A stretch of DNA of 64,000 nt from Ascidia mentula (taxonomy: Eukaryota > Chordata > Ascidiacea > Phlebobranchia > Ascidiidae), in NCBI GenBank assembly GCA_947561715.1, contig CANNZX010000068.1:1-64000 (forward strand). Direction: 5' to 3'. A program made the translations under genes and the position numbers. Within the stretch, counting starts at the first letter, position 1. Each line of letters starts with the position of its first letter. Under the pieces are notes generated by a model, which saw only the letters and a list, made by a program, of their open reading frames with translations, did not search any database and was not told the origin of the DNA. This document shows, piece after piece, positions 1 to 64,000 of this stretch.

Positions 1-15
1 ACATGTGTGGGAATG

Positions 16-207
16 TGGGCCGTGCCTGGAGGTAGTGCAATACCAGGACAACCCGTGGGCAGGTCGAAGCAAGCTCCGGCACCGTGCCCCCTGTCCAAAA
101 ATCAGGTTAATACAAAGACATGCAAGCGAATCGCTTGCGTCCCAGGTATTAAACTGAGAAGAACAGATACTACACTTGATCTTAGCTCTAAAGAGCCGAG
201 AAGCGAT
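16..207 (-). ncRNA. U2 snRNA
   Basis: First U2 of the window; same ends as 931-1122. Its 3' trailer hairpin is cut by the window edge. Confidence 0.95.
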
Positions 208-440
208 GCCGCAACATCCACTGAGTCCGCAACGTCCGGAAGAGTCCGTCTCGCATTTGCTGCCAAATTTTATTCCGGTGAAAAATGAAAAAAAAAAAAA
301 AATTTCCTGGTTTTTTTCCTACCGTTTTTGGCAGGCCATTCAAATTAGTTTGTTCACCACATGACGTCACAAACGGACCCATGACCCACCTCCCAACCCC
401 CGACACGACTCCTCCTGACCGTAACAGGCGAATCCCCCCC

Positions 441-459
441 GTAGAAACTTCGTTTCTAC
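441..459 (-). other. Hairpin downstream of U1
   Basis: GTAGAAAC-TTC-GTTTCTAC on the plus strand, a perfect 8-bp stem with a 3-nt loop, 37-55 nt beyond the U1 3' end and before the U2 promoter. Candidate 3'-end processing or termination element; inference only. Confidence 0.4.
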
Positions 460-495
460 CTTACGTTTTGCTCTACATCAGAGGATTAGTAAAAG

Positions 496-541
496 ACGGG
501 GATAGCGCGAACGCAGTCCCCACTAGCAGAAATTGTACGGC

Positions 542-576
<35 letters not shown>

Positions 577-659
577 GCTAAGCCTAAGTGCAATGGCTAA
601 GCCTCGCCCTGGGCCCACCGCCGGCCTGATCACGGTGAAGGCCCCCGTCAGGTAAGTAT
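496..659 (-). ncRNA. U1 snRNA (reference copy)
   Basis: U1 snRNA recognises 5' splice sites. The RNA starts AUACUUACCUG at 659, a perfect 5' splice-site complement. It contains loop II with the U1A heptad AUUGCAC, a stem-loop III with CCCCAAAUGUGGG, an Sm-type site AAUUUCUG, and a terminal stem-loop with CUGCGUUCGCGC. The length is 164 nt, as in human U1. Odd: loop I reads GAUCAGGCCGG where GAUCACGAAGG is expected, so the U1-70K contact bases CGA are missing, although the flanking CACCG/CGGUG stem is intact. Every U1 in the array shares this. Confidence 0.96.
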
Positions 660-695
660 GCTTTGCACAGCTTCTTGAGAGGTAGCATTTTTGTC

Positions 696-716
696 GTCCG
701 TCCTTGTGTTTGCCGC
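696..716 (-). promoter_or_regulatory. Putative PSE of U1 (reference unit)
   Basis: Minus-strand motif GCGGCAAA-N6-GACGGAC with the GACGGAC starting at -43 from the U1 5' end. The same motif lies at the same distance from U2. Position and sharing fit the proximal sequence element bound by SNAPc. No TATA box is seen near -30, as expected for Pol II snRNA genes. It recurs in every unit. Confidence 0.6.
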
Positions 717-910
717 ATTGTGCATTTCACGGCTTGTTTTATCTGGTCTCCGACAAGCACAACAACCAAATGTGCCGTTAAATTAATTGCTCTCCCGTCC
801 TCCCTCTCTACCTCTCTTTCCTTGGCGTGTGCATACAGACGACACACACGCACTCATGGGATGCACCGCTGTTTCGTGCAATTGTTTTGCGAATGATTAA
901 CAGATGGTTA

Positions 911-928
911 TTCCCACATGTGTGGGAA
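911..928 (-). other. Inverted repeat at the U2 3' end
   Basis: TTCCCACA-TG-TGTGGGAA, an 8-bp perfect stem two bases beyond the mature U2 3' end. It could fold in the pre-U2 trailer and take part in 3' end formation. No clear vertebrate-type 3' box was recognised. Confidence 0.5.
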
Positions 929-930
929 TG

Positions 931-1122
931 TGGGCCGTGCCTGGAGGTAGTGCAATACCAGGACAACCCGTGGGCAGGTCGAAGCAAGCTCCGGCACCGT
1001 GCCCCCTGTCCAAAAATCAGGTTAATACAAAGACATGCAAGCGAATCGCTTGCGTCCCAGGTATTAAACTGAGAAGAACAGATACTACACTTGATCTTAG
1101 CTCTAAAGAGCCGAGAAGCGAT
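931..1122 (-). ncRNA. U2 snRNA (reference copy)
   Basis: U2 snRNA pairs with the intron branch point and with U6 in the spliceosome. On the minus strand the RNA starts AUCGCUUCUCGG at 1122 and contains the branch-point recognition GUAGUA, stem-loop IIa, a GC-rich IIb hairpin, the Sm site AUUUUUGG, and a 3' stem-loop IV with CCUGGUAUUGCACUACC. The 192-nt length fits the usual 187-191 nt; the 3' end is placed by alignment with remembered human and fly U2 and could be off by a few bases. Odd: loop IV reads AUUGCAC where most U2 RNAs read AUUGCAG. The 3' end abuts an 8-bp inverted repeat (911-928). Confidence 0.96.
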
Positions 1123-1158
1123 GCCGCAACATCCACTGAGTCCGCAACGTCCGGAAGA

Positions 1159-1178
1159 GTCCGTCTCGCATTTGCTGC
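1159..1178 (-). promoter_or_regulatory. Putative PSE of U2 (reference unit)
   Basis: Minus-strand motif GCAGCAAA-N5-GACGGAC, with GACGGAC starting at -43 from the U2 5' end at 1122. It is one base shorter in the middle than the U1 version. Inferred SNAPc site. Confidence 0.6.
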
Positions 1179-1202
1179 CAAATTTTATTCCGGTGAAAAA
1201 TG

Positions 1203-1217
1203 AAAAAAAAAAAAAAA
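1203..1217. repeat. A15 tract in U2 promoter
   Basis: A run of 15 A between -81 and -95 of U2, followed by TTT. The length appears constant in all units read, which is unusual for a mononucleotide run. Confidence 0.8.
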
Positions 1218-1276
1218 TTTCCTGGTTTTTTTCCTACCGTTTTTGGCAGGCCATTCAAATTAGTTTGTTCACCACA

Positions 1277-1284
1277 TGACGTCA
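1277..1284. promoter_or_regulatory. CRE-like palindrome upstream of U2
   Basis: Perfect TGACGTCA, 155-162 bp upstream of the U2 5' end, in every unit that keeps this spacer. This matches the consensus CREB/ATF site and lies where a distal enhancer element of an snRNA gene would be expected. Function is inferred from sequence only. Confidence 0.45.
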
Positions 1285-1410
1285 CAAACGGACCCATGAC
1301 CCACCTCCCAACCCCCGACACGACTCCTCCTGACCGTAACAGGCGAATCCCCCCCGTAGAAACTTCGTTTCTACCTTACGTTTTGCTCTACATCAGAGGA
1401 TTAGTAAAAG

Positions 1411-1456
1411 ACGGGGATAGCGCGAACGCAGTCCCCACTAGCAGAAATTGTACGGC

Positions 1457-1491
<35 letters not shown>

Positions 1492-1574
1492 GCTAAGCCT
1501 AAGTGCAATGGCTAAGCCTCGCCCTGGGCCCACCGCCGGCCTGATCACGGTGAAGGCCCCCGTCAGGTAAGTAT
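1411..1574 (-). ncRNA. U1 snRNA
   Basis: Same 164-nt span as 496-659; no variant seen. Confidence 0.95.
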
Positions 1575-1845
1575 GCTTTGCACAGCTTCTTGAGAGGTAG
1601 CATTTTTGTCGTCCGTCCTTGTGTTTGCCGCATTGTGCATTTCACGGCTTGTTTTATCTGGTCTCCGACAAGCACAACAACCAAATGTGCCGTTAAATTA
1701 ATTGCTCTCCCGTCCTCCCTCTCTACCTCTCTTTCCTTGGCGTGTGCATACAGACGACACACACGCACTCATGGGATGCACCGCTGTTTCGTGCAATTGT
1801 TTTGCGAATGATTAACAGATGGTTATTCCCACATGTGTGGGAATG

Positions 1846-2037
1846 TGGGCCGTGCCTGGAGGTAGTGCAATACCAGGACAACCCGTGGGCAGGTCGAAGC
1901 AAGCTCCGGCACCGTGCCCCCTGTCCAAAAATCAGGTTAATACAAAGACATGCAAGCGAATCGCTTGCGTCCCAGGTATTAAACTGAGAAGAACAGATAC
2001 TACACTTGATCTTAGCTCTAAAGAGCCGAGAAGCGAT
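1846..2037 (-). ncRNA. U2 snRNA
   Basis: Same 192-nt span as 931-1122; no variant seen. Confidence 0.95.
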
Positions 2038-2325
2038 GCCGCAACATCCACTGAGTCCGCAACGTCCGGAAGAGTCCGTCTCGCATTTGCTGCCAAATTT
2101 TATTCCGGTGAAAAATGAAAAAAAAAAAAAAATTTCCTGGTTTTTTTCCTACCGTTTTTGGCAGGCCATTCAAATTAGTTTGTTCACCACATGACGTCAC
2201 AAACGGACCCATGACCCACCTCCCAACCCCCGACACGACTCCTCCTGACCGTAACAGGCGAATCCCCCCCGTAGAAACTTCGTTTCTACCTTACGTTTTG
2301 CTCTACATCAGAGGATTAGTAAAAG

Positions 2326-2371
2326 ACGGGGATAGCGCGAACGCAGTCCCCACTAGCAGAAATTGTACGGC

Positions 2372-2406
<35 letters not shown>

Positions 2407-2489
2407 GCTAAGCCTAAGTGCAATGGCTAAGCCTCGCCCTGGGCCCACCGCCGGCCTGATCACGGTGAAGGCCCCCGTCAGGTAAGTAT
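2326..2489 (-). ncRNA. U1 snRNA
   Basis: Array copy as 496-659. Confidence 0.95.
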
Positions 2490-2760
2490 GCTTTGCACAG
2501 CTTCTTGAGAGGTAGCATTTTTGTCGTCCGTCCTTGTGTTTGCCGCATTGTGCATTTCACGGCTTGTTTTATCTGGTCTCCGACAAGCACAACAACCAAA
2601 TGTGCCGTTAAATTAATTGCTCTCCCGTCCTCCCTCTCTACCTCTCTTTCCTTGGCGTGTGCATACAGACGACACACACGCACTCATGGGATGCACCGCT
2701 GTTTCGTGCAATTGTTTTGCGAATGATTAACAGATGGTTATTCCCACATGTGTGGGAATG

Positions 2761-2952
2761 TGGGCCGTGCCTGGAGGTAGTGCAATACCAGGACAACCCG
2801 TGGGCAGGTCGAAGCAAGCTCCGGCACCGTGCCCCCTGTCCAAAAATCAGGTTAATACAAAGACATGCAAGCGAATCGCTTGCGTCCCAGGTATTAAACT
2901 GAGAAGAACAGATACTACACTTGATCTTAGCTCTAAAGAGCCGAGAAGCGAT
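2761..2952 (-). ncRNA. U2 snRNA
   Basis: Array copy as 931-1122. Confidence 0.95.
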
Positions 2953-3240
2953 GCCGCAACATCCACTGAGTCCGCAACGTCCGGAAGAGTCCGTCTCGCA
3001 TTTGCTGCCAAATTTTATTCCGGTGAAAAATGAAAAAAAAAAAAAAATTTCCTGGTTTTTTTCCTACCGTTTTTGGCAGGCCATTCAAATTAGTTTGTTC
3101 ACCACATGACGTCACAAACGGACCCATGACCCACCTCCCAACCCCCGACACGACTCCTCCTGACCGTAACAGGCGAATCCCCCCCGTAGAAACTTCGTTT
3201 CTACCTTACGTTTTGCTCTACATCAGAGGATTAGTAAAAG

Positions 3241-3286
3241 ACGGGGATAGCGCGAACGCAGTCCCCACTAGCAGAAATTGTACGGC

Positions 3287-3321
<35 letters not shown>

Positions 3322-3404
3322 GCTAAGCCTAAGTGCAATGGCTAAGCCTCGCCCTGGGCCCACCGCCGGCCTGATCACGGTGAAGGCCCCCGTCAGGTAA
3401 GTAT
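3241..3404 (-). ncRNA. U1 snRNA
   Basis: Array copy as 496-659. Confidence 0.95.
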
Positions 3405-3675
3405 GCTTTGCACAGCTTCTTGAGAGGTAGCATTTTTGTCGTCCGTCCTTGTGTTTGCCGCATTGTGCATTTCACGGCTTGTTTTATCTGGTCTCCGACA
3501 AGCACAACAACCAAATGTGCCGTTAAATTAATTGCTCTCCCGTCCTCCCTCTCTACCTCTCTTTCCTTGGCGTGTGCATACAGACGACACACACGCACTC
3601 ATGGGATGCACCGCTGTTTCGTGCAATTGTTTTGCGAATGATTAACAGATGGTTATTCCCACATGTGTGGGAATG

Positions 3676-3867
3676 TGGGCCGTGCCTGGAGGTAGTGCAA
3701 TACCAGGACAACCCGTGGGCAGGTCGAAGCAAGCTCCGGCACCGTGCCCCCTGTCCAAAAATCAGGTTAATACAAAGACATGCAAGCGAATCGCTTGCGT
3801 CCCAGGTATTAAACTGAGAAGAACAGATACTACACTTGATCTTAGCTCTAAAGAGCCGAGAAGCGAT
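3676..3867 (-). ncRNA. U2 snRNA
   Basis: Array copy as 931-1122. Confidence 0.95.
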
Positions 3868-4155
3868 GCCGCAACATCCACTGAGTCCGCAACGTCCGGA
3901 AGAGTCCGTCTCGCATTTGCTGCCAAATTTTATTCCGGTGAAAAATGAAAAAAAAAAAAAAATTTCCTGGTTTTTTTCCTACCGTTTTTGGCAGGCCATT
4001 CAAATTAGTTTGTTCACCACATGACGTCACAAACGGACCCATGACCCACCTCCCAACCCCCGACACGACTCCTCCTGACCGTAACAGGCGAATCCCCCCC
4101 GTAGAAACTTCGTTTCTACCTTACGTTTTGCTCTACATCAGAGGATTAGTAAAAG

Positions 4156-4201
4156 ACGGGGATAGCGCGAACGCAGTCCCCACTAGCAGAAATTGTACGG
4201 C

Positions 4202-4236
<35 letters not shown>

Positions 4237-4319
4237 GCTAAGCCTAAGTGCAATGGCTAAGCCTCGCCCTGGGCCCACCGCCGGCCTGATCACGGTGAAG
4301 GCCCCCGTCAGGTAAGTAT
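4156..4319 (-). ncRNA. U1 snRNA
   Basis: Array copy as 496-659. Confidence 0.95.
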
Positions 4320-4590
4320 GCTTTGCACAGCTTCTTGAGAGGTAGCATTTTTGTCGTCCGTCCTTGTGTTTGCCGCATTGTGCATTTCACGGCTTGTTTT
4401 ATCTGGTCTCCGACAAGCACAACAACCAAATGTGCCGTTAAATTAATTGCTCTCCCGTCCTCCCTCTCTACCTCTCTTTCCTTGGCGTGTGCATACAGAC
4501 GACACACACGCACTCATGGGATGCACCGCTGTTTCGTGCAATTGTTTTGCGAATGATTAACAGATGGTTATTCCCACATGTGTGGGAATG

Positions 4591-4782
4591 TGGGCCGTGC
4601 CTGGAGGTAGTGCAATACCAGGACAACCCGTGGGCAGGTCGAAGCAAGCTCCGGCACCGTGCCCCCTGTCCAAAAATCAGGTTAATACAAAGACATGCAA
4701 GCGAATCGCTTGCGTCCCAGGTATTAAACTGAGAAGAACAGATACTACACTTGATCTTAGCTCTAAAGAGCCGAGAAGCGAT
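4591..4782 (-). ncRNA. U2 snRNA
   Basis: Array copy as 931-1122. Confidence 0.95.
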
Positions 4783-5070
4783 GCCGCAACATCCACTGAG
4801 TCCGCAACGTCCGGAAGAGTCCGTCTCGCATTTGCTGCCAAATTTTATTCCGGTGAAAAATGAAAAAAAAAAAAAAATTTCCTGGTTTTTTTCCTACCGT
4901 TTTTGGCAGGCCATTCAAATTAGTTTGTTCACCACATGACGTCACAAACGGACCCATGACCCACCTCCCAACCCCCGACACGACTCCTCCTGACCGTAAC
5001 AGGCGAATCCCCCCCGTAGAAACTTCGTTTCTACCTTACGTTTTGCTCTACATCAGAGGATTAGTAAAAG

Positions 5071-5116
5071 ACGGGGATAGCGCGAACGCAGTCCCCACTA
5101 GCAGAAATTGTACGGC

Positions 5117-5151
<35 letters not shown>

Positions 5152-5234
5152 GCTAAGCCTAAGTGCAATGGCTAAGCCTCGCCCTGGGCCCACCGCCGGC
5201 CTGATCACGGTGAAGGCCCCCGTCAGGTAAGTAT
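5071..5234 (-). ncRNA. U1 snRNA
   Basis: Array copy as 496-659. Confidence 0.95.
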
Positions 5235-5505
5235 GCTTTGCACAGCTTCTTGAGAGGTAGCATTTTTGTCGTCCGTCCTTGTGTTTGCCGCATTGTGCAT
5301 TTCACGGCTTGTTTTATCTGGTCTCCGACAAGCACAACAACCAAATGTGCCGTTAAATTAATTGCTCTCCCGTCCTCCCTCTCTACCTCTCTTTCCTTGG
5401 CGTGTGCATACAGACGACACACACGCACTCATGGGATGCACCGCTGTTTCGTGCAATTGTTTTGCGAATGATTAACAGATGGTTATTCCCACATGTGTGG
5501 GAATG

Positions 5506-5697
5506 TGGGCCGTGCCTGGAGGTAGTGCAATACCAGGACAACCCGTGGGCAGGTCGAAGCAAGCTCCGGCACCGTGCCCCCTGTCCAAAAATCAGGTTAA
5601 TACAAAGACATGCAAGCGAATCGCTTGCGTCCCAGGTATTAAACTGAGAAGAACAGATACTACACTTGATCTTAGCTCTAAAGAGCCGAGAAGCGAT
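5506..5697 (-). ncRNA. U2 snRNA
   Basis: Array copy as 931-1122. Confidence 0.95.
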
Positions 5698-5985
5698 GCC
5701 GCAACATCCACTGAGTCCGCAACGTCCGGAAGAGTCCGTCTCGCATTTGCTGCCAAATTTTATTCCGGTGAAAAATGAAAAAAAAAAAAAAATTTCCTGG
5801 TTTTTTTCCTACCGTTTTTGGCAGGCCATTCAAATTAGTTTGTTCACCACATGACGTCACAAACGGACCCATGACCCACCTCCCAACCCCCGACACGACT
5901 CCTCCTGACCGTAACAGGCGAATCCCCCCCGTAGAAACTTCGTTTCTACCTTACGTTTTGCTCTACATCAGAGGATTAGTAAAAG

Positions 5986-6031
5986 ACGGGGATAGCGCGA
6001 ACGCAGTCCCCACTAGCAGAAATTGTACGGC

Positions 6032-6066
<35 letters not shown>

Positions 6067-6149
6067 GCTAAGCCTAAGTGCAATGGCTAAGCCTCGCCCT
6101 GGGCCCACCGCCGGCCTGATCACGGTGAAGGCCCCCGTCAGGTAAGTAT
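5986..6149 (-). ncRNA. U1 snRNA
   Basis: Array copy as 496-659. Confidence 0.95.
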
Positions 6150-6420
6150 GCTTTGCACAGCTTCTTGAGAGGTAGCATTTTTGTCGTCCGTCCTTGTGTT
6201 TGCCGCATTGTGCATTTCACGGCTTGTTTTATCTGGTCTCCGACAAGCACAACAACCAAATGTGCCGTTAAATTAATTGCTCTCCCGTCCTCCCTCTCTA
6301 CCTCTCTTTCCTTGGCGTGTGCATACAGACGACACACACGCACTCATGGGATGCACCGCTGTTTCGTGCAATTGTTTTGCGAATGATTAACAGATGGTTA
6401 TTCCCACATGTGTGGGAATG

Positions 6421-6612
6421 TGGGCCGTGCCTGGAGGTAGTGCAATACCAGGACAACCCGTGGGCAGGTCGAAGCAAGCTCCGGCACCGTGCCCCCTGTC
6501 CAAAAATCAGGTTAATACAAAGACATGCAAGCGAATCGCTTGCGTCCCAGGTATTAAACTGAGAAGAACAGATACTACACTTGATCTTAGCTCTAAAGAG
6601 CCGAGAAGCGAT
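6421..6612 (-). ncRNA. U2 snRNA
   Basis: Array copy as 931-1122. Confidence 0.95.
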
Positions 6613-6900
6613 GCCGCAACATCCACTGAGTCCGCAACGTCCGGAAGAGTCCGTCTCGCATTTGCTGCCAAATTTTATTCCGGTGAAAAATGAAAAAAAA
6701 AAAAAAATTTCCTGGTTTTTTTCCTACCGTTTTTGGCAGGCCATTCAAATTAGTTTGTTCACCACATGACGTCACAAACGGACCCATGACCCACCTCCCA
6801 ACCCCCGACACGACTCCTCCTGACCGTAACAGGCGAATCCCCCCCGTAGAAACTTCGTTTCTACCTTACGTTTTGCTCTACATCAGAGGATTAGTAAAAG

Positions 6901-6946
6901 ACGGGGATAGCGCGAACGCAGTCCCCACTAGCAGAAATTGTACGGC

Positions 6947-6981
<35 letters not shown>

Positions 6982-7064
6982 GCTAAGCCTAAGTGCAATG
7001 GCTAAGCCTCGCCCTGGGCCCACCGCCGGCCTGATCACGGTGAAGGCCCCCGTCAGGTAAGTAT
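6901..7064 (-). ncRNA. U1 snRNA
   Basis: Array copy as 496-659. Confidence 0.95.
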
Positions 7065-7335
7065 GCTTTGCACAGCTTCTTGAGAGGTAGCATTTTTGTC
7101 GTCCGTCCTTGTGTTTGCCGCATTGTGCATTTCACGGCTTGTTTTATCTGGTCTCCGACAAGCACAACAACCAAATGTGCCGTTAAATTAATTGCTCTCC
7201 CGTCCTCCCTCTCTACCTCTCTTTCCTTGGCGTGTGCATACAGACGACACACACGCACTCATGGGATGCACCGCTGTTTCGTGCAATTGTTTTGCGAATG
7301 ATTAACAGATGGTTATTCCCACATGTGTGGGAATG

Positions 7336-7527
7336 TGGGCCGTGCCTGGAGGTAGTGCAATACCAGGACAACCCGTGGGCAGGTCGAAGCAAGCTCCGGC
7401 ACCGTGCCCCCTGTCCAAAAATCAGGTTAATACAAAGACATGCAAGCGAATCGCTTGCGTCCCAGGTATTAAACTGAGAAGAACAGATACTACACTTGAT
7501 CTTAGCTCTAAAGAGCCGAGAAGCGAT
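7336..7527 (-). ncRNA. U2 snRNA
   Basis: Array copy as 931-1122. Confidence 0.95.
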
Positions 7528-7815
7528 GCCGCAACATCCACTGAGTCCGCAACGTCCGGAAGAGTCCGTCTCGCATTTGCTGCCAAATTTTATTCCGGTG
7601 AAAAATGAAAAAAAAAAAAAAATTTCCTGGTTTTTTTCCTACCGTTTTTGGCAGGCCATTCAAATTAGTTTGTTCACCACATGACGTCACAAACGGACCC
7701 ATGACCCACCTCCCAACCCCCGACACGACTCCTCCTGACCGTAACAGGCGAATCCCCCCCGTAGAAACTTCGTTTCTACCTTACGTTTTGCTCTACATCA
7801 GAGGATTAGTAAAAG

Positions 7816-7861
7816 ACGGGGATAGCGCGAACGCAGTCCCCACTAGCAGAAATTGTACGGC

Positions 7862-7896
<35 letters not shown>

Positions 7897-7979
7897 GCTA
7901 AGCCTAAGTGCAATGGCTAAGCCTCGCCCTGGGCCCACCGCCGGCCTGATCACGGTGAAGGCCCCCGTCAGGTAAGTAT
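7816..7979 (-). ncRNA. U1 snRNA
   Basis: Array copy as 496-659. Its upstream spacer carries a unique extra G at 8115, making a 916-bp unit; the putative PSE is unaffected. Confidence 0.95.
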
Positions 7980-8251
7980 GCTTTGCACAGCTTCTTGAGA
8001 GGTAGCATTTTTGTCGTCCGTCCTTGTGTTTGCCGCATTGTGCATTTCACGGCTTGTTTTATCTGGTCTCCGACAAGCACAACAACCAAATGTGCCGTTA
8101 AATTAATTGCTCTCGCCGTCCTCCCTCTCTACCTCTCTTTCCTTGGCGTGTGCATACAGACGACACACACGCACTCATGGGATGCACCGCTGTTTCGTGC
8201 AATTGTTTTGCGAATGATTAACAGATGGTTATTCCCACATGTGTGGGAATG

Positions 8252-8443
8252 TGGGCCGTGCCTGGAGGTAGTGCAATACCAGGACAACCCGTGGGCAGGT
8301 CGAAGCAAGCTCCGGCACCGTGCCCCCTGTCCAAAAATCAGGTTAATACAAAGACATGCAAGCGAATCGCTTGCGTCCCAGGTATTAAACTGAGAAGAAC
8401 AGATACTACACTTGATCTTAGCTCTAAAGAGCCGAGAAGCGAT
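8252..8443 (-). ncRNA. U2 snRNA
   Basis: Array copy as 931-1122. Confidence 0.95.
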
Positions 8444-8731
8444 GCCGCAACATCCACTGAGTCCGCAACGTCCGGAAGAGTCCGTCTCGCATTTGCTGCC
8501 AAATTTTATTCCGGTGAAAAATGAAAAAAAAAAAAAAATTTCCTGGTTTTTTTCCTACCGTTTTTGGCAGGCCATTCAAATTAGTTTGTTCACCACATGA
8601 CGTCACAAACGGACCCATGACCCACCTCCCAACCCCCGACACGACTCCTCCTGACCGTAACAGGCGAATCCCCCCCGTAGAAACTTCGTTTCTACCTTAC
8701 GTTTTGCTCTACATCAGAGGATTAGTAAAAG

Positions 8732-8777
8732 ACGGGGATAGCGCGAACGCAGTCCCCACTAGCAGAAATTGTACGGC

Positions 8778-8812
<35 letters not shown>

Positions 8813-8895
8813 GCTAAGCCTAAGTGCAATGGCTAAGCCTCGCCCTGGGCCCACCGCCGGCCTGATCACGGTGAAGGCCCCCGTCAGGTAAGTAT
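8732..8895 (-). ncRNA. U1 snRNA
   Basis: Array copy as 496-659. Confidence 0.95.
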
Positions 8896-9166
8896 GCTTT
8901 GCACAGCTTCTTGAGAGGTAGCATTTTTGTCGTCCGTCCTTGTGTTTGCCGCATTGTGCATTTCACGGCTTGTTTTATCTGGTCTCCGACAAGCACAACA
9001 ACCAAATGTGCCGTTAAATTAATTGCTCTCCCGTCCTCCCTCTCTACCTCTCTTTCCTTGGCGTGTGCATACAGACGACACACACGCACTCATGGGATGC
9101 ACCGCTGTTTCGTGCAATTGTTTTGCGAATGATTAACAGATGGTTATTCCCACATGTGTGGGAATG

Positions 9167-9358
9167 TGGGCCGTGCCTGGAGGTAGTGCAATACCAGGAC
9201 AACCCGTGGGCAGGTCGAAGCAAGCTCCGGCACCGTGCCCCCTGTCCAAAAATCAGGTTAATACAAAGACATGCAAGCGAATCGCTTGCGTCCCAGGTAT
9301 TAAACTGAGAAGAACAGATACTACACTTGATCTTAGCTCTAAAGAGCCGAGAAGCGAT
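9167..9358 (-). ncRNA. U2 snRNA
   Basis: Array copy as 931-1122. Confidence 0.95.
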
Positions 9359-9646
9359 GCCGCAACATCCACTGAGTCCGCAACGTCCGGAAGAGTCCGT
9401 CTCGCATTTGCTGCCAAATTTTATTCCGGTGAAAAATGAAAAAAAAAAAAAAATTTCCTGGTTTTTTTCCTACCGTTTTTGGCAGGCCATTCAAATTAGT
9501 TTGTTCACCACATGACGTCACAAACGGACCCATGACCCACCTCCCAACCCCCGACACGACTCCTCCTGACCGTAACAGGCGAATCCCCCCCGTAGAAACT
9601 TCGTTTCTACCTTACGTTTTGCTCTACATCAGAGGATTAGTAAAAG

Positions 9647-9692
9647 ACGGGGATAGCGCGAACGCAGTCCCCACTAGCAGAAATTGTACGGC

Positions 9693-9727
<35 letters not shown>

Positions 9728-9810
9728 GCTAAGCCTAAGTGCAATGGCTAAGCCTCGCCCTGGGCCCACCGCCGGCCTGATCACGGTGAAGGCCCCCGTC
9801 AGGTAAGTAT
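9647..9810 (-). ncRNA. U1 snRNA
   Basis: Array copy as 496-659. Confidence 0.95.
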
Positions 9811-10081
9811 GCTTTGCACAGCTTCTTGAGAGGTAGCATTTTTGTCGTCCGTCCTTGTGTTTGCCGCATTGTGCATTTCACGGCTTGTTTTATCTGGTCT
9901 CCGACAAGCACAACAACCAAATGTGCCGTTAAATTAATTGCTCTCCCGTCCTCCCTCTCTACCTCTCTTTCCTTGGCGTGTGCATACAGACGACACACAC
10001 GCACTCATGGGATGCACCGCTGTTTCGTGCAATTGTTTTGCGAATGATTAACAGATGGTTATTCCCACATGTGTGGGAATG

Positions 10082-10273
10082 TGGGCCGTGCCTGGAGGTA
10101 GTGCAATACCAGGACAACCCGTGGGCAGGTCGAAGCAAGCTCCGGCACCGTGCCCCCTGTCCAAAAATCAGGTTAATACAAAGACATGCAAGCGAATCGC
10201 TTGCGTCCCAGGTATTAAACTGAGAAGAACAGATACTACACTTGATCTTAGCTCTAAAGAGCCGAGAAGCGAT
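10082..10273 (-). ncRNA. U2 snRNA
   Basis: Array copy as 931-1122. Confidence 0.95.
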
Positions 10274-10561
10274 GCCGCAACATCCACTGAGTCCGCAACG
10301 TCCGGAAGAGTCCGTCTCGCATTTGCTGCCAAATTTTATTCCGGTGAAAAATGAAAAAAAAAAAAAAATTTCCTGGTTTTTTTCCTACCGTTTTTGGCAG
10401 GCCATTCAAATTAGTTTGTTCACCACATGACGTCACAAACGGACCCATGACCCACCTCCCAACCCCCGACACGACTCCTCCTGACCGTAACAGGCGAATC
10501 CCCCCCGTAGAAACTTCGTTTCTACCTTACGTTTTGCTCTACATCAGAGGATTAGTAAAAG

Positions 10562-10607
10562 ACGGGGATAGCGCGAACGCAGTCCCCACTAGCAGAAATT
10601 GTACGGC

Positions 10608-10642
<35 letters not shown>

Positions 10643-10725
10643 GCTAAGCCTAAGTGCAATGGCTAAGCCTCGCCCTGGGCCCACCGCCGGCCTGATCACG
10701 GTGAAGGCCCCCGTCAGGTAAGTAT
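10562..10725 (-). ncRNA. U1 snRNA
   Basis: Array copy as 496-659. Confidence 0.95.
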
Positions 10726-10996
10726 GCTTTGCACAGCTTCTTGAGAGGTAGCATTTTTGTCGTCCGTCCTTGTGTTTGCCGCATTGTGCATTTCACGGCT
10801 TGTTTTATCTGGTCTCCGACAAGCACAACAACCAAATGTGCCGTTAAATTAATTGCTCTCCCGTCCTCCCTCTCTACCTCTCTTTCCTTGGCGTGTGCAT
10901 ACAGACGACACACACGCACTCATGGGATGCACCGCTGTTTCGTGCAATTGTTTTGCGAATGATTAACAGATGGTTATTCCCACATGTGTGGGAATG

Positions 10997-11188
10997 TGGG
11001 CCGTGCCTGGAGGTAGTGCAATACCAGGACAACCCGTGGGCAGGTCGAAGCAAGCTCCGGCACCGTGCCCCCTGTCCAAAAATCAGGTTAATACAAAGAC
11101 ATGCAAGCGAATCGCTTGCGTCCCAGGTATTAAACTGAGAAGAACAGATACTACACTTGATCTTAGCTCTAAAGAGCCGAGAAGCGAT
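10997..11188 (-). ncRNA. U2 snRNA
   Basis: Array copy as 931-1122. Confidence 0.95.
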
Positions 11189-11476
11189 GCCGCAACATCC
11201 ACTGAGTCCGCAACGTCCGGAAGAGTCCGTCTCGCATTTGCTGCCAAATTTTATTCCGGTGAAAAATGAAAAAAAAAAAAAAATTTCCTGGTTTTTTTCC
11301 TACCGTTTTTGGCAGGCCATTCAAATTAGTTTGTTCACCACATGACGTCACAAACGGACCCATGACCCACCTCCCAACCCCCGACACGACTCCTCCTGAC
11401 CGTAACAGGCGAATCCCCCCCGTAGAAACTTCGTTTCTACCTTACGTTTTGCTCTACATCAGAGGATTAGTAAAAG

Positions 11477-11522
11477 ACGGGGATAGCGCGAACGCAGTCC
11501 CCACTAGCAGAAATTGTACGGC

Positions 11523-11557
<35 letters not shown>

Positions 11558-11640
11558 GCTAAGCCTAAGTGCAATGGCTAAGCCTCGCCCTGGGCCCACC
11601 GCCGGCCTGATCACGGTGAAGGCCCCCGTCAGGTAAGTAT
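11477..11640 (-). ncRNA. U1 snRNA
   Basis: Array copy as 496-659. Confidence 0.95.
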
Positions 11641-11911
11641 GCTTTGCACAGCTTCTTGAGAGGTAGCATTTTTGTCGTCCGTCCTTGTGTTTGCCGCATT
11701 GTGCATTTCACGGCTTGTTTTATCTGGTCTCCGACAAGCACAACAACCAAATGTGCCGTTAAATTAATTGCTCTCCCGTCCTCCCTCTCTACCTCTCTTT
11801 CCTTGGCGTGTGCATACAGACGACACACACGCACTCATGGGATGCACCGCTGTTTCGTGCAATTGTTTTGCGAATGATTAACAGATGGTTATTCCCACAT
11901 GTGTGGGAATG

Positions 11912-12103
11912 TGGGCCGTGCCTGGAGGTAGTGCAATACCAGGACAACCCGTGGGCAGGTCGAAGCAAGCTCCGGCACCGTGCCCCCTGTCCAAAAATCA
12001 GGTTAATACAAAGACATGCAAGCGAATCGCTTGCGTCCCAGGTATTAAACTGAGAAGAACAGATACTACACTTGATCTTAGCTCTAAAGAGCCGAGAAGC
12101 GAT
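11912..12103 (-). ncRNA. U2 snRNA
   Basis: Array copy as 931-1122. Confidence 0.95.
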
Positions 12104-12391
12104 GCCGCAACATCCACTGAGTCCGCAACGTCCGGAAGAGTCCGTCTCGCATTTGCTGCCAAATTTTATTCCGGTGAAAAATGAAAAAAAAAAAAAAATT
12201 TCCTGGTTTTTTTCCTACCGTTTTTGGCAGGCCATTCAAATTAGTTTGTTCACCACATGACGTCACAAACGGACCCATGACCCACCTCCCAACCCCCGAC
12301 ACGACTCCTCCTGACCGTAACAGGCGAATCCCCCCCGTAGAAACTTCGTTTCTACCTTACGTTTTGCTCTACATCAGAGGATTAGTAAAAG

Positions 12392-12437
12392 ACGGGGATA
12401 GCGCGAACGCAGTCCCCACTAGCAGAAATTGTACGGC

Positions 12438-12472
<35 letters not shown>

Positions 12473-12555
12473 GCTAAGCCTAAGTGCAATGGCTAAGCCT
12501 CGCCCTGGGCCCACCGCCGGCCTGATCACGGTGAAGGCCCCCGTCAGGTAAGTAT
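12392..12555 (-). ncRNA. U1 snRNA
   Basis: Array copy as 496-659. Confidence 0.95.
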
Positions 12556-12826
12556 GCTTTGCACAGCTTCTTGAGAGGTAGCATTTTTGTCGTCCGTCCT
12601 TGTGTTTGCCGCATTGTGCATTTCACGGCTTGTTTTATCTGGTCTCCGACAAGCACAACAACCAAATGTGCCGTTAAATTAATTGCTCTCCCGTCCTCCC
12701 TCTCTACCTCTCTTTCCTTGGCGTGTGCATACAGACGACACACACGCACTCATGGGATGCACCGCTGTTTCGTGCAATTGTTTTGCGAATGATTAACAGA
12801 TGGTTATTCCCACATGTGTGGGAATG

Positions 12827-13018
12827 TGGGCCGTGCCTGGAGGTAGTGCAATACCAGGACAACCCGTGGGCAGGTCGAAGCAAGCTCCGGCACCGTGCCC
12901 CCTGTCCAAAAATCAGGTTAATACAAAGACATGCAAGCGAATCGCTTGCGTCCCAGGTATTAAACTGAGAAGAACAGATACTACACTTGATCTTAGCTCT
13001 AAAGAGCCGAGAAGCGAT
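12827..13018 (-). ncRNA. U2 snRNA
   Basis: Array copy as 931-1122. Confidence 0.95.
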
Positions 13019-13306
13019 GCCGCAACATCCACTGAGTCCGCAACGTCCGGAAGAGTCCGTCTCGCATTTGCTGCCAAATTTTATTCCGGTGAAAAATGAA
13101 AAAAAAAAAAAAATTTCCTGGTTTTTTTCCTACCGTTTTTGGCAGGCCATTCAAATTAGTTTGTTCACCACATGACGTCACAAACGGACCCATGACCCAC
13201 CTCCCAACCCCCGACACGACTCCTCCTGACCGTAACAGGCGAATCCCCCCCGTAGAAACTTCGTTTCTACCTTACGTTTTGCTCTACATCAGAGGATTAG
13301 TAAAAG

Positions 13307-13352
13307 ACGGGGATAGCGCGAACGCAGTCCCCACTAGCAGAAATTGTACGGC

Positions 13353-13387
<35 letters not shown>

Positions 13388-13470
13388 GCTAAGCCTAAGT
13401 GCAATGGCTAAGCCTCGCCCTGGGCCCACCGCCGGCCTGATCACGGTGAAGGCCCCCGTCAGGTAAGTAT
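13307..13470 (-). ncRNA. U1 snRNA
   Basis: Array copy as 496-659. Confidence 0.95.
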
Positions 13471-13741
13471 GCTTTGCACAGCTTCTTGAGAGGTAGCATT
13501 TTTGTCGTCCGTCCTTGTGTTTGCCGCATTGTGCATTTCACGGCTTGTTTTATCTGGTCTCCGACAAGCACAACAACCAAATGTGCCGTTAAATTAATTG
13601 CTCTCCCGTCCTCCCTCTCTACCTCTCTTTCCTTGGCGTGTGCATACAGACGACACACACGCACTCATGGGATGCACCGCTGTTTCGTGCAATTGTTTTG
13701 CGAATGATTAACAGATGGTTATTCCCACATGTGTGGGAATG

Positions 13742-13933
13742 TGGGCCGTGCCTGGAGGTAGTGCAATACCAGGACAACCCGTGGGCAGGTCGAAGCAAGC
13801 TCCGGCACCGTGCCCCCTGTCCAAAAATCAGGTTAATACAAAGACATGCAAGCGAATCGCTTGCGTCCCAGGTATTAAACTGAGAAGAACAGATACTACA
13901 CTTGATCTTAGCTCTAAAGAGCCGAGAAGCGAT
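13742..13933 (-). ncRNA. U2 snRNA
   Basis: Array copy as 931-1122. Confidence 0.95.
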
Positions 13934-14221
13934 GCCGCAACATCCACTGAGTCCGCAACGTCCGGAAGAGTCCGTCTCGCATTTGCTGCCAAATTTTATT
14001 CCGGTGAAAAATGAAAAAAAAAAAAAAATTTCCTGGTTTTTTTCCTACCGTTTTTGGCAGGCCATTCAAATTAGTTTGTTCACCACATGACGTCACAAAC
14101 GGACCCATGACCCACCTCCCAACCCCCGACACGACTCCTCCTGACCGTAACAGGCGAATCCCCCCCGTAGAAACTTCGTTTCTACCTTACGTTTTGCTCT
14201 ACATCAGAGGATTAGTAAAAG

Positions 14222-14267
14222 ACGGGGATAGCGCGAACGCAGTCCCCACTAGCAGAAATTGTACGGC

Positions 14268-14302
<35 letters not shown>

Positions 14303-14385
14303 GCTAAGCCTAAGTGCAATGGCTAAGCCTCGCCCTGGGCCCACCGCCGGCCTGATCACGGTGAAGGCCCCCGTCAGGTAAGTAT
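14222..14385 (-). ncRNA. U1 snRNA
   Basis: Array copy as 496-659. Confidence 0.95.
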
Positions 14386-14656
14386 GCTTTGCACAGCTTC
14401 TTGAGAGGTAGCATTTTTGTCGTCCGTCCTTGTGTTTGCCGCATTGTGCATTTCACGGCTTGTTTTATCTGGTCTCCGACAAGCACAACAACCAAATGTG
14501 CCGTTAAATTAATTGCTCTCCCGTCCTCCCTCTCTACCTCTCTTTCCTTGGCGTGTGCATACAGACGACACACACGCACTCATGGGATGCACCGCTGTTT
14601 CGTGCAATTGTTTTGCGAATGATTAACAGATGGTTATTCCCACATGTGTGGGAATG

Positions 14657-15271
14657 TGGGCCGTGCCTGGAGGTAGTGCAATACCAGGACAACCCGTGGG
14701 CAGGTCGAAGCAAGCTCCGGCACCGTGCCCCCTGTCCAAAAATCAGGTTAATACAAAGACATGCAAGCGAATCGCTTGCGTCCCAGGTATTAAACTGAGA
14801 AGAACAGAGTTCGGTGTACTGGTACCAACCCGGGTGTTAGACGGGTGGACCATTCGCCATGCCGAAAGGGCTGGTTTGCAACCGTGGCCTCCGGTCGCCA
14901 TCGCAAGCGACAGCAACCGGGCGAGGGGGTGTTGGATAGGCGAGTTCGCCCGTCCGATGACAGACAAGTAATCTGTCGGGTTCGATTAAACCGCGCCGAA
15001 CCGGGGTCATAAGACTGCGGTCGTGCGAGGGCACTATGGCCCCTCTGGGTATAAAATGGAAGGAACCCAGGTCTAAAACCCTCCCCGAGAAAGAAGGTCG
15101 GGGAGCCGACTACCCAAAGGGAGCAGACGGGGAACCAACGTGGGGGGTTATTTCTGGTAACTACAGGGATGAGTCGGATGATCGCTCACCGACCAGAAGC
15201 AGAGCCCTGAAGGAACCACGGTTTGCTCGGGTAGCCAACCCCTTCTTAGCTCTAAAGAGCCGAGAAGCGAT
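14657..15271 (-). pseudogene. U2 gene broken by a 435-bp insert
   Basis: The U2 5' part (28 nt, 15244-15271) and 3' part (152 nt, 14657-14808) are separated by the insert at 14809-15243. Twelve U2 nucleotides are missing between them, including the branch-point recognition GUAGUA, so precise removal of the insert would not restore a working U2. The flanking promoter is the normal array sequence. Confidence 0.93.
14809..15243. mobile_element. U2-inserted 435-bp element, copy 1
   Basis: Non-array DNA inside U2. It is GC-rich and full of short inverted repeats, for example CTCCCCGA..TCGGGGAG, CTGGGT..ACCCAG and GACAGA..TCTGTC. It has no convincing ORF, no poly(A) tail and no target duplication; the target has a 12-bp deletion. 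A second copy at 34868-35302 has the same length and the same two boundaries but differs at about a dozen positions. This fits a site-specific, non-autonomous retroelement. Keno (Tx1 clade) and Utopia LINEs are known to target U2 genes, but I cannot assign this insert to either. Orientation is unknown. Confidence 0.6.
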
Positions 15272-15559
15272 GCCGCAACATCCACTGAGTCCGCAACGTC
15301 CGGAAGAGTCCGTCTCGCATTTGCTGCCAAATTTTATTCCGGTGAAAAATGAAAAAAAAAAAAAAATTTCCTGGTTTTTTTCCTACCGTTTTTGGCAGGC
15401 CATTCAAATTAGTTTGTTCACCACATGACGTCACAAACGGACCCATGACCCACCTCCCAACCCCCGACACGACTCCTCCTGACCGTAACAGGCGAATCCC
15501 CCCCGTAGAAACTTCGTTTCTACCTTACGTTTTGCTCTACATCAGAGGATTAGTAAAAG

Positions 15560-15605
15560 ACGGGGATAGCGCGAACGCAGTCCCCACTAGCAGAAATTGT
15601 ACGGC

Positions 15606-15640
<35 letters not shown>

Positions 15641-15723
15641 GCTAAGCCTAAGTGCAATGGCTAAGCCTCGCCCTGGGCCCACCGCCGGCCTGATCACGGT
15701 GAAGGCCCCCGTCAGGTAAGTAT
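15560..15723 (-). ncRNA. U1 snRNA
   Basis: Array copy as 496-659. Confidence 0.95.
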
Positions 15724-15994
15724 GCTTTGCACAGCTTCTTGAGAGGTAGCATTTTTGTCGTCCGTCCTTGTGTTTGCCGCATTGTGCATTTCACGGCTTG
15801 TTTTATCTGGTCTCCGACAAGCACAACAACCAAATGTGCCGTTAAATTAATTGCTCTCCCGTCCTCCCTCTCTACCTCTCTTTCCTTGGCGTGTGCATAC
15901 AGACGACACACACGCACTCATGGGATGCACCGCTGTTTCGTGCAATTGTTTTGCGAATGATTAACAGATGGTTATTCCCACATGTGTGGGAATG

Positions 15995-16186
15995 TGGGCC
16001 GTGCCTGGAGGTAGTGCAATACCAGGACAACCCGTGGGCAGGTCGAAGCAAGCTCCGGCACCGTGCCCCCTGTCCAAAAATCAGGTTAATACAAAGACAT
16101 GCAAGCGAATCGCTTGCGTCCCAGGTATTAAACTGAGAAGAACAGATACTACACTTGATCTTAGCTCTAAAGAGCCGAGAAGCGAT
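15995..16186 (-). ncRNA. U2 snRNA
   Basis: Array copy as 931-1122. Confidence 0.95.
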
Positions 16187-16474
16187 GCCGCAACATCCAC
16201 TGAGTCCGCAACGTCCGGAAGAGTCCGTCTCGCATTTGCTGCCAAATTTTATTCCGGTGAAAAATGAAAAAAAAAAAAAAATTTCCTGGTTTTTTTCCTA
16301 CCGTTTTTGGCAGGCCATTCAAATTAGTTTGTTCACCACATGACGTCACAAACGGACCCATGACCCACCTCCCAACCCCCGACACGACTCCTCCTGACCG
16401 TAACAGGCGAATCCCCCCCGTAGAAACTTCGTTTCTACCTTACGTTTTGCTCTACATCAGAGGATTAGTAAAAG

Positions 16475-16520
16475 ACGGGGATAGCGCGAACGCAGTCCCC
16501 ACTAGCAGAAATTGTACGGC

Positions 16521-16555
<35 letters not shown>

Positions 16556-16638
16556 GCTAAGCCTAAGTGCAATGGCTAAGCCTCGCCCTGGGCCCACCGC
16601 CGGCCTGATCACGGTGAAGGCCCCCGTCAGGTAAGTAT
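16475..16638 (-). ncRNA. U1 snRNA
   Basis: Array copy as 496-659. Confidence 0.95.
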
Positions 16639-16909
16639 GCTTTGCACAGCTTCTTGAGAGGTAGCATTTTTGTCGTCCGTCCTTGTGTTTGCCGCATTGT
16701 GCATTTCACGGCTTGTTTTATCTGGTCTCCGACAAGCACAACAACCAAATGTGCCGTTAAATTAATTGCTCTCCCGTCCTCCCTCTCTACCTCTCTTTCC
16801 TTGGCGTGTGCATACAGACGACACACACGCACTCATGGGATGCACCGCTGTTTCGTGCAATTGTTTTGCGAATGATTAACAGATGGTTATTCCCACATGT
16901 GTGGGAATG

Positions 16910-17101
16910 TGGGCCGTGCCTGGAGGTAGTGCAATACCAGGACAACCCGTGGGCAGGTCGAAGCAAGCTCCGGCACCGTGCCCCCTGTCCAAAAATCAGG
17001 TTAATACAAAGACATGCAAGCGAATCGCTTGCGTCCCAGGTATTAAACTGAGAAGAACAGATACTACACTTGATCTTAGCTCTAAAGAGCCGAGAAGCGA
17101 T
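16910..17101 (-). ncRNA. U2 snRNA
   Basis: Array copy as 931-1122. Confidence 0.95.
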
Positions 17102-17389
17102 GCCGCAACATCCACTGAGTCCGCAACGTCCGGAAGAGTCCGTCTCGCATTTGCTGCCAAATTTTATTCCGGTGAAAAATGAAAAAAAAAAAAAAATTTC
17201 CTGGTTTTTTTCCTACCGTTTTTGGCAGGCCATTCAAATTAGTTTGTTCACCACATGACGTCACAAACGGACCCATGACCCACCTCCCAACCCCCGACAC
17301 GACTCCTCCTGACCGTAACAGGCGAATCCCCCCCGTAGAAACTTCGTTTCTACCTTACGTTTTGCTCTACATCAGAGGATTAGTAAAAG

Positions 17390-17435
17390 ACGGGGATAGC
17401 GCGAACGCAGTCCCCACTAGCAGAAATTGTACGGC

Positions 17436-17470
<35 letters not shown>

Positions 17471-17553
17471 GCTAAGCCTAAGTGCAATGGCTAAGCCTCG
17501 CCCTGGGCCCACCGCCGGCCTGATCACGGTGAAGGCCCCCGTCAGGTAAGTAT
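17390..17553 (-). ncRNA. U1 snRNA
   Basis: Array copy as 496-659. Confidence 0.95.
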
Positions 17554-17824
17554 GCTTTGCACAGCTTCTTGAGAGGTAGCATTTTTGTCGTCCGTCCTTG
17601 TGTTTGCCGCATTGTGCATTTCACGGCTTGTTTTATCTGGTCTCCGACAAGCACAACAACCAAATGTGCCGTTAAATTAATTGCTCTCCCGTCCTCCCTC
17701 TCTACCTCTCTTTCCTTGGCGTGTGCATACAGACGACACACACGCACTCATGGGATGCACCGCTGTTTCGTGCAATTGTTTTGCGAATGATTAACAGATG
17801 GTTATTCCCACATGTGTGGGAATG

Positions 17825-18016
17825 TGGGCCGTGCCTGGAGGTAGTGCAATACCAGGACAACCCGTGGGCAGGTCGAAGCAAGCTCCGGCACCGTGCCCCC
17901 TGTCCAAAAATCAGGTTAATACAAAGACATGCAAGCGAATCGCTTGCGTCCCAGGTATTAAACTGAGAAGAACAGATACTACACTTGATCTTAGCTCTAA
18001 AGAGCCGAGAAGCGAT
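17825..18016 (-). ncRNA. U2 snRNA
   Basis: Array copy as 931-1122. Confidence 0.95.
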
Positions 18017-18304
18017 GCCGCAACATCCACTGAGTCCGCAACGTCCGGAAGAGTCCGTCTCGCATTTGCTGCCAAATTTTATTCCGGTGAAAAATGAAAA
18101 AAAAAAAAAAATTTCCTGGTTTTTTTCCTACCGTTTTTGGCAGGCCATTCAAATTAGTTTGTTCACCACATGACGTCACAAACGGACCCATGACCCACCT
18201 CCCAACCCCCGACACGACTCCTCCTGACCGTAACAGGCGAATCCCCCCCGTAGAAACTTCGTTTCTACCTTACGTTTTGCTCTACATCAGAGGATTAGTA
18301 AAAG

Positions 18305-18350
18305 ACGGGGATAGCGCGAACGCAGTCCCCACTAGCAGAAATTGTACGGC

Positions 18351-18385
<35 letters not shown>

Positions 18386-18468
18386 GCTAAGCCTAAGTGC
18401 AATGGCTAAGCCTCGCCCTGGGCCCACCGCCGGCCTGATCACGGTGAAGGCCCCCGTCAGGTAAGTAT
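18305..18468 (-). ncRNA. U1 snRNA
   Basis: Array copy as 496-659. Confidence 0.95.
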
Positions 18469-18739
18469 GCTTTGCACAGCTTCTTGAGAGGTAGCATTTT
18501 TGTCGTCCGTCCTTGTGTTTGCCGCATTGTGCATTTCACGGCTTGTTTTATCTGGTCTCCGACAAGCACAACAACCAAATGTGCCGTTAAATTAATTGCT
18601 CTCCCGTCCTCCCTCTCTACCTCTCTTTCCTTGGCGTGTGCATACAGACGACACACACGCACTCATGGGATGCACCGCTGTTTCGTGCAATTGTTTTGCG
18701 AATGATTAACAGATGGTTATTCCCACATGTGTGGGAATG

Positions 18740-18931
18740 TGGGCCGTGCCTGGAGGTAGTGCAATACCAGGACAACCCGTGGGCAGGTCGAAGCAAGCTC
18801 CGGCACCGTGCCCCCTGTCCAAAAATCAGGTTAATACAAAGACATGCAAGCGAATCGCTTGCGTCCCAGGTATTAAACTGAGAAGAACAGATACTACACT
18901 TGATCTTAGCTCTAAAGAGCCGAGAAGCGAT
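18740..18931 (-). ncRNA. U2 snRNA
   Basis: Array copy as 931-1122. Confidence 0.95.
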
Positions 18932-19219
18932 GCCGCAACATCCACTGAGTCCGCAACGTCCGGAAGAGTCCGTCTCGCATTTGCTGCCAAATTTTATTCC
19001 GGTGAAAAATGAAAAAAAAAAAAAAATTTCCTGGTTTTTTTCCTACCGTTTTTGGCAGGCCATTCAAATTAGTTTGTTCACCACATGACGTCACAAACGG
19101 ACCCATGACCCACCTCCCAACCCCCGACACGACTCCTCCTGACCGTAACAGGCGAATCCCCCCCGTAGAAACTTCGTTTCTACCTTACGTTTTGCTCTAC
19201 ATCAGAGGATTAGTAAAAG

Positions 19220-19265
19220 ACGGGGATAGCGCGAACGCAGTCCCCACTAGCAGAAATTGTACGGC

Positions 19266-19300
<35 letters not shown>

Positions 19301-19383
19301 GCTAAGCCTAAGTGCAATGGCTAAGCCTCGCCCTGGGCCCACCGCCGGCCTGATCACGGTGAAGGCCCCCGTCAGGTAAGTAT
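19220..19383 (-). ncRNA. U1 snRNA
   Basis: Array copy as 496-659. Confidence 0.95.
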
Positions 19384-19654
19384 GCTTTGCACAGCTTCTT
19401 GAGAGGTAGCATTTTTGTCGTCCGTCCTTGTGTTTGCCGCATTGTGCATTTCACGGCTTGTTTTATCTGGTCTCCGACAAGCACAACAACCAAATGTGCC
19501 GTTAAATTAATTGCTCTCCCGTCCTCCCTCTCTACCTCTCTTTCCTTGGCGTGTGCATACAGACGACACACACGCACTCATGGGATGCACCGCTGTTTCG
19601 TGCAATTGTTTTGCGAATGATTAACAGATGGTTATTCCCACATGTGTGGGAATG

Positions 19655-19846
19655 TGGGCCGTGCCTGGAGGTAGTGCAATACCAGGACAACCCGTGGGCA
19701 GGTCGAAGCAAGCTCCGGCACCGTGCCCCCTGTCCAAAAATCAGGTTAATACAAAGACATGCAAGCGAATCGCTTGCGTCCCAGGTATTAAACTGAGAAG
19801 AACAGATACTACACTTGATCTTAGCTCTAAAGAGCCGAGAAGCGAT
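19655..19846 (-). ncRNA. U2 snRNA
   Basis: Array copy as 931-1122. Confidence 0.95.
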
Positions 19847-20134
19847 GCCGCAACATCCACTGAGTCCGCAACGTCCGGAAGAGTCCGTCTCGCATTTGCT
19901 GCCAAATTTTATTCCGGTGAAAAATGAAAAAAAAAAAAAAATTTCCTGGTTTTTTTCCTACCGTTTTTGGCAGGCCATTCAAATTAGTTTGTTCACCACA
20001 TGACGTCACAAACGGACCCATGACCCACCTCCCAACCCCCGACACGACTCCTCCTGACCGTAACAGGCGAATCCCCCCCGTAGAAACTTCGTTTCTACCT
20101 TACGTTTTGCTCTACATCAGAGGATTAGTAAAAG

Positions 20135-20180
20135 ACGGGGATAGCGCGAACGCAGTCCCCACTAGCAGAAATTGTACGGC

Positions 20181-20215
<35 letters not shown>

Positions 20216-20298
20216 GCTAAGCCTAAGTGCAATGGCTAAGCCTCGCCCTGGGCCCACCGCCGGCCTGATCACGGTGAAGGCCCCCGTCAGGTAAGTAT
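20135..20298 (-). ncRNA. U1 snRNA
   Basis: Array copy as 496-659. Confidence 0.95.
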
Positions 20299-20569
20299 GC
20301 TTTGCACAGCTTCTTGAGAGGTAGCATTTTTGTCGTCCGTCCTTGTGTTTGCCGCATTGTGCATTTCACGGCTTGTTTTATCTGGTCTCCGACAAGCACA
20401 ACAACCAAATGTGCCGTTAAATTAATTGCTCTCCCGTCCTCCCTCTCTACCTCTCTTTCCTTGGCGTGTGCATACAGACGACACACACGCACTCATGGGA
20501 TGCACCGCTGTTTCGTGCAATTGTTTTGCGAATGATTAACAGATGGTTATTCCCACATGTGTGGGAATG

Positions 20570-20761
20570 TGGGCCGTGCCTGGAGGTAGTGCAATACCAG
20601 GACAACCCGTGGGCAGGTCGAAGCAAGCTCCGGCACCGTGCCCCCTGTCCAAAAATCAGGTTAATACAAAGACATGCAAGCGAATCGCTTGCGTCCCAGG
20701 TATTAAACTGAGAAGAACAGATACTACACTTGATCTTAGCTCTAAAGAGCCGAGAAGCGAT
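20570..20761 (-). ncRNA. U2 snRNA
   Basis: Array copy as 931-1122. Confidence 0.95.
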
Positions 20762-21049
20762 GCCGCAACATCCACTGAGTCCGCAACGTCCGGAAGAGTC
20801 CGTCTCGCATTTGCTGCCAAATTTTATTCCGGTGAAAAATGAAAAAAAAAAAAAAATTTCCTGGTTTTTTTCCTACCGTTTTTGGCAGGCCATTCAAATT
20901 AGTTTGTTCACCACATGACGTCACAAACGGACCCATGACCCACCTCCCAACCCCCGACACGACTCCTCCTGACCGTAACAGGCGAATCCCCCCCGTAGAA
21001 ACTTCGTTTCTACCTTACGTTTTGCTCTACATCAGAGGATTAGTAAAAG

Positions 21050-21095
21050 ACGGGGATAGCGCGAACGCAGTCCCCACTAGCAGAAATTGTACGGC

Positions 21096-21130
<35 letters not shown>

Positions 21131-21215
21131 GCTAAGCCTAAGTGCAATGGCTAAGCCTCGCCCTGGGCCCACACCGCCGGCCTGATCACGGTGAAGGCCC
21201 CCGTCAGGTAAGTAT
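21050..21215 (-). ncRNA. U1 snRNA variant (+2 nt in stem I)
   Basis: As 496-659 but with an extra AC at 21171-21172 (GU in the RNA), giving 166 nt. The addition lies on the 3' side of stem I, opposite the two-base UU bulge of the other copies, so it changes a bulge into a 2x2 internal loop. Probably slippage of CAC to CACAC. Confidence 0.93.
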
Positions 21216-21486
21216 GCTTTGCACAGCTTCTTGAGAGGTAGCATTTTTGTCGTCCGTCCTTGTGTTTGCCGCATTGTGCATTTCACGGCTTGTTTTATCT
21301 GGTCTCCGACAAGCACAACAACCAAATGTGCCGTTAAATTAATTGCTCTCCCGTCCTCCCTCTCTACCTCTCTTTCCTTGGCGTGTGCATACAGACGACA
21401 CACACGCACTCATGGGATGCACCGCTGTTTCGTGCAATTGTTTTGCGAATGATTAACAGATGGTTATTCCCACATGTGTGGGAATG

Positions 21487-21678
21487 TGGGCCGTGCCTGG
21501 AGGTAGTGCAATACCAGGACAACCCGTGGGCAGGTCGAAGCAAGCTCCGGCACCGTGCCCCCTGTCCAAAAATCAGGTTAATACAAAGACATGCAAGCGA
21601 ATCGCTTGCGTCCCAGGTATTAAACTGAGAAGAACAGATACTACACTTGATCTTAGCTCTAAAGAGCCGAGAAGCGAT
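21487..21678 (-). ncRNA. U2 snRNA
   Basis: Array copy as 931-1122. Confidence 0.95.
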
Positions 21679-21966
21679 GCCGCAACATCCACTGAGTCCG
21701 CAACGTCCGGAAGAGTCCGTCTCGCATTTGCTGCCAAATTTTATTCCGGTGAAAAATGAAAAAAAAAAAAAAATTTCCTGGTTTTTTTCCTACCGTTTTT
21801 GGCAGGCCATTCAAATTAGTTTGTTCACCACATGACGTCACAAACGGACCCATGACCCACCTCCCAACCCCCGACACGACTCCTCCTGACCGTAACAGGC
21901 GAATCCCCCCCGTAGAAACTTCGTTTCTACCTTACGTTTTGCTCTACATCAGAGGATTAGTAAAAG

Positions 21967-22012
21967 ACGGGGATAGCGCGAACGCAGTCCCCACTAGCAG
22001 AAATTGTACGGC

Positions 22013-22047
<35 letters not shown>

Positions 22048-22130
22048 GCTAAGCCTAAGTGCAATGGCTAAGCCTCGCCCTGGGCCCACCGCCGGCCTGA
22101 TCACGGTGAAGGCCCCCGTCAGGTAAGTAT
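21967..22130 (-). ncRNA. U1 snRNA
   Basis: Array copy as 496-659. Confidence 0.95.
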
Positions 22131-22397
22131 GCTTTGCACAGCTTCTTGAGAGGTAGCATTTTTGTCGTCCGTCCTTGTGTTTGCCGCATTGTGCATTTCA
22201 CGGCTTGTTTTATCTGGTCTCCGACAAGCACAACAACCAAATGTGCCGTTAAATTAATTGCTCTCCCGTCCTCCCTCTCTACCTCTCTTTCCTTGGCGTG
22301 TGCATACAGACGACACACACGCACTCATGGGATGCACCGCTGTTTCGTGCAATTGTTTTGCGAATGATTAACAGATGGTTATTCCCACATGGGAATG

Positions 22398-22589
22398 TGG
22401 GCCGTGCCTGGAGGTAGTGCAATACCAGGACAACCCGTGGGCAGGTCGAAGCAAGCTCCGGCACCGTGCCCCCTGTCCAAAAATCAGGTTAATACAAAGA
22501 CATGCAAGCGAATCGCTTGCGTCCCAGGTATTAAACTGAGAAGAACAGATACTACACTTGATCTTAGCTCTAAAGAGCCGAGAAGCGAT
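22398..22589 (-). ncRNA. U2 snRNA, variant trailer
   Basis: Gene body as 931-1122. The 3' inverted repeat has lost TGTG (911-bp unit) and now reads TTCCCA-CA-TGGGAA, still a perfect 6-bp stem. Confidence 0.95.
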
Positions 22590-22877
22590 GCCGCAACATC
22601 CACTGAGTCCGCAACGTCCGGAAGAGTCCGTCTCGCATTTGCTGCCAAATTTTATTCCGGTGAAAAATGAAAAAAAAAAAAAAATTTCCTGGTTTTTTTC
22701 CTACCGTTTTTGGCAGGCCATTCAAATTAGTTTGTTCACCACATGACGTCACAAACGGACCCATGACCCACCTCCCAACCCCCGACACGACTCCTCCTGA
22801 CCGTAACAGGCGAATCCCCCCCGTAGAAACTTCGTTTCTACCTTACGTTTTGCTCTACATCAGAGGATTAGTAAAAG

Positions 22878-22923
22878 ACGGGGATAGCGCGAACGCAGTC
22901 CCCACTAGCAGAAATTGTACGGC

Positions 22924-22958
<35 letters not shown>

Positions 22959-23041
22959 GCTAAGCCTAAGTGCAATGGCTAAGCCTCGCCCTGGGCCCAC
23001 CGCCGGCCTGATCACGGTGAAGGCCCCCGTCAGGTAAGTAT
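22878..23041 (-). ncRNA. U1 snRNA
   Basis: Array copy as 496-659. Confidence 0.95.
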
Positions 23042-23312
23042 GCTTTGCACAGCTTCTTGAGAGGTAGCATTTTTGTCGTCCGTCCTTGTGTTTGCCGCAT
23101 TGTGCATTTCACGGCTTGTTTTATCTGGTCTCCGACAAGCACAACAACCAAATGTGCCGTTAAATTAATTGCTCTCCCGTCCTCCCTCTCTACCTCTCTT
23201 TCCTTGGCGTGTGCATACAGACGACACACACGCACTCATGGGATGCACCGCTGTTTCGTGCAATTGTTTTGCGAATGATTAACAGATGGTTATTCCCACA
23301 TGTGTGGGAATG

Positions 23313-23504
23313 TGGGCCGTGCCTGGAGGTAGTGCAATACCAGGACAACCCGTGGGCAGGTCGAAGCAAGCTCCGGCACCGTGCCCCCTGTCCAAAAATC
23401 AGGTTAATACAAAGACATGCAAGCGAATCGCTTGCGTCCCAGGTATTAAACTGAGAAGAACAGATACTACACTTGATCTTAGCTCTAAAGAGCCGAGAAG
23501 CGAT
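23313..23504 (-). ncRNA. U2 snRNA
   Basis: Array copy as 931-1122. Confidence 0.95.
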
Positions 23505-23792
23505 GCCGCAACATCCACTGAGTCCGCAACGTCCGGAAGAGTCCGTCTCGCATTTGCTGCCAAATTTTATTCCGGTGAAAAATGAAAAAAAAAAAAAAAT
23601 TTCCTGGTTTTTTTCCTACCGTTTTTGGCAGGCCATTCAAATTAGTTTGTTCACCACATGACGTCACAAACGGACCCATGACCCACCTCCCAACCCCCGA
23701 CACGACTCCTCCTGACCGTAACAGGCGAATCCCCCCCGTAGAAACTTCGTTTCTACCTTACGTTTTGCTCTACATCAGAGGATTAGTAAAAG

Positions 23793-23838
23793 ACGGGGAT
23801 AGCGCGAACGCAGTCCCCACTAGCAGAAATTGTACGGC

Positions 23839-23873
<35 letters not shown>

Positions 23874-23956
23874 GCTAAGCCTAAGTGCAATGGCTAAGCC
23901 TCGCCCTGGGCCCACCGCCGGCCTGATCACGGTGAAGGCCCCCGTCAGGTAAGTAT
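23793..23956 (-). ncRNA. U1 snRNA
   Basis: Array copy as 496-659. Confidence 0.95.
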
Positions 23957-24227
23957 GCTTTGCACAGCTTCTTGAGAGGTAGCATTTTTGTCGTCCGTCC
24001 TTGTGTTTGCCGCATTGTGCATTTCACGGCTTGTTTTATCTGGTCTCCGACAAGCACAACAACCAAATGTGCCGTTAAATTAATTGCTCTCCCGTCCTCC
24101 CTCTCTACCTCTCTTTCCTTGGCGTGTGCATACAGACGACACACACGCACTCATGGGATGCACCGCTGTTTCGTGCAATTGTTTTGCGAATGATTAACAG
24201 ATGGTTATTCCCACATGTGTGGGAATG

Positions 24228-24419
24228 TGGGCCGTGCCTGGAGGTAGTGCAATACCAGGACAACCCGTGGGCAGGTCGAAGCAAGCTCCGGCACCGTGCC
24301 CCCTGTCCAAAAATCAGGTTAATACAAAGACATGCAAGCGAATCGCTTGCGTCCCAGGTATTAAACTGAGAAGAACAGATACTACACTTGATCTTAGCTC
24401 TAAAGAGCCGAGAAGCGAT
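24228..24419 (-). ncRNA. U2 snRNA
   Basis: Array copy as 931-1122. Confidence 0.95.
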
Positions 24420-24707
24420 GCCGCAACATCCACTGAGTCCGCAACGTCCGGAAGAGTCCGTCTCGCATTTGCTGCCAAATTTTATTCCGGTGAAAAATGA
24501 AAAAAAAAAAAAAATTTCCTGGTTTTTTTCCTACCGTTTTTGGCAGGCCATTCAAATTAGTTTGTTCACCACATGACGTCACAAACGGACCCATGACCCA
24601 CCTCCCAACCCCCGACACGACTCCTCCTGACCGTAACAGGCGAATCCCCCCCGTAGAAACTTCGTTTCTACCTTACGTTTTGCTCTACATCAGAGGATTA
24701 GTAAAAG

Positions 24708-24753
24708 ACGGGGATAGCGCGAACGCAGTCCCCACTAGCAGAAATTGTACGGC

Positions 24754-24788
<35 letters not shown>

Positions 24789-24871
24789 GCTAAGCCTAAG
24801 TGCAATGGCTAAGCCTCGCCCTGGGCCCACCGCCGGCCTGATCACGGTGAAGGCCCCCGTCAGGTAAGTAT
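24708..24871 (-). ncRNA. U1 snRNA
   Basis: Array copy as 496-659. Confidence 0.95.
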
Positions 24872-25142
24872 GCTTTGCACAGCTTCTTGAGAGGTAGCAT
24901 TTTTGTCGTCCGTCCTTGTGTTTGCCGCATTGTGCATTTCACGGCTTGTTTTATCTGGTCTCCGACAAGCACAACAACCAAATGTGCCGTTAAATTAATT
25001 GCTCTCCCGTCCTCCCTCTCTACCTCTCTTTCCTTGGCGTGTGCATACAGACGACACACACGCACTCATGGGATGCACCGCTGTTTCGTGCAATTGTTTT
25101 GCGAATGATTAACAGATGGTTATTCCCACATGTGTGGGAATG

Positions 25143-25334
25143 TGGGCCGTGCCTGGAGGTAGTGCAATACCAGGACAACCCGTGGGCAGGTCGAAGCAAG
25201 CTCCGGCACCGTGCCCCCTGTCCAAAAATCAGGTTAATACAAAGACATGCAAGCGAATCGCTTGCGTCCCAGGTATTAAACTGAGAAGAACAGATACTAC
25301 ACTTGATCTTAGCTCTAAAGAGCCGAGAAGCGAT
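25143..25334 (-). ncRNA. U2 snRNA with shortened upstream region
   Basis: Gene body as 931-1122. Only about 195 bp of its upstream spacer remains (PSE and CRE-like site kept). Beyond about 25528 the sequence switches to the U2 insert, and no U1 gene follows before the next U2 fragment. Confidence 0.94.
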
Positions 25335-25525
25335 GCCGCAACATCCACTGAGTCCGCAACGTCCGGAAGAGTCCGTCTCGCATTTGCTGCCAAATTTTAT
25401 TCCGGTGAAAAATGAAAAAAAAAAAAAAATTTCCTGGTTTTTTTCCTACCGTTTTTGGCAGGCCATTCAAATTAGTTTGTTCACCACATGACGTCACAAA
25501 CGGACCCATGACCCACCTCCCAACC

Positions 25526-25729
25526 CCCCTCTGGGTATAAAATGGAAGGAACCCAGGTCTAAAACCCTCCCCGAGAAAGAAGGTCGGGGAGCCGACTACC
25601 CAAAGGGAGCAGACGGGGAACCAACGTGGGGGGTTATTTCTGGTAACTACAGGGATGAGTCGGATGATCGCTCACCGACCAGAAGCAGAGCCCTGAAGGA
25701 ACCACGGTTTGCTCGGGTAGCCAACCCCT
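25526..25729. mobile_element. Fragment of the U2-inserted element
   Basis: The right 204 bp of the insert, of the copy 1 type (it has TTTGCTCGGG where copy 2 has TATGCCCGGG). It is joined to ordinary U2 promoter sequence within a run of six C. The join falls at the same distance (about 410-413 bp) from the unit start in both parents, so the composite unit is 1,338 bp, as long as the insert-bearing units. Confidence 0.85.
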
Positions 25730-25757
25730 TCTTAGCTCTAAAGAGCCGAGAAGCGAT
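25730..25757 (-). pseudogene. U2 5' fragment (28 nt)
   Basis: The first 28 nt of U2 with an intact promoter upstream, followed directly by the insert fragment. The rest of this U2 is missing. Confidence 0.9.
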
Positions 25758-26045
25758 GCCGCAACATCCACTGAGTCCGCAACGTCCGGAAGAGTCCGTC
25801 TCGCATTTGCTGCCAAATTTTATTCCGGTGAAAAATGAAAAAAAAAAAAAAATTTCCTGGTTTTTTTCCTACCGTTTTTGGCAGGCCATTCAAATTAGTT
25901 TGTTCACCACATGACGTCACAAACGGACCCATGACCCACCTCCCAACCCCCGACACGACTCCTCCTGACCGTAACAGGCGAATCCCCCCCGTAGAAACTT
26001 CGTTTCTACCTTACGTTTTGCTCTACATCAGAGGATTAGTAAAAG

Positions 26046-26091
26046 ACGGGGATAGCGCGAACGCAGTCCCCACTAGCAGAAATTGTACGGC

Positions 26092-26126
<35 letters not shown>

Positions 26127-26209
26127 GCTAAGCCTAAGTGCAATGGCTAAGCCTCGCCCTGGGCCCACCGCCGGCCTGATCACGGTGAAGGCCCCCGTCA
26201 GGTAAGTAT
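26046..26209 (-). ncRNA. U1 snRNA
   Basis: Array copy as 496-659. Confidence 0.95.
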
Positions 26210-26480
26210 GCTTTGCACAGCTTCTTGAGAGGTAGCATTTTTGTCGTCCGTCCTTGTGTTTGCCGCATTGTGCATTTCACGGCTTGTTTTATCTGGTCTC
26301 CGACAAGCACAACAACCAAATGTGCCGTTAAATTAATTGCTCTCCCGTCCTCCCTCTCTACCTCTCTTTCCTTGGCGTGTGCATACAGACGACACACACG
26401 CACTCATGGGATGCACCGCTGTTTCGTGCAATTGTTTTGCGAATGATTAACAGATGGTTATTCCCACATGTGTGGGAATG

Positions 26481-26672
26481 TGGGCCGTGCCTGGAGGTAG
26501 TGCAATACCAGGACAACCCGTGGGCAGGTCGAAGCAAGCTCCGGCACCGTGCCCCCTGTCCAAAAATCAGGTTAATACAAAGACATGCAAGCGAATCGCT
26601 TGCGTCCCAGGTATTAAACTGAGAAGAACAGATACTACACTTGATCTTAGCTCTAAAGAGCCGAGAAGCGAT
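26481..26672 (-). ncRNA. U2 snRNA
   Basis: Array copy as 931-1122. Confidence 0.95.
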
Positions 26673-26960
26673 GCCGCAACATCCACTGAGTCCGCAACGT
26701 CCGGAAGAGTCCGTCTCGCATTTGCTGCCAAATTTTATTCCGGTGAAAAATGAAAAAAAAAAAAAAATTTCCTGGTTTTTTTCCTACCGTTTTTGGCAGG
26801 CCATTCAAATTAGTTTGTTCACCACATGACGTCACAAACGGACCCATGACCCACCTCCCAACCCCCGACACGACTCCTCCTGACCGTAACAGGCGAATCC
26901 CCCCCGTAGAAACTTCGTTTCTACCTTACGTTTTGCTCTACATCAGAGGATTAGTAAAAG

Positions 26961-27006
26961 ACGGGGATAGCGCGAACGCAGTCCCCACTAGCAGAAATTG
27001 TACGGC

Positions 27007-27041
<35 letters not shown>

Positions 27042-27124
27042 GCTAAGCCTAAGTGCAATGGCTAAGCCTCGCCCTGGGCCCACCGCCGGCCTGATCACGG
27101 TGAAGGCCCCCGTCAGGTAAGTAT
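26961..27124 (-). ncRNA. U1 snRNA
   Basis: Array copy as 496-659. Confidence 0.95.
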
Positions 27125-27395
27125 GCTTTGCACAGCTTCTTGAGAGGTAGCATTTTTGTCGTCCGTCCTTGTGTTTGCCGCATTGTGCATTTCACGGCTT
27201 GTTTTATCTGGTCTCCGACAAGCACAACAACCAAATGTGCCGTTAAATTAATTGCTCTCCCGTCCTCCCTCTCTACCTCTCTTTCCTTGGCGTGTGCATA
27301 CAGACGACACACACGCACTCATGGGATGCACCGCTGTTTCGTGCAATTGTTTTGCGAATGATTAACAGATGGTTATTCCCACATGTGTGGGAATG

Positions 27396-27587
27396 TGGGC
27401 CGTGCCTGGAGGTAGTGCAATACCAGGACAACCCGTGGGCAGGTCGAAGCAAGCTCCGGCACCGTGCCCCCTGTCCAAAAATCAGGTTAATACAAAGACA
27501 TGCAAGCGAATCGCTTGCGTCCCAGGTATTAAACTGAGAAGAACAGATACTACACTTGATCTTAGCTCTAAAGAGCCGAGAAGCGAT
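27396..27587 (-). ncRNA. U2 snRNA
   Basis: Array copy as 931-1122. Confidence 0.95.
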
Positions 27588-27875
27588 GCCGCAACATCCA
27601 CTGAGTCCGCAACGTCCGGAAGAGTCCGTCTCGCATTTGCTGCCAAATTTTATTCCGGTGAAAAATGAAAAAAAAAAAAAAATTTCCTGGTTTTTTTCCT
27701 ACCGTTTTTGGCAGGCCATTCAAATTAGTTTGTTCACCACATGACGTCACAAACGGACCCATGACCCACCTCCCAACCCCCGACACGACTCCTCCTGACC
27801 GTAACAGGCGAATCCCCCCCGTAGAAACTTCGTTTCTACCTTACGTTTTGCTCTACATCAGAGGATTAGTAAAAG

Positions 27876-27921
27876 ACGGGGATAGCGCGAACGCAGTCCC
27901 CACTAGCAGAAATTGTACGGC

Positions 27922-27956
<35 letters not shown>

Positions 27957-28039
27957 GCTAAGCCTAAGTGCAATGGCTAAGCCTCGCCCTGGGCCCACCG
28001 CCGGCCTGATCACGGTGAAGGCCCCCGTCAGGTAAGTAT
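27876..28039 (-). ncRNA. U1 snRNA
   Basis: Array copy as 496-659. Confidence 0.95.
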
Positions 28040-28310
28040 GCTTTGCACAGCTTCTTGAGAGGTAGCATTTTTGTCGTCCGTCCTTGTGTTTGCCGCATTG
28101 TGCATTTCACGGCTTGTTTTATCTGGTCTCCGACAAGCACAACAACCAAATGTGCCGTTAAATTAATTGCTCTCCCGTCCTCCCTCTCTACCTCTCTTTC
28201 CTTGGCGTGTGCATACAGACGACACACACGCACTCATGGGATGCACCGCTGTTTCGTGCAATTGTTTTGCGAATGATTAACAGATGGTTATTCCCACATG
28301 TGTGGGAATG

Positions 28311-28502
28311 TGGGCCGTGCCTGGAGGTAGTGCAATACCAGGACAACCCGTGGGCAGGTCGAAGCAAGCTCCGGCACCGTGCCCCCTGTCCAAAAATCAG
28401 GTTAATACAAAGACATGCAAGCGAATCGCTTGCGTCCCAGGTATTAAACTGAGAAGAACAGATACTACACTTGATCTTAGCTCTAAAGAGCCGAGAAGCG
28501 AT
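28311..28502 (-). ncRNA. U2 snRNA
   Basis: Array copy as 931-1122. Confidence 0.95.
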
Positions 28503-28790
28503 GCCGCAACATCCACTGAGTCCGCAACGTCCGGAAGAGTCCGTCTCGCATTTGCTGCCAAATTTTATTCCGGTGAAAAATGAAAAAAAAAAAAAAATTT
28601 CCTGGTTTTTTTCCTACCGTTTTTGGCAGGCCATTCAAATTAGTTTGTTCACCACATGACGTCACAAACGGACCCATGACCCACCTCCCAACCCCCGACA
28701 CGACTCCTCCTGACCGTAACAGGCGAATCCCCCCCGTAGAAACTTCGTTTCTACCTTACGTTTTGCTCTACATCAGAGGATTAGTAAAAG

Positions 28791-28836
28791 ACGGGGATAG
28801 CGCGAACGCAGTCCCCACTAGCAGAAATTGTACGGC

Positions 28837-28871
<35 letters not shown>

Positions 28872-28954
28872 GCTAAGCCTAAGTGCAATGGCTAAGCCTC
28901 GCCCTGGGCCCACCGCCGGCCTGATCACGGTGAAGGCCCCCGTCAGGTAAGTAT
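28791..28954 (-). ncRNA. U1 snRNA
   Basis: Array copy as 496-659. Confidence 0.95.
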
Positions 28955-29225
28955 GCTTTGCACAGCTTCTTGAGAGGTAGCATTTTTGTCGTCCGTCCTT
29001 GTGTTTGCCGCATTGTGCATTTCACGGCTTGTTTTATCTGGTCTCCGACAAGCACAACAACCAAATGTGCCGTTAAATTAATTGCTCTCCCGTCCTCCCT
29101 CTCTACCTCTCTTTCCTTGGCGTGTGCATACAGACGACACACACGCACTCATGGGATGCACCGCTGTTTCGTGCAATTGTTTTGCGAATGATTAACAGAT
29201 GGTTATTCCCACATGTGTGGGAATG

Positions 29226-29417
29226 TGGGCCGTGCCTGGAGGTAGTGCAATACCAGGACAACCCGTGGGCAGGTCGAAGCAAGCTCCGGCACCGTGCCCC
29301 CTGTCCAAAAATCAGGTTAATACAAAGACATGCAAGCGAATCGCTTGCGTCCCAGGTATTAAACTGAGAAGAACAGATACTACACTTGATCTTAGCTCTA
29401 AAGAGCCGAGAAGCGAT
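29226..29417 (-). ncRNA. U2 snRNA
   Basis: Array copy as 931-1122. Confidence 0.95.
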
Positions 29418-29705
29418 GCCGCAACATCCACTGAGTCCGCAACGTCCGGAAGAGTCCGTCTCGCATTTGCTGCCAAATTTTATTCCGGTGAAAAATGAAA
29501 AAAAAAAAAAAATTTCCTGGTTTTTTTCCTACCGTTTTTGGCAGGCCATTCAAATTAGTTTGTTCACCACATGACGTCACAAACGGACCCATGACCCACC
29601 TCCCAACCCCCGACACGACTCCTCCTGACCGTAACAGGCGAATCCCCCCCGTAGAAACTTCGTTTCTACCTTACGTTTTGCTCTACATCAGAGGATTAGT
29701 AAAAG

Positions 29706-29751
29706 ACGGGGATAGCGCGAACGCAGTCCCCACTAGCAGAAATTGTACGGC

Positions 29752-29786
<35 letters not shown>

Positions 29787-29869
29787 GCTAAGCCTAAGTG
29801 CAATGGCTAAGCCTCGCCCTGGGCCCACCGCCGGCCTGATCACGGTGAAGGCCCCCGTCAGGTAAGTAT
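29706..29869 (-). ncRNA. U1 snRNA
   Basis: Array copy as 496-659. Confidence 0.95.
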
Positions 29870-30140
29870 GCTTTGCACAGCTTCTTGAGAGGTAGCATTT
29901 TTGTCGTCCGTCCTTGTGTTTGCCGCATTGTGCATTTCACGGCTTGTTTTATCTGGTCTCCGACAAGCACAACAACCAAATGTGCCGTTAAATTAATTGC
30001 TCTCCCGTCCTCCCTCTCTACCTCTCTTTCCTTGGCGTGTGCATACAGACGACACACACGCACTCATGGGATGCACCGCTGTTTCGTGCAATTGTTTTGC
30101 GAATGATTAACAGATGGTTATTCCCACATGTGTGGGAATG

Positions 30141-30332
30141 TGGGCCGTGCCTGGAGGTAGTGCAATACCAGGACAACCCGTGGGCAGGTCGAAGCAAGCT
30201 CCGGCACCGTGCCCCCTGTCCAAAAATCAGGTTAATACAAAGACATGCAAGCGAATCGCTTGCGTCCCAGGTATTAAACTGAGAAGAACAGATACTACAC
30301 TTGATCTTAGCTCTAAAGAGCCGAGAAGCGAT
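30141..30332 (-). ncRNA. U2 snRNA
   Basis: Array copy as 931-1122. Confidence 0.95.
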
Positions 30333-30620
30333 GCCGCAACATCCACTGAGTCCGCAACGTCCGGAAGAGTCCGTCTCGCATTTGCTGCCAAATTTTATTC
30401 CGGTGAAAAATGAAAAAAAAAAAAAAATTTCCTGGTTTTTTTCCTACCGTTTTTGGCAGGCCATTCAAATTAGTTTGTTCACCACATGACGTCACAAACG
30501 GACCCATGACCCACCTCCCAACCCCCGACACGACTCCTCCTGACCGTAACAGGCGAATCCCCCCCGTAGAAACTTCGTTTCTACCTTACGTTTTGCTCTA
30601 CATCAGAGGATTAGTAAAAG

Positions 30621-30666
30621 ACGGGGATAGCGCGAACGCAGTCCCCACTAGCAGAAATTGTACGGC

Positions 30667-30701
<35 letters not shown>

Positions 30702-30784
30702 GCTAAGCCTAAGTGCAATGGCTAAGCCTCGCCCTGGGCCCACCGCCGGCCTGATCACGGTGAAGGCCCCCGTCAGGTAAGTAT
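30621..30784 (-). ncRNA. U1 snRNA
   Basis: Array copy as 496-659. Confidence 0.95.
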
Positions 30785-31055
30785 GCTTTGCACAGCTTCT
30801 TGAGAGGTAGCATTTTTGTCGTCCGTCCTTGTGTTTGCCGCATTGTGCATTTCACGGCTTGTTTTATCTGGTCTCCGACAAGCACAACAACCAAATGTGC
30901 CGTTAAATTAATTGCTCTCCCGTCCTCCCTCTCTACCTCTCTTTCCTTGGCGTGTGCATACAGACGACACACACGCACTCATGGGATGCACCGCTGTTTC
31001 GTGCAATTGTTTTGCGAATGATTAACAGATGGTTATTCCCACATGTGTGGGAATG

Positions 31056-31247
31056 TGGGCCGTGCCTGGAGGTAGTGCAATACCAGGACAACCCGTGGGC
31101 AGGTCGAAGCAAGCTCCGGCACCGTGCCCCCTGTCCAAAAATCAGGTTAATACAAAGACATGCAAGCGAATCGCTTGCGTCCCAGGTATTAAACTGAGAA
31201 GAACAGATACTACACTTGATCTTAGCTCTAAAGAGCCGAGAAGCGAT
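31056..31247 (-). ncRNA. U2 snRNA
   Basis: Array copy as 931-1122. Confidence 0.95.
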
Positions 31248-31535
31248 GCCGCAACATCCACTGAGTCCGCAACGTCCGGAAGAGTCCGTCTCGCATTTGC
31301 TGCCAAATTTTATTCCGGTGAAAAATGAAAAAAAAAAAAAAATTTCCTGGTTTTTTTCCTACCGTTTTTGGCAGGCCATTCAAATTAGTTTGTTCACCAC
31401 ATGACGTCACAAACGGACCCATGACCCACCTCCCAACCCCCGACACGACTCCTCCTGACCGTAACAGGCGAATCCCCCCCGTAGAAACTTCGTTTCTACC
31501 TTACGTTTTGCTCTACATCAGAGGATTAGTAAAAG

Positions 31536-31581
31536 ACGGGGATAGCGCGAACGCAGTCCCCACTAGCAGAAATTGTACGGC

Positions 31582-31616
<35 letters not shown>

Positions 31617-31699
31617 GCTAAGCCTAAGTGCAATGGCTAAGCCTCGCCCTGGGCCCACCGCCGGCCTGATCACGGTGAAGGCCCCCGTCAGGTAAGTAT
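31536..31699 (-). ncRNA. U1 snRNA
   Basis: Array copy as 496-659. Confidence 0.95.
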
Positions 31700-31970
31700 G
31701 CTTTGCACAGCTTCTTGAGAGGTAGCATTTTTGTCGTCCGTCCTTGTGTTTGCCGCATTGTGCATTTCACGGCTTGTTTTATCTGGTCTCCGACAAGCAC
31801 AACAACCAAATGTGCCGTTAAATTAATTGCTCTCCCGTCCTCCCTCTCTACCTCTCTTTCCTTGGCGTGTGCATACAGACGACACACACGCACTCATGGG
31901 ATGCACCGCTGTTTCGTGCAATTGTTTTGCGAATGATTAACAGATGGTTATTCCCACATGTGTGGGAATG

Positions 31971-32162
31971 TGGGCCGTGCCTGGAGGTAGTGCAATACCA
32001 GGACAACCCGTGGGCAGGTCGAAGCAAGCTCCGGCACCGTGCCCCCTGTCCAAAAATCAGGTTAATACAAAGACATGCAAGCGAATCGCTTGCGTCCCAG
32101 GTATTAAACTGAGAAGAACAGATACTACACTTGATCTTAGCTCTAAAGAGCCGAGAAGCGAT
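31971..32162 (-). ncRNA. U2 snRNA
   Basis: Array copy as 931-1122. Confidence 0.95.
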
Positions 32163-32450
32163 GCCGCAACATCCACTGAGTCCGCAACGTCCGGAAGAGT
32201 CCGTCTCGCATTTGCTGCCAAATTTTATTCCGGTGAAAAATGAAAAAAAAAAAAAAATTTCCTGGTTTTTTTCCTACCGTTTTTGGCAGGCCATTCAAAT
32301 TAGTTTGTTCACCACATGACGTCACAAACGGACCCATGACCCACCTCCCAACCCCCGACACGACTCCTCCTGACCGTAACAGGCGAATCCCCCCCGTAGA
32401 AACTTCGTTTCTACCTTACGTTTTGCTCTACATCAGAGGATTAGTAAAAG

Positions 32451-32496
32451 ACGGGGATAGCGCGAACGCAGTCCCCACTAGCAGAAATTGTACGGC

Positions 32497-32531
<35 letters not shown>

Positions 32532-32614
32532 GCTAAGCCTAAGTGCAATGGCTAAGCCTCGCCCTGGGCCCACCGCCGGCCTGATCACGGTGAAGGCCCC
32601 CGTCAGGTAAGTAT
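32451..32614 (-). ncRNA. U1 snRNA
   Basis: Array copy as 496-659. Confidence 0.95.
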
Positions 32615-32885
32615 GCTTTGCACAGCTTCTTGAGAGGTAGCATTTTTGTCGTCCGTCCTTGTGTTTGCCGCATTGTGCATTTCACGGCTTGTTTTATCTG
32701 GTCTCCGACAAGCACAACAACCAAATGTGCCGTTAAATTAATTGCTCTCCCGTCCTCCCTCTCTACCTCTCTTTCCTTGGCGTGTGCATACAGACGACAC
32801 ACACGCACTCATGGGATGCACCGCTGTTTCGTGCAATTGTTTTGCGAATGATTAACAGATGGTTATTCCCACATGTGTGGGAATG

Positions 32886-33077
32886 TGGGCCGTGCCTGGA
32901 GGTAGTGCAATACCAGGACAACCCGTGGGCAGGTCGAAGCAAGCTCCGGCACCGTGCCCCCTGTCCAAAAATCAGGTTAATACAAAGACATGCAAGCGAA
33001 TCGCTTGCGTCCCAGGTATTAAACTGAGAAGAACAGATACTACACTTGATCTTAGCTCTAAAGAGCCGAGAAGCGAT
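32886..33077 (-). ncRNA. U2 snRNA
   Basis: Array copy as 931-1122. Confidence 0.95.
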
Positions 33078-33365
33078 GCCGCAACATCCACTGAGTCCGC
33101 AACGTCCGGAAGAGTCCGTCTCGCATTTGCTGCCAAATTTTATTCCGGTGAAAAATGAAAAAAAAAAAAAAATTTCCTGGTTTTTTTCCTACCGTTTTTG
33201 GCAGGCCATTCAAATTAGTTTGTTCACCACATGACGTCACAAACGGACCCATGACCCACCTCCCAACCCCCGACACGACTCCTCCTGACCGTAACAGGCG
33301 AATCCCCCCCGTAGAAACTTCGTTTCTACCTTACGTTTTGCTCTACATCAGAGGATTAGTAAAAG

Positions 33366-33411
33366 ACGGGGATAGCGCGAACGCAGTCCCCACTAGCAGA
33401 AATTGTACGGC

Positions 33412-33446
<35 letters not shown>

Positions 33447-33529
33447 GCTAAGCCTAAGTGCAATGGCTAAGCCTCGCCCTGGGCCCACCGCCGGCCTGAT
33501 CACGGTGAAGGCCCCCGTCAGGTAAGTAT
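33366..33529 (-). ncRNA. U1 snRNA
   Basis: Array copy as 496-659. Confidence 0.95.
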
Positions 33530-33800
33530 GCTTTGCACAGCTTCTTGAGAGGTAGCATTTTTGTCGTCCGTCCTTGTGTTTGCCGCATTGTGCATTTCAC
33601 GGCTTGTTTTATCTGGTCTCCGACAAGCACAACAACCAAATGTGCCGTTAAATTAATTGCTCTCCCGTCCTCCCTCTCTACCTCTCTTTCCTTGGCGTGT
33701 GCATACAGACGACACACACGCACTCATGGGATGCACCGCTGTTTCGTGCAATTGTTTTGCGAATGATTAACAGATGGTTATTCCCACATGTGTGGGAATG

Positions 33801-33992
33801 TGGGCCGTGCCTGGAGGTAGTGCAATACCAGGACAACCCGTGGGCAGGTCGAAGCAAGCTCCGGCACCGTGCCCCCTGTCCAAAAATCAGGTTAATACAA
33901 AGACATGCAAGCGAATCGCTTGCGTCCCAGGTATTAAACTGAGAAGAACAGATACTACACTTGATCTTAGCTCTAAAGAGCCGAGAAGCGAT
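33801..33992 (-). ncRNA. U2 snRNA
   Basis: Array copy as 931-1122. Confidence 0.95.
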
Positions 33993-34280
33993 GCCGCAAC
34001 ATCCACTGAGTCCGCAACGTCCGGAAGAGTCCGTCTCGCATTTGCTGCCAAATTTTATTCCGGTGAAAAATGAAAAAAAAAAAAAAATTTCCTGGTTTTT
34101 TTCCTACCGTTTTTGGCAGGCCATTCAAATTAGTTTGTTCACCACATGACGTCACAAACGGACCCATGACCCACCTCCCAACCCCCGACACGACTCCTCC
34201 TGACCGTAACAGGCGAATCCCCCCCGTAGAAACTTCGTTTCTACCTTACGTTTTGCTCTACATCAGAGGATTAGTAAAAG

Positions 34281-34326
34281 ACGGGGATAGCGCGAACGCA
34301 GTCCCCACTAGCAGAAATTGTACGGC

Positions 34327-34361
<35 letters not shown>

Positions 34362-34444
34362 GCTAAGCCTAAGTGCAATGGCTAAGCCTCGCCCTGGGCC
34401 CACCGCCGGCCTGATCACGGTGAAGGCCCCCGTCAGGTAAGTAT
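34281..34444 (-). ncRNA. U1 snRNA
   Basis: Array copy as 496-659. Confidence 0.95.
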
Positions 34445-34715
34445 GCTTTGCACAGCTTCTTGAGAGGTAGCATTTTTGTCGTCCGTCCTTGTGTTTGCCG
34501 CATTGTGCATTTCACGGCTTGTTTTATCTGGTCTCCGACAAGCACAACAACCAAATGTGCCGTTAAATTAATTGCTCTCCCGTCCTCCCTCTCTACCTCT
34601 CTTTCCTTGGCGTGTGCATACAGACGACACACACGCACTCATGGGATGCACCGCTGTTTCGTGCAATTGTTTTGCGAATGATTAACAGATGGTTATTCCC
34701 ACATGTGTGGGAATG

Positions 34716-35330
34716 TGGGCCGTGCCTGGAGGTAGTGCAATACCAGGACAACCCGTGGGCAGGTCGAAGCAAGCTCCGGCACCGTGCCCCCTGTCCAAAA
34801 ATCAGGTTAATACAAAGACATGCAAGCGAATCGCTTGCGTCCCAGGTATTAAACTGAGAAGAACAGAGTGGTGTACTAGTACCAACCCGGGTGTTAGTCG
34901 GGTGGACCATTCGCCATGCCGAAAGGGCTGGTTTGCAACCGTGGCCTCCGGTCGCCATCGCAAGCGACAGCAACCGGGCGAGGGGGTGTTGGATAGGCGA
35001 GTTCGCCCGTCCGGGTGACAGACAAGTAATCTGTCGGGTTCGTTTAAAACCGCGCCGAACCTGGGTCAAAAGACTGAGGTCGTGCGAGGGCACTATGGCC
35101 CCTCTGGGTATAAAATGGAAGGAACCCAGGTCTAAAACCCTCCCCGAGAAAGAAGGTCGGGGAGCCGACTACCCAAAGGGAGCAGACGGGGAACCAACGT
35201 GGGGGGTTATTTCTGGTAACTACAGGGATGAGTCGGATGATCGCTCACCGACCAGAAGCAGAGCCCTGAAGGAACCACGGTATGCCCGGGTAGCCAACCC
35301 CTTCTTAGCTCTAAAGAGCCGAGAAGCGAT
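34716..35330 (-). pseudogene. U2 gene broken by a 435-bp insert (second case)
   Basis: The 5' part is 35303-35330 and the 3' part 34716-34867. The same 12 U2 nucleotides are missing as at 14657-15271, so the target alteration is identical in the two events. Confidence 0.93.
34868..35302. mobile_element. U2-inserted 435-bp element, copy 2
   Basis: Full-length relative of 14809-15243. Differences include loss of TC near the left edge, an extra base at two sites, and several substitutions, against flanking units that are essentially identical. The changes do not keep any reading frame. Confidence 0.6.
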
Positions 35331-35618
35331 GCCGCAACATCCACTGAGTCCGCAACGTCCGGAAGAGTCCGTCTCGCATTTGCTGCCAAATTTTATTCCG
35401 GTGAAAAATGAAAAAAAAAAAAAAATTTCCTGGTTTTTTTCCTACCGTTTTTGGCAGGCCATTCAAATTAGTTTGTTCACCACATGACGTCACAAACGGA
35501 CCCATGACCCACCTCCCAACCCCCGACACGACTCCTCCTGACCGTAACAGGCGAATCCCCCCCGTAGAAACTTCGTTTCTACCTTACGTTTTGCTCTACA
35601 TCAGAGGATTAGTAAAAG

Positions 35619-35664
35619 ACGGGGATAGCGCGAACGCAGTCCCCACTAGCAGAAATTGTACGGC

Positions 35665-35699
<35 letters not shown>

Positions 35700-35782
35700 G
35701 CTAAGCCTAAGTGCAATGGCTAAGCCTCGCCCTGGGCCCACCGCCGGCCTGATCACGGTGAAGGCCCCCGTCAGGTAAGTAT
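35619..35782 (-). ncRNA. U1 snRNA
   Basis: Array copy as 496-659. Confidence 0.95.
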
Positions 35783-36053
35783 GCTTTGCACAGCTTCTTG
35801 AGAGGTAGCATTTTTGTCGTCCGTCCTTGTGTTTGCCGCATTGTGCATTTCACGGCTTGTTTTATCTGGTCTCCGACAAGCACAACAACCAAATGTGCCG
35901 TTAAATTAATTGCTCTCCCGTCCTCCCTCTCTACCTCTCTTTCCTTGGCGTGTGCATACAGACGACACACACGCACTCATGGGATGCACCGCTGTTTCGT
36001 GCAATTGTTTTGCGAATGATTAACAGATGGTTATTCCCACATGTGTGGGAATG

Positions 36054-36245
36054 TGGGCCGTGCCTGGAGGTAGTGCAATACCAGGACAACCCGTGGGCAG
36101 GTCGAAGCAAGCTCCGGCACCGTGCCCCCTGTCCAAAAATCAGGTTAATACAAAGACATGCAAGCGAATCGCTTGCGTCCCAGGTATTAAACTGAGAAGA
36201 ACAGATACTACACTTGATCTTAGCTCTAAAGAGCCGAGAAGCGAT
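36054..36245 (-). ncRNA. U2 snRNA
   Basis: Array copy as 931-1122. Confidence 0.95.
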
Positions 36246-36533
36246 GCCGCAACATCCACTGAGTCCGCAACGTCCGGAAGAGTCCGTCTCGCATTTGCTG
36301 CCAAATTTTATTCCGGTGAAAAATGAAAAAAAAAAAAAAATTTCCTGGTTTTTTTCCTACCGTTTTTGGCAGGCCATTCAAATTAGTTTGTTCACCACAT
36401 GACGTCACAAACGGACCCATGACCCACCTCCCAACCCCCGACACGACTCCTCCTGACCGTAACAGGCGAATCCCCCCCGTAGAAACTTCGTTTCTACCTT
36501 ACGTTTTGCTCTACATCAGAGGATTAGTAAAAG

Positions 36534-36579
36534 ACGGGGATAGCGCGAACGCAGTCCCCACTAGCAGAAATTGTACGGC

Positions 36580-36614
<35 letters not shown>

Positions 36615-36697
36615 GCTAAGCCTAAGTGCAATGGCTAAGCCTCGCCCTGGGCCCACCGCCGGCCTGATCACGGTGAAGGCCCCCGTCAGGTAAGTAT
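36534..36697 (-). ncRNA. U1 snRNA
   Basis: Array copy as 496-659. Confidence 0.95.
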
Positions 36698-36968
36698 GCT
36701 TTGCACAGCTTCTTGAGAGGTAGCATTTTTGTCGTCCGTCCTTGTGTTTGCCGCATTGTGCATTTCACGGCTTGTTTTATCTGGTCTCCGACAAGCACAA
36801 CAACCAAATGTGCCGTTAAATTAATTGCTCTCCCGTCCTCCCTCTCTACCTCTCTTTCCTTGGCGTGTGCATACAGACGACACACACGCACTCATGGGAT
36901 GCACCGCTGTTTCGTGCAATTGTTTTGCGAATGATTAACAGATGGTTATTCCCACATGTGTGGGAATG

Positions 36969-37160
36969 TGGGCCGTGCCTGGAGGTAGTGCAATACCAGG
37001 ACAACCCGTGGGCAGGTCGAAGCAAGCTCCGGCACCGTGCCCCCTGTCCAAAAATCAGGTTAATACAAAGACATGCAAGCGAATCGCTTGCGTCCCAGGT
37101 ATTAAACTGAGAAGAACAGATACTACACTTGATCTTAGCTCTAAAGAGCCGAGAAGCGAT
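36969..37160 (-). ncRNA. U2 snRNA
   Basis: Array copy as 931-1122. Confidence 0.95.
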
Positions 37161-37448
37161 GCCGCAACATCCACTGAGTCCGCAACGTCCGGAAGAGTCC
37201 GTCTCGCATTTGCTGCCAAATTTTATTCCGGTGAAAAATGAAAAAAAAAAAAAAATTTCCTGGTTTTTTTCCTACCGTTTTTGGCAGGCCATTCAAATTA
37301 GTTTGTTCACCACATGACGTCACAAACGGACCCATGACCCACCTCCCAACCCCCGACACGACTCCTCCTGACCGTAACAGGCGAATCCCCCCCGTAGAAA
37401 CTTCGTTTCTACCTTACGTTTTGCTCTACATCAGAGGATTAGTAAAAG

Positions 37449-37494
37449 ACGGGGATAGCGCGAACGCAGTCCCCACTAGCAGAAATTGTACGGC

Positions 37495-37529
<35 letters not shown>

Positions 37530-37612
37530 GCTAAGCCTAAGTGCAATGGCTAAGCCTCGCCCTGGGCCCACCGCCGGCCTGATCACGGTGAAGGCCCCCG
37601 TCAGGTAAGTAT
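37449..37612 (-). ncRNA. U1 snRNA
   Basis: Array copy as 496-659. Confidence 0.95.
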
Positions 37613-37883
37613 GCTTTGCACAGCTTCTTGAGAGGTAGCATTTTTGTCGTCCGTCCTTGTGTTTGCCGCATTGTGCATTTCACGGCTTGTTTTATCTGGT
37701 CTCCGACAAGCACAACAACCAAATGTGCCGTTAAATTAATTGCTCTCCCGTCCTCCCTCTCTACCTCTCTTTCCTTGGCGTGTGCATACAGACGACACAC
37801 ACGCACTCATGGGATGCACCGCTGTTTCGTGCAATTGTTTTGCGAATGATTAACAGATGGTTATTCCCACATGTGTGGGAATG

Positions 37884-38075
37884 TGGGCCGTGCCTGGAGG
37901 TAGTGCAATACCAGGACAACCCGTGGGCAGGTCGAAGCAAGCTCCGGCACCGTGCCCCCTGTCCAAAAATCAGGTTAATACAAAGACATGCAAGCGAATC
38001 GCTTGCGTCCCAGGTATTAAACTGAGAAGAACAGATACTACACTTGATCTTAGCTCTAAAGAGCCGAGAAGCGAT
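37884..38075 (-). ncRNA. U2 snRNA
   Basis: Array copy as 931-1122. Confidence 0.95.
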
Positions 38076-38363
38076 GCCGCAACATCCACTGAGTCCGCAA
38101 CGTCCGGAAGAGTCCGTCTCGCATTTGCTGCCAAATTTTATTCCGGTGAAAAATGAAAAAAAAAAAAAAATTTCCTGGTTTTTTTCCTACCGTTTTTGGC
38201 AGGCCATTCAAATTAGTTTGTTCACCACATGACGTCACAAACGGACCCATGACCCACCTCCCAACCCCCGACACGACTCCTCCTGACCGTAACAGGCGAA
38301 TCCCCCCCGTAGAAACTTCGTTTCTACCTTACGTTTTGCTCTACATCAGAGGATTAGTAAAAG

Positions 38364-38409
38364 ACGGGGATAGCGCGAACGCAGTCCCCACTAGCAGAAA
38401 TTGTACGGC

Positions 38410-38444
<35 letters not shown>

Positions 38445-38527
38445 GCTAAGCCTAAGTGCAATGGCTAAGCCTCGCCCTGGGCCCACCGCCGGCCTGATCA
38501 CGGTGAAGGCCCCCGTCAGGTAAGTAT
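38364..38527 (-). ncRNA. U1 snRNA
   Basis: Array copy as 496-659. Confidence 0.95.
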
Positions 38528-38798
38528 GCTTTGCACAGCTTCTTGAGAGGTAGCATTTTTGTCGTCCGTCCTTGTGTTTGCCGCATTGTGCATTTCACGG
38601 CTTGTTTTATCTGGTCTCCGACAAGCACAACAACCAAATGTGCCGTTAAATTAATTGCTCTCCCGTCCTCCCTCTCTACCTCTCTTTCCTTGGCGTGTGC
38701 ATACAGACGACACACACGCACTCATGGGATGCACCGCTGTTTCGTGCAATTGTTTTGCGAATGATTAACAGATGGTTATTCCCACATGTGTGGGAATG

Positions 38799-38990
38799 TG
38801 GGCCGTGCCTGGAGGTAGTGCAATACCAGGACAACCCGTGGGCAGGTCGAAGCAAGCTCCGGCACCGTGCCCCCTGTCCAAAAATCAGGTTAATACAAAG
38901 ACATGCAAGCGAATCGCTTGCGTCCCAGGTATTAAACTGAGAAGAACAGATACTACACTTGATCTTAGCTCTAAAGAGCCGAGAAGCGAT
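38799..38990 (-). ncRNA. U2 snRNA
   Basis: Array copy as 931-1122. Confidence 0.95.
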
Positions 38991-39278
38991 GCCGCAACAT
39001 CCACTGAGTCCGCAACGTCCGGAAGAGTCCGTCTCGCATTTGCTGCCAAATTTTATTCCGGTGAAAAATGAAAAAAAAAAAAAAATTTCCTGGTTTTTTT
39101 CCTACCGTTTTTGGCAGGCCATTCAAATTAGTTTGTTCACCACATGACGTCACAAACGGACCCATGACCCACCTCCCAACCCCCGACACGACTCCTCCTG
39201 ACCGTAACAGGCGAATCCCCCCCGTAGAAACTTCGTTTCTACCTTACGTTTTGCTCTACATCAGAGGATTAGTAAAAG

Positions 39279-39324
39279 ACGGGGATAGCGCGAACGCAGT
39301 CCCCACTAGCAGAAATTGTACGGC

Positions 39325-39359
<35 letters not shown>

Positions 39360-39442
39360 GCTAAGCCTAAGTGCAATGGCTAAGCCTCGCCCTGGGCCCA
39401 CCGCCGGCCTGATCACGGTGAAGGCCCCCGTCAGGTAAGTAT
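39279..39442 (-). ncRNA. U1 snRNA
   Basis: Array copy as 496-659. Confidence 0.95.
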
Positions 39443-39713
39443 GCTTTGCACAGCTTCTTGAGAGGTAGCATTTTTGTCGTCCGTCCTTGTGTTTGCCGCA
39501 TTGTGCATTTCACGGCTTGTTTTATCTGGTCTCCGACAAGCACAACAACCAAATGTGCCGTTAAATTAATTGCTCTCCCGTCCTCCCTCTCTACCTCTCT
39601 TTCCTTGGCGTGTGCATACAGACGACACACACGCACTCATGGGATGCACCGCTGTTTCGTGCAATTGTTTTGCGAATGATTAACAGATGGTTATTCCCAC
39701 ATGTGTGGGAATG

Positions 39714-39905
39714 TGGGCCGTGCCTGGAGGTAGTGCAATACCAGGACAACCCGTGGGCAGGTCGAAGCAAGCTCCGGCACCGTGCCCCCTGTCCAAAAAT
39801 CAGGTTAATACAAAGACATGCAAGCGAATCGCTTGCGTCCCAGGTATTAAACTGAGAAGAACAGATACTACACTTGATCTTAGCTCTAAAGAGCCGAGAA
39901 GCGAT
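39714..39905 (-). ncRNA. U2 snRNA
   Basis: Gene body as 931-1122. First of four units with G to T in the upstream region (40007). Confidence 0.95.
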
Positions 39906-40193
39906 GCCGCAACATCCACTGAGTCCGCAACGTCCGGAAGAGTCCGTCTCGCATTTGCTGCCAAATTTTATTCCGGTGAAAAATGAAAAAAAAAAAAAAA
40001 TTTCCTTGTTTTTTTCCTACCGTTTTTGGCAGGCCATTCAAATTAGTTTGTTCACCACATGACGTCACAAACGGACCCATGACCCACCTCCCAACCCCCG
40101 ACACGACTCCTCCTGACCGTAACAGGCGAATCCCCCCCGTAGAAACTTCGTTTCTACCTTACGTTTTGCTCTACATCAGAGGATTAGTAAAAG

Positions 40194-40239
40194 ACGGGGA
40201 TAGCGCGAACGCAGTCCCCACTAGCAGAAATTGTACGGC

Positions 40240-40274
<35 letters not shown>

Positions 40275-40357
40275 GCTAAGCCTAAGTGCAATGGCTAAGC
40301 CTCGCCCTGGGCCCACCGCCGGCCTGATCACGGTGAAGGCCCCCGTCAGGTAAGTAT
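40194..40357 (-). ncRNA. U1 snRNA
   Basis: Array copy as 496-659. Confidence 0.95.
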
Positions 40358-40628
40358 GCTTTGCACAGCTTCTTGAGAGGTAGCATTTTTGTCGTCCGTC
40401 CTTGTGTTTGCCGCATTGTGCATTTCACGGCTTGTTTTATCTGGTCTCCGACAAGCACAACAACCAAATGTGCCGTTAAATTAATTGCTCTCCCGTCCTC
40501 CCTCTCTACCTCTCTTTCCTTGGCGTGTGCATACAGACGACACACACGCACTCATGGGATGCACCGCTGTTTCGTGCAATTGTTTTGCGAATGATTAACA
40601 GATGGTTATTCCCACATGTGTGGGAATG

Positions 40629-40820
40629 TGGGCCGTGCCTGGAGGTAGTGCAATACCAGGACAACCCGTGGGCAGGTCGAAGCAAGCTCCGGCACCGTGC
40701 CCCCTGTCCAAAAATCAGGTTAATACAAAGACATGCAAGCGAATCGCTTGCGTCCCAGGTATTAAACTGAGAAGAACAGATACTACACTTGATCTTAGCT
40801 CTAAAGAGCCGAGAAGCGAT
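40629..40820 (-). ncRNA. U2 snRNA
   Basis: Gene body as 931-1122; upstream T variant at 40922. Confidence 0.95.
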
Positions 40821-41108
40821 GCCGCAACATCCACTGAGTCCGCAACGTCCGGAAGAGTCCGTCTCGCATTTGCTGCCAAATTTTATTCCGGTGAAAAATG
40901 AAAAAAAAAAAAAAATTTCCTTGTTTTTTTCCTACCGTTTTTGGCAGGCCATTCAAATTAGTTTGTTCACCACATGACGTCACAAACGGACCCATGACCC
41001 ACCTCCCAACCCCCGACACGACTCCTCCTGACCGTAACAGGCGAATCCCCCCCGTAGAAACTTCGTTTCTACCTTACGTTTTGCTCTACATCAGAGGATT
41101 AGTAAAAG

Positions 41109-41154
41109 ACGGGGATAGCGCGAACGCAGTCCCCACTAGCAGAAATTGTACGGC

Positions 41155-41189
<35 letters not shown>

Positions 41190-41272
41190 GCTAAGCCTAA
41201 GTGCAATGGCTAAGCCTCGCCCTGGGCCCACCGCCGGCCTGATCACGGTGAAGGCCCCCGTCAGGTAAGTAT
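41109..41272 (-). ncRNA. U1 snRNA
   Basis: Array copy as 496-659. Confidence 0.95.
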
Positions 41273-41543
41273 GCTTTGCACAGCTTCTTGAGAGGTAGCA
41301 TTTTTGTCGTCCGTCCTTGTGTTTGCCGCATTGTGCATTTCACGGCTTGTTTTATCTGGTCTCCGACAAGCACAACAACCAAATGTGCCGTTAAATTAAT
41401 TGCTCTCCCGTCCTCCCTCTCTACCTCTCTTTCCTTGGCGTGTGCATACAGACGACACACACGCACTCATGGGATGCACCGCTGTTTCGTGCAATTGTTT
41501 TGCGAATGATTAACAGATGGTTATTCCCACATGTGTGGGAATG

Positions 41544-41735
41544 TGGGCCGTGCCTGGAGGTAGTGCAATACCAGGACAACCCGTGGGCAGGTCGAAGCAA
41601 GCTCCGGCACCGTGCCCCCTGTCCAAAAATCAGGTTAATACAAAGACATGCAAGCGAATCGCTTGCGTCCCAGGTATTAAACTGAGAAGAACAGATACTA
41701 CACTTGATCTTAGCTCTAAAGAGCCGAGAAGCGAT
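41544..41735 (-). ncRNA. U2 snRNA
   Basis: Gene body as 931-1122; upstream T variant at 41837. Confidence 0.95.
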
Positions 41736-42023
41736 GCCGCAACATCCACTGAGTCCGCAACGTCCGGAAGAGTCCGTCTCGCATTTGCTGCCAAATTTTA
41801 TTCCGGTGAAAAATGAAAAAAAAAAAAAAATTTCCTTGTTTTTTTCCTACCGTTTTTGGCAGGCCATTCAAATTAGTTTGTTCACCACATGACGTCACAA
41901 ACGGACCCATGACCCACCTCCCAACCCCCGACACGACTCCTCCTGACCGTAACAGGCGAATCCCCCCCGTAGAAACTTCGTTTCTACCTTACGTTTTGCT
42001 CTACATCAGAGGATTAGTAAAAG

Positions 42024-42069
42024 ACGGGGATAGCGCGAACGCAGTCCCCACTAGCAGAAATTGTACGGC

Positions 42070-42104
<35 letters not shown>

Positions 42105-42187
42105 GCTAAGCCTAAGTGCAATGGCTAAGCCTCGCCCTGGGCCCACCGCCGGCCTGATCACGGTGAAGGCCCCCGTCAGGTAAGTAT
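42024..42187 (-). ncRNA. U1 snRNA
   Basis: Array copy as 496-659. Confidence 0.95.
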
Positions 42188-42458
42188 GCTTTGCACAGCT
42201 TCTTGAGAGGTAGCATTTTTGTCGTCCGTCCTTGTGTTTGCCGCATTGTGCATTTCACGGCTTGTTTTATCTGGTCTCCGACAAGCACAACAACCAAATG
42301 TGCCGTTAAATTAATTGCTCTCCCGTCCTCCCTCTCTACCTCTCTTTCCTTGGCGTGTGCATACAGACGACACACACGCACTCATGGGATGCACCGCTGT
42401 TTCGTGCAATTGTTTTGCGAATGATTAACAGATGGTTATTCCCACATGTGTGGGAATG

Positions 42459-42650
42459 TGGGCCGTGCCTGGAGGTAGTGCAATACCAGGACAACCCGTG
42501 GGCAGGTCGAAGCAAGCTCCGGCACCGTGCCCCCTGTCCAAAAATCAGGTTAATACAAAGACATGCAAGCGAATCGCTTGCGTCCCAGGTATTAAACTGA
42601 GAAGAACAGATACTACACTTGATCTTAGCTCTAAAGAGCCGAGAAGCGAT
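42459..42650 (-). ncRNA. U2 snRNA
   Basis: Gene body as 931-1122; upstream T variant at 42752. Last U2 before the LINE. Confidence 0.95.
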
Positions 42651-42938
42651 GCCGCAACATCCACTGAGTCCGCAACGTCCGGAAGAGTCCGTCTCGCATT
42701 TGCTGCCAAATTTTATTCCGGTGAAAAATGAAAAAAAAAAAAAAATTTCCTTGTTTTTTTCCTACCGTTTTTGGCAGGCCATTCAAATTAGTTTGTTCAC
42801 CACATGACGTCACAAACGGACCCATGACCCACCTCCCAACCCCCGACACGACTCCTCCTGACCGTAACAGGCGAATCCCCCCCGTAGAAACTTCGTTTCT
42901 ACCTTACGTTTTGCTCTACATCAGAGGATTAGTAAAAG

Positions 42939-42984
42939 ACGGGGATAGCGCGAACGCAGTCCCCACTAGCAGAAATTGTACGGC

Positions 42985-43019
<35 letters not shown>

Positions 43020-43066
43020 GCTAAGCCTAAGTGCAATGGCTAAGCCTCGCCCTGGGCCCACCGCCG

Positions 43067-43069
<3 letters not shown>
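42939..43069 (-). pseudogene. U1 3' fragment (131 nt) at the LINE junction
   Basis: U1 from loop I to its 3' end. It stops at the GGCC in loop I and is followed by the LINE poly(A) tail (T on this strand). The missing 5' 25 nt are at 58406-58430. Confidence 0.95.
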
Positions 43070-43140
<71 letters not shown>

Positions 43141-43151
43141 TTTTTTTTTTT
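43070..43151 (-). repeat. LINE poly(A) tail (T tract on plus strand)
   Basis: 68 T, then ATA, then 11 T. The first T may be the original target base. A tail this long suggests recent integration. Confidence 0.95.
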
Positions 43152-43357
43152 CTCTCACGGCTCAGAGCGTGTGATATCTAAAATCAAATATAGATGTCAC
43201 GGTTTTCATCACTGCCGTCTAAGCAAGGCGCAAAGCGACAGGGCGAAAAACGGACAAAGGAAATAATTGTGCCATTATTGGTTACGTTATGTTTTCACAT
43301 TCAATATTCACTTACAATCGTCATTAATATTCATTTCGCGAAATATTAATTTCCTCT
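43152..43357 (-). other. LINE 3' UTR
   Basis: About 206 bp between the ORF2 stop and the poly(A) tract. No gene or strong motif is seen. Confidence 0.8.
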
Positions 43358-46018
43358 TTACTCTCTCGCAATCCCGTGTAAGTTTATGTGGTTTTTCAAT
43401 TTTGTTATGATTCGGTATAGTATTTTGTTGATTGTTTCATTTGTATCTTCAAAATATGTATTGTTATAATCTAACTTTTGTTTTTCCTTTATTATAGTTG
43501 TCTTGAAAAAGGCTTGGGCTTTTACACTTAAAATAGGTTCGTTTTCGTCAAAAATATTATACATAATTTCCTGTGGATCGAAGCGTGTTTTTATTCCGTA
43601 TTCTGTGATGATGTGTTTCTTTAACTTTAGAATTATGTTTTCTGTTGTTTGGCATTGTGTGAGGAGGTGCGTTATCTCATCGCTATTTGTTTTGCAAAAT
43701 TTGCAGAAGTTTAATCTTGCTCTACCGTTTTTTAGTTGGTACATATTGTTTTTTTGTTTAAATTTTCCCCATTTAAAACCATTGTGTGCTGTGAGGTATG
43801 CCTTTTCTCTTTCGTCGTTTGTAAATATTTGTTTGTGTTTTTTGTTTCTGTACAGTACGTTGATCCAATTGAAATTAATATTATCTGACGGGTTCGATAT
43901 TATTTGTTTTGCCTTTATGAGTTCGAAATAAAAGTGCCTCAGTTTTGCTTTTTTCCAGTTTATGTCGTTGTTTTGTTCATTTAGTGTTTGATAAGTGTTT
44001 ATGATTTTTCTCCATTCTTTATTTGGGTTCCATGCTTTTGGTGTCGCATTATTGTAGAAAGCTGATTTAATTTTTCTCATATGTATTCCTAGGTTGTATT
44101 GTCCCCAACTTTTCCAAATTTCGTCTATTGTATCGCTGTTTCGCATGTCTCGTAGTTTTTCCATATGAGTTGCTTGTATTTTGTTAGATATGTCTGGCAT
44201 TTTAATTCCGCCTTGTTTGTAATTTGCTATTAGTTTATTTCGTTTTATCGGTTCGATGGTTTTAGGGTACCACAGGAAGTTAAATAGCTGTGTATTTAAA
44301 GTTTTTATTATATTTTCTGTGGGTTCCGACGTTCGTGCAATAAACAGGATTTTCGGTATTATCAATGTGTTAATTATTGTTATTTTTCCAAAGATTGATA
44401 GGTTTCGTTTTTCGTGGCTACATATTATTCTTCGAGTGTGTTCAATTATCTTGTTCCAATTTAAGCTCATGTTATTTCCGTGTTGTTTGTATTGTATTCC
44501 CAGTATTTTAACCTCGGGTTTGTAGTAAAGAGGAAATTTTATTCCTATTTTACACTTCATTGCATTCGAAATACACAATATCTCAGTTTTCGACTGGTTA
44601 ATTTTTTGGCCCGAGGCCTTTTCAAATTTTTCGAGTATTTTGAAAATTTCGTTAATTGTCTCGATGTTTGAGACGAAAAAAGTTGTATCGTCTGCATATT
44701 GTTGGATTTTTAACATAATCTTCCGATATTTAAAGCCAGTTATTTCATTACACTTATTGATTTTTTGCGTCAGATTTTCATTTATAACACAGTATAAGAG
44801 CATGCTTAAACTACACCCTTGTCTTACTCCATTTTTAATTTCAATTTTTTCTGATAAGGCTCCGTTAATAATTATTTGGCTTGTTATATTCCTATATATG
44901 ATTTTTATCCATTTGATTGTGTCTTTGTTGATTTTTAGTTTTTCAAGTGTTTTATATAGGAAGTTGTGGTCGACAGTGTCAAATGCTTTTTCGATATCTG
45001 TTAAGAAAATCGCGAGTTCTTGATTATAGGTTCGGGCAATTTCTATCGCGGCGTTTATATTGTAGTGGATATGTTGGATCTGTCGTTTGTTCAATCCACA
45101 TTTCTGCTCGAGAGAGATTTTTTCGTTTAGTTCATGTTGTACCCGTTTTGCGATGCTTTTACTAATTATTTTGTAGTCTGCGTTTAGGAGCGAAATCGGT
45201 CTATAGTTTTTGATTTGTGTTTTATCTTTATTTTTTGGTATAAGTTTTATTATCGAGTTTTTCATGTCTGTGTCTAATTGTTCTCGCAAAAATATGTTTG
45301 TGACGTGTTCGTGAAAGTCTTGTTTTAAGCTGTGCCAGAAATGTTGGTAAAATTCCACCGGTAAACCATCAAGCCCCGGGGCTGCATTTTTGTTCATTTC
45401 TTTCATTGAGCTTTCTAGTTCTTTTTCACTCAGGTATGGGCTAAAGTCTTGTGTGTCTATTTCTTTTGTTTTCAGATCTTGTAAGAAGAAGTCTTGTTCT
45501 TTTTCGTCCGTTCTTTTTGCCCTTCCCCAGAGGTTGGTGTAAAAATTTGTTATCTCAGTAATTATTTCCTCTCTGTCCGTTGAGATGTTGCCCTTTATGT
45601 TTAGTGCACGAATTGCGTTATTTTCTTGTTTCTTATTTTCTATTTTGAAAAAGGCTTTATCCGGTTTCTCTTCTTTTGTTCTTTCTTTTATTCTGGCTCT
45701 AATTTTGGCACCAGCACATTTCTTTTGATCTGCGGTTTTTATTTTCTTCTTTACTTCGAGATATCGAAGGTTCAGTTCTAGGTTGTCTTTGTTTAGGTTT
45801 TCCATGAAGTTGTTCATTTCTTTTTGATTGTTCGCATGTTCTTCAAGTTCTTTTTCTTTCTTTTCTTTCGCATAAGCAATTGAGCTGTTTTTTATTTTCT
45901 TTTTCAGTTTTTGCCAGTATTCATCTGTATTTCCGAAATTATTTTTGTTTTCTTGGTGTTGGAGTATCACATTTTTTATTTTGGCCGTGTATCCTTCCTC
46001 ATTGAGGTGGCTAGTATT
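43358..46018 (-). CDS. LINE ORF2, 3' part: reverse transcriptase
   Basis: Reverse transcriptase and C-terminal domain of ORF2, for target-primed reverse transcription. Numbering ORF2 from the ATG at 56493 and leaving out the MULE, RT shows GLPVEFY near 485, D607 in LTDIEKAFD, RQGCSLS, and YADD at 707-710. A C-terminal C-x2-C-x8-H-x4-C cluster lies at 1038-1055, as in L1/Tx1 elements. A lysine- and glutamate-rich linker precedes RT. An open frame runs on upstream to 46132, but its first 38 codons are MULE terminal repeat and are not LINE. The 9-bp target duplication 46010-46018 encodes Asn-Thr-Ser here and again at the end of the endonuclease part, so the two halves are in the same frame. The ORF is otherwise uninterrupted; ORF2 would be 1,152 aa without the MULE. 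Confidence 0.92.
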   Translation of the reverse strand, partial: NTSHLNEEGYTAKIKNVILQHQENKNNFGNTDEYWQKLKKKIKNSSIAYAKEKKEKELEEHANNQKEMNNFMENLNKDNLELNLRYLEVKKKIKTADQKKCAGAKIRARIKERTKEEKPDKAFFKIENKKQENNAIRALNIKGNISTDREEIITEITNFYTNLWGRAKRTDEKEQDFFLQDLKTKEIDTQDFSPYLSEKELESSMKEMNKNAAPGLDGLPVEFYQHFWHSLKQDFHEHVTNIFLREQLDTDMKNSIIKLIPKNKDKTQIKNYRPISLLNADYKIISKSIAKRVQHELNEKISLEQKCGLNKRQIQHIHYNINAAIEIARTYNQELAIFLTDIEKAFDTVDHNFLYKTLEKLKINKDTIKWIKIIYRNITSQIIINGALSEKIEIKNGVRQGCSLSMLLYCVINENLTQKINKCNEITGFKYRKIMLKIQQYADDTTFFVSNIETINEIFKILEKFEKASGQKINQSKTEILCISNAMKCKIGIKFPLYYKPEVKILGIQYKQHGNNMSLNWNKIIEHTRRIICSHEKRNLSIFGKITIINTLIIPKILFIARTSEPTENIIKTLNTQLFNFLWYPKTIEPIKRNKLIANYKQGGIKMPDISNKIQATHMEKLRDMRNSDTIDEIWKSWGQYNLGIHMRKIKSAFYNNATPKAWNPNKEWRKIINTYQTLNEQNNDINWKKAKLRHFYFELIKAKQIISNPSDNINFNWINVLYRNKKHKQIFTNDEREKAYLTAHNGFKWGKFKQKNNMYQLKNGRARLNFCKFCKTNSDEITHLLTQCQTTENIILKLKKHIITEYGIKTRFDPQEIMYNIFDENEPILSVKAQAFFKTTIIKEKQKLDYNNTYFEDTNETINKILYRIITKLKNHINLHGIARE
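46010..46018. repeat. MULE target-site duplication, left
   Basis: gctagtatt, repeated at 55687-55695. In LINE ORF2 it encodes Asn-Thr-Ser on the minus strand. Confidence 0.95.
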
Positions 46019-46160
46019 GGTTATCACACTTACACCTCCTCCGAAAGTCAGACGCATAACTGACGCAAACCTTGTTTGTGCGGTCACAATAGGTGTTGTC
46101 ATGCTTCGGTTAGCATCGTGCGTCATTGTCATGCGTCAGTGCTTCCATGTGATTTCTATT
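46019..46160 (+). repeat. MULE terminal inverted repeat, left
   Basis: About 142 bp, matching the reverse complement of the right end with few mismatches. It has 13 extra bp, a local duplication around GCGTCATTGTCAT near 46118-46136. Confidence 0.9.
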
Positions 46161-46230
46161 TCGCGGAAAAACTGTGCACGTGGGAAGAGCAGAAGGCATG
46201 CTGTGCGACCCAACGGGTTCCTGTTTGTTT

Positions 46231-46290
46231 AACTGTTTGTTTAGATTCTTGTGCAGATTTAACTGTTTGTTCAGATTCTTGTGCAGATTT
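46231..46290 (+). repeat. 30-bp direct repeat, two copies
   Basis: Two adjacent 30-bp copies differing by one base, between the left terminal repeat and the transposase start. They could be a transposase-binding or promoter element; unproven. Confidence 0.75.
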
Positions 46291-46338
46291 AACAGATTTT
46301 GTACTAGAAACATGTTTTTTTGTGGGAAAAGTTTGAGT

Positions 46339-49300
46339 ATGTTGAAGGACATTATTGACGTTAGTAAGTCTCGGCGATTTAGACATTGCGTGCCAATACC
46401 GAGGCGATTACTAATTTCTGAAGGTGTTAGTGATACACGGTAGGTTGTACAGGTGTGCTGTAACTCCTATTTAAATGGTATAATGTTTCTTTAGAAGCTG
46501 TGATGGAGTATCAATTTCCGAGATTGATTTTACAAATTCAAATACTGTGGAAAAGGTTGGTTTATTTGAAAATTTAAATATTACCCATTTTTAAAAAGGA
46601 AACTTCATTGACTAAGTCCAAAATGATAGCTTGTTTCCCAAAAGAAAACTGCAGATAATAAATTGCTCACATTTTTGCTTTTCTTTGACAGTGGTATGAG
46701 TCCAATTATGATGCAAAAAATACATTACTCAATTTTGAAAAATCACTTCATCTAACCTTAAAGCCGTCTTCAATTAAATCACACGGTGAGTTAAATTCTA
46801 CTTTCTGTTTGAAACTCCACCTCACACTGTTTTTGTCAATGAGTTTCATTTTTAAAGATTCATGTAACAGCTCTGTGCACTGGAATGATGCTGGCATTCC
46901 ATATATTATTACCCAGTCCGAATGCTTTGAATCAATTTGGCATTTTAACAGGGGCAATATTTGTCAGTATGTGATAACTATCTGTGATGTTTTGGTTTTT
47001 CCAAAGTTTGAAAGCATGGTAATATATATGTATACATGCTGTCATTGGTTATCTACAGTTGCCAACAACTTTGTATAGAATAAGCATTCAAAGTATACCC
47101 TCGAAAAGGCAAGTAAAGAAATTAGAAAAAGCCTTGATGTCAAAAGTACAGGTGTTTCACAGGAAGCAAGATGTTTTTTGAACATTGTGAAGAACAAGTT
47201 CACACCAGACACTAATTTAAGTAAAATGGTGAGTAGATGGTTTAGCTTAACACAAAACATGGAGCATATTTACATATTTTAGCCAAATACATCGGAACCA
47301 GCACAGAAGAAAAATGAGCAAGATTTGCAGGTTGTTGGTGTTGACTAGTTCAGTTAATATGTCAAAAAATTTTCATGCTAAATTCAGCCAAATTTGTAGT
47401 GGGTATGTTCAATGGAACAAGCAAAGGATTTAGTTCAGAAATTTGAAATTTCTACAATGACTAAGTTCATTACATTGCGAAAGAGATCATTTGGTATGAA
47501 GATAGCAGTAAAGTATTTTTTCATTTAGTTTTCTTTTCAGAGCAGTAGGACAGTTTTCTGGTGCAAATTATTTTATAACCCTTGTTGTTGTATGTTTGCA
47601 GATATATCAAAAAGCCGTTTGAATTGGGACAAAAGCTCCTGCACCCCTTACATCATTTTACAAACTACGGTCTTGGAATGTCAGCATTCAAAGGATCGTA
47701 ACAAAATAAAAAACGAAAGACGTCATGCTGCAATTCCTATACAAGTATATATGTGACTTTATATTAAAAAAGGTTAAACAATGCTATCCCTTTTTAGTTA
47801 CAAGATCACCCAAATCCTTGCAGAAAGCATTTGTGTATTCAAGGAACAAAAAAAAAAAATTGCGAGGCGAAGATTGTAATTCAGAAAATTATTAAGTTCC
47901 CACAGTTTGAGGTTTTTGTTGACTGCTGGAAGTAAATTGCTTTATTTTATTGTTATTTTGACAACAAATGTTTAGTTGGTCTCAAAATGTGCATCCAAAC
48001 TGAAAAAGACAAGTGTTGTTATAAAAGATTTGCTGCAAAACAATGACAAGCACTTAATAAAGGAACAAACTGCAAGTGTTTGCTTCCCCAAGGAGGACGA
48101 CCATACAGGTCATGTTTTAGGGGAAGTAAGTTTTCTATGAAAAACAAGTTATTTTTCTGGAAATAAATCTTTTTTGTTAAGGCTGCAGGATTCCTTCAAC
48201 CTGTTGATCAAAGACTAATTGCCAGAATTGATCAATTGGTTACAGAAGGTGTGGGCAGTATTGAAGAAATTCTGAGAAGCCTAAAACATTATGTCACCCA
48301 TGAACTTTTCAAAAATGATACCCCACCATCTACTTCAAACAGGAGATTTTATCCAACGAAAAAGGACATTCAAAGTCATTATTACCGGGCATTTTGTAAA
48401 CACAGATTCGCAAAAATTGATCAAAGCAATGTCCAGGGGTTGGTGGATGAATGGGTGAAGGCAGGAGATGCTGATGACAACATATATTTCCGGCCGTATG
48501 CTGCAAACGTTGAACCTGAAGTAGTTGATGGAGAAACAGCACCAGTCATTCAATCCGAACAAACCATGCTGTTTATCCATCAGTTTGCCTGGCAGCGAAG
48601 ATTGCTTCTGCGTTACGGCCAAGACATTTGTCTGATGGATGCTACCTACAAGACATCCAAATATGCGCTTCCCCTGTTTTTTCTCTGTGTAAAGACAAAT
48701 GTTGGCTACCAAGTGGTGGCTAGCTTCATAACTCAGAATGAACGACAATTAGACATTGAAGAAGCACTGACCATATTAAAAGAATGGACTCCTGAATGGA
48801 ACCCATCATTTTTTATGGTCGACAAATGTGATGCAGAGATTCACGCCATTGAAAGTATTTTTGCAGGTACAAAGTGTGCATAATATAAACATGCCATATA
48901 TTTTGTTGCAATTTTTCTAGATGTCCGTGTCCTTATTTGCGATTTTCATCGCGAACAGGCATGGGAAAGATGGGTAAAAAAGTCTGAAAATCAAGTAGGC
49001 CCAGACAAGGATGAAGTTTTATCATTTATGAGAGGAATTGCTAATGCTGAATGTGAGGAAAGCTGCGACAGAGCATTACATCTATTTCAGTCCAGCTCTG
49101 TGTGGATAAACAATGTGAAACTGCAAAAATACTTCACAAATGTTTGGCTTAAGGAAAAAGAGGTTTTATAATTAAATATATGTATGTTCTTAGATTTTTG
49201 CAGGTAGTGCAATATTTTTTAGAGATGGATGTGGCTCTATCGAGCAGACCAGTTAAAGGTTTTGATTCGTACCAACAATGGTGTTGAAAGACAAAACCGA

Positions 49301-51266
49301 GTTTTGAAAGAATGTCATGTTCGATTCAGGACAGATAAATCATTATCTGGCTTAATCACAATCTTGCACAAAGAATTCCTTCCAAATGCATATGAGAAGT
49401 AAGTTTCCTACAACCAAATTTTGGTTACTTTCAAGTGGAAGTGGCAAGCGAAATCAATATAATTACATCATATAAAGGTACAAGCAAGAAAACATGAGAT
49501 CATCTGGAGATTACAGAAGTTACAACGCAGATGTTCCCAATTTTCTTCAAAATCGTCCAAGAAAATTGGTGAAACATTGCATCAAGCGTATTGGAGAATC
49601 TGCAAACATTCAGGCAAGTTTAATATGTAAAAAAAAAGGCCTGTTTACTGTAGTAAGCAGCTCAACTTCTGAAATATACTCTGTAAAATTTGGTAACGAT
49701 AGGGATTTTCCCAAATGCACATGTCATGACTTTTTGCGAAATTTTTTACCATGCAAGCATATGTTTGCAATATTTGACAAGTATGCAGATGTGGGATGGC
49801 ATAGTCTGCCAGAATGGTACAGCAACTCTGTTTACATGGTTTTGGATCCTGCTGTTGTAAACAAACTTTCAGTCGAATCGGTTTCAAATTCTGTGACTGA
49901 GAATGAAGAAATCAATTTTTCTTGTGCCCACCAATCAATTCTCAACAAACCTGAAAACATTGCAAGTGACAAAACCAGCGGCCGTAAACAAAGCCACCAA
50001 CAGTTTATTGATTTGGTGAAACATTTGATGGACCTCTCCTATGATGTCCGCTCCAAGCAGGTTTTGGATGAAGGCATTTCTGATGTCAATGCAGTTATTG
50101 CCAAGTTTTCTGAAGCATGTTCATATGATTCCGGGTTTAGAATTACTCAAACCCCTGAGCTGAAGTCTTTGAGGAGAAAACGAAAGCCTACATTTCCTGA
50201 AAAGGGTTTTCATGATGAGTTGCCTCGCAAGCGACCAAAGCCAAACCCATTTTCTTCACGAGTTGGGCAGTTTGCCAACCTTATGCGACCACTGCATCAA
50301 GTAACCACCTTGTTTCCTTTGGTCAAGAAAAATGTAAAACAAAGGACACCACAGAAGGCTTGTCACAAAAATGAATCTTCTAATGATGATTTTATGGAAA
50401 GAGTAGAGAACACAAAGTCATTGGTGACACAAAGCATCACAGCTCATATTAAGGGCTTTAAACCTTCCAATAAAATTTTAAAAAATGGATCTCATTCAAT
50501 TTCTTTGTTGGAGTTGAAATCTCTGGATGATGCATTGCTGCCAGCTGAAGTATGTGAACTTAAAAGGCATGACAGCAGATTCAATGTCGGTTGGCTTTAT
50601 GATGAAGTTATCAACAGCTACCTATGGCAATTAACTAACAAGCACCAACACATCATATATGTTTGTTCTACTGTGGCTCAAACATTACAGAGGAAAGCTT
50701 CAATCAAAAAAGTTTGGGAAGGGGTTAATTTAAAGGTTAAACAAAAGATTTTTATACCATGGAATCCTTCCGGGTTTCATTGGGTTTTACTTGTCATTGA
50801 CATCTCCAACCGCAAAATGCTTTATATAGACCCTTTGACAATGCCTGATGTAGAAACTGACAACAATGTCCGGACTGCACAAGATATGGTGAATTATCTT
50901 TTAACAACCAAATTTGGTTGGAATATTACCACTATAGAAACTCCACAGAGAACACAACAGTTGGATGGATCAAGCTGTGGAGTTATGACTTGTATGTATG
51001 CCAAATGGCTAGCAACAGACAAAAGTCTTCAGCAGAATGTTTGCACATATAATTATCGAACCGAAATCTTCAAAGTAATTGCTGGCAAATGCCTCGAAGG
51101 CACAAATGATAAAGACACCTGTAAAGCATGTGAAGCTAAAGAGGACGAACCCATGAACACTCTTTGGGTTGAGTGCACTCGATGTGGTCAATGGTTTCAC
51201 ATGAAATGTGTGGGTTTATCACAGAAGGAAGCAGAAGAGGATAAACGATTTGCATGCACATTGTAA
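46339..51266 (+). CDS. MULE transposase with SWIM, Ulp1 protease and PHD-like domains (13 exons)
   Basis: Exon model from GT-AG sites and frame: 46339-46439, 46495-46555, 46692-47018, 47079-47228, 47283-47330, 47400-47493, 47602-47744, 47798-47911, 47976-48125, 48182-48866, 48921-49162, 49223-49398, 49478-51266; total 1,359 aa with every junction in phase. A C/H cluster near 300-340 resembles MULE N-terminal zinc domains. The DDE transposase has D549 (LMDATYKT), D610 (MVDKCDAE), the C-x2-H at 631-634 and E727 (NNGVERQN). The SWIM finger is C844, C846, C856, H858. The C48/Ulp1 protease has H1198, D1215, Q1258, C1264 (SSCGV). A PHD-like finger starts at C1312 but the chain stops at CTL, so the eighth ligand is absent. 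Donors after exons 2, 5, 8 and 11 are weak. The frame is open upstream to ATGs at 46312 and 46198, so the start is uncertain. Confidence 0.85.
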
Positions 51267-51376
51267 ATTGACATGACTGAAATTTTGCCAATTAAGAATT
51301 TTATTATCATTGTACAAAAGCAATTTGCACTAATTATTGTATATTTTATCGGGTTTTATTGTGTGACAAAAAAACT

Positions 51377-51422
51377 GACCGATCAGGCTCTTTCTGAGAG
51401 GTGTAACACTTCTGCGGGGTGA
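51377..51422 (+). repeat. 46-bp direct repeat, copy 1
   Basis: Starts GACCGATCAGGCTC and contains GGTGTAACACTT; repeated 112 bp further on with four differences. Confidence 0.85.
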
Positions 51423-51488
51423 ATTTCATACCGTACCATTTGGGCTTTGACCTAAACGGTGTAACACTCAATGAGTGATGGTAAACTT

Positions 51489-51534
51489 GACCAATCAGGC
51501 TCTTTCTGAGAGGTGTAACACTTCCGCAGAGTGA
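51489..51534 (+). repeat. 46-bp direct repeat, copy 2
   Basis: Starts GACCAATCAGGCTC. Between the two copies a shorter GGTGTAACACT also occurs, near 51459. Confidence 0.85.
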
Positions 51535-52035
51535 TATTTCTTCCCAGTTTCATATGGCTATTGGCGAGGCGTCTGGGTTACCAAAACGGTCAGCGACCAC
51601 ATAAGAAAGGCCTCTGGGGTGTGGTTGGAACTTTCTTGTTTGACTATAAAGTAAAGTATATCTCTCCAGTTCCTTTATCAATGCCCATGCCATTTTATTT
51701 CTTGTGTGTATTGTTCATCTACGTAGTTGTCTGTATGACTCGTGCTGGTCGTTTGAAACTATTTATAGTGACCACATTTTGTTTCTCTTGTTCTTTTACA
51801 CTTTCGTCCATTATAAACCGTCACATTTCATGTAATGATATTTATGATTTTTGGTCGCCGCTACTTTTTATGCAGTTATACATGTTTTAGTTAACGTAGA
51901 CCTAAAAAACTTTGTATATATGTTTGTTGTCGATGTACCTTTAGTTTTACACAAAGTTGTTATGACCGTATCATATGCACTTTAATTTTGACTTTTTTAA
52001 CTTGTTAAAACAGTCACAAATAAAACGAAATGAAT

Positions 52036-52041
52036 TTTATT
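52036..52041 (-). terminator. Putative polyadenylation signal of the minus-strand MULE gene
   Basis: AATAAA on the minus strand, about 68 nt beyond the proposed stop codon at 52109-52111. In AT-rich DNA the match alone is weak, but the position is right. Confidence 0.45.
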
Positions 52042-52108
52042 TTGCAGACCTGGCAAGAAAAAAACATTGTTTAAAAAAACGGTTTTGTGAAAACTCATTC
52101 CACTCACG

Positions 52109-55100
52109 TTAAAGACTTCTCGCCTGCAAAACACGTACATAAGTTTAACCACCACAATTGTCAAAAAAAGGGGTCATTACTTACACGTTTTGGCCTGGGA
52201 CCCGAAGGGCTCCTTGACTGTGAAGATATGCAAAAATATAACAAATTTAGAGTTTCCAATGGAAATAATTTAATGTAGTTTAATGACACTTACTCTAACA
52301 GACGGGCTTCTCTGTTGTGAAGATATGCAAAATAAAACAGATTTAGAGTTTCCAATGGAAATAATTTAATGTAGTTTAATGACACTTACTCTAACAGACG
52401 GGCTCCTAGACTGTGAAGATATGCAAAAATAAAACAGATTTAGAGTTTCCAATGGAAATAATTTAATATAGTTTAATGACACTTACTCTAACAGACGGGC
52501 TTCTCTGTTGTGAAGATATGAAAAAATAAAACAAATTTAGAGTTTCCAATGGAAATAATTTAATGTAGTTTAATGACACTTACTCTAACAGACGGGCTTC
52601 TCTGTTGTGAAGATATGCAAAATAAAACAGATTTAGAGTTTCCAATGGAAATAATTTAATGTAGTTTAATGACACTTACTCTAACAGACGGGCTCCTAGA
52701 CTGTGAAGATATGCAAAAATAAAACAGATTTAGAGTTTCCAATGGAAATAATTTAATATAGTTTAATGACACTTACTCTAACAGACGGGCTTCTCTGTTG
52801 TGAAGATATGCAAAAATAAAACAAATTTAGAGTTTCCAATGGAAATAATTTAATGTAGTTTAATGACACTTACTCTAACAGACGGGCTTCTCTGTTGTGA
52901 AGATATGCAAAATAAAACAGATTTAGAGTTTCCAATGGAAATAATTTAATGTAGTTTAATGCCACTTACTCTAACAGACGGGCTCCTAGACTGTGAAGAT
53001 ATGCAAAAATAAAACAGATTTAGAGTTTCCAATGGAAATAATTTAATATAGTTTAATGACACTTACTCTAACAGACGGGCTTCTCTGTTGTGAAGATATG
53101 CAAAAATAAAACAAATTTAGAGTTTCCAATGGAAATAATTTAATGTAGTTTAATGACACTTACTCTAACAGACGGGCTTCTCTGTTGTGAAGATATGCAA
53201 AATAAAACAGATTTAGAGTTTCCAATGGAAATAATTTAATGTAGTTTAATGCCACTTACTCTAACAGACGGGCTCCTAGACTGTGAAGATATGCAAAAAT
53301 AAAACAGATTTAGAGTTTCCAATGGAAATAATTTAATATAGTTTAATGACACTTACTCTAACAGACGGGCTTCTCTGTTGTGAAGATATGAAAAAATAAA
53401 ACAAATTTAGAGTTTCCAATGGAAATAATTTAATGTAGTTTAATGACACTTACTCTAACAGACGGGCTTCTCTGTTGTGAAGATATGCAAAATAAAACAG
53501 ATTTAGAGTTTCCAATGGAAATAATTTAATGTAGTTTAATGACACTTACTCTAACAGACGGGCTCCTAGACTGTGAAGATATGCAAAAATAAAACAGATT
53601 TAGAGTTTCCAATGGAAATAATTTAATATAGTTTAATGACACTTACTCTAACAGACGGGCTTCTCTGTTGTTAAGATATGCAAAAATAAAACAAATTTAG
53701 AGTTTCCAATAGAAATAATTTAATGTAGTTTAATGACACTTACTCTAACAGACGGGCTTCTCTGTTGTGAAGATATGCAAAAATAAAACAAATTTAGAGT
53801 TTCCAATGGAAATAATTTAATGTAGTTTAATGACACTTACTCTAACAGACGGGCTTCTCTGTTGTGAAGATATGCAAAAATAAAACAGATTTAGAGTTTC
53901 CAATGGAAATAATTGAATGTAGTTTAATGACACTTACTCTAACAGACGGGCTCCTAGACTGTGAAGATATGCAAAAATAAAACAGATTTAGAGTTTCCAA
54001 TGGAAATAATTTGATGTAGTTTAATGACACTTACTCTAACAGACGGGCTTCTCTGTTGTGAAGATATGCAAAAATAAAACAAATTTAGAGTTTCCAATGG
54101 AAATAATTTAATGTAGTTTAATGACACTTACTCTAACAGACGGGCTTCTCTGTTGTGAAGATATGCAAAAATAAAACAGATTTAGAATTTCCAATAGAAA
54201 TAATTTAATGTAGTTTAATGATACTTACTCTAACAGATGGACTTCTCTGCTGTGAAGATATGCAAAAATAAAACAAATTTAGAGTTTCAAATGGAAATAA
54301 GAAATGTGTTCAATAAATTAAAAAAAATAAATACTAATGGGTTGTAAAAGATCTTAAGGATATCAATACTTACACGTAGTTGGGAGCTTCGACCCTAAAA
54401 CATTTTTGTGATAAGTATGACAAAACACACACGAAAGCTAAATATTGCCACTTACTTGTTGAGTAAAGCCTCTGCCCCTGCCCTGCAACACAAAACCTTA
54501 AGCAACTACAAATACTTCAACATGACTTACATTACAACATAATTGCAACTTACCCTTCCTCTCATGTTTGCGTTCTATAAAATTATTGCTAACATCATGT
54601 AATAGCCGATTGTATAAAGTAGTTTGAATGAGGAATGGTGCAACAAGTATATTTAAATATAATACTTCTTTTATTTTTAAGCTACACTATGTTTTAATTT
54701 GTTCCTGTGGAAATGTTTCCAAATAAGAATCCAGCAATAAAAATTTAATTTACCCTTTGAAAAAAATCCTTCTTATTCAGCCATCTGCAAAATCAATATT
54801 TTTTTTATGCACTGCACGTTTTGTAGCAGTAATATGTGAATAATGCATTATTTACTTACATAGCCTCTGGCCTTATCTTCCCTTCTCTGCACAAGAAACA
54901 ACATTAATTATCATATTCATTGTAACTAGGCAAACTTATATACTGCAATTTAGGAAATTGCTACTGCAGGGTCCCAATTTCCCTTTATGGCACAAAAAAC
55001 ACTACATACCTCTTTAACTCCTCGAAGGAGTGCCTGGGCAGCCAACTATAATAATAGGCAGTGGGTTAATCAAATCTAAAATTTAAGACAAAAAGAACTT

Positions 55101-55569
55101 ACGTTGAAAGTCCTTCATTCTGCTGTAACGTTGAAAGCAGTCACATGTAAACAAGCAAACAGTTACAAATAAAAACTATACAATATTACATATGTTACCA
55201 ATGGTGTAGGCGTGGGGCCTACTTCCACCCCGTGGAAAATGAACTGGGAGTTTGAAATGTTTATTTCCATTTCTGAAAAATATATAAATATATAAATTTG
55301 TGAGGTTCGTCACTAGCACATTAAGTAAAAGCGAATAAACAATTCCTGAAAAAACAAGCACGTAAGCAAAAAGGGGCCCTCTGCTTTACAATCCTACACG
55401 TGTACACTACATAGCGCATAGAAATGTTGGCTGCGGCAATTTTACAAAACTAACCCTTTTAAATATCCCTTTTGAATTTATTGTTAACAACTTTTCAGTA
55501 AATAAGAAAAATTTATTCCATACTACAAACAAATAATACCCAACTTACCGCTTTGAAAATAGAGATCAT
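52109..55569 (-). CDS. Second MULE gene: RS-repeat protein from a micro-exon array (31 exons, inferred)
   Basis: Minus-strand exons inferred from AG/GT(A/G) sites: 55549-55569 (ATG), 55103-55122, 55010-55045, 54860-54886, 54754-54784, 54554-54574, 54456-54482, 54374-54394; then 21 repeat exons between 54246 and 52294; then 52185-52217 and 52109-52123 with a TAA stop. Total 648 nt, 215 aa, in frame throughout. The N-terminal part is mixed and basic, then Gly-Arg rich (GRGRGF). The repeat exons encode RSPSVR (18 nt, 15 copies) or SRSPSVR (21 nt, 6 copies), all phase 0, giving an RS-domain-like tract of 132 residues. The penultimate exon continues the motif (SRSPSGPRPKR). Donors are mostly GTAAGT and repeat-array introns are about 76-79 bp. 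No family is recognised. Position and direction recall mudrB of maize MuDR; no homology is claimed. Confidence 0.6.
52185..54300 (-). repeat. 96/97-bp minisatellite with 290-bp higher-order period
   Basis: About 21 tandem units. Each contains, on the minus strand, CAACAG or CACAG, then an 18- or 21-nt block, then GTAAGT. Units of the 21-nt type recur at exactly 290 bp (52397, 52687, 52977, 53267, 53557), so triplets of units were amplified together; the right part from about 53.6 kb is irregular and the outermost units are more diverged. See the minus-strand gene for the exon reading. Confidence 0.95.
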
Positions 55570-55686
55570 ATGGAAACACTGACGCACGACGCTAACCGAC
55601 GCATGACAACACCCATTGTGACCGCACAAACAAGGTTTGCGTCAGTAATGCGTCTGACTTTCGGAGGAGGTGTAAGTGTGATAACC
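55556..55686 (-). repeat. MULE terminal inverted repeat, right
   Basis: About 131 bp. The inner edge overlaps the putative first exon of the minus-strand gene, so the repeat probably serves as its promoter. Confidence 0.9.
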
Positions 55687-55695
55687 GCTAGTATT
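55687..55695. repeat. MULE target-site duplication, right
   Basis: Exact second copy of gctagtatt, directly next to the terminal GGTTATCAC complement. Confidence 0.95.
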
Positions 55696-56493
55696 CAGTT
55701 TCCAGTGGGGGTTTCCCCAAATATAGTTTTCCGTAATTTTAATATATATACTAGGAGCAAGGTTGTGATCAGAGAAGTGTATTGGTATATGTTTGAAAGC
55801 TTTTATTTTACTTAAAATCGGTGTGTTGCAGTATATTCTGTCAATTCTAGTAGCAGATTTAGCGGTGATATGCGTAAAAGCTTTTTTGTTGGGAAAGAGA
55901 AATCGAAAAGAATCTTCTAAACTATAGGTTTCCCTCATGTCCATCCAAGAGTTTTGGTCTGGACGTGTTTTACTTTGCGTCGCAATTGTATCTATTTGGT
56001 TATAAGTCATATTAAAATCTCCTCCTATCACTATTTTTTCATTTGGTTTCGTTATCTGCAGGTCTTTTGCAAGTATATGTAAAAGTTGAGTTCGGTGCGT
56101 TACTGCCAGTTGGCTACTTCCGGATTTAAGGTATACATTGTAAATAGTGTATTTCTCTACGTTCTCTTCATTTGTTAATTCTAAGATTATTTTATTTATT
56201 CGATTTTCTGCAACTATCTCGTGTTTTATTTCATCTTGTGGTATGTTTTTGGTTATGATGGCCGTTCCTGCGTGAATGCGTTTCCCTATTTTTGGGTCCG
56301 CGATGGCATTATGATAGATACAAAATTTTTGTTTATTTGCCCATTTTTCTAATTTAGCAAACTTATATTGGTGTGTTTCCTGTATTAGTACAATTGCCGC
56401 GTTTTCGTTTTGTGTTATTTTTTTTACGTTTTCTATATTTCTTTCGAGCCCGTTGATATTTATAGAGATGATTGTCAGAAATTCTGGAGTCAT
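55687..56493 (-). CDS. LINE ORF2, 5' part: APE-type endonuclease
   Basis: 269 residues before the MULE insertion, starting at an ATG 86 nt after the ORF1 stop. The apurinic-endonuclease-like fold that nicks target DNA is shown by SININGL near 11-16, QET with E39, GGDFN with D159 and N161, RIDRI with R216 and D218, and SDH at 241-243. The typical GNPHWKLN marks the end of the domain. All catalytic residues are present. The reading frame continues 14 codons into the MULE terminal repeat before a stop. Such a protein would have endonuclease but no RT. Confidence 0.92.
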
Positions 56494-56579
56494 ATCGGGT
56501 GGAGTTTAGTCATTACAGGTTTGGTTTTTTAGCTATTTAAAGAAAGTAGAAATTGTGAAAGTAAAAATAATTTGAGCGA

Positions 56580-57860
56580 CTATCTTCGTTTGTCTTTTTT
56601 CCTTCTGTTCTTTGCCGAGCCCGAACTGGAGGTCGACGATGTGAGGGTTTGGTCTTTCTTTTTCCTTTTCTTTTCTTGATCCGTATAACCAAAGTTGAAT
56701 TTATTTTCTATAATTTTTGCTTGTTTTTCTACAGCTTTTTTTGTAAGTAGTGGAGAACGGGTTGGGGTCATTGGATTTTCTTTGTTGAACTGTATCCTAC
56801 AAGGGGATAGGATGACCTGGGGCTGGAGATTTTGGGCGTTTTTGGGGGTTTCATAGGTCGTGTTTTCCGAATCTGTATTAATTTGTAGCTCTCCCGAGTG
56901 GGTTGATTTTGCCGGTTCTTCTATTTTCTCATCTTCTTCTATTCTTTCTTGATCTGCGTTTTCTTTCTCTTCATCAGTTCCATTTTCTTCTTCTTCCTCT
57001 AGTTGTGATGGTAGTTTTTGTGGTCGGTTTAATTTTTCCATCTTGTTTTCGTGGATATGAATTTGGTTTAGTATTGGGGATAAATCTTGGACCTTGGTTG
57101 TTATTCCTTTCCCTATGGGGGTCGATTTTTTGGGAAAGGGTGGGAATACGTCATCGTACGAAGGTTTTGTCTGGTTGTAAGTTTTACTGATCTTGGAAGC
57201 CTCTGGGCACCATTTGCCCCTATGTCCCCTTTCGCCGCATATGGGGCAGATATTCTTTTTTGGGCATTGTGACGCCCAATGGCCGCGTTGGTTGCACATG
57301 GAGCAAGCAGGGCCAAAGGATTCGCCTGGTTTAGCAATTTGGACGTTATGTCCAAATATTTTCGTGATGCACTTGACGTTTGCTTCTTGGAAGTCTTCCA
57401 GTATCAAATGGACATACCCGTTGTATAGGTTTTTGTGGTTTTTGTGAGTCAGAAACCTGTGTTCTATATATGTTCCCCAGTTAAGATCGTTTACCACTTT
57501 TTCGAAGTGGGATTTCTCCATTTCTATAGGTACTGGGTTTAAAGTTAGTTGCGTTCTGGGTTTTGGTGGGTTGGAGGCCTGGATGATTATCGCATAATTT
57601 TCTGTGACGTCGAAAGGGGTTGGCTCCTTTAGGTCTTTCAAAATGTTTTTCCTGGTCTCTTTAGCAAAGTCTAGGTTGGAATAAGTTATCTTGAAAGTTG
57701 ACTGTGTTTTATTTATGGTTGTGACACCCATGAGCCCGTCCTTATATTTTTCCAGATAACATTCAAAAAGGCTGATGAAGGTTTCTAATGGGTAGTGGTC
57801 ATAGTTAAGTATCTTCAGATAGACGGACCTTTCCTCAACAAGATAGTTCGTTTGCAACAT
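56580..57860 (-). CDS. LINE ORF1, RNA-binding protein
   Basis: 426 aa from an ATG at 57860. In this class ORF1 binds the element RNA and forms the RNP with ORF2. An RRM-like region is suggested around 110-175 (YNGYVHLILEDF). Two CCHC knuckles follow, C186-C199 and C205-C218, both C-x2-C-x4-H-x4-C. The C-terminal half is low-complexity: an acidic Glu-rich tract near 285-315 and a Lys/Arg- and Ser-rich end. The frame is intact. Confidence 0.88.
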   Translation of the reverse strand: MLQTNYLVEERSVYLKILNYDHYPLETFISLFECYLEKYKDGLMGVTTINKTQSTFKITYSNLDFAKETRKNILKDLKEPTPFDVTENYAIIIQASNPPKPRTQLTLNPVPIEMEKSHFEKVVNDLNWGTYIEHRFLTHKNHKNLYNGYVHLILEDFQEANVKCITKIFGHNVQIAKPGESFGPACSMCNQRGHWASQCPKKNICPICGERGHRGKWCPEASKISKTYNQTKPSYDDVFPPFPKKSTPIGKGITTKVQDLSPILNQIHIHENKMEKLNRPQKLPSQLEEEEENGTDEEKENADQERIEEDEKIEEPAKSTHSGELQINTDSENTTYETPKNAQNLQPQVILSPCRIQFNKENPMTPTRSPLLTKKAVEKQAKIIENKFNFGYTDQEKKRKKKDQTLTSSTSSSGSAKNRRKKDKRR

Positions 57861-58405
57861 ATTTGCGTTTGTTGTGTGGTTTTTGCTCCGATTAAAGAGA
57901 TCGGGGAAATATCAAAGAGTTACGGTACAATTTATACAGGAGTTAACGACTTTAATTGTTAATTGCTTCCCTGCGGGTGCTAGGCCGGCGTTCTTAATTG
58001 CTCTTAATGAGCAGGAGCGCCGGAGGCACCTATACAGTGGAGGCAATCAGAGCACAATTGTTGTGAGGGAGATCGGCGCTCTCAGGAGTTTGCAGCTCTT
58101 TGCTGCGTTCCTGCGGTCGCGAAATCTCTCACTACACAAAGTAATAGTTCCACGCGGAGGAGTGCCAAAAAAAGGCACGTAACCTCTGTGAGGAGCTCTG
58201 CAGTTTAACAAGGAAAAGAGGTCTAACCTCTGTCTTAAGGCTGTGTTAGACTGACGTACACTTGCACAAAAAGTTGTTAGGTAATCTCAACTAGGATTTA
58301 CTGCGCGCGAAAGGTGGATAACACGAAACAATGGTGCACATGCAAACACAAACGACACGCATGCAAGGTTTTGATACTGCCTGAAATTGACCGCGAGTGG
58401 AACCA
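57861..58405 (-). other. LINE 5' UTR / promoter region
   Basis: 545 bp between the U1 junction and the ORF1 start. It holds short inverted repeats such as GTGCC-T7-GGCAC on the minus strand near 58158-58174 and no long ORF on the element strand. It probably carries an internal promoter, though being inside U1 it also lies downstream of the U1 promoter. Confidence 0.6.
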
Positions 58406-58430
58406 GTGAAGGCCCCCGTCAGGTAAGTAT
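58406..58430 (-). pseudogene. U1 5' fragment (25 nt) at the LINE junction
   Basis: U1 nt 1-25, including the 5' splice-site complement, with an intact U1 promoter upstream. Together with 42939-43069 this accounts for 156 of 164 nt. Confidence 0.95.
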
Positions 58431-58701
58431 GCTTTGCACAGCTTCTTGAGAGGTAGCATTTTTGTCGTCCGTCCTTGTGTTTGCCGCATTGTGCATTTCA
58501 CGGCTTGTTTTATCTGGTCTCCGACAAGCACAACAACCAAATGTGCCGTTAAATTAATTGCTCTCCCGTCCTCCCTCTCTACCTCTCTTTCCTTGGCGTG
58601 TGCATACAGACGACACACACGCACTCATGGGATGCACCGCTGTTTCGTGCAATTGTTTTGCGAATGATTAACAGATGGTTATTCCCACATGTGTGGGAAT
58701 G

Positions 58702-58893
58702 TGGGCCGTGCCTGGAGGTAGTGCAATACCAGGACAACCCGTGGGCAGGTCGAAGCAAGCTCCGGCACCGTGCCCCCTGTCCAAAAATCAGGTTAATACA
58801 AAGACATGCAAGCGAATCGCTTGCGTCCCAGGTATTAAACTGAGAAGAACAGATACTACACTTGATCTTAGCTCTAAAGAGCCGAGAAGCGAT
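58702..58893 (-). ncRNA. U2 snRNA
   Basis: Array copy as 931-1122; first U2 right of the LINE. Confidence 0.95.
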
Positions 58894-59181
58894 GCCGCAA
58901 CATCCACTGAGTCCGCAACGTCCGGAAGAGTCCGTCTCGCATTTGCTGCCAAATTTTATTCCGGTGAAAAATGAAAAAAAAAAAAAAATTTCCTGGTTTT
59001 TTTCCTACCGTTTTTGGCAGGCCATTCAAATTAGTTTGTTCACCACATGACGTCACAAACGGACCCATGACCCACCTCCCAACCCCCGACACGACTCCTC
59101 CTGACCGTAACAGGCGAATCCCCCCCGTAGAAACTTCGTTTCTACCTTACGTTTTGCTCTACATCAGAGGATTAGTAAAAG

Positions 59182-59227
59182 ACGGGGATAGCGCGAACGC
59201 AGTCCCCACTAGCAGAAATTGTACGGC

Positions 59228-59262
<35 letters not shown>

Positions 59263-59345
59263 GCTAAGCCTAAGTGCAATGGCTAAGCCTCGCCCTGGGC
59301 CCACCGCCGGCCTGATCACGGTGAAGGCCCCCGTCAGGTAAGTAT
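59182..59345 (-). ncRNA. U1 snRNA
   Basis: Array copy as 496-659. Confidence 0.95.
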
Positions 59346-59616
59346 GCTTTGCACAGCTTCTTGAGAGGTAGCATTTTTGTCGTCCGTCCTTGTGTTTGCC
59401 GCATTGTGCATTTCACGGCTTGTTTTATCTGGTCTCCGACAAGCACAACAACCAAATGTGCCGTTAAATTAATTGCTCTCCCGTCCTCCCTCTCTACCTC
59501 TCTTTCCTTGGCGTGTGCATACAGACGACACACACGCACTCATGGGATGCACCGCTGTTTCGTGCAATTGTTTTGCGAATGATTAACAGATGGTTATTCC
59601 CACATGTGTGGGAATG

Positions 59617-59808
59617 TGGGCCGTGCCTGGAGGTAGTGCAATACCAGGACAACCCGTGGGCAGGTCGAAGCAAGCTCCGGCACCGTGCCCCCTGTCCAAA
59701 AATCAGGTTAATACAAAGACATGCAAGCGAATCGCTTGCGTCCCAGGTATTAAACTGAGAAGAACAGATACTACACTTGATCTTAGCTCTAAAGAGCCGA
59801 GAAGCGAT
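59617..59808 (-). ncRNA. U2 snRNA
   Basis: Array copy as 931-1122. Confidence 0.95.
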
Positions 59809-60096
59809 GCCGCAACATCCACTGAGTCCGCAACGTCCGGAAGAGTCCGTCTCGCATTTGCTGCCAAATTTTATTCCGGTGAAAAATGAAAAAAAAAAAA
59901 AAATTTCCTGGTTTTTTTCCTACCGTTTTTGGCAGGCCATTCAAATTAGTTTGTTCACCACATGACGTCACAAACGGACCCATGACCCACCTCCCAACCC
60001 CCGACACGACTCCTCCTGACCGTAACAGGCGAATCCCCCCCGTAGAAACTTCGTTTCTACCTTACGTTTTGCTCTACATCAGAGGATTAGTAAAAG

Positions 60097-60142
60097 ACGG
60101 GGATAGCGCGAACGCAGTCCCCACTAGCAGAAATTGTACGGC

Positions 60143-60177
<35 letters not shown>

Positions 60178-60260
60178 GCTAAGCCTAAGTGCAATGGCTA
60201 AGCCTCGCCCTGGGCCCACCGCCGGCCTGATCACGGTGAAGGCCCCCGTCAGGTAAGTAT
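60097..60260 (-). ncRNA. U1 snRNA
   Basis: Array copy as 496-659. Confidence 0.95.
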
Positions 60261-60531
60261 GCTTTGCACAGCTTCTTGAGAGGTAGCATTTTTGTCGTCC
60301 GTCCTTGTGTTTGCCGCATTGTGCATTTCACGGCTTGTTTTATCTGGTCTCCGACAAGCACAACAACCAAATGTGCCGTTAAATTAATTGCTCTCCCGTC
60401 CTCCCTCTCTACCTCTCTTTCCTTGGCGTGTGCATACAGACGACACACACGCACTCATGGGATGCACCGCTGTTTCGTGCAATTGTTTTGCGAATGATTA
60501 ACAGATGGTTATTCCCACATGTGTGGGAATG

Positions 60532-60723
60532 TGGGCCGTGCCTGGAGGTAGTGCAATACCAGGACAACCCGTGGGCAGGTCGAAGCAAGCTCCGGCACCG
60601 TGCCCCCTGTCCAAAAATCAGGTTAATACAAAGACATGCAAGCGAATCGCTTGCGTCCCAGGTATTAAACTGAGAAGAACAGATACTACACTTGATCTTA
60701 GCTCTAAAGAGCCGAGAAGCGAT
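60532..60723 (-). ncRNA. U2 snRNA
   Basis: Array copy as 931-1122. Confidence 0.95.
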
Positions 60724-61011
60724 GCCGCAACATCCACTGAGTCCGCAACGTCCGGAAGAGTCCGTCTCGCATTTGCTGCCAAATTTTATTCCGGTGAAAA
60801 ATGAAAAAAAAAAAAAAATTTCCTGGTTTTTTTCCTACCGTTTTTGGCAGGCCATTCAAATTAGTTTGTTCACCACATGACGTCACAAACGGACCCATGA
60901 CCCACCTCCCAACCCCCGACACGACTCCTCCTGACCGTAACAGGCGAATCCCCCCCGTAGAAACTTCGTTTCTACCTTACGTTTTGCTCTACATCAGAGG
61001 ATTAGTAAAAG

Positions 61012-61057
61012 ACGGGGATAGCGCGAACGCAGTCCCCACTAGCAGAAATTGTACGGC

Positions 61058-61092
<35 letters not shown>

Positions 61093-61175
61093 GCTAAGCC
61101 TAAGTGCAATGGCTAAGCCTCGCCCTGGGCCCACCGCCGGCCTGATCACGGTGAAGGCCCCCGTCAGGTAAGTAT
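61012..61175 (-). ncRNA. U1 snRNA
   Basis: Array copy as 496-659. Confidence 0.95.
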
Positions 61176-61446
61176 GCTTTGCACAGCTTCTTGAGAGGTA
61201 GCATTTTTGTCGTCCGTCCTTGTGTTTGCCGCATTGTGCATTTCACGGCTTGTTTTATCTGGTCTCCGACAAGCACAACAACCAAATGTGCCGTTAAATT
61301 AATTGCTCTCCCGTCCTCCCTCTCTACCTCTCTTTCCTTGGCGTGTGCATACAGACGACACACACGCACTCATGGGATGCACCGCTGTTTCGTGCAATTG
61401 TTTTGCGAATGATTAACAGATGGTTATTCCCACATGTGTGGGAATG

Positions 61447-61638
61447 TGGGCCGTGCCTGGAGGTAGTGCAATACCAGGACAACCCGTGGGCAGGTCGAAG
61501 CAAGCTCCGGCACCGTGCCCCCTGTCCAAAAATCAGGTTAATACAAAGACATGCAAGCGAATCGCTTGCGTCCCAGGTATTAAACTGAGAAGAACAGATA
61601 CTACACTTGATCTTAGCTCTAAAGAGCCGAGAAGCGAT
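61447..61638 (-). ncRNA. U2 snRNA
   Basis: Array copy as 931-1122. Confidence 0.95.
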
Positions 61639-61926
61639 GCCGCAACATCCACTGAGTCCGCAACGTCCGGAAGAGTCCGTCTCGCATTTGCTGCCAAATT
61701 TTATTCCGGTGAAAAATGAAAAAAAAAAAAAAATTTCCTGGTTTTTTTCCTACCGTTTTTGGCAGGCCATTCAAATTAGTTTGTTCACCACATGACGTCA
61801 CAAACGGACCCATGACCCACCTCCCAACCCCCGACACGACTCCTCCTGACCGTAACAGGCGAATCCCCCCCGTAGAAACTTCGTTTCTACCTTACGTTTT
61901 GCTCTACATCAGAGGATTAGTAAAAG

Positions 61927-61972
61927 ACGGGGATAGCGCGAACGCAGTCCCCACTAGCAGAAATTGTACGGC

Positions 61973-62007
<35 letters not shown>

Positions 62008-62090
62008 GCTAAGCCTAAGTGCAATGGCTAAGCCTCGCCCTGGGCCCACCGCCGGCCTGATCACGGTGAAGGCCCCCGTCAGGTAAGTAT
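61927..62090 (-). ncRNA. U1 snRNA
   Basis: Array copy as 496-659. Confidence 0.95.
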
Positions 62091-62361
62091 GCTTTGCACA
62101 GCTTCTTGAGAGGTAGCATTTTTGTCGTCCGTCCTTGTGTTTGCCGCATTGTGCATTTCACGGCTTGTTTTATCTGGTCTCCGACAAGCACAACAACCAA
62201 ATGTGCCGTTAAATTAATTGCTCTCCCGTCCTCCCTCTCTACCTCTCTTTCCTTGGCGTGTGCATACAGACGACACACACGCACTCATGGGATGCACCGC
62301 TGTTTCGTGCAATTGTTTTGCGAATGATTAACAGATGGTTATTCCCACATGTGTGGGAATG

Positions 62362-62553
62362 TGGGCCGTGCCTGGAGGTAGTGCAATACCAGGACAACCC
62401 GTGGGCAGGTCGAAGCAAGCTCCGGCACCGTGCCCCCTGTCCAAAAATCAGGTTAATACAAAGACATGCAAGCGAATCGCTTGCGTCCCAGGTATTAAAC
62501 TGAGAAGAACAGATACTACACTTGATCTTAGCTCTAAAGAGCCGAGAAGCGAT
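62362..62553 (-). ncRNA. U2 snRNA
   Basis: Array copy as 931-1122. Confidence 0.95.
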
Positions 62554-62841
62554 GCCGCAACATCCACTGAGTCCGCAACGTCCGGAAGAGTCCGTCTCGC
62601 ATTTGCTGCCAAATTTTATTCCGGTGAAAAATGAAAAAAAAAAAAAAATTTCCTGGTTTTTTTCCTACCGTTTTTGGCAGGCCATTCAAATTAGTTTGTT
62701 CACCACATGACGTCACAAACGGACCCATGACCCACCTCCCAACCCCCGACACGACTCCTCCTGACCGTAACAGGCGAATCCCCCCCGTAGAAACTTCGTT
62801 TCTACCTTACGTTTTGCTCTACATCAGAGGATTAGTAAAAG

Positions 62842-62887
62842 ACGGGGATAGCGCGAACGCAGTCCCCACTAGCAGAAATTGTACGGC

Positions 62888-62922
<35 letters not shown>

Positions 62923-63005
62923 GCTAAGCCTAAGTGCAATGGCTAAGCCTCGCCCTGGGCCCACCGCCGGCCTGATCACGGTGAAGGCCCCCGTCAGGTA
63001 AGTAT
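62842..63005 (-). ncRNA. U1 snRNA
   Basis: Array copy as 496-659. Confidence 0.95.
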
Positions 63006-63276
63006 GCTTTGCACAGCTTCTTGAGAGGTAGCATTTTTGTCGTCCGTCCTTGTGTTTGCCGCATTGTGCATTTCACGGCTTGTTTTATCTGGTCTCCGAC
63101 AAGCACAACAACCAAATGTGCCGTTAAATTAATTGCTCTCCCGTCCTCCCTCTCTACCTCTCTTTCCTTGGCGTGTGCATACAGACGACACACACGCACT
63201 CATGGGATGCACCGCTGTTTCGTGCAATTGTTTTGCGAATGATTAACAGATGGTTATTCCCACATGTGTGGGAATG

Positions 63277-63468
63277 TGGGCCGTGCCTGGAGGTAGTGCA
63301 ATACCAGGACAACCCGTGGGCAGGTCGAAGCAAGCTCCGGCACCGTGCCCCCTGTCCAAAAATCAGGTTAATACAAAGACATGCAAGCGAATCGCTTGCG
63401 TCCCAGGTATTAAACTGAGAAGAACAGATACTACACTTGATCTTAGCTCTAAAGAGCCGAGAAGCGAT
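63277..63468 (-). ncRNA. U2 snRNA
   Basis: Array copy as 931-1122. Confidence 0.95.
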
Positions 63469-63756
63469 GCCGCAACATCCACTGAGTCCGCAACGTCCGG
63501 AAGAGTCCGTCTCGCATTTGCTGCCAAATTTTATTCCGGTGAAAAATGAAAAAAAAAAAAAAATTTCCTGGTTTTTTTCCTACCGTTTTTGGCAGGCCAT
63601 TCAAATTAGTTTGTTCACCACATGACGTCACAAACGGACCCATGACCCACCTCCCAACCCCCGACACGACTCCTCCTGACCGTAACAGGCGAATCCCCCC
63701 CGTAGAAACTTCGTTTCTACCTTACGTTTTGCTCTACATCAGAGGATTAGTAAAAG

Positions 63757-63802
63757 ACGGGGATAGCGCGAACGCAGTCCCCACTAGCAGAAATTGTACG
63801 GC

Positions 63803-63837
<35 letters not shown>

Positions 63838-63920
63838 GCTAAGCCTAAGTGCAATGGCTAAGCCTCGCCCTGGGCCCACCGCCGGCCTGATCACGGTGAA
63901 GGCCCCCGTCAGGTAAGTAT
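63757..63920 (-). ncRNA. U1 snRNA
   Basis: Last U1 of the window; 80 bp of its promoter, including the putative PSE, lie before the window end. Confidence 0.95.
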
Positions 63921-64000
63921 GCTTTGCACAGCTTCTTGAGAGGTAGCATTTTTGTCGTCCGTCCTTGTGTTTGCCGCATTGTGCATTTCACGGCTTGTTT

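Follow-up and report, generated by a model that had tools for sequence, protein, structure and literature searches.

The MULE-type DNA transposon found in the window (the whole 64,000-nt stretch of Ascidia mentula DNA that was analysed) probably possesses a second, real coding gene, an arrangement in which the tail of an animal MULE protein would be encoded by a minisatellite of exon-intron units with predicted splicing. Judging from sequence, the probability of this reading is put at roughly 0.7. The observation behind it is confirmed: the repeat units, phases and splice signals of the array are as described below.

Gene 2 would run from the right terminal repeat toward the transposase gene, the two genes being convergent. 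Its predicted product is a basic protein of 232 aa. An N-terminal part of ~62 aa would be followed by a short RGRGRGF stretch, then by 21 RSPSVR/SRSPSVR repeats forming an Arg-Ser tail, with a basic PRPKRARSL end to close it. A 97-bp minisatellite would encode the tail, each of its units corresponding to one intron plus one exon of 3n nt. Unequal exchange or slippage would add or remove whole exon-intron units, also in blocks of three (290 bp). As units are gained or lost whole, each with a 3n exon, tail length would vary without frameshift; skipping of any subset of micro-exons would likewise preserve the frame. We infer that the array would be spliced into the mRNA.

Genomic setting and transposon body

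The window belongs to an unplaced 66.7-kb contig (genome searched: 195.8 Mb, 79 contigs). Positions 1-43070 and 58406-64000 form a tandem array of 915-bp units with minus-strand U1 and U2 snRNA genes. This snRNA gene array is interrupted by a LINE with frames for a zinc knuckle, an endonuclease and a reverse transcriptase. The transposon (46019-55686, 9,668 bp, no strand assigned) contains both genes and sits inside the LINE, flanked by an exact 9-bp target duplication GCTAGTATT (46010-46018 on the left and 55687-55695 on the right, plus strand). Its left terminal inverted repeat (46019-46129, plus strand) begins with GGTTATCACACTTACACC and pairs with the right one (55576-55686, minus strand). 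These repeats are ~111 bp long and 93% complementary over 118 nt, including 7 nt of flank per side.

Gene 1, on the plus strand, includes a transposase open frame (48167-48883) with a MULE/ZSWIM RNase-H-like domain (PF21056, PF15299, PF10551); the PF10551 MULE transposase domain scores 36.8 bits (cut-off 27.6). A second open frame (49476-51266) carries a SWIM domain (PF04434, 20.0 bits, cut-off 19.6), an Ulp1/C48 peptidase (PF02902, 49.8) and a PHD finger (PF00628, 29.6, cut-off 24). It has 13 relatives in a large protein collection, among them Ciona intestinalis proteins at 30-38% identity. The first-pass annotation had placed the array inside a MULE. This location is borne out by the characters of the superfamily: the PF10551 transposase domain, a target duplication of the 8-11-bp class (here 9 bp) and terminal inverted repeats.

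Predicted structure of gene 2

All gene 2 features lie on the minus strand. Exon 1 (55549-55569, 21 nt, GTAAGT donor) carries an ATG at 55569 and is either 5' UTR or, when joined straight to 55122, the coding start chosen in the first-pass annotation. If exon 1 is spliced to exon 2, the frame from this first ATG runs into a stop, i.e. it is out of frame. Exon 2 (55199-55272, 74 nt), missed in the first-pass annotation, is bounded by a CAG acceptor and a GTAACA donor. It includes an ATG at 55270 (MEINISNSQFIFHGVEVGPTPTPL, context GAAATGG) and ends in phase 0. Its changes relative to the C52 and C2 copies described below are mostly synonymous, a signature that favours the use of exon 2.

Exons 3 (55103-55122), 4 (55010-55045) and 5 (54860-54886) follow from the gene model. 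Exon 6 (54754-54784) also has its 31 nt in C2 and in relics L016 and L013, and is missing in C52. Exon 7 (54554-54574, NANMRGR) is identical across the 6 sequences covering it and exon 9 (54374-54394, GRSSQLR) across 5, while exon 8 (54456-54482, GRGRGFTQQ) is defined by the gene model and the copy comparison. Beyond the array, the gene model and splice signals place a 33-nt exon (52185-52217, SRSPSGPRPKR), followed by the last coding exon (52109-52123, ARSL and stop), which is identical in all four copies. The TAA ends at 52109 and an AATAAA polyadenylation signal occupies 52036-52041.

The first-pass annotation had proposed 215 aa from 31 exons, starting at the ATG by the terminal repeat. 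Its TAA and AATAAA are retained here; its start codon and length are not, owing to the missed 74-nt coding exon. The 215 aa correspond to exon 55569-55549 joined straight to 55122, skipping 55272-55199 (sum by hand), and to eight exon-like blocks upstream of the array where nine are readable. With exon 2, predicted gene 2 comprises 31 coding exons for 232 aa, after a 5' exon. The join from 55549 to 55122 is also in frame, so alternative first exons are possible. Spliced-leader trans-splicing can, in ascidians, also replace the 5' sequence that precedes an acceptor of this kind.

Across the complete model GTAAGT opens 28 of 31 introns, the others beginning with GTAACA, GTATGT and GTAAAT. Acceptors are CAG (28) or TAG (3), and introns measure 57-276 nt. 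Provided that they are spliced, the many predicted phase-0 exons of a few dozen nt or less would make gene 2 a micro-exon gene in the broad sense.

The predicted protein contains 58 Ser and 56 Arg among its 232 aa, and its long Arg-Ser-rich tail with RSPSVR repeats is a trait of SR/RS proteins. A 131-aa shortened construct retaining the whole N-terminal part gave no significant Pfam match (best E 2.3), an RNA-recognition motif included, and a search of PDB likewise returned nothing significant (best E 1.8). The first 85 residues were compared with a large protein collection: among proteins of ~72-229 aa there were 13 candidates, none at E<=1, and among proteins of ~128-406 aa there were 25, none at E<=10. 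The combination of Arg-Ser tail, RGRGRGF stretch and basic end suggests a nuclear protein that binds nucleic acids or contacts splicing factors. Nuclear binding of the RS/RGG type and an accessory role in transposition may be its functions.

The putative micro-exon array

Tandem Repeats Finder reports a minisatellite at 52219-54300 (period 97, 21.5 copies, 93% matches) with a higher-order unit of 290 bp (7.2 copies, 97%). On the minus strand, 96/97-bp units had been read as a 3' splice site, 18 or 21 nt and a GTAAGT donor, with in-frame blocks encoding an RS-like repeat. This description holds for 21 of 21 blocks (52294-54246, defined by repeat and splice-signal reading). Fifteen are 18 nt long (RSPSVR) and six 21 nt long (SRSPSVR); all are in phase 0 with a CAG acceptor and a GTAAGT donor, and the introns between them measure 76-79 nt. 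When the 33-nt exon is added, 22/22 lengths are multiples of three and GTAAGT directly follows 22/22.

Two unit types differ at the acceptor: one has CACAACAG before AGAAGC, the other CACAG before TCTAGGAGC. Bar one base, the second is the same as the beginning of the 33-nt exon, with its CACAG before TCAAGGAGC, a resemblance suggesting that it may be a recombinant of a body unit and the end unit. Both types preserve the reading frame.

The unit was submitted to 20,000 dinucleotide shuffles, counting those with an open block of 3n length (9-60 nt) between YAG and GTAAGT, the YAG being preceded by at least 7 pyrimidines in 12. Such a block occurs in 119/20,000 shuffled units on one strand and in 149/20,000 on either strand, with a pyrimidine cut-off of 7 chosen post hoc (the real unit scores 7 and fails a cut-off of 8). 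At the loosest setting (GTRAG donor, 6/12 pyrimidines) the counts are 489/20,000 and 758/20,000, respectively. RNA structure was considered as a reason for the repeat and rejected: the array folds with a z of 0.46 and 66 of 100 shuffles fold equally well or better. This unremarkable folding provides no obvious structural cause for the blocks.

Copies, relics and related elements

Searches of the genome DNA list 26 and 29 matches. Four copies contain exon 2, the array and the last exon: the window copy, C70, C52 and C2. They carry 21, 18, 4 and 6 micro-exon blocks, respectively, in agreement with the first-pass prediction that copy number would change without loss of frame; no block length in the four arrays departs from a multiple of three. 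Summing block lengths, the Arg-Ser tail (array plus 33-nt exon) would range from 36 residues in C52 to 143 in the window copy.

Splice sites had been proposed as a further comparison. They are intact in all blocks of the window copy (21/21), C70 (18/18) and C52 (4/4), while 1 of the 6 donors in C2 is damaged (GTTAAGT) and two of its blocks end in TGA. These lesions occur amid other damage to gene 2 of C2, namely exon deletions and two larger insertions. Gene 2 of C52 is also damaged, through the absence of exon 6.

Over 6,727 single-copy bases, the window copy and C70 show 4 mismatches and 1 gap, and they have separate perfect 9-bp target duplications, that of C70, GTTTGAAAC, being read by eye in the flanking sequence. 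Between these two copies the array has gained or lost at least three units, against a background of almost no mutation elsewhere.

Relics L013, L016, L017, L018 and L020 retain parts of exons 2-9. L016 also keeps one array block with both splice sites; of the two blocks kept in L017, the second lacks its donor.

Among related elements, gene 2 was not recognised in L064 (79%, complete between terminal repeats), in L065 (76%, followed up to the end of the right satellite arm in L074), or in L066 (79%) and 6 kb beyond it (L073), the right terminal repeat of L066 not being located. Gene 2 being unrecognised in these three elements, MULEs at large need no gene 2. Near relic L017, L074 also carries a decayed relative (90-94% to the window) in which one fragment of the array survives. 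In one related element the long 57-bp satellite arms lack GTRAGT on both strands (none in 627 bases and none in 2,943). Short derivatives are a separate case: in 9 of 9 chosen right ends that were aligned, the sequence jumps from intron 1 to the last intron, without exons 2 to the 33-nt exon, and these derivatives are therefore uninformative on the array.

Coding signature

For the stretch running from intron 1 up to the first micro-exon, C52, C2 and relics L013, L016, L017, L018 and L020 were mapped on the window copy, and only columns covered by at least three sequences were counted. In the predicted exons, 25/91 third positions vary against 21/182 first and second positions (p=0.0017). Intron columns vary in 108/1,027 cases (p=2e-5 versus third positions, p=0.70 versus first and second). 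Leaving out the window copy gives 22/85 third positions, 20/169 first and second positions and 93/874 intron columns. That third positions are the most variable supports the exons and the frame of gene 2. Relative to introns, what stands out is extra variation at third positions, first and second ones showing no deficit, a pattern that would not be expected if introns and silent sites were simply neutral.

Pairwise dN/dS values against the window copy are 0.005/0.080 for C52, 0.015/0.333 for L017 (its first block compared with a 21-nt window block) and 0.114/0.391 for L016 (exon 2 over 15 codons only). For C2 they are 0.022/0.162 excluding deletion-hit codons, or 0.019/0.135 when the deleted bases of exon 8 are counted as unchanged. 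The exon strings were taken by hand from the alignments, the last exon of C52 and C2 being copied from the window (identical on checking). In all five pairs computed, and in the repeat of the C2 pair, dN is lower than dS, these copy comparisons sharing the window lineage and not being independent. At the residue level, Ser in exon 2 is kept as TCA, TCC, TCG or AGC, and GRGRG in exon 8 is kept through AGG/AGA swaps.

Within the array, the 39 micro-exons of the window copy and C70 vary at 3/6 third positions and 0/12 others (p=0.025), with an exon pattern that restricts which letters can vary and that recovered all 21, 18 and 4 blocks. In the array introns of the same two copies 15/75 columns vary (p=0.12 versus the 0/12 first and second positions). 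The codon signature is taken as good evidence for the predicted gene 2 and its frame, and as moderate evidence for the putative array exons.

Third positions of gene 2 differ more than introns in 7/7 pairwise comparisons, which are not independent (p<0.05 in 6/7). Either the introns may be constrained, as beside very short exons, or the silent sites may be fast, for example through escape from small RNAs aimed at the spliced message. In gene 1, compared between the window copy and L064, third positions (211/832, 25%) and bases outside both frames (532/2,569, 21%, which may include further exons) differ to a similar extent.

Alternative explanations

Since all blocks of the window copy, C70 and C52 retain 3n length, CAG and GTAAGT, it is rather unlikely that the minisatellite is simply a large intron of a real gene 2, exon 9 being joined to the 33-nt exon and the micro-exons mostly skipped as too short for definition. 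Such a join would hold the frame without the array, both exons being in phase 0; the codon evidence within the array is modest, and the commoner acceptor has only 7 of 12 pyrimidines. However, exonic variation in the window copy and C70 is confined to third positions, and stops or lost donors appear only in the damaged C2 and in relic L017. Much less probable still is a neutral minisatellite whose exon-like blocks are coincidental or a noncoding relic. Rehavkus and some Phantom elements have minisatellites near their 3' end, recorded with no stated coding role in the parts of the source consulted (PMC6446971), and the long 57-bp arms of the related element, devoid of GTRAGT, are in line with such neutrality. 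Coincidence is nevertheless poorly compatible with the shuffling result (119 units in 20,000 on one strand, up to 489 in looser settings). Moreover, the frame is carried on by the flanking exons, which show codon periodicity and dN < dS, and the array has no obvious structural reason in its folding.

The origin of gene 2 is a partly separate matter, as a host gene fragment captured in the Pack-MULE style and carried as a passenger would be compatible with splicing of the array. MULEs do capture host genes (PMC6446971) and gene 2 was not recognised in the three related elements of the same genome. In the genome, however, the 85-residue N-terminal part has four matches at E<=10, which are the four MULE copies themselves. 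The other genome DNA matches inspected are MULE copies, derivatives or fragments, with no host parent among them, and the low dN/dS values among copies suggest that the gene was under selection while it moved. A passenger origin is for these reasons considered doubtful, and a coding second gene with an exon-intron minisatellite is the preferred reading.

Comparison with known systems

Rehavkus elements, which are MULE-related, have a 9-bp target duplication, a PHD finger and a minisatellite before the 3' terminal repeat, with one ORF and arthropod and annelid hosts (Dupeyron et al. 2019, PMC6446971). The window element resembles them by its 9-bp duplication, terminal repeats within 26-400 bp, PHD finger and a minisatellite (52219-54300) placed after the transposase gene and before the right terminal repeat. 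It differs by its two genes and tunicate host (Ascidia mentula), and the Rehavkus minisatellite is not described as exons in the sections of that source available; the likeness is one of listed traits, not of a tree. Phantom MULEs include Tunicata among their hosts, with a SWIM finger in some and an 8-10-bp duplication, and aphid Phantom has a minisatellite after the transposase ORF (PMC6446971). Host, SWIM domain, duplication size and minisatellite are shared with the window element, again by listed traits and not by a tree, whereas no micro-exon array is described for Phantom in the same sections (PMC6446971).

Maize MuDR carries mudrA and mudrB, and its terminal repeats are the promoters of both genes. 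There mudrB is apparently required for integration and is reported as Zea-restricted (PMC6446971, PMC2725143, PMC8224964). Similarly, the window element would have a second gene on the minus strand (from 55569 or 55270), convergent to gene 1 on the plus strand and starting at the other terminal repeat. This likeness is one of layout, and the tandem micro-exons have no counterpart mentioned for mudrB in the available parts of these sources.

Tandemly repeated 81-base exons were reportedly described in a schistosome gene by Davis et al. in 1988. Schistosoma micro-exon genes have exons of 3-81 bp and introns of up to 5 kb and encode secreted proteins (PMC10526429). They share with the window array very short exons and, in at least one gene, tandemly repeated exons; these are host genes, unlike a minisatellite inside a DNA transposon. 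In the spider flagelliform silk gene, exon plus intron forms the tandem unit and the exons are far larger. Exon and intron are homogenised together, as in the window array; the silk product is a host structural protein. Silk genes evolve in concert, with similar introns within one gene (PMC3522626).

The separate parts are already known: short repeated exons (schistosome), homogenised exon-intron units (silk) and minisatellites in some animal MULEs. No paper combining short repeated exons, exon-intron units and MULE minisatellites was found in a literature searched mostly outside subscription journals. The first-pass annotation had regarded the case as undescribed in a DNA transposon. That statement has to be narrowed, as minisatellites are on record in Rehavkus and aphid Phantom (PMC6446971) and schistosome genes have short or tandemly repeated exons.

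Splicing of the array as predicted would turn a minisatellite, usually a drawback in coding DNA, into a safe dial for protein length, since turnover of the satellite could not disturb the frame. The element would then be an example of mobile DNA housing such an exon-intron minisatellite array, and would offer a testable meaning for minisatellites listed unexplained in the MULE literature. As a quite improbable extension, the minisatellites near the 3' end in Rehavkus and in some Phantom elements might partly be second-gene exon-intron arrays tuning the length of an Arg-Ser tail by satellite instability. In the same speculative scheme the tail, once spliced, may promote splicing of the micro-exons that encode it, and the protein may serve the element in the way that mudrB serves MuDR. 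The 57-bp satellite arms without GTRAGT count against such generality. The array also represents a compact natural substrate for studying the recognition of very short exons, with its 18-nt exons, 76-79-nt introns and near-identical units, present at several array lengths within one genome.

Divergence and deletion in gene 2

In gene 2, the minus-strand gene of the MULE with the predicted micro-exon array, each of the seven comparisons made over 54229-55548 shows greater divergence at third codon positions than in the flanking introns. This excess is not observed in gene 1, the transposase gene of the same element. Short deletion derivatives of the MULE, sampled at nine right ends (contigs C1, C71, C72, C73 and C52), lack most gene 2 exons. 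The beginning of the last coding exon (52109..52123, minus strand) survives in seven of the nine, and the bases of its stop codon are altered in 6 of these 7.

The surrounding LINE and snRNA array

The tandem repeat of 915 bp (1-43070 and 58406-64000) includes 104 matches to U1 or U2; its units are irregular around 14808-15244, 25528-25730 and 34867-35303. It is interrupted by the LINE that carries the MULE (43070-58405). Matches to the LINE are located on C52 (9.38-9.70 Mb), C55 and C59. Six loci (L067-L072), the window among them, were drawn from the 18 matches listed and fetched for the 3' end; three are relatives at ~69-74%. In all six the poly(A) end of the LINE (poly-T on the plus strand) abuts the identical U1 position, GCCCACCGCCGGC(C), and the LINE appears to be specific for a single site within U1 snRNA genes. 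Among DNA transposons, PMC3706591 names Keno (U2 target) and Dada (U1 target).

Related MULEs

A related MULE (L065, 76% identity) is flanked by inverted arrays of a 57-bp satellite (L065 1-627 and 6959-9901; L074 2-736) that resemble foldback arms. GTRAGT is absent from both strands of the satellite parts within L065. Imperfect short repeats directly follow the transposase gene in the window (51363-51546), and their expanded form is a 112-bp minisatellite in L065 (5469-5838). In L066, on the minus strand at about 1300-1450, a stretch read by eye resembles a C2H2 zinc finger; it lies in a further related element or its flank, at the expected place of gene 2.
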